From NCBI GenBank assembly GCA_028679935.1, contig JAJRAL010000162.1, positions 1 through 23,155 on the forward strand: a DNA stretch of 23,155 bases, written 5' to 3'. Of the stretch, positions 1-23,155 are shown one piece after another (the stretch's first letter is position 1; each line of letters begins with the position of its first letter). The notes under the pieces were generated by a model. The model was not told the origin of the DNA. It searched no databases and saw only the letters and a program-made list of their open reading frames with translations. The position numbers were made by a program, and so were the translations under genes. Origin of the DNA: Methanomassiliicoccales archaeon. Lineage in GTDB: Archaea; Thermoplasmatota; Thermoplasmata; Methanomassiliicoccales; UBA472.

Positions 1-1063
1 TCGTGTTGACGGTGGTGTGGGTGCGGAGCAGCGCCCTCTCGGCCTCCTCCCTGCTCCAAGGATATCTCCATCCCAATGAACCGGAGCCCCCGCCGTCCTC
101 ATGCACCGATTTGATCATCTGGACGAGCTTCTCGTCGTCGAGCTCGATCCTCACCGGTTTGCTCAGATAGAACGTGTCCTGCTGGTCCCTCGCCGGATGG
201 TCCTGCGGAGTGAACAGAGTGTCCATGTTCCAGAATGCTGGCTGAACGTACTCGTCGTCGATCTCGGTGAAACCCATCTGGAGGAAGATTTTTCGGACCT
301 CGTCGGCGATGCGCGTGAGCATGTGCTTCTTCGCCGAGTACTCCGCCGGGGCGAACGTGCGGACGTCGTACTTGCGCAGCGAGACCTCCTTCCACCTGCC
401 GCTCTGGATTAGTTCGGGCGTGAGCTGCGCCACCTCGACCTTGACCTCGACGCCGAGGGCGAGCACCTCATTGCCCAGATCTGTGAGTTCTAGCCTTCTT
501 GAGATCTGAGGCCTCTCGGTGATCAGGTCCTGGCGCCCCTTGAGCTGAGCGACAACTTCGGGGGAGACCTCGTTCTCTGCCAGGTCCTTCTGGGCCAGCG
601 CCTTCAGGACCTTCTCATCCTCTGTGTCCGTGGTTAGAGCCGCCCTGCCCTGGTCTGTGAGGACCATGAGCGTCTGCTCGCCCTTCTCCATCCTGACGAG
701 GTTCTTCTTCCTTAGCCAGCCGATTGCCAGTGGCACCTCGCCCTTCTCCACGACCCGCTCGAGCGCCCCCATCGGCAGCGAGCCACCGTTCCTCTCTATC
801 GCGACGAGCGCCCTTCTCTCCGGCAACCCCTTCGCGACGATCTCCTTGTTCCTCAGGGAGTAGACCTTGACGGACGACTCCTTGATCGCGATGAGCCCCT
901 TCGTCTGCAGCCAGGAGGCACCGTTCATGACCTCGACAAGGTTGGAGAAGCCGCCGGCCTCGAAGACCTTCTCCGGACTGGCGCCGCTTCCTACCTTGTG
1001 CAGAGCCACCAGCACCTTATTCTCTTGTTGGCTCAAACCCTCCCGGACCTCCGAGGCGTTCAT
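1..1063 (-). CDS. pheS: Phenylalanyl-tRNA synthetase alpha subunit, partial (C-terminus outside window)
   Basis: The alpha subunit of phenylalanyl-tRNA synthetase carries the class II catalytic core that charges tRNA-Phe in the cytoplasm; the partner PheT is not in view. The frame runs open from ATG 1063 off the left edge, giving 354 residues. The first ~150 residues look like the winged-helix tRNA-binding region of archaeal/eukaryotic PheS. The catalytic part shows MDTLFTPQDHPARDQQDTFY at residues 280-299 and RTHTT near residue 347, both hallmarks of the family. It follows trmO by 22 bases and is probably in one transcript with trpS and trmO. No Shine-Dalgarno sequence precedes the ATG. Identification is firm; only the 3' end is missing. 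Confidence 0.95.
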   Translation of the reverse strand, partial: MNASEVREGLSQQENKVLVALHKVGSGASPEKVFEAGGFSNLVEVMNGASWLQTKGLIAIKESSVKVYSLRNKEIVAKGLPERRALVAIERNGGSLPMGALERVVEKGEVPLAIGWLRKKNLVRMEKGEQTLMVLTDQGRAALTTDTEDEKVLKALAQKDLAENEVSPEVVAQLKGRQDLITERPQISRRLELTDLGNEVLALGVEVKVEVAQLTPELIQSGRWKEVSLRKYDVRTFAPAEYSAKKHMLTRIADEVRKIFLQMGFTEIDDEYVQPAFWNMDTLFTPQDHPARDQQDTFYLSKPVRIELDDEKLVQMIKSVHEDGGGSGSLGWRYPWSREEAERALLRTHTTVNT

Positions 1064-1085
1064 GCTGAGAGAGAAAAGCACGTGG

Positions 1086-1577
1086 CTATTTGCACTTTAT
1101 GTCCTTTTGGTCCCAGCGAACCACCGGCTTGATGTCAAGGATCGGCGTGCCATTGAAGGCGTCGAGCCCCCTCACCTTGAGCCGGTTGCCCTTCCGGCCC
1201 AGTAGCTCGACCTGCGCCATTCCTATCGGGTTCGGACGACGAGGACTTCGGGTCGCGAAGACGCCCAGCAGCGGGTTGCTCTCATCGTTGCGAGGATGGA
1301 GCTTGAGGTCGTAGCCGTCGGAACGGTCGAAGTGGAATAGGACGATGATCTCCTTCTGCGATTCGATGCCGTCGAGACCCTCCTCGAGCTCCGGCAGGAT
1401 CTCTATTTCGCAGACGTCGTCTGGAGAAGCGCCCTTCCCGAGTCGGCGCACGCGGCCGATCGGTCTGAGCTCTACTCCTTGAACAGGAACTCTTCGAGGC
1501 GTCCTCTCGCCTCCTCCCTGCGCTTCTGATGCGCCTCGAGGAAGTGCACCAAGCGGTCGCTCAGCCTCTTCTTGCAT
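1086..1577 (-). CDS. trmO: TrmO/TsaA-family tRNA (t6A37) N6-methyltransferase
   Basis: TrmO-family proteins use S-adenosylmethionine to methylate N6 of t6A37 in certain tRNAs. The body shows the family signature: HPRNDESNPLLGVFATR, then SPRRPNPIGMAQVELL, then GLDAFNGTPILDIKP close to the C-terminus. The start is uncertain. Homology begins at about 1475 (VELRPIGRV), but that codon is GTA. Upstream in-frame ATGs lie at 1577 and 1607, inside trpS, and the only start without overlap is GTG 1451, which would remove the conserved first strand. I give 1577, meaning a ~106-base overlap with trpS; the extra N-terminal residues are not conserved-looking. An AAGGAG occurs at 1480-1475. Function is confident, start is not. 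Confidence 0.85.
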   Translation of the reverse strand: MQEEAERPLGALPRGASEAQGGGERTPRRVPVQGVELRPIGRVRRLGKGASPDDVCEIEILPELEEGLDGIESQKEIIVLFHFDRSDGYDLKLHPRNDESNPLLGVFATRSPRRPNPIGMAQVELLGRKGNRLKVRGLDAFNGTPILDIKPVVRWDQKDIKCK

Positions 1578-2587
1578 TCGCCACACAAGATGTCGCCCTT
1601 GCGGCATCGGTCCGCCAGGTCGTCTACGCCTTTGTCGTCCTCCTCGAAGAGGAAGTACTGGTACTTGTAGACGGAGCAGACCTCGGGCTTGCCGCCGGTC
1701 TTCTTCTGCTCCTCCGCGGAGACTGCGCCGCCAGTGAAGGCGTTGGCGATCTTCTTCCTCGCGACCTTCGGCGGGTCGGTCGTGAATATCGTCGTCTCCG
1801 GCTGAGACGAAGACATCTTGTCATTCCCGGTGAGCCCGGGGAACATTTTGCTGTGGATGAGCGCGGGCTTGTAGTAACCAAGCGACTCCGCCACGTCCCT
1901 CGTGACCCGGAAATGCGGGTCCTGGTCGATGCCGCAGGGGATGAGCACCGGGACGTTCTTCCCCTTCAGCTCGGACGGCAGGAACGCCGGCGCGGACTGC
2001 ATGCTCGTATAGAATATGCTGCCGATGTTGGTGGAGTTGTCGAAGCCGAACACCGCCCTGGTAGTGGAGAAAGTGACCTTCTTGGACACCTTCAGTGCGA
2101 GCGGGTAGAGCGTCCTGATGCACTTCGTGTCGACGATGATCTTTGTCAGCTTCGGGTCGAAGCCGAGCGCGATCACGTCGAGGGCGTTCTCGTAGGACGC
2201 CTTGAGCGTGTCCTCCATGCTCAGGTTCTCGTTGAACAGGAACTTCTCGTCGTCGGTCATCTGGAAGTAGAGCTCGGCGTGGAAGGTGTCCTGCAGCCAT
2301 TTGGTGAATATCCAGGGCATTAGGTGACCGAGGTGTGTGTGCCCCGAAGGTCCTCTTCCCGTGTACAGCACGAAATCCTCGCCCTTTTCCTTCATGTCGA
2401 GGATCCAGTCGAGGTCCCGTTGGGAATAGATGATGCCCCTCCGGAGCAGGGGATGAAGCGGCCCGTACTTGGACAGCCTGGCGAGCATGTCCTCGTCGAT
2501 GCGCTTGGTCCCGAAGCGCTTGATGAGCTCGTCGTAATCTATCTCGCCGGAGACCTCCCACGGGGTGACTGTGAAATCGCCCTCCAT
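1472..2587 (-). CDS. trpS: Tryptophanyl-tRNA synthetase, archaeal/eukaryotic type
   Basis: Class I synthetase that charges tRNA-Trp. The 371-residue product has the family N-terminus FTVTPWEVSGEIDYD, a HIGH-type motif HLGHL at residues 85-89 within TGRGPSGHTHLGHL, and a KMSSS motif at 257-261. A Cys pair (CGEC) near the C-terminus may be structural. The N-terminal block matches archaeal/eukaryotic TrpRS rather than the shorter bacterial type. I chose ATG 2587 because the conserved sequence starts right after it; an in-frame ATG at 2614 would add nine unremarkable residues. It is the first gene of a minus-strand group with trmO, whose frame overlaps its 3' end, and pheS. Confidence 0.94.
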   Translation of the reverse strand: MEGDFTVTPWEVSGEIDYDELIKRFGTKRIDEDMLARLSKYGPLHPLLRRGIIYSQRDLDWILDMKEKGEDFVLYTGRGPSGHTHLGHLMPWIFTKWLQDTFHAELYFQMTDDEKFLFNENLSMEDTLKASYENALDVIALGFDPKLTKIIVDTKCIRTLYPLALKVSKKVTFSTTRAVFGFDNSTNIGSIFYTSMQSAPAFLPSELKGKNVPVLIPCGIDQDPHFRVTRDVAESLGYYKPALIHSKMFPGLTGNDKMSSSQPETTIFTTDPPKVARKKIANAFTGGAVSAEEQKKTGGKPEVCSVYKYQYFLFEEDDKGVDDLADRCRKGDILCGECKKRLSDRLVHFLEAHQKRREEARGRLEEFLFKE

Positions 2588-2662
2588 CCTGGCACCGTCG
2601 CGTGCGTAGCGCATGAGCGCTAATGAATCTTTCCGACACTGGCAAAAACAGAAATCATGAGC

Positions 2663-2682
2663 GGCGGGGCTTGCGCCCCGCC
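2663..2682 (-). terminator. GNRA-loop hairpin, likely terminator of the beta-helix protein gene
   Basis: Just past the stop at 2694, the minus strand reads GGCGGGGC-GCAA-GCCCCGCC, a perfect 8-bp GC stem closed by a GCAA (GNRA) tetraloop. A T-rich stretch (tttctgttttt) follows about 10 bases later. It separates the large surface-protein gene from trpS. The stem is seen directly; its role in termination or 3'-end stability is inferred. Confidence 0.6.
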
Positions 2683-2693
2683 TAAGATCTTTC

Positions 2694-5600
2694 CTACTTC
2701 TTCCGCCTCATCATGGCCACCGCGATCCCGGCGATGAGTACTATGACCACCAGGACGCCCGCGATGAGCAGCACGGTGTTGTCAATCGTGCCGCCGCTGC
2801 TAAGGCTCGCGTGCGCCTCGGCAGACATGGTGCTCGCACCGTTCGCGTTCTGGGCTACTATCCAATAGTAGTAGGTCTGGCCGGTGTTGACCGCCGTGTC
2901 GGTGAACGTCGTCGTGGTCGCGTTCGCATAGACCGTTCCACCGGTGGACGTCAGGCTGCGGTAGATCACGTACTTCGTGATCGGCGAGCCATGGTCGGCC
3001 GGAGCGGTCCAGCTGACGGTTATGATCGAGCTCGAGCCCGTCGCTGTGACTCCCGTCACCTGGTCGGGCTGCCCTCCGAAGACCAACGTCGCCTCGTTCG
3101 AGGCCGACGCGTTGCCCAACGAGTTCTCCGCTTTCACCACGTAGTAGTAGCGCGTGCCCGTGACGAGCCCGCTCGACGGGTCGACGTACGTCATCGCGCT
3201 GCCGCTCGGCGTCATAGTGTGTATCGGCGCCCCGTACGCGCCGGCGGTCGTCGACCGGTAGACGTAGTAGTGCGTCAGCGGCAACGAGCCGTTGAACGGG
3301 GCCGTCCAGGTCAGCGTCACTCCGGACGTCGACGAGGACGCATGCAGATCGGTTATCGCTATAGGCACCGTTTGCAAAACCACCGTAACGGTCTTTATCC
3401 TGAAGTTGCCCGCCTTGTCCCAGGCCCTGACCGAGATCACGTTGTCCCCGCTCGCCGTCAGCGTCACGGTCGCGTTCGGGTTCAGCGAGGCGTTCTGCCA
3501 GGCGCCGGTCCCGACCCTCACTTCGACGTAGGCGAGGCCGGAATCGTTGTCGTTCGCAGTCCATGTCACGTTGACGTGGGGGTCGACGAACGTCGCGCCG
3601 CTTGCCGGTGAGGTTATGTTGAGCACCGGCGGCTCGGTGTCAGAGAGCGGGTAGTAGTCCTTGCTCCCGGACGAGCCACCGAGCACGTAGGGTGCGTCGA
3701 CTATGCCGTCGTGGTCTGCGTCAGGGAAGAGCCAGTCGGTCCACAAGTTGCCGCTATGCGCGGTGCTGTTCCAGGCGTTCGCGTCCGCGTCAGATGCCTG
3801 GATATGCGACGGGTTGTAGGTCGTCGTGGCGCCATTGTTGTTCGCGAAGCGGTTGGCGTAGAGCATGTTGCTCTCCGAGCCAGAGGTGATGTAGACGCCG
3901 TAGTTGCTCGACTTGACGAAGTTGTTCACCGTGAACAGGTTGCTGTCCGACGAGCCGGTCATGTACACGCCGTAGGACCGGCTGTACGTGATGGCGTTCG
4001 CGTGGATGAAGTTCGCATCGGCGCTATTGATGTACAATCCCCAGTAGCTGTAGTTGAACGTGTTGCCCACGATCGTATTGCGCATCGAGTTGTACAGGTA
4101 GATGGCGTACCAGGTCGAGTTGATGTAATTCATCGAGATCGTGTTGGCGTCGGACTGGTAGCAATACACGCCGTAGCTGCCGATGTTCTTCCCCTTGTTG
4201 CCGCTGATCGTGTTCCAGGTCGAGTAGTACAAGTAGACGCCGCCGCTACTGTCGCGATCGAACGCGCAGCCGCTGATCGTGCAGCCGGTCGAGTACGAGA
4301 GATAGACGGCGTAGGATTTCGCATCGCGCAGGTCGCAGTTCAGCACCTTGATGTTCTTGCAGTAGCCACCCATAACGCTGACCGAGGCATTGTTCATGAC
4401 GAGCCCGGAGAGCACGGCGTTGCTGACGTTCCCCAGAATGACCTCACCGGCGTCGTTCGGGACGCTGGCGTTATCCATGTTCTGGTTCTTGTAGTAGTAC
4501 ACCTTCTTGCCGTTCACCGTGTTGTTGACCGGGATGTCCTGCGTCACGAAGGTGTCCCTGTTGCCCGCCAGGTAGATCGAGGTCTTGTACATCCGGTTGT
4601 CGAAGATGCGGCTCGCGGTCGCAGAGTAGACGTACAAGCCGTAGGTGCCCTGGAAGAAATCGTTGTTCTTCACTAGGCTGTTCGGCGCATAGGACAGATA
4701 CAGCCCTATATAGCCGTAGGAGAAGTTGTTCCCCTCGATCCTGTTCCCGTTGCCTGAGTACACGTACACCGCGTAGCTGCCTGAGGTGAAGGCGTTGCTG
4801 ACCACGCTGCATCCCGTGCAGTACTCCATGTACACGCCGTAATTCCAGACGCTGAACGTGCAGCCGGTCACGGTGACTCCTGAGGCGGAGCTGATGAGCA
4901 CCGCCTCGATCACCGGCGACGAGAAGGTGATGCCCGAGATGGTGAGCGCGGTCACGTTGACCACGATCACCTGTCCGGCATCCGCCGGCACTATCGTCGC
5001 TCCGAAGTCGCCGTTCTTGTAGAGGTACACTGGCTTGCCGGCGACGGTGTTGTTCGGCGTGATCTCGACGGTGCTCAGGTAGTCCACGCTGCCGTCGAGG
5101 AAGAATCCGTGCGTCATCGCGTTGCCGTAGTACCTGACATCCAAGCCGTAGTAGTCGTACACGTCGAAGTAGCAGTTGTAGAACGCGTTCGCGAAGTAGG
5201 TGTTGTTTTCGCCGAAATACGAGTAGACGCCGTAGCTCACGCCCGACAAGTTGTTGTTCGACACGACGAACCCGGTCGCCAAGTACGAGAAGTACATCCC
5301 GTACGAGCCAGAGCCGGAGCAGTTGTTGTTTTCGATGATGCAGTTCGCCACGGAGTCGGCGTAGACGGACGTGGAGGATGGCGACAGGCGGTTGTTCTTG
5401 ATGCTGTGCCCCGAGCCCCCTTCCATGAAGATCTCGTAGCTGAATCCGGTCACAGTGCTCCAATCGACACGGCAGTCGGTCGAGGACTCGAGCCTGATCC
5501 CGGAGTCATCACCGAGCGCGATCGTGGTCGAGTTCACCGTCACGTTGTCGGAGTACCCCGCGTAGACGCCGTAGTTGCAGTGCCCGAGCCAGCAGTTTTC

Positions 5601-7244
5601 GATGGTGATGTTGCGCGAGTAGGAGATCGTTATCGGCTCGCTCACATTGCCTATCTGCTTTGATTGGATGGTGACTCCAGTGGCGTTCGCAAGGAAGACC
5701 TGGCCGACATCGCCGGCGATCGAAGCACCGCCGAGATCGACGTTCGCCAGATAGACCAGCGGCTTGCCGTTGACGGTGTTGTTCGTCGGGATGTGGTGGG
5801 TGGCGAGGTACGTGTAGTAGACCGCTCCGCCCATCCCGCATTCGGTCATCTGGTTGGACCACATCGTGTCGTTCGTGGAGTCCTGGTCGAAGTAGACGGC
5901 GTAGACCCCCGAGTAGGTGGCCGAGAGCACGTTGTTCGCGATCAGGCAGTTGTCGTCCTCCCAGGCCTGGATGCCGTAGGTGCCGATGCCGGTGATGGTG
6001 TTGCCCATGATCCTCGAGCCGTCGCTGTAACGGATGTGGACCGAGGTCCTGACGTTGGCGAACGTGTTGCCGTTCACATCGAGGAATGGACCTGCGTAGC
6101 AGTAGACACCATAGCCCGCGTTGGCGAAGGTGCAGCCGGTCACGCTGACGCCGCTGGTGCGGTAGAGCATGACGGCGCCGCTCACGTTGTTGATCGAGAG
6201 GCCCGCGATGTGGAGGTTCGAGACATTGCCGGCGATGACCTCGCCAGCGGCGGTCGGAACGACAACGCCGCTCATGTCGCCGTTATGATAGTACATCACC
6301 TTCTTGCCGTTCACCGAGTTGTCCTCGGTGATCGTCAGCGAACCGAAGTTCGCCAGCGAGCCGCCACTGAGCTCGATAGAGCATCCGGTGAGCGTGTTGT
6401 TCTTGACCTTTGATCTGTCGGCGTACTGCAGGGACATGCCCGTGCTGCTCGCCTTGTAGACCGTGTTGTTCTCGATCGAGGCCGCGACGCAATCGGTCGT
6501 AAGCATCCCGGTGGTTGAGCTGAAGGCCTTGTTCCATGTGACCGAAAGCGCGTCACAGTAAGAGGTGGCGATGCCGCAGTAGCAGAATGAGACGTTGTTC
6601 TGGGTCACGGTGACCTGGTCCGCATACTGGATGTACATGCCGTAGGTGCTCGGATGGCTGCAGTCGTTGCCCTGGACCAGGATTCGCGCCAGTCTGCCAC
6701 TGGAATATCCCTGGATCTGCAAGCCCGCCTGGCTGTTGTGCGTCAGGACGTTGTTCGTTACCGACACGTCGTGCGAACCGTCCCTGACCATGACCCCATA
6801 GTTGTTGTGGCTGACGAAGCAGCCGTTGATCGTACCATTGGCGGTATGGTAGAGATGGATGCCAGCTCCCGAGAATAGCGATACGCTGCCGGTCGAGACG
6901 GCGTTCTGGATCACGCAGCCTTGGATCTTGAAGTGCTTGGTGACGTTGCCGATGAAGATCCCCGCGCCAGTATCGTTGGCGTTGATGTCGAGGTTCTGGA
7001 TGAGGAACGGATTGCTCACCGTCCCGTCGCCAGGCCATCCCTCGGCGGCCGCCTTCGCTCCGAAGGCGGCATCGCTGTCGATCCTGAAGGGCGCGTGCCC
7101 GATCTTGCCTGCGGCGATAGTCGCGAACACTGGGCTGGGGCCGCCGGTCGGCACTCCAGCAGCCGAGACGCCCGTGGCCTCGAAGACCTCGAGCATGACG
7201 GCGAATCCCGTGGACACGAACAGCGCCGCGATGAACAGGGCCAT
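2694..7244 (-). CDS. Secreted, membrane-anchored NosD-like beta-helix protein with Ig-like and fibronectin III domains
   Basis: A 1516-residue surface protein with a hydrophobic signal segment at residues ~2-20. From ~50 to ~1180 it is a long run of parallel-beta-helix (PbH1/NosD) repeats, rich in N, G, S and Y, with phrases such as NNYGVM and SYGVYCYQS roughly every 22-24 residues. Four copies of an NTVNGK...AGQVI..NVT module interrupt the helix. The helix ends near residue 1175 with DADHDGIVDAPY, a calcium-loop-like motif common at the end of archaeal NosD proteins. An Ig-like domain (~1200-1285) and two fibronectin III domains (~1290-1385, ~1390-1475) follow. The C-terminus has a transmembrane helix at ~1488-1510 and the basic tail MRRKK, so the protein is probably anchored outside the cell. 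ATG 7244 is the only usable start; the upstream frame has no ATG, GTG or TTG nearby. The ligand or role is unknown; adhesion, carbohydrate binding or cell-surface structure are all possible. Confidence 0.9.
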   Translation of the reverse strand: MALFIAALFVSTGFAVMLEVFEATGVSAAGVPTGGPSPVFATIAAGKIGHAPFRIDSDAAFGAKAAAEGWPGDGTVSNPFLIQNLDINANDTGAGIFIGNVTKHFKIQGCVIQNAVSTGSVSLFSGAGIHLYHTANGTINGCFVSHNNYGVMVRDGSHDVSVTNNVLTHNSQAGLQIQGYSSGRLARILVQGNDCSHPSTYGMYIQYADQVTVTQNNVSFCYCGIATSYCDALSVTWNKAFSSTTGMLTTDCVAASIENNTVYKASSTGMSLQYADRSKVKNNTLTGCSIELSGGSLANFGSLTITEDNSVNGKKVMYYHNGDMSGVVVPTAAGEVIAGNVSNLHIAGLSINNVSGAVMLYRTSGVSVTGCTFANAGYGVYCYAGPFLDVNGNTFANVRTSVHIRYSDGSRIMGNTITGIGTYGIQAWEDDNCLIANNVLSATYSGVYAVYFDQDSTNDTMWSNQMTECGMGGAVYYTYLATHHIPTNNTVNGKPLVYLANVDLGGASIAGDVGQVFLANATGVTIQSKQIGNVSEPITISYSRNITIENCWLGHCNYGVYAGYSDNVTVNSTTIALGDDSGIRLESSTDCRVDWSTVTGFSYEIFMEGGSGHSIKNNRLSPSSTSVYADSVANCIIENNNCSGSGSYGMYFSYLATGFVVSNNNLSGVSYGVYSYFGENNTYFANAFYNCYFDVYDYYGLDVRYYGNAMTHGFFLDGSVDYLSTVEITPNNTVAGKPVYLYKNGDFGATIVPADAGQVIVVNVTALTISGITFSSPVIEAVLISSASGVTVTGCTFSVWNYGVYMEYCTGCSVVSNAFTSGSYAVYVYSGNGNRIEGNNFSYGYIGLYLSYAPNSLVKNNDFFQGTYGLYVYSATASRIFDNRMYKTSIYLAGNRDTFVTQDIPVNNTVNGKKVYYYKNQNMDNASVPNDAGEVILGNVSNAVLSGLVMNNASVSVMGGYCKNIKVLNCDLRDAKSYAVYLSYSTGCTISGCAFDRDSSGGVYLYYSTWNTISGNKGKNIGSYGVYCYQSDANTISMNYINSTWYAIYLYNSMRNTIVGNTFNYSYWGLYINSADANFIHANAITYSRSYGVYMTGSSDSNLFTVNNFVKSSNYGVYITSGSESNMLYANRFANNNGATTTYNPSHIQASDADANAWNSTAHSGNLWTDWLFPDADHDGIVDAPYVLGGSSGSKDYYPLSDTEPPVLNITSPASGATFVDPHVNVTWTANDNDSGLAYVEVRVGTGAWQNASLNPNATVTLTASGDNVISVRAWDKAGNFRIKTVTVVLQTVPIAITDLHASSSTSGVTLTWTAPFNGSLPLTHYYVYRSTTAGAYGAPIHTMTPSGSAMTYVDPSSGLVTGTRYYYVVKAENSLGNASASNEATLVFGGQPDQVTGVTATGSSSIITVSWTAPADHGSPITKYVIYRSLTSTGGTVYANATTTTFTDTAVNTGQTYYYWIVAQNANGASTMSAEAHASLSSGGTIDNTVLLIAGVLVVIVLIAGIAVAMMRRKK
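4400..6335 (-). repeat. Four spaced NTVNGK/AGQVI protein modules within the beta-helix gene
   Basis: Inside the large beta-helix gene a ~45-residue unit recurs at about 6335-6190, 5795-5660, 5065-4930 and 4545-4400. Each begins with (N/S)TV(N/A)GK, continues with a Y/V-rich strand and a D or N turn, then AG(Q/E)V(I/F) and N(V/A)(T/S). Spacing between copies is roughly 540, 730 and 525 bases. The units divide the beta-helix into blocks, as if a block had been duplicated. Divergence between copies points to an old duplication. Confidence 0.75.
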
Positions 7245-7552
7245 GGCCTTGCTCTTGCGAACGTTGCCATCGCCCTCACTAGCTGATGCTGCTGTACTCA
7301 GAATCTCAACCCCACAATGGAGTCCCTTCTCGGGACCGAGTTTTCTAGAGGCGGGGCGGGTGATAATGGTTGCGATGTTGGCGTCTGAATCTCATTCTAC
7401 TTAGTCCTGCATCCCTCTTGTCACTCCTCCAACAACACAACCTGAGCCTTTTTCGGGAACTTCTACGGAGTGTCTGCGAGGTGTTACTTGCGCTGAACGC
7501 TGAGAACATATTCGGCAATTTCATTGACATTCAGGGTCGTTATCTAGTCATT
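7245..7552. other. Non-coding gap upstream of the beta-helix gene
   Basis: About 300 bases between the beta-helix gene and the decayed RHS fragment. I see no convincing gene here; a 61-codon minus-strand frame (7530-7345) has arginine-rich, featureless sequence. The gap must hold the beta-helix promoter, but no clear TATA box stands out. It contains a small inverted repeat, GTCCC-TTCTC-GGGAC (7322-7336), and one copy of a ~48-base imperfect repeat (7284-7333) matched at 8108-8153. Confidence 0.5.
7284..7333 (-). repeat. Short imperfect repeat, copy 1 (upstream of beta-helix gene)
   Basis: This segment aligns with 8108-8153 over about 48 bases. Shared blocks on the plus strand include tgatg-tgctgt-ctc-gaa-ctca-ccc-aca-tgga-tccc, with about three single-base gaps. 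Copy 1 lies some 40-90 bases upstream of the beta-helix start; copy 2 lies at the broken end of the RHS remnant. Whether it is regulatory, a rearrangement footprint or partly chance cannot be told by eye. Confidence 0.45.
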
Positions 7553-8100
7553 CTAGTCTCCGATGATCCTCTCTTCGCACTCTTCGAACTCGCGGTCTCC
7601 ATAGTTCTGGAATGCATCGACCTCGGCGAGCGCGGGCTGAGAGCATCCAAGTCCTTCACCAATACGATTCAGGCATATTTGATTCGACGTCTGTGGGTTG
7701 GATGCGGAGACCGACTCGGTGTCCAGTTCGTAGAACCTCCCGAGCCCAGGGTCGTAGTGCCTCGCCGAGAGGTAATACAGGCCGGTCGGCGTGTCCCTGA
7801 TCTCGCTCGCGTACGTGGCTCTGCTCGTTCCGGTCGTGGTGACCGGCGTCCCGAACGGCTTGTACGCAATGACGCTGAAGAGCGGCGTGGCGAAGTCGCC
7901 GTTGTTCAGGACCATTCGGACCGAACCGAGCGCGTCGCAGACGTACGACTGCTTCTCAGTCGGTGAGACGACCCTCAGCTCGAGCTTGCTCCCTAGGTAG
8001 AGGTACTTCCATCCCTTGTTGTCCGAACCTACTTCGCAGATTGTGTCATAACCTTGGTAGACATAGCGGTGACCGTCCCGGACTCTTCGGTCTTCGCCCT
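7553..8100 (-). pseudogene. Decayed second copy of the RHS C-terminal core (orphan tip), frameshifted
   Basis: Translated on the minus strand this repeats the end of the intact RHS gene: CEVGSDNKGWKYLYLGSKLE, SYVCDALGSVRMVLNNGDF, then IRDTPTGLYYLSARHYDPGL and GRFYELD. The matching stretch in the intact gene is at about 9679-10060. The 5' end is broken near 8100: AKTE..., equivalent to AKTVEG in the intact protein, lies in another frame, and the alignment needs one lost base near 8075. After GRFYELD the sequence diverges and stops at 7553 after about 50 residues (NQICLNRIGEGLGCSQPALA and beyond), so the RHS core motif NRYVY...DPSG is missing. It has no signal peptide or plausible start of its own. 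It fits an orphan RHS tip left by recombination, now decaying. Confidence 0.75.
7720..8080. repeat. Direct DNA repeat of the RHS core, copy 1
   Basis: About 360 bases repeated at 9679-10039 in the same orientation, offset 1959 bases. The section 7891-8030 looks about 90% or more identical by eye to 9850-9989; the section 7720-7890 is nearer 80%. Such a repeat could recombine and delete the intact RHS C-terminus together with the gene at 8287-8814. Confidence 0.75.
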
Positions 8101-8107
8101 ACGTGTA

Positions 8108-8153
8108 TGATGTTGCTGTGCTCGAACCTCATCCCACACTGGATCCCCTCGAA
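8108..8153 (-). repeat. Short imperfect repeat, copy 2 (at broken end of RHS remnant)
   Basis: Partner of 7284-7333. It begins right where similarity of the remnant to the intact RHS gene fades, which makes a junction footprint possible. After the repeat both copies share AGGGCGA on the minus strand. Confidence 0.4.
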
Positions 8154-8286
8154 CGCACCGAATCCTGGTGCAGGCGGTGAAATGCTTCTGATGGTCAAGA
8201 AGGACGACCCCGATGCACGTTAGTAGAACCTGAGAATCATAGAACCCCGACACAATCCAAGGAATGACCGATGAGGGACTCGTGTT

Positions 8287-8814
8287 TCAGGGATACCCCA
8301 TCGCCCTATTGATTGCGAAATAATGCCCGACGATGGCTATGAGACCAGGCGGAGGATAGCCATTCTCGTGATGGTACAACGTAAACCAGGCATATACAGG
8401 GGTCGATCCCCTGAAGAATACAGTCCCAGCAACCAGTTTGTTCTCGTGATAGATGACGAATCCTTTGTTGGACTCGTACTTCATAAGGAACTCCGTTCCC
8501 TTCCAATGGAAGATAGGGTCGAGCTTGGACGCCTTTTCGATATGGGCGATATCCATGTGCTTCGAGTCTTCAATCGTTGTTAGGTCCTTCTTTCGATCGT
8601 ATCTCAGGGTTATCTGAGTGGAATCGAATGAGCCCTCGAATAGAGTCCCGAACTTCTTGCGTGTCTTCAGAGTGACCAGGACTCGCGAGTCGTCTCTGAG
8701 TTCCCAGTTGTTCCAGACCCAACTCGTAATGACCCAGTCGAACTTCCGGCATATCCAGAACTCAGGATTTGAGGCCTCAGGCATCTTATCAGCAGGCAAT
8801 GGAATCATAACCAT
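8287..8814 (-). CDS. Uncharacterised 175-residue protein, candidate RHS immunity partner
   Basis: I do not recognise this gene with certainty. It encodes 175 residues with many aromatic residues and alternating strands, such as WVWNNWELRDDSRVLVTLK and LRYDRKKDLTTIED, and ends in a hydrophobic segment, PPPGLIAIVGHYFAINRAMG. The overall look (W-x-L-R-D strand turn, later GTVFF strand, C-terminal hydrophobic helix) is faintly like tubby/scramblase (LURP-one) folds, but this is weak inference. There is no signal peptide, so it is probably cytoplasmic or membrane-associated. It starts 124 bases after the RHS stop on the same strand with no visible terminator between, and is followed by the RHS remnant. 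That is the place where immunity genes of RHS toxins usually sit. GAGGA lies about 15 bases before ATG 8814. Base composition is more AT-rich than in the flanking housekeeping genes. Confidence 0.6.
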   Translation of the reverse strand: MVMIPLPADKMPEASNPEFWICRKFDWVITSWVWNNWELRDDSRVLVTLKTRKKFGTLFEGSFDSTQITLRYDRKKDLTTIEDSKHMDIAHIEKASKLDPIFHWKGTEFLMKYESNKGFVIYHENKLVAGTVFFRGSTPVYAWFTLYHHENGYPPPGLIAIVGHYFAINRAMGYP

Positions 8815-8938
8815 AGACTTCGCGAATCCTCATGAAGGGACTTAGCTCTATTCTTACCTCAGCTCCGCTCGAAGCGATTGGGTTCTGTCGCTTTCACGAT
8901 GACTGACCTCATCAATTCCCATATCAACTCCCCACCCT

Positions 8939-11900
8939 CTAACCTCCCCTATATCTCATATCATTGAGCATACCTCCATAGTAGGAGACGAATGCCTTCA
9001 TCCCTTGGCTGACAGGAATGCCGATTTCCCTCGATCCTCCGATTAGGGAAGCAACAGTCGCCACCTCTCCTAGGACTTCCGCCGTGTTCACTGACATGGT
9101 GCGCACTCCGTCGGTGATGCCTTCCCTGGTCGCATAGCTCGCCGTCTTCGCTGATGCGAAGCGATCCGTGAAGGTGGCTTTCAGGAGGTCATAGGGCTTG
9201 ACGCCCTTTGGAACTGCCTTCGCAAGGATTTTGGCAAAAGCCCCTCCCGAAACCAGGCCTGTCACTCCACCGACAATTCCACCGTAGGCCGCACTTTCCA
9301 CCATCTTACCCAGGTTCCAGTTCGATTTCGCGCCCGCAGACAATGCCCCTTCGAGAGCCCCGCCCGCCGCGCTGCTGATTCCCCCGACAACCATTCCATT
9401 CAGGACGGCACTGGAAGCGATCAGTGACGTCCCCATGGTCAGGCCCGCGAGCCCCCCGGCAACCATTCCACCTAGCATTGCAGCTCCAGTGGCCTGAAGG
9501 TCGCCACCCGACATCACATAAGTTGCAATCCCACCAATGACAGCCCCAACTACCGCTCCGATTGCTGCTGCGATTAAGTTGAAAAACCGGCCACTCGGGT
9601 CTGCGTGAATCAGCGGGCTATTCACACAGTACACATACCTGTTTAGGATTTGCGGTCTAGCCGGTGAGCCGAGCTCCGGATCCAGCGCATAGAACCTCCC
9701 CAGTTCCGAATCATAGTACCTCGCCGACAAGTAGTACAGGCCGCTCGGCGTGTCTCGAATCTCGCCCGCATACGTCACTTTGCTCGTTCCACTCGATACG
9801 ATTGGCGTCCCGAACGGCTTGTATGTCCTTGCGCTGAACAGCGGCGTGTTGAAGTCGCCGTTGTTCAGGACCATTCGGACGGAGCCGAGCACGTCGCAGA
9901 CGTACGACTGCTTCTCCGTCGGGGAGACGACCCTCAGCTCGAGCTTGCTCCCTAGGTTGAGGTACTTCCACCCCTTGCCATCGGAACCGACCTCATAAAT
10001 CGGGTCATGGCCCAGGTAGACGGTCTTGTTCGTGTACGCGCCCTCGACCGTCTTCGCCCTCGCGCCGTTCGCGTCGTAGTAGTAGGAGGCGAGGGTAGTG
10101 AGTGGCTGCCACCCTCCCGCGTAGACCTGCTTCTTGACCGCGGTCATCCGTCCGAAGGAGTCGTAGGTGTAATTGTAGCGGACGTTCATCGAGATCTCCT
10201 TCCAGACGATGTTGCCGTTCGAGTCGTGCGTGTATGTCCATGTCCCGTCCGAGGTGATCTTGCTGTACGTGGTGTAGGTGCAGGTCCTGTTCGTCCCGGC
10301 GTCGTTCTTCCAGAGCCTGTCGCCGACGCCGTTCGTCGTGTACCCGAACATAATCGTCCCGAACGTCGAGTTGGCCATCGCTTTCGTGATCCGCCCGAGC
10401 TGGTCGTACCAGTAGAACTCGTTGCCAGCGCTTCCCACGGCGTCCCTGATGCTCCAGACGTTGCCGTCGGCGTAGTAGTCGTAGAAGAGGTCGACGATGA
10501 CGCTGTTCGAGTACGTCTTGCCCTTGATTTCCTGCACGAATCCGCGGCTGTTGTACCAGTACGACATCGACGAGTTCGAGTTGCCGTACTTCTCGACCGC
10601 GATCGCGTCGTCCTGGCTGTACGTGACGTTGAGCAGCGGCGCGTTCCCGATCTTCATGTCGGTAGGTCGGGTGTAGCGGTCGTAGGAGTAGGTGATCCTC
10701 TTTCCGTCGGGATAGTCTACATAATCCACGTCGCCCACCGCATTGTAGTGGTATCCGAATGTGAACGAGTTGGAATCGATCCTTTCCGTGACGGATGAGA
10801 TGAGATCCCTGTTGTTGTACTGGCAGACAATGTAGCCGATGGAGTTGGAGCGATTCGTGACCAGTCCTTCGGCGTTGTAGGTCGTCCTGATCGTGTCGTC
10901 AGTCCCCGACACACGGACGATATTCCCCGACGGGTCGTATGAATTCGCCGTCACAGAGTTGCTCCTCGAGGTTGCGGTGAGGAGCCTCCCTCCTTCATCA
11001 TACGTATAGGATTCGCTCTTCGAGTCCGGATAGGCGATCGACGTCTCACGCCCGAGCGAATCGTAGTATGTCCGGGTGACCTCGTTGCTCGACTGCCGGA
11101 CAATGAGAGTCTGTCCCAACGCGTTGTAGGTGACCTTGGTGCTGTGGTATGACGACGCGGAGTAGAATTCCCTTGTCTCATTGAGTTGCCCCAACAGGTC
11201 AAGAACGGTCACGGTTTTGTGCCCAAGTTCGTCGAGCGCGGTGACGGTCCTGTTCCTGTCGTCGTACGAAACGGTGCTGGTGGTGCCATCATTGCTCCTG
11301 ACAGAGGTCGTGCGTCCCTTGTAGTCGTAGGTGCACTTCGTGACTCTTCCCATCTCGTCCACGGTTCTCGACGGCTTGTCCTGCCACGTGTTGTATACGG
11401 TCGATGTCGAGTAGACCGTGGTCCCCGCGCCGAGGCGCTGGATCTTGAATTCCCGGCCAATTGAATCATACCTGGTCATCACCTTCTGGCCCAGCTCATC
11501 TGTGGCAGTGACCTTGTTCGACGCGTCGTCGTACGCATAGGTGCTGTATGTTCCGTCTGAGTTATTTCTCCTGACCACCCTCCCTAGAACATCGTACTGC
11601 GTGCTTGTCGTGTGGCCGAGCGGGTCGGTACTGGACAACACCCTTCCGTTGCTGAGGTCGTACGAGTAGCTCGTCTTCGGGAGTTCTCCGCCCAGGTAGT
11701 ACAGCTGATCGCTATAGCGGAAGTCGTCGTAGTAGACGCGGAACTGATCGCCTAACCCTGGCGGCCCCCATGCCGCCACGCAGGTCGTGTAGAGCTCGAA
11801 GCGGACCTTGTCGCATCGTTCCCAGTTGATCGTCCAATCCGACCCAGGATACAGAGTTCTTTGGATCCAAGTACTCTGGGTCGGCATTCCGCAGATGACC

Positions 11901-14900
11901 TTGACTGTCGGATCGGCCGTGGTCCTGTTGTTCCCCCCCTGATACCAGCACGCAAGCCAGTATGTGTAGTTCGCGTAGTTCACACCCGCGGAGTCATAGA
12001 GCCTCATCCTGATGCCGGAGTCCAGGGAGTCCGTACCGTCCCCGTTGTGCCGGTACATGTCAGAGTACATCCAGACCGAGAGCCTTGTCACCCTGCTAGC
12101 GTAGAAGTCCTTGTAGTACAGTACTGTTCCGTAGTCCGTTCCGCTAGTCCACGAGAACGACTGCTGGATGGAGCGGGATTGCGAGTGCCATTGGGTCGAG
12201 GAGTATTGGTTGGTAATCCACGAGGTTGCTCCTGCGGTCCAAGAGTTGTCCCAATCGAGGTTCTCTTGCTTCTCCGCAATCCTCATGGAGATGGGATACG
12301 TGTACTTATTCGAAGACGAGTAGTCGGTGTACGTCATCCTTCCCGTGCCATCCATCGACCACACCAGATTGCCGTACTTGTCATATCCCGACCTCGTGTA
12401 CGTCCACCCTGTAGCCAGCTTGGATCTTGTCTCGATCTGACTCCCTTCGATGTCGTAGCTCAGGTAGGTCTCCTGTGACACCGACTTGGCATAGTCCTGA
12501 TAGGTGAATGACCCGACCGGCCGGTTGTGGATCCCGAACTTGATCGAATTGGGGTAGAAGCTTGGGGAAGAATACGTGAACTGATCGCCGTTGTAGACCT
12601 CTGGAACTCTCGGGCTGACGTACAGGGTCTTCCCGGAGTTGTCTTGGATCTCAAACGTCGCTGCGATAGGGAACGCACGGATGCTGCTCGTGTAGGGCGT
12701 CAAAGTGAGGCTGGACGAAGTGGCTGTCCCTTGGATGGCCGTTCCATCGTCCAGCTTCATCAGTACCTTCATGCCCGAAGTGAGCCCGACGATTTCGATG
12801 CCTGTCCTCGTTGCCTTGCTCGTCGCGTCCCACATCGCTGTCCCCGAGTAGAGCGCGTACAGTGTTCCGGTGAGGTAGGTATTCGTCGTGACTCCAATAT
12901 CCGAGGCCTTTACCGTGAGCATCAACCACTGGCCCGTTAGGGTCGGCATCGGTCCACATCTGACGCTGGCAACCTGGTAGTAGGGTGCGGTGCTGATCAG
13001 GTCCGTGGTCCCGCCCCAGTAGACTCTGTGCCACCTGTTATCTTGGGCGAGATAGAACTGAAGTGCCATCTCGTACGGAAGCCTGCCATTGGTCAGCTGG
13101 ACGAATTGGATGATGGTATCCGTTGGGGAGATTGCCCATCCAGGATTGTCGTTGATATACCCGTGATAGTGACTGCTGTAGTCCGTCCAGTAGCTTGACA
13201 GATAGCAGTTGTAGTGATACTGGTTGCTACTGACCGCATTGTCAGGATCCCATGCCCAATTCAAATCAACAGTTCCAGGATAGTAGTAGCTATAGACCGG
13301 CGTCGATCCCCAAGGCTCTCCATCGTCGCCAACCACCGAGTTCCATCCATTGTATCCAAGAATGGTCTTTGGCAGATTCGACTTGTGGAAACCCCTGGAA
13401 TACGAATAGGCATCGCCGCCCCACACGTCCAACATCGGCATTGAGAACGAGTAGTTGCCCCTGAAATACACCCGCATGAACGCGGGAGGTGAAGCGAGAG
13501 GAGGCCTCGACATGACTAGTATGTTGCTACCGACGCTCCTGTCAAGCAGTGCTCCGTTCGATGCCACTAGATCGACGACGCAGCCTGAAGGAATGCCGCT
13601 AAGCGTTATGGTAAGGCTCTTGTAGATACGCACATTGTCGAACCAGACACTCATTGGGCTCCCAGTTCCATCGTCGGAAGCCTTTATCACGAAGTACTTA
13701 ATCGCGCCGCTCTGCCTGAGTGGTGCCCCGTTCTTCACTACAGCGCCGTCGATGAAGATGTCGTATGTGCTATTCGAGTTGACGCGGATGCCAACGTCGT
13801 ACCAGGTGTTCGCAAGGCATGGCGCTGCGTTCACATACTGGCCCGCTGAGTTGACGTACTGGAAATAGCCATTGTAGGCGATGATGTCGACGCGGCAGTA
13901 ACTAGCCGACCTCGCCTGAATCATGCCCCGGGCACCCGTTCGGTCTACCTTGAACACGGTCTGGATTATGAACGAGCCGCTCTGATCTGGAATGGTGTAT
14001 TGGACGTTGCAGCTCAATGTTCCGCTTGTCCTGTTCAGCTTCAGAGCTGGTGAAATCGCGGGATCCACAGTCCCGTCGAGGGTCGAGGAGCAGCCCGAGC
14101 CTATGTTGCGTTGCCAATCGGAGTAGTCCCAGTCATCGAAGGCGTCGTCGAGAATCTTCCCGCTTGTGGTGCGATCAAGGGCTTCTCCTCCCTGGAACGA
14201 GTTCTGGTTCGAGGTGTTCGCGTAGGTATAGAACGACTCGTGCCCGAGTGCGTCCCTGGTATAGATCTGGTTACCCCAGTCGTCGTAGTTCATGTACTCG
14301 GTGGAGTTCACAGTGGGTGAGGTGCCAAGGTAGGTATCTATCCTGGCCGGCTGACCTGCCAGGCTGTACCAGGTCACCTTCGCCTGAAGTTGCGTCCCGC
14401 TTGAGCTCTTGATCGTTTCCCTAGAGGAGGCGAGGGAGGAACGGAATATGTATTCGTTCCACCCTTGAAGCGCGCCAGTCTCGTTGTAGGTGCTGACCTT
14501 GGCGAAGACGACTCTCCCATTGATTATCTTGTAGTCGAAGTTTGTCTGTCTGATCAATGGGTTCGATACGAGTGTACCGTTCCGAAGCGATTCTTTCGTG
14601 ACCATCCAGGTGCTCATCTCGGTACACGGCGTCAGATCCTGCGCGAACGACAGGTTCGTGCATCCGCCCGTCGGATAGAGGACTCCCCCAAGGATGTAGG
14701 ATGCCGTGTTGTTGTAGTAGAACGTCGTCACTCTCCCATCCGGATCGGTGACTGTCCTCAGGAAGTACTTCGTGGCCGAGGCGATGGTATGCGAAGCATA
14801 GGTGTAATTGACCTTCTTCCCGTCAGGGCGCGTGACCTGCGCGAGCCTACCCCCGCCGTCGTATGCAAAAGAGACCGAGCGCCCTAGTGCGGTCCCTGAC

Positions 14901-17485
14901 TCCGTGATTGCCGAGAGGCGGTCGCTCGAATATGTGAAATTCAGACAGTTGTATGGCACGGTCTCGCCGCTCGCCTTCGGGTTGTAGTTGTCAAGGTCCG
15001 AGACCATCAGCAGCTTGTGAGGCGACGAAGATTCGAACTTGTACCTTTGCCCCGATGCGGTTAGGAGCTCGTAAAAGCGGCTCCCTCCCATGGTCACGTC
15101 CCTGAGGACGAACTGAGCGTCAGCGTGACACACGAACTCCTTGGAATTGCCCTGATTTCCCCATTGGATGATATAGCGTTGGCCGTTGGCGAGACACACG
15201 CAGACATCGTCCATCCAGGGAAGATCGAGAGACCAGTACTCGCCGATGTTGCAGAATGGGAAGGACTTAGTACCATACGCTGTGCCATTGGACCAGAAGT
15301 ACCTCGGCTGCTGGTATATTCGCGAGAGACCTAGCAGCATCCCCGCTCTTCCTTCGATGGCGACGTCTGTCTGGCTGAGCGTCATGAGGCCAGAACCGGG
15401 CGATACATAGTCGCTATTCATCTGGAAGTAGGTGCCATAAGGTGAGAGACCGTCACGGTTCCAGGGATTGGACGGCGCCCCAGGCGTGCCGAACGGAAGA
15501 GGGATGCTAGCGAACTTCACCGTCTTGGTCCCGCCATTCACCTCTGTCCATGCGATGGACAGAACGTTGGCAGGGTTGTATGAGCAGGTGAGCCCCTTGA
15601 CTGTGACCCCCGAGGCGGCGGTGTAGATGCATATTGGGGTCGACCATGACCCCCCGAACTCTCCCCTCTGCGTGTAATATACCGCCCGCTGCCCGGGCGA
15701 CGAGACGTATGCGAGATGCAGAACGCCATTGGCGTCGATGGCTATGCTCGGGCTGGCCACTCCCGTGGCTACATTCGTCGGCCCGATCATCGTACCATTC
15801 GGGTAGAGTTCTGCATATCGTACGTAGCCGTTCGTGCCCAGGTACGCGACATGCAACGCGCCGTTCATGGAACTTGCCGCCGAGAAGTTGTTGGCCTTCG
15901 ATGTTGTGCTCATTCCGAGGTCCTTCGTAATCGCCGCGCTCCAGTTCGTGATTCCGGTGCAATACGTATAGTCCACACTCGATGACGAGCCGAGCGTGTG
16001 TAGCAGACTCATGTTCCCGTTGGACCCTGGCATCAGCACGTAGTAATTCGGACTGGCCACGTAGTCGTTCTTCCAAAGTGCCTCATTGTAGAATGTCAGC
16101 CCATCAAAAGACCTCTGCACGAGGTGATACTCGTCGAGTCTCCAGCGGTAGTACTCCTCGTCCCACCATCTCGTTTCATAGAGGTAGTTGATCCAGAACG
16201 AAGAATCCGTGCCGACTGTGATAGTGATGGGCCAGGCCCATGTCATCTCTATGTCCTGAATAAAGGGGCATATTTGAACACGGGATTTCCAGACGATCTT
16301 GTCCCCTTGGATCGTTCCTCCCTTGAAGTAGATGTAATACGAGGTGTCTATCCACCCCACGCCCACCACTCCGTTCCGCGAACTCACATCGAAGCCCGTT
16401 CCGCTGCATGGGCAGGTTCCTTGGGGGAGAGGGTAGGCCGGGCCCCATGTTGAGCCATCAGGGCTTGTTGAGTAGACGATACCACTTCCGCTGAAGTAGA
16501 ACAGCCAGTAGTTGCCGTTGTACCAGAACACCTTGCGCTGAGAGCCGAACTCGGTCGCCTCTCCCGTCGACGGATTCGCTACGAACGTTGGATCAATCGA
16601 CCGCATCCCCGCGGGAAAGGTTACTCGCAGGGCCGTCATGTCGGATTCATGAACTGCGCGACTCACGACATCGAGGTCCCCCGCCTTGGCATCGCTCCAG
16701 TTTACTTCCAGAACCGCCTTTCCAGCTCCAAGCCTCACGTTGAACTCGGGTGATGCGATCCTTTGACCGCTGTAGACGTCCAGGCCGACCGGGTTGGTAG
16801 TACCATCGCGCAAAACGGCCTCCTTGTTCGGGGCGATAATCCAAACGACGCTCCAGGTCCTGTAGATTGGCGAGATGCAGTCAAGCGTCGCGGTAATCTT
16901 GACAGGCCTAGATCCTTCGAATTCATACAGCATGTCCATTTGACCGGCGACATCCGATGTCACTCCGTCGGTCAGTACGTAACTGAGATCGAGGACACTC
17001 TCCGTGGCCACAAACACCTTGCCTTCGGCCGGGACAAGTTCTCCTCGATCGGTCTCGACGGTGAAATAGGAGCTCTCCACGACCTTGGTCGCATCAGTGG
17101 CGACGAGGGATACGTATCCCGGCATGGAGGCGTTGAGATGATAGGCTCCGAACTGCGTCCAGTACGACACCTCTTCTCCATCGATCGTCACGTAGGAATT
17201 GGGCACAACACCGATAGGATCGGAAATTGACGAATACGAGGAATCCCAGTAGCCTTCAAGCGAGCCAGGAGGCAGATTGCCTGCCAGAGTTGGTGCCTCT
17301 GCAATCGAATCCGATTGATTGCAGAGTGCCTGCAATTCATCAATGGCTGCGTCCGATCCCTCTATCCGCCCTACTGGTCCCCTTGTTTGCTCTGCACCTA
17401 CGTTGGAGGCGAGAACATGAAACGCGGTCACCAGCATCAGGATGGCGCATGCTACGCTTGTAATCCGTCGCGCGAGTTCGTTCAT
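8939..17485 (-). CDS. Giant secreted RHS/YD-repeat protein with propeller-like, LamG-like and glycine-rich C-terminal regions
   Basis: A 2848-residue exported protein. A signal peptide covers residues 1-32 (hydrophobic core VACAILMLVTAFHVLA). Residues ~310-665 contain sialidase/BNR-like strands (STSPDGSTWGPAY) suggesting a beta-propeller. YD-type sequence begins at ~830-930 (RPDGKKVNYTY, DPDGRVTTFYY). A concanavalin/LamG-like jelly roll lies at ~1115-1290 and further beta-rich, PEGA-like stretches to ~1650. The main YD-repeat array, ~1940-2560, has units such as TDPLGHTTSTQYDVLGRVV. The RHS core motif is at ~2590-2630: GLYYLSARYYDSELGRFYAL, then NRYVYCVNSP and DPSG. After DPSG about 215 residues remain, rich in GG and A with hydrophobic helices (VVGAVIGGIATYVM), ending GGMLNDMRYRGG. 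In bacterial RHS proteins this position holds the variable toxin. No known nuclease motif is visible; a membrane-active tip or membrane-passage segment is possible. I chose ATG 17485 over TTG 17512 because a TATA-like box at 17531-17538 would start transcription near 17510. Confidence 0.92.
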   Translation of the reverse strand: MNELARRITSVACAILMLVTAFHVLASNVGAEQTRGPVGRIEGSDAAIDELQALCNQSDSIAEAPTLAGNLPPGSLEGYWDSSYSSISDPIGVVPNSYVTIDGEEVSYWTQFGAYHLNASMPGYVSLVATDATKVVESSYFTVETDRGELVPAEGKVFVATESVLDLSYVLTDGVTSDVAGQMDMLYEFEGSRPVKITATLDCISPIYRTWSVVWIIAPNKEAVLRDGTTNPVGLDVYSGQRIASPEFNVRLGAGKAVLEVNWSDAKAGDLDVVSRAVHESDMTALRVTFPAGMRSIDPTFVANPSTGEATEFGSQRKVFWYNGNYWLFYFSGSGIVYSTSPDGSTWGPAYPLPQGTCPCSGTGFDVSSRNGVVGVGWIDTSYYIYFKGGTIQGDKIVWKSRVQICPFIQDIEMTWAWPITITVGTDSSFWINYLYETRWWDEEYYRWRLDEYHLVQRSFDGLTFYNEALWKNDYVASPNYYVLMPGSNGNMSLLHTLGSSSSVDYTYCTGITNWSAAITKDLGMSTTSKANNFSAASSMNGALHVAYLGTNGYVRYAELYPNGTMIGPTNVATGVASPSIAIDANGVLHLAYVSSPGQRAVYYTQRGEFGGSWSTPICIYTAASGVTVKGLTCSYNPANVLSIAWTEVNGGTKTVKFASIPLPFGTPGAPSNPWNRDGLSPYGTYFQMNSDYVSPGSGLMTLSQTDVAIEGRAGMLLGLSRIYQQPRYFWSNGTAYGTKSFPFCNIGEYWSLDLPWMDDVCVCLANGQRYIIQWGNQGNSKEFVCHADAQFVLRDVTMGGSRFYELLTASGQRYKFESSSPHKLLMVSDLDNYNPKASGETVPYNCLNFTYSSDRLSAITESGTALGRSVSFAYDGGGRLAQVTRPDGKKVNYTYASHTIASATKYFLRTVTDPDGRVTTFYYNNTASYILGGVLYPTGGCTNLSFAQDLTPCTEMSTWMVTKESLRNGTLVSNPLIRQTNFDYKIINGRVVFAKVSTYNETGALQGWNEYIFRSSLASSRETIKSSSGTQLQAKVTWYSLAGQPARIDTYLGTSPTVNSTEYMNYDDWGNQIYTRDALGHESFYTYANTSNQNSFQGGEALDRTTSGKILDDAFDDWDYSDWQRNIGSGCSSTLDGTVDPAISPALKLNRTSGTLSCNVQYTIPDQSGSFIIQTVFKVDRTGARGMIQARSASYCRVDIIAYNGYFQYVNSAGQYVNAAPCLANTWYDVGIRVNSNSTYDIFIDGAVVKNGAPLRQSGAIKYFVIKASDDGTGSPMSVWFDNVRIYKSLTITLSGIPSGCVVDLVASNGALLDRSVGSNILVMSRPPLASPPAFMRVYFRGNYSFSMPMLDVWGGDAYSYSRGFHKSNLPKTILGYNGWNSVVGDDGEPWGSTPVYSYYYPGTVDLNWAWDPDNAVSSNQYHYNCYLSSYWTDYSSHYHGYINDNPGWAISPTDTIIQFVQLTNGRLPYEMALQFYLAQDNRWHRVYWGGTTDLISTAPYYQVASVRCGPMPTLTGQWLMLTVKASDIGVTTNTYLTGTLYALYSGTAMWDATSKATRTGIEIVGLTSGMKVLMKLDDGTAIQGTATSSSLTLTPYTSSIRAFPIAATFEIQDNSGKTLYVSPRVPEVYNGDQFTYSSPSFYPNSIKFGIHNRPVGSFTYQDYAKSVSQETYLSYDIEGSQIETRSKLATGWTYTRSGYDKYGNLVWSMDGTGRMTYTDYSSSNKYTYPISMRIAEKQENLDWDNSWTAGATSWITNQYSSTQWHSQSRSIQQSFSWTSGTDYGTVLYYKDFYASRVTRLSVWMYSDMYRHNGDGTDSLDSGIRMRLYDSAGVNYANYTYWLACWYQGGNNRTTADPTVKVICGMPTQSTWIQRTLYPGSDWTINWERCDKVRFELYTTCVAAWGPPGLGDQFRVYYDDFRYSDQLYYLGGELPKTSYSYDLSNGRVLSSTDPLGHTTSTQYDVLGRVVRRNNSDGTYSTYAYDDASNKVTATDELGQKVMTRYDSIGREFKIQRLGAGTTVYSTSTVYNTWQDKPSRTVDEMGRVTKCTYDYKGRTTSVRSNDGTTSTVSYDDRNRTVTALDELGHKTVTVLDLLGQLNETREFYSASSYHSTKVTYNALGQTLIVRQSSNEVTRTYYDSLGRETSIAYPDSKSESYTYDEGGRLLTATSRSNSVTANSYDPSGNIVRVSGTDDTIRTTYNAEGLVTNRSNSIGYIVCQYNNRDLISSVTERIDSNSFTFGYHYNAVGDVDYVDYPDGKRITYSYDRYTRPTDMKIGNAPLLNVTYSQDDAIAVEKYGNSNSSMSYWYNSRGFVQEIKGKTYSNSVIVDLFYDYYADGNVWSIRDAVGSAGNEFYWYDQLGRITKAMANSTFGTIMFGYTTNGVGDRLWKNDAGTNRTCTYTTYSKITSDGTWTYTHDSNGNIVWKEISMNVRYNYTYDSFGRMTAVKKQVYAGGWQPLTTLASYYYDANGARAKTVEGAYTNKTVYLGHDPIYEVGSDGKGWKYLNLGSKLELRVVSPTEKQSYVCDVLGSVRMVLNNGDFNTPLFSARTYKPFGTPIVSSGTSKVTYAGEIRDTPSGLYYLSARYYDSELGRFYALDPELGSPARPQILNRYVYCVNSPLIHADPSGRFFNLIAAAIGAVVGAVIGGIATYVMSGGDLQATGAAMLGGMVAGGLAGLTMGTSLIASSAVLNGMVVGGISSAAGGALEGALSAGAKSNWNLGKMVESAAYGGIVGGVTGLVSGGAFAKILAKAVPKGVKPYDLLKATFTDRFASAKTASYATREGITDGVRTMSVNTAEVLGEVATVASLIGGSREIGIPVSQGMKAFVSYYGGMLNDMRYRGG
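9679..10039. repeat. Direct DNA repeat of the RHS core, copy 2 (in intact RHS gene)
   Basis: In-gene partner of 7720-8080. It codes for the last YD units and the start of the RHS core motif. The copies have the same orientation and lie 1959 bases apart. Confidence 0.75.
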
Positions 17486-17530
17486 ATGGAATCGCCGTCG
17501 AGAATCGTACAAATGAGTTTCGTCTAGCAG

Positions 17531-17538
17531 GATATATC
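17531..17538 (-). promoter_or_regulatory. TATA-like box for the RHS gene
   Basis: GATATATC, preceded on the minus strand by CGCGAAACA, a plausible BRE. Transcription would begin ~25 bases downstream, near 17510, leaving a leader of about 25 bases before ATG 17485. The motif and spacing are seen; promoter activity is inferred. Confidence 0.5.
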
Positions 17539-17674
17539 TGTTTCGCGATCAGACAACTCCTGTAGAATCTCCGCAGAGTGGGACTCCGAGATTCCCGAAT
17601 CCTTGACGCCCTCTTAGACGATTCCTTTGGTTCGGAATGGGTGCTTCCCGTCCAGGTTCCCCGGGCGCAGACAA

Positions 17675-17684
17675 AGCCTTTTTA
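17675..17684 (+). promoter_or_regulatory. TATA-like element upstream of the exchanger gene
   Basis: AGCCTTTTTA in a GC-rich setting, 12 bases before ATG 17697. This is the only AT-rich box near the start. The distance is short for a standard archaeal promoter, since the transcription start would fall just inside the gene, so either spacing or start may differ. Confidence 0.35.
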
Positions 17685-17696
17685 CCCCTCGGCCCC

Positions 17697-18809
17697 ATGC
17701 GCCCTCGACCTGAATTGGATATCCTCCTGTTCATCCTCAGCTTCGTCATCATCCTCCTCGGATGCGAGTTCTTCACCAACAGCGTCGAGTGGCTGGGGAA
17801 GCGTTACAACCTCTCCGAGGGGGCGGTCGGCAGCGTCCTCGCCGCCGTGGGCACCGCGCTGCCCGAGACCCTCATCCCCCTGATCGCCATCATCTTCGTC
17901 GGCGGCCAGGCGGGTGAGGACATCGGCGTCGGCGCGATACTCGGCGCTCCGTTCATGCTCGCCACCCTGGCGATGTTCGTCTGCGGCCTGGCGCTCTTCC
18001 TCTTCGCCAAGCGGAGGGGCACGAGGACGCTGCACATCAACGGCAAGCTCATCCGCCGGGACCTGAGGTTCTTCCTCATCTGCTACTCGCTCGCCGTCGT
18101 CGCGGCCTTCATGCCGCCAGACATGCAGGCGATCCGCTGGATCATCGGCTTCGTGCTCATCCCGATCTACATCTACTACACCTACGTCACGGTGAAGAAG
18201 CGCGAGGGGGCATGCGAGCCCGGCGACCTGAAGTGCCTCCACTTCCAGGACTACGCCGACCGGTTGCGCGGCAACAAGTCAGAGAGCGCGAACCCGGACC
18301 ACGTCTCGGAGGCGTTCCGCAAGGCCGTCTACGTCAAAGAGCCCCCGACCTACCTGATCTACGTCCAGACCTTCATGGGCCTGCTCGCGATAATCGTCGG
18401 AGCGAACATCTTCGTGAACCAAATAGACTCGCTGTCCGAAGCGTTGAACATCAACCCGACGATCATCGCGCTGCTCATCGCCCCGATCGCGACGGAGCTT
18501 CCGGAGAAGTTCAACTCCCTCCTCTGGATCCGCGAGGGCAAGGACACGTACGCGATCGGCAACATCACCGGGGCGATGGTCTTCCAGAGCTGCTTCCCGG
18601 TGACGATCGGCATCCTGCTTACCAGTTGGCACATCAACCTGGCGGACCCGGTGCAACTGCTGCAGGCAATAGCGATATTCATCGCCCTTCTGAGCGGCGC
18701 GATCCTCTACTGGCGGTCGAGCCATCGCGAGCTGCACATGTCCGGCCTGATGATGGGCGGCCTGCTCTACGCGCTCTTCATCGTCCTGGTTCTGCTCGAG
18801 GTCGGCTGA
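17697..18809 (+). CDS. Sodium/calcium exchanger family (CaCA) membrane protein
   Basis: A 370-residue integral membrane protein with about ten hydrophobic segments in two halves. The two alpha repeats typical of cation/Ca2+ exchangers are present: GTALPE at residues 52-57 and ATELPE at 265-270, whose glutamates are expected to bind the ions. A hydrophilic stretch at ~163-213 links the halves (VKKREGACEPGDLKCLHFQD). Members swap Ca2+ or related cations for Na+ or H+ across the membrane; the ion here is not decided by the sequence. I chose ATG 17697 because the membrane part starts ten residues later; an in-frame ATG at 17637 would add a proline/glycine-rich, unconserved lead. Its stop is 20 bases before the nearest E1 start option, so read-through into the ubiquitin-like cassette is possible. 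Confidence 0.9.
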   Translation: MRPRPELDILLFILSFVIILLGCEFFTNSVEWLGKRYNLSEGAVGSVLAAVGTALPETLIPLIAIIFVGGQAGEDIGVGAILGAPFMLATLAMFVCGLALFLFAKRRGTRTLHINGKLIRRDLRFFLICYSLAVVAAFMPPDMQAIRWIIGFVLIPIYIYYTYVTVKKREGACEPGDLKCLHFQDYADRLRGNKSESANPDHVSEAFRKAVYVKEPPTYLIYVQTFMGLLAIIVGANIFVNQIDSLSEALNINPTIIALLIAPIATELPEKFNSLLWIREGKDTYAIGNITGAMVFQSCFPVTIGILLTSWHINLADPVQLLQAIAIFIALLSGAILYWRSSHRELHMSGLMMGGLLYALFIVLVLLEVG

Positions 18810-18849
18810 GGTTATCAGACTAGCTACCTGTGGACGAATGCATTTTCTA
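18810..18849 (+). promoter_or_regulatory. Shared element plus TATA-like box upstream of E1
   Basis: GGTTATCAG (18810-18818), nine bases, CTGTG (18828-18832), then CATTTTCTA at 18841-18849. The same arrangement, with the same 9-base gap and the same 8-base distance to an AT-rich box, lies before the ubiquitin-like gene. The AT-rich box would put a transcription start near 18870, directly at ATG 18872. Function is inferred. Confidence 0.45.
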
Positions 18850-18871
18850 CCGCCTCGTCCTCGGGACCTCG

Positions 18872-19666
18872 ATGCCCGAGACCGTCAGGATCGGCCAGGA
18901 GGATGAGGACCGCCTGGACCGCAGCAGGAGGCTCGGCTGGCTCGACGTTGACAGGATCGGAATGGCGCGATTCCTCGTCGTCGGGGCGGGAGCGCTCGGC
19001 AACGAGGTCATCAAGGACCTGGTGCTCTCTGGTGCGCGCCACGTCGTCCTCGTCGACATGGACCGCGTCGTGAGGTCCAACCTCAACCGCTGCGTCTTCT
19101 TCAGGGAGGAGGACGCACGTCTTGGCCTGGACAAGGCGACGGTCGTTGCGAGGAGAGCAAGAGAGCTTGACCCGGACGTCGAGATCGATGCCGTTGTTCG
19201 CAGGATCCAGGACCTGCCATCGACGACGTTCGAAGAAGTGGACATCATCTTCGGATGCCTGGACAACGTGGCGGCGAGGATGCACGTAAACGCGGAGGCG
19301 TATCGAAGCTCGACGCCGTACATCGACGGGGGAACGAGCGGGGCGCTCGGAAAGGTGCAAGTCGTGATTCCTCCCGGCCCATGTCTCCAATGCGCGACCA
19401 ATGCCACTCATTCGAAGGTGCTCGAGAGGCGATTCAGCTGCACCGGCTCCGACGTCTCGTACTTCGAACCGAAGCTCGCCGCCGAGATCACCACGACGAG
19501 CGTCATAGCGGCGATACAGGTCCGGGAGGGGCTGAAGCTGCTGAGCGGGGCGGGGGACAGGTGCCTTGCTGGCATGCTGTTCTACGACGGACTGAACAAC
19601 CGGACCGAGGTCTTCGAGGTGCAGCTGGATGAGTCCTGCCCGGTGCACCCGCGCCATTCTGCCTGA
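18872..19666 (+). CDS. E1-like (ThiF/MoeB/UBA5-type) ubiquitin-like activating enzyme
   Basis: Expected to adenylate the C-terminal glycine of the neighbouring ubiquitin-like protein with ATP and pass it as a thioester to E2. In the 264-residue version, the nucleotide loop VGAGALGN is at 37-44, the acidic Mg/ATP residues are in VDMDRV (D62, D64), the SNLNR arginine-finger motif at 69-73, K88 in LDKA, and D131 in CLDN. A zinc site is likely from C171/C174 (CLQC) and C256/H259 (CPVH), unusual in having His as the fourth ligand. C190 in RFSCTG aligns by position with the catalytic-cysteine region of MoeB-type enzymes. There is no C-terminal ubiquitin-fold domain, so it is a minimal E1. GTG 18830 would add 14 residues (MDECIFYRLVLGTS); I prefer ATG 18872 because of the promoter-like element covering the GTG. 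The downstream Ubl, E2 and JAMM genes rule out a plain thiamine or molybdopterin role. Confidence 0.88.
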   Translation: MPETVRIGQEDEDRLDRSRRLGWLDVDRIGMARFLVVGAGALGNEVIKDLVLSGARHVVLVDMDRVVRSNLNRCVFFREEDARLGLDKATVVARRARELDPDVEIDAVVRRIQDLPSTTFEEVDIIFGCLDNVAARMHVNAEAYRSSTPYIDGGTSGALGKVQVVIPPGPCLQCATNATHSKVLERRFSCTGSDVSYFEPKLAAEITTTSVIAAIQVREGLKLLSGAGDRCLAGMLFYDGLNNRTEVFEVQLDESCPVHPRHSA

Positions 19667-19677
19667 CCTGCCAGGGT

Positions 19678-19717
19678 GGTTATCAGTTAGACTAACTGTG
19701 ACGGATAGGATTAATCA
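19678..19717 (+). promoter_or_regulatory. Palindromic shared element plus TATA-like box upstream of Ubl
   Basis: GGTTATCAG (19678-19686), nine bases, CTGTG (19696-19700), then GATTAATCA at 19709-19717. Within it CAGTTAG-A-CTAACTG (19684-19698) is a perfect 7-bp inverted repeat, the form of a dimeric repressor or activator site. Transcription would start near 19738, about ten bases before ATG 19748. The E1 copy shares the outer parts but its middle is not palindromic. Confidence 0.5.
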
Positions 19718-19747
19718 ACCTCAGAAGGGTCGAAACCCCGTGATACG

Positions 19748-19987
19748 ATGGTCGTGCACATCCGGGTGAGGAACGCGGAGACCGGCTCCACGGTGGACAT
19801 GGAGCTCGAGAACGAGAACACCGTACACGAGATCATCGAGGGCGCGGCGGGCTATTGGGAGAAGGATCCAGGCGCCTACGTAATCAGGAAGGGGAAGAAG
19901 CTGCTCAAGGGACAACAGAGCGTTCTCGAGTCGGGGATCGCCGAGGCCGACGAGCTCGAGCTTCTTCCGGACCCCGAGGGCGGCTGA
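19748..19987 (+). CDS. Ubiquitin-like modifier protein with C-terminal Gly-Gly
   Basis: A 79-residue protein with the strand-turn-strand-helix order of a ubiquitin/beta-grasp fold: VHIRVRNAETGSTVDMELE, then the helix TVHEIIEGAAGYW, then VIRKGKKLLKG and a final DELELLPDPEGG. It ends exactly in Gly-Gly (78-79), so it needs no processing before activation. It should be attached to target lysines by the adjacent E1 and E2 and removed by the JAMM protease. GTGAT lies three bases before ATG 19748 as a short Shine-Dalgarno. The stop TGA is directly followed by the E2 ATG (TGAATG), indicating translational coupling. SAMP or ThiS/MoaD-like sulfur carriers share fold and tail, but the E2 neighbour favours protein conjugation. 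Confidence 0.85.
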   Translation: MVVHIRVRNAETGSTVDMELENENTVHEIIEGAAGYWEKDPGAYVIRKGKKLLKGQQSVLESGIAEADELELLPDPEGG

Positions 19988-20497
19988 ATGCCCCTGCCGA
20001 GGGACCTCCTACTCAAGCGCATCGGAAACGAACTGGCGATATGCCAGAGATGCCTCCGGCATCCAATCCAGATCAACTCAGAGGCGCTCAAGCAGATACC
20101 GCTCGAGATCGAGGTCAGCCTGACTCAGATCCCCGCGATGGAGAAGGTGGATGGTGTGCTGAAACGGCGCTACCACCACCGCTTCCGCATGACCATCACC
20201 GAGGAGTATCCGTTCGTCAAACCCCAGGTCGTCTGGTGCTCGCCGATCTTCCATCCGAACATAATGCTTCCAGAGGACGGGGGACTGCTTTGCAGCAAGC
20301 AGCTCGAGGGTTGGACGTTCAACTCCACCCTCCTCATGTTCATCAAGGGGATCGAGTACCTTCTCCTCAACCCGAACCCGAGGAGCCCATTCGGCACGCC
20401 CTCCTGCACCGAGGCGGCGGAGTACTTCAACACGCATGGGACGCCACAGCCCCCGATGGCCAAGGTGCCGAAGCCGAAGGTGGTGGGCCAGACTTGA
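19988..20497 (+). CDS. E2-like ubiquitin-conjugating enzyme (UBC fold)
   Basis: A 169-residue UBC-fold protein that should accept the modifier from E1 as a thioester and transfer it to lysines. The core fits the E2 pattern closely: YHHRFRMTITEEYPFVKPQV, then IFHPNI with the HPN motif at 89-91, the catalytic cysteine C102 in GLLCSKQLEGW with W109, and then LLLNPNPRSPFGTPSCTEAA. Presence of both HPN and Cys argues that it is active. The N-terminus holds CQRC (19-22) with H25 nearby, which could be half a metal site; the C-terminal ~20 residues are proline/lysine-rich. It starts immediately after the Ubl stop and overlaps the JAMM start by four bases (TTGA). No RING or HECT ligase is visible nearby, so transfer may be E3-independent or use a distant ligase. 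Confidence 0.9.
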   Translation: MPLPRDLLLKRIGNELAICQRCLRHPIQINSEALKQIPLEIEVSLTQIPAMEKVDGVLKRRYHHRFRMTITEEYPFVKPQVVWCSPIFHPNIMLPEDGGLLCSKQLEGWTFNSTLLMFIKGIEYLLLNPNPRSPFGTPSCTEAAEYFNTHGTPQPPMAKVPKPKVVGQT

Positions 20498-21147
20498 GGC
20501 CGAACGTCGTCGGAGCGAACGAGGCGAAAATCGAGGAACGTACTCCGCCGCCGAAGGAGTTGCGCACCGCGCACCGGTGGCTGAGCGCCAACTCAAGGCT
20601 CGCGTTCGACGCCTCGGAGGACAAGCTCGACCTCTACGTGTCGAAGCTCGCCGAGGAGAAGATCAGGAACCACGCGATGAGCAACGCCGATCAGAGGCTC
20701 GAGGTGATGGGCTTCTTGCTGGGGAACGTCTACCGCCATGAAGGAGTGACCTACAGCCTCGTCAGGGACGTGGCCACGACCGACCTCCAGGCATCGTCCG
20801 TCCGGGTGAGGTTCCAGCCCGAGGCGATGGAGAAGCTCTTCGAGTCGATCGACGATTGCGGCTTCAGCTATCTCGTGGTCGGTTGGTATCACTCTCATCC
20901 GGGCCACGGATGCTTCCTTTCCTCCATCGACGTCGACACGCAGAGGGCGATGTTCGACAAGCCCTATCACTCGGCGTTGGTGATCGACCCGCTCCGTCGC
21001 GAGATCGAGGCGTTCCGCATCGAGAACGGTATTGCGGTGCCGAGGCCATTTGCGATCTATTGGGACCGGCACCAGAACCCATACTACGGCGAGACGGTCG
21101 TTCGCAGGAGACTGATCCGGAAGGCGGAAGAGAAGAAAGAGGTCTGA
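20494..21147 (+). CDS. Rpn11-like JAMM/MPN+ metalloprotease (deubiquitinase-like)
   Basis: A 217-residue zinc isopeptidase expected to remove the neighbouring modifier from conjugates. The complete JAMM site is present: E70 in EVMGFLLG, and GWYHSHPGHGCFLSSID giving H133, H135, S143 and D146. The wording around the site, including the Cys after HPG.G and the DTQ that follows, is strikingly like eukaryotic proteasomal Rpn11/CSN5. I chose TTG 20494 because it overlaps the E2 stop (TTGA), follows a GGTGGTG Shine-Dalgarno-like run by eight bases, and no ATG occurs before residue 62. The first ~45 residues are an extension before the MPN core. The C-terminal tail is basic and charged. The gene ends two bases from the convergent SIS gene. 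Confidence 0.9.
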   Translation: MRPNVVGANEAKIEERTPPPKELRTAHRWLSANSRLAFDASEDKLDLYVSKLAEEKIRNHAMSNADQRLEVMGFLLGNVYRHEGVTYSLVRDVATTDLQASSVRVRFQPEAMEKLFESIDDCGFSYLVVGWYHSHPGHGCFLSSIDVDTQRAMFDKPYHSALVIDPLRREIEAFRIENGIAVPRPFAIYWDRHQNPYYGETVVRRRLIRKAEEKKEV

Positions 21148-21156
21148 GCTCAGACC
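21141..21156. terminator. 16-bp perfect palindrome covering both convergent stop codons
   Basis: GGTCTGAGCTCAGACC contains the TGA of the JAMM gene on the plus strand (21145-21147) and the TGA of the SIS gene on the minus strand (21152-21150). It may act as a bidirectional terminator or a protein site, but there is no loop or T-run, so termination is only a guess. Confidence 0.35.
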
Positions 21157-21689
21157 CAGATCGCGTGCCTGCGGCGCATCATGTGCTCGGTCTGATCGAG
21201 CTTCTGCATCAGGACCGGCACGAGCGAATCCAGCAAGAGGTAGGAACTCGCCTCGAACAGCGTTCCCAACGGAGCGAGCTTCGGGCGGTTCTCGTCCCGG
21301 CGGACGGGTAGCTCGACCACAATGGTGGAGGCGGAGGCGAGCTTGGAGTGCGCGTTGCTCGTGAGCAGCGCCACCTTCGCTCCGATCCGTCCGACGATGT
21401 TCGCCGTCTGTATCGCGGACATCGTTTCGCCTGTGTTCGAGACGATTACAACGAGGTCGCCTGTCTCGACTATCGGCGTCGTCGTTTCCCCTATGAAGTG
21501 CACATCCAGGCCCAGCTGAACGAGCCTGACCGAGAACGCCTTGGCCACCAGGCCCGATCGCCCGACCCCGTAGACGAAGATCTTCTTGGCGCCGATTATC
21601 GCGTCGACGAACTGCTCCACCGCCTTGTCGTCGACCGCCTCAAGGGCGCGATGCGCCTCGGTGACGATGTAGGAGGCCGCTTCCCTCAT
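21150..21689 (-). CDS. hxlB: SIS-domain protein, 6-phospho-3-hexuloisomerase-like
   Basis: A 179-residue single SIS domain. In archaea this family interconverts 3-hexulose-6-phosphate and fructose-6-phosphate in the ribulose monophosphate route, used for pentose supply or formaldehyde handling. Visible motifs are YGVGRSGLVAKAF (40-52), IGETTTP (66-72), SNTGET (84-89) and a C-terminal helix FEASSYLLLDSLVPVLM. They match HxlB-type proteins well, including the short ending after RRRHA. The start ATG overlaps the last base of the upstream stop (TAATG), so it is translationally coupled to the TIM-barrel gene. No HxlA partner is in the window, so the exact substrate is inferred. Confidence 0.8.
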   Translation of the reverse strand: MREAASYIVTEAHRALEAVDDKAVEQFVDAIIGAKKIFVYGVGRSGLVAKAFSVRLVQLGLDVHFIGETTTPIVETGDLVVIVSNTGETMSAIQTANIVGRIGAKVALLTSNAHSKLASASTIVVELPVRRDENRPKLAPLGTLFEASSYLLLDSLVPVLMQKLDQTEHMMRRRHAIWV

Positions 21690-22834
21690 TAGTCCTCATC
21701 TTCCTCGTCATCATCCTCATCGTAACTGGTGGTCTTGGAGCCGCGCTTCCCTGGGGCGGGCTTCTTGCCCTTCTTCTCCTTGCCCTCCTTCTCCGGCTTC
21801 TCGCCCTTCTCTGGCTCCTTCTTCGCCTTCACGTCCTTGGCGACCTTCTTGGTGAGGATGCGCTCATAGATGACCTTCATGTACATCGCGTCGTGCTCGA
21901 GCAGCGGCGACGACGATATGATCGTGCAGTTCGGGTTCGCCTCGACCAGGTACTCGGCCAGGGGCTCGAACCGAAGATCGCCCTTCTTGATCGGCGTGAC
22001 GCGCTTCTCGTTGCCCGCCTCGTGCTCGACGCCTGAGAAATGAGTGTAATAGATCTTGCCGACGTACTTCTTCGTCTTGTCGAAGAGCTCGCCGAAGTCC
22101 GAAGGCTCACGGAGGGAGCCGTTCTGCCGCGCGTGGTGATGTGCGAAGTTGATGATCGGCACCGGTCCCTTGATGTCGTCGCAGAGCCCGAGGACCTCGT
22201 CGAGGGAGCCCCAGACCTCCTGTCTTCCCGATATCTCGAGGCCGAGCTGCGGCTTGATCTTGTTGGCCTTCCACCAGGAGACGACCTCGCCGATGTTCTC
22301 CTCCACGATCTCCTTCGCCTTCTTCTTGCTCAGCTTGCCGTAGAGGCCGACGTGCGTGGTGATCATCACCCCGCCCATCTGGTTCGTCATCAGACCGGCC
22401 CATCGAATCGAGTCCATCGACTTCCTCGTCAGCTCTGTGTTGCTGGTGAGGTCCATGTAGTACGGGGTGTGCATGCTCAGCTCGACGTCGAGCTCCTTCC
22501 CCATCTTCCCGAGGACGTTGAGCTCCTTGTAGTTCTGGACCAGGCCCGAGGCGAGCGTGATCAGGGAATCGTCCTCCGCGATCTCCTCCTCGAGGTCCGT
22601 TATCCTCACCGTTTTCTTGCCCTTCTGGCGGACGATCTCGACGATCAGGTCCCCCTCGAGGTTGATCGGGCTCGCCCCGATTTCCTCCTCATCGGGCGGG
22701 CGCTCCACGACGTTCACACGGACCATCTGCACCTCCATCGCGTTCAGGCCGAGGTTGTGCACGTCCTCGATACCGTCCTTTAGCGTCCTACCCTTGCAAG
22801 AAAGAGGTATGCCAGCGGGGCCAAAGCGTATCAT
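21689..22834 (-). CDS. Endonuclease IV/xylose-isomerase-like TIM-barrel protein with charged C-terminal tail
   Basis: A 381-residue AP-endonuclease-2/sugar isomerase superfamily barrel. Likely metal ligands are H122 (SMHTPYYMDL), H161 (TTHVGLYG), E200 (GLEISG), H232-H234 (FAHHHARQNG), H265 (YTHFSGVEHE) and E313 (SSPLLEHDA), the pattern of endonuclease IV, which cuts DNA at abasic sites. A charged insert (~45-92) separates the first strand from the rest of the barrel. Residues ~334-381 are a lysine/glutamate tail that ends in a run of Asp and Glu, not part of the enzyme fold. ATG 22834 is chosen because MIRFGPAGIPLSCKG is the natural N-terminus and a TATA box lies 39 bases upstream; the 56 upstream codons are not conserved-looking. 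DNA repair is the leading role, but coupling to a sugar-phosphate isomerase leaves a sugar isomerase or epimerase role possible. Confidence 0.82.
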   Translation of the reverse strand: MIRFGPAGIPLSCKGRTLKDGIEDVHNLGLNAMEVQMVRVNVVERPPDEEEIGASPINLEGDLIVEIVRQKGKKTVRITDLEEEIAEDDSLITLASGLVQNYKELNVLGKMGKELDVELSMHTPYYMDLTSNTELTRKSMDSIRWAGLMTNQMGGVMITTHVGLYGKLSKKKAKEIVEENIGEVVSWWKANKIKPQLGLEISGRQEVWGSLDEVLGLCDDIKGPVPIINFAHHHARQNGSLREPSDFGELFDKTKKYVGKIYYTHFSGVEHEAGNEKRVTPIKKGDLRFEPLAEYLVEANPNCTIISSSPLLEHDAMYMKVIYERILTKKVAKDVKAKKEPEKGEKPEKEGKEKKGKKPAPGKRGSKTTSYDEDDDEEDED

Positions 22835-22872
22835 GAGCACACCAGATATCTCACAGGTTATCAGGGAGGCTC

Positions 22873-22879
22873 TATTTAA
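22873..22879 (-). promoter_or_regulatory. TATA box of the TIM-barrel/SIS operon
   Basis: The minus strand reads TTAAATA, 39 bases before ATG 22834. A start of transcription near 22850 would leave a ~16-base leader. The motif agrees well with the archaeal TATA consensus. Confidence 0.6.
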
Positions 22880-23003
22880 GGGCTCTCGGCTGGCGCAATG
22901 CAGGGAGAGCGGCTTCGCTGGAAGCCTCGTTGAGTCGCCCCGCCTGAAGGTCTTCAGAGGACCGCACCAAAGGCATCCAGCAACGACGCCGTTCACAGGC
23001 AAC

Positions 23004-23012
23004 CTTTATTAA
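23004..23012 (+). promoter_or_regulatory. TATA box of the L18e operon
   Basis: CTTTATTAA in GC-rich surroundings, 49-57 bases before ATG 23061. Transcription would start near 23033, leaving a leader of about 28 bases. Confidence 0.6.
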
Positions 23013-23060
23013 TGACCTCCCTATTAGTGCCCCTACCCAAGGTCGGGAGAGTCAGAGTAG

Positions 23061-23155
23061 ATGAGGCACAACGAGAAGTCGGACCCGAACCTCGTGCTCC
23101 TGATCAGCAAGCTGAAGGAGCAGTCGAGGGAGAAGGGCGCCGAGATCTGGCGAGA
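23061..23155 (+). CDS. rpl18e: Ribosomal protein L18e, partial (N-terminal 31 residues)
   Basis: From ATG 23061 the product reads MRHNEKSDPNLVLLISKLKE, then QSREKGAEIWR, which matches the start of archaeal L18e (the SDP.L..LI..LK..S.E.GA.IWR pattern). L18e is a large-subunit protein shared by archaea and eukaryotes and usually leads the L13-S9-RNA polymerase operon. The frame is open to the right edge; the rest lies outside. Confidence 0.88.
   Translation, partial: MRHNEKSDPNLVLLISKLKEQSREKGAEIWR

Follow-up and report, generated by a model that had tools for sequence, protein, structure and literature searches.

Reports of ubiquitin systems with E1, E2 and RING in Caldiarchaeum and in Asgard archaea feature in arguments about the origin of eukaryotes. 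Does a euryarchaeal lineage also carry such a system, and what would it be used for? The question is raised by four co-directional genes in a 23,155-nt stretch of DNA (the window) from a member of the Methanomassiliicoccales (Thermoplasmatota), for which a complete set of E1, ubiquitin-like modifier (Ubl), E2 and JAMM protease had been predicted. This four-gene observation is confirmed by the genes themselves, their motifs, Pfam matches and predicted folds (Table 1). E1 comes first, followed by Ubl, E2 and JAMM, and the last two genes share 4 overlapping bases. The spacing is similarly tight in relatives: the Ubl-E2 gap is at most 18 bases in 75/75 loci, and E2 and JAMM overlap or are separated by at most 20 bases in 74 of 76. 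Gene content, motifs, predicted folds, conservation, synteny and co-occurrence together support the reading that we consider likely, namely that the four genes make up a functioning pathway for attaching and removing the modifier, acting with a RING E3 that is predicted, as in relatives, to be encoded beside the proteasome gene psmA. The cassette would then be a core archaeal ubiquitin system, probably coupled to the proteasome.

Table 1. Location of the cassette genes, their neighbours and the placement marker in the window.
Feature	Position	Strand	Basis
E1, ThiF-fold Ubl-activating enzyme	18872..19666	+	Pfam ThiF, conserved motifs
E1 candidate catalytic Cys204, in RFSCTG	19439..19441	+	66/67 conserved
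Ubl modifier, 79 aa, PDPEGG end	19748..19987	+	conservation, model, PDB match
E2, UBC fold, HPN 89-91, catalytic C102, second invariant C140	19988..20497	+	Pfam, conservation, model
JAMM metalloprotease, Rpn11/CSN5-like	20494..21147	+	Pfam JAB, PDB profile match, conservation
HxlB-type SIS isomerase, convergent conserved neighbour (context)	21150..21689	-	NCBIfam TIGR03127
AP_endonuc_2 TIM-barrel protein, conserved neighbour (context)	21689..23002	-	Pfam 2.2e-15
trpS-like gene, marker for placing host (context)	1472..2614	-	named from sequence

Conservation counts for the motifs of the four proteins refer to the first set of loci, aligned; because the residues are kept across these loci, chance motif matches are ruled out. 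The E1 matches Pfam ThiF at 6.8e-50. Its open reading frame reaches up to a GTG at 18830, from which Cys204 and the other E1 residue numbers are counted; the ATG at 18872 is the likelier start. Intact nucleotide and SNLNR motifs had been predicted, and GxGAxGN and SNLxR are indeed conserved in the alignment of 67 sequences, together with CxxC...CxxH and Cys204. Cys88 and Cys143 are likewise conserved (64/65 each). Cys204 is presumably collinear with the catalytic Cys of UBA2/UBA3. No inserted Cys domain is seen in the E1 alignment: only ~30 residues lie between CxxC (C188) and the conserved EITTT (E219), and the protein stops at CxxH. The window E1 is thus short and lacks the separate ~60-aa Cys domain that an extract of PMC11354881 describes in the Caldiarchaeum E1. 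Lacking such an inserted domain and ending at CxxH, this E1 offers no explanation of how E2 is recruited, a point against the pathway reading. Stops within E1 reference sequences, considered as possible pyrrolysine codons, proved to be start-site errors of ORF calling.

The E2 matches Pfam UQ_con at 4e-10 and carries the expected HPN motif and catalytic Cys, with H89-P90-N91 and C102 present in 81/81 sequences. Its structure model (pLDDT 84.7) has ubiquitin E2s as best PDB matches. The original prediction had been staked on a UBC fold for E2 and a beta-grasp for the modifier, and the predicted structures show both. In some E2 genes an in-frame TGA hinted at recoding; this was rejected, since no stop falls within the aligned part of E2 (up to about residue 146), and the TGA most likely terminates a shorter E2.

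Pfam matches of the Ubl lie only below the cut-off (YukD 0.037, ubiquitin 0.055). In its AlphaFold2 model (pLDDT 93.0) the strands and helix follow the beta-grasp order; the solved structure that the model matches best is Caldiarchaeum ubiquitin (6fno_D, E 1.4e-7, TM 0.88). The Gly-Gly terminus claimed for this modifier is part of a PDPEGG end conserved in 75/75 loci. The corrected start of the JAMM gene, TTG 20494, overlaps the stop codon of E2. The protein matches Pfam JAB at 3e-16, and all five residues of the predicted E/H/H/S/D set are present and conserved (E70 in 75/76; H133, H135, S143 and D146 in 76/76). The best PDB match of its profile is RPN11 (3.2e-27), with the Caldiarchaeum homologue 6fjv at 9.8e-23. 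Short 'JAMM' matches in two cassette-less loci were discarded as antisense of HxlB, produced by an over-long query ORF. In Fuchs et al. 2018 (PMC6043591), the JAMM-3 group is placed closer to Rpn11/CSN5, and JAMMs nearer Rpn11 share operons with homologues of Ub, E1 and E2. By this description the window JAMM could belong to the group; the main text of PMC6043591 gives no JAMM-3 member sequences and no word beginning with thermoplasm, euryarchae or methano.

The window Ubl ends at GG, whereas 36 of the 75 first-set Ubls continue into a tail. Such tailed precursors would need trimming by JAMM. A tail of 1-15 aa follows GG in 59/98 loci with an intact JAMM motif and a readable Ubl end, and in 0/7 loci whose JAMM lacks the metal motif (Fisher 0.0024). 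Two loci without an adjacent JAMM, L063 and L141, were excluded; with them the count is 0/9 (Fisher 0.0005). Both are second cassettes in genomes (G023 and G011) that have a JAMM in L170 and L169, respectively. As the tree holds only 3 changes of JAMM state (2-3 contrasts), the tie between tail and intact JAMM is suggestive. Where E1, E2 and JAMM have all been lost (G309, L203), the Ubl that remains no longer carries PDPEGG.

How widespread is the cassette? The E2 family is found in 97/147 genomes of the host's order and in 79 of 389 genomes sampled across the phylum. A euryarchaeal lineage had been called an unusual place for an E1-E2 pathway; the pathway is in fact a common trait of the order, although a literature search of open-licence listings found no paper describing the cassette there. 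The host's trpS-like gene is 84% identical to that of G269, its nearest relative (SH-aLRT 100). Downstream, the HxlB-type isomerase scores 169.1 bits (cut-off 160), and a survey of gene neighbourhoods found its clustered gene in 58/80 loci and the TIM-barrel gene in 59/80. The cassette sits at a conserved housekeeping, chromosomal core-type locus. Searches of viral contigs and plasmids confirmed no relatives in the former and found none in the latter.

This setting bears on a second possibility, an antiviral system that tags virus proteins in the manner of Bil. Bil operons have the same four-enzyme set and the Ubl-E2-JAMM order. PADLOC models for E1-E2 systems match the window E1 at 8.2e-12, the model of BilD (named with BilA and BilB among the Bil proteins in the extract of PMC11354881) matches it partially and more weakly at 1.9e-6, and JAB models match the JAMM weakly (best 2.7e-5). 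However, neither E2 nor Ubl has a PADLOC match at E<=1, and in place of a patchy, mobile or defence-island context we find conserved housekeeping neighbours, an order-wide pattern and no relatives in plasmids or viral contigs. The proposed kinship with Bil is therefore not upheld, and we regard an antiviral role as very improbable.

We consider it hardly credible that E1 and Ubl are a sulfur-carrier or SAMP-type pair to which the E2 is incidental. The E1 is ThiF/MoeB-like with CxxC...CxxH, and an archaeal E1, Ubl and JAMM are shared with the SAMP/UbaA system of Haloferax. Yet the E1 falls far below the cut-off of the SAMP E1 (UbaA) model (88 versus 450 bits), at least one further ThiF match is present in all nine E2-positive genomes tested, and the three cassette-less genomes tested keep one. 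Moreover, SAMP conjugation needs neither E2 nor E3 according to the extract of PMC11354881, whereas here an E2 with invariant Cys and HPN is present and a RING protein co-occurs.

The absence of a visible RING E3 holds for this locus, as none is seen in the window, but not for the genomes of relatives. A dedicated profile detects a RING/zinc-ribbon protein in 94/147 genomes of the order, including G269; the host's own RING is predicted from these relatives. In 82 of the 84 genomes where one contig carries this gene and psmA (20S proteasome alpha), it lies directly upstream of psmA, on the same strand and within 4 kb. Beyond the order, five loci (L169-L173) encode RING proteins within or adjoining the cassette. 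The best PDB matches of the profile are the E3 ligases RNF165 (4.7e-6) and Arkadia (5.1e-6), and we take the protein as the candidate E3 of the cassette.

Does the RING gene follow E2? Among genomes with a psmA match, RING is found in 87/88 with E2 and in 3/42 without it. Fisher tests of the association give 5e-28 and, for psmA-match genomes, 1.9e-28, neither value being corrected for phylogeny; the corrected co-occurrence, from 28/50 E2-negative and 32/97 E2-positive genomes, is borderline, with agreement usually in 5 of the 7 independent pairs (median p 0.06 by sign test). So few contrasts would fit a RING protein that is not the E3, with an E2 that acts alone or with other ligases and shares only its phylogenetic distribution with RING, as would the phylum sample, in which 23 of 91 RING-positive genomes lack E2 (11 E2-positive genomes lack RING). 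The cassette-linked RING genes of L169-L173 and the resemblance to E3 ligase RINGs argue against this, and we judge it improbable.

From these observations we infer all of the chemical steps, the E3 role of RING and the destination of the tagged proteins. JAMM would trim those Ubl precursors that continue beyond GG; the window Ubl would need no trimming. E1 would adenylate the C-terminal glycine of Ubl, hold Ubl at Cys204 and pass it to Cys102 of E2. Substrates would be reached by E2~Ubl through the RING/zinc-ribbon protein, which in some relatives would be anchored in the membrane, the modified proteins would probably be delivered to the 20S proteasome, and JAMM would later take the tag off. 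Microbes of this order thus likely tag proteins, perhaps for destruction, as eukaryotic cells do.

The last step is where a functional E1-E2-RING-JAMM pathway could differ: modification might be regulatory or membrane-directed, and RING might merely have joined a housekeeping proteasome/exosome operon at psmA. Since the genes that follow psmA look like SBDS and exosome genes, adjacency there need not mean a common pathway, and an N-terminal hydrophobic segment in 11/21 RING proteins of the order suggests membrane substrates. We consider this unlikely, since RING tracks E2 among the psmA genomes and the Rpn11-type JAMM points to proteasome use.

The Caldiarchaeum/Asgard operon, as described in parts of PMC5654768 and PMC6043591, shares with the cassette and its relatives a GG-ended Ubl, E1, E2, RING and Rpn11-like JAMM, and also the C-terminal propeptide of Ubl, found here in many relatives but not in the window. 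The phylum differs, E1 is first in the window cassette, and the small RING is in the operon there but at psmA, outside the cassette, within this order. That a version is kept across a euryarchaeal order means that such ubiquitin systems are spread more widely, and the order offers relatives suited to testing E1-E2-E3-proteasome coupling. With a RING linked to psmA, whether archaeal ubiquitin tags feed the proteasome becomes directly testable. On a broader reading, which we hold to be evenly balanced, Methanomassiliicoccales and other Thermoplasmatota would have a complete ubiquitin-proteasome pathway with a RING E3 encoded together with 20S alpha, and sister lineages would have giant or receptor-like transmembrane RINGs, some in the cassette: a proteolytic system outside Asgard archaea and Caldiarchaeum.

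The general RING model PF13639 overlooks RINGs that the dedicated profile recovers: it exceeds the Pfam gathering score in 11/147 genomes and matches 84 at E<=0.01, with 0/14 controls. Its second matches in two genomes (L165 in G397 and L166 in G376) have no match to the dedicated profile and were dropped. One zinc-ligand position of the RING varies, being T or S in L155, L164 and L168.

Four co-directional genes in the window encode an E1, a ubiquitin-like protein (Ubl), an E2 and a JAMM protease. AlphaFold2 modelled the Ubl confidently as a beta-grasp (pLDDT 93.0) and the E2 as a UBC-like protein (pLDDT 84.7), bearing out the folds that the original prediction had assigned to these two genes. 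In Foldseek searches of the PDB, the top match of the Ubl model was Caldiarchaeum ubiquitin complexed with the Caldiarchaeum Rpn11 homologue, and the E2 model came closest to Ubc4/UbcH5-type ubiquitin E2s, the leading three at TM 0.61-0.64. The JAMM profile matched RPN11 first (3.2e-27), followed by the Caldiarchaeum homologue (9.8e-23) and CSN5 (1.4e-20). For the Ubl profile, the top rows were polyubiquitins, each single repeat of which was insignificant, and the best single-domain row was a designed ubiquitin variant (4.8e-4). Some proteins of the E2 family carry the database name ubiquitin-conjugating enzyme E2.

Coordinates of cassette genes and other features in the window and at loci of relatives (L numbers)
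Feature	Location	Position	Strand	Remarks
E1	window	18872-19666	+	Pfam ThiF 6.8e-50; ORF reaches upstream to GTG 18830
Ubl	window	19748-19987	+	Pfam matches sub-threshold only
E2	window	19988-20497	+	Pfam UQ_con 4e-10
JAMM	window	20494-21147	+	Pfam JAB 3e-16; TTG start overlaps E2 stop
RHS-repeat protein	window	8939-17512	-	2857 aa; Pfam RHS_repeat 2.6e-25
Short ORF	window	7553-7915	-	no match in Pfam
Ubl remnant	L203	7011-7241	-	76 aa; PDPEGG terminus lost
Extended JAMM	L071	10527-12413		629 aa in total
Extended JAMM	L080	10524-13145		874 aa in total; contains zinc-ribbon-like stretch
Ubl-like and E2-like matches	L137	4666-5355		weak; one shared reading frame, beside JAMM and E1
FtsZ/tubulin-like gene	L157	2345-3511	-	named from sequence; separates RING gene from psmA

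The trpS-like gene of the window is 84% identical to that of the relative G269 (SH-aLRT 100 in a tree of 60 genomes plus the window), which places the host inside the Methanomassiliicoccales. One scan of genome contigs found 94 relatives of the E2; for the best 80 of these 94, the record taxa were Methanomassiliicoccales with its families and genera, Thermoplasmata, Thermoplasmatales or Thermoplasmatota, or Euryarchaeota. The E2 occurs in 97/147 genomes of the order and in 79 of the 389 sampled genomes of the phylum Thermoplasmatota, a few of these 79 matches being very weak. No relative was confirmed in viral contigs or matched in plasmid records. Apparently, this is a core ubiquitin-type system that has been kept vertically.

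Conservation was read across 81 loci (80 plus the window), from which 75 Ubls, 76 JAMMs and 67 E1s were recovered; the unrecovered genes include contig-end cases and L037/L048. The latter are two E2 genes of a single genome, SG225.bin14, and neither had a further cassette gene in its vicinity; L048 lies near a contig end. The Ubl terminus PDPEGG was kept in 75/75, and PDPQGG takes its place in some loci collected later (L081-L085, L138). HPN, the catalytic C102 and C140 of the E2 were invariant (81/81). In the E1, numbered from GTG 18830, we found Cys204 in 66/67, the CxxC motif in 66/66, C270 in 67/67, H273 in 66/67, and Cys88 and Cys143 likewise in 64/65 each. JAMM E70 was kept in 75/76, and H133, H135, S143 and D146 in 76/76. 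Because these motifs are conserved, conjugation is likely to occur. Ubl and E2 are at most 18 bases apart in 75/75 loci, and E2 and JAMM at most 20 bases apart in 74/76. The JAMM has a long C-terminal extension at two loci, and the shared reading frame of L137 is possibly a Ubl-E2 fusion.

Neighbour clustering over 80 loci returned an HxlB gene in 58 and a TIM-barrel gene in 59; next came rpl18e (21 loci), rpl13 (19) and rps9 (17), identified by sequence reading. At the same locus in the genomes G401 and G179, trpS adjoins HxlB and the cassette is absent. In G309 (locus L203), E1, E2 and JAMM are gone and a 76-aa Ubl remnant stays, its terminus no longer PDPEGG; this one case fits selection on the GG only where the enzymes exist.

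We compared the Ubl terminus with the state of the JAMM. Among the first 75 Ubls, GG was the terminus in 39 and was followed by a tail in 36. The enlarged set held 125 distinct loci, 15 of them without a readable Ubl. With an intact metal motif and a readable Ubl end, 59/98 loci were tailed (1-15 residues); in three further tailed loci the contig end cuts off the JAMM. The metal motif was absent beside the E2 in nine loci, with a tail in 0/9. Two of these (L063, L141) are second cassettes of G023 and G011, and because these genomes carry a JAMM in their other cassettes (L170, L169) the count is better taken as 0/7 (Fisher 0.0024, JAMM state being read at the cassette locus only). JAMM state changes three times on the tree, so independent support for the link is thin. 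In vitro, the Caldiarchaeum JAMM cleaves off such a tail, according to PMC5654768 and PMC6043591. The other seven of the nine loci (L074, L081-L085, L088) retain a JAMM-like ORF that lacks the metal motif, alongside the E2 and a Ubl ending in GG, suggesting that conjugation persists although the locus encodes no obvious active deconjugase.

A candidate E3 lies outside the window. PF13639 detected RING domains in 84/147 genomes of the order (11 of them scoring above the cut-off) and in 0/14 controls; a dedicated profile detected them in 94/147, of which 91 carry the E2. Its best PDB matches were the E3 ligase RING domains of RNF165, Arkadia and ARK2C, with RNF4 and PHD fingers next. The motif in 18 aligned proteins is C-x-I-C...C-x-C-G-x2-F-H-x2-C...C-P-Y-C, with one ligand position variable, and zinc ribbons follow it. 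On a simple scale, 11/21 RING loci of the order have an N-terminal hydrophobic segment.

The 20S proteasome alpha gene, psmA, was matched in 90 of the 94 RING genomes (84 on the same contig, 6 on different contigs) and in none of the other 4. In 82/84 same-contig genomes the RING gene precedes psmA on its strand by no more than 4 kb (median 747 bases); the remaining two distances are 5.8 and 15.6 kb. In L152, genes read from sequence as SBDS, rrp4 and rrp41 lie downstream of psmA. An FtsZ/tubulin-like gene intervenes in L157, and 33 genomes with wider spacing may have it too.

Among genomes with a psmA match, the RING occurs in 87/88 with the E2 and 3/42 without it. In the sole E2-positive exception, G480, psmA begins at contig base 65. 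Of the three E2-negative genomes, G199 matches weakly, in a frame of 33 aa, G384 has a trpS nearly identical to that of E2-positive G125, and the assembly of G438 spans 0.9 Mb. On a trpS tree covering 28/50 E2-negative and 32/97 E2-positive genomes, E2 changed state 11 times and RING 12 times. Seven independent pairs lay on supported branches; usually five agreed, and the opposite was seen in 1/200 pairings (phylogeny-corrected sign test, median p 0.06, range 0.03-0.25). Proteasome genes were present in 12/12 genomes tested (9 with the E2, 3 without). From sequence, the conjugation module and a candidate E3/proteasome module would occupy two separate housekeeping loci. As a weaker inference, the linkage of the RING gene to psmA and the resemblance of the JAMM to Rpn11 point to proteasomal degradation of tagged proteins.

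Outside the order, a RING domain lies within or adjoining the cassette in L169-L173. L169 and L170 read E1, a ~3.1-kaa protein with a C-terminal RING, Ubl, E2, JAMM; L171 and L172 read large RING protein (truncated by the contig end), E2, JAMM, with Ubl and E1 not seen; L173 reads RING, E1, Ubl, E2, JAMM. The 3155-aa RING protein had no match in Pfam. Against a strict link, RING proteins of ~1300-1500 aa also occur in genomes without the E2 (L194-L196); in the phylum sample, 23/91 RING genomes lacked the E2 and 11/79 E2 genomes lacked the RING. The L174 protein has cohesin, PKD and Ig domains (Pfam), then a hydrophobic segment, then a C-terminal RING. Long proteins of L184, L185, L186, L198 and others end the same way, Pfam surface domains being shown for L174 only. 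The architecture of the five named proteins resembles receptor-type transmembrane E3s, and with this order of segments the RING would face the cytoplasm. The Thermoplasmatota genome G048 holds 13 RING matches and two E2s, with three RINGs inside one 1987-aa protein (L197), possibly an E3 expansion.

Systems of this kind are already known from Caldiarchaeum and Asgard archaea. Fuchs et al. describe prokaryotic operons in which Ub, E1 and E2 accompany JAMMs that are close to Rpn11, as well as a JAMM-3 group (PMC6043591); Hennell James et al. mention another gene cluster, Cluster III, which a supplementary figure shows (PMC5654768). Because of these operons and this cluster, part of the present system may already be published. 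In listings of open-licence literature we found neither this system described for Thermoplasmata nor a RING reported at psmA, and both are likewise absent from the available portions of PMC5654768, PMC6043591, PMC11354881, PMC7203096 and PMC12993045.

The window also encodes an archaeal RHS-repeat protein with a hydrophobic C-terminal tip. By eye, the short ORF closely matches the end of that protein's RHS core, with a different tail, and has the appearance of a displaced remnant of an RHS tip.
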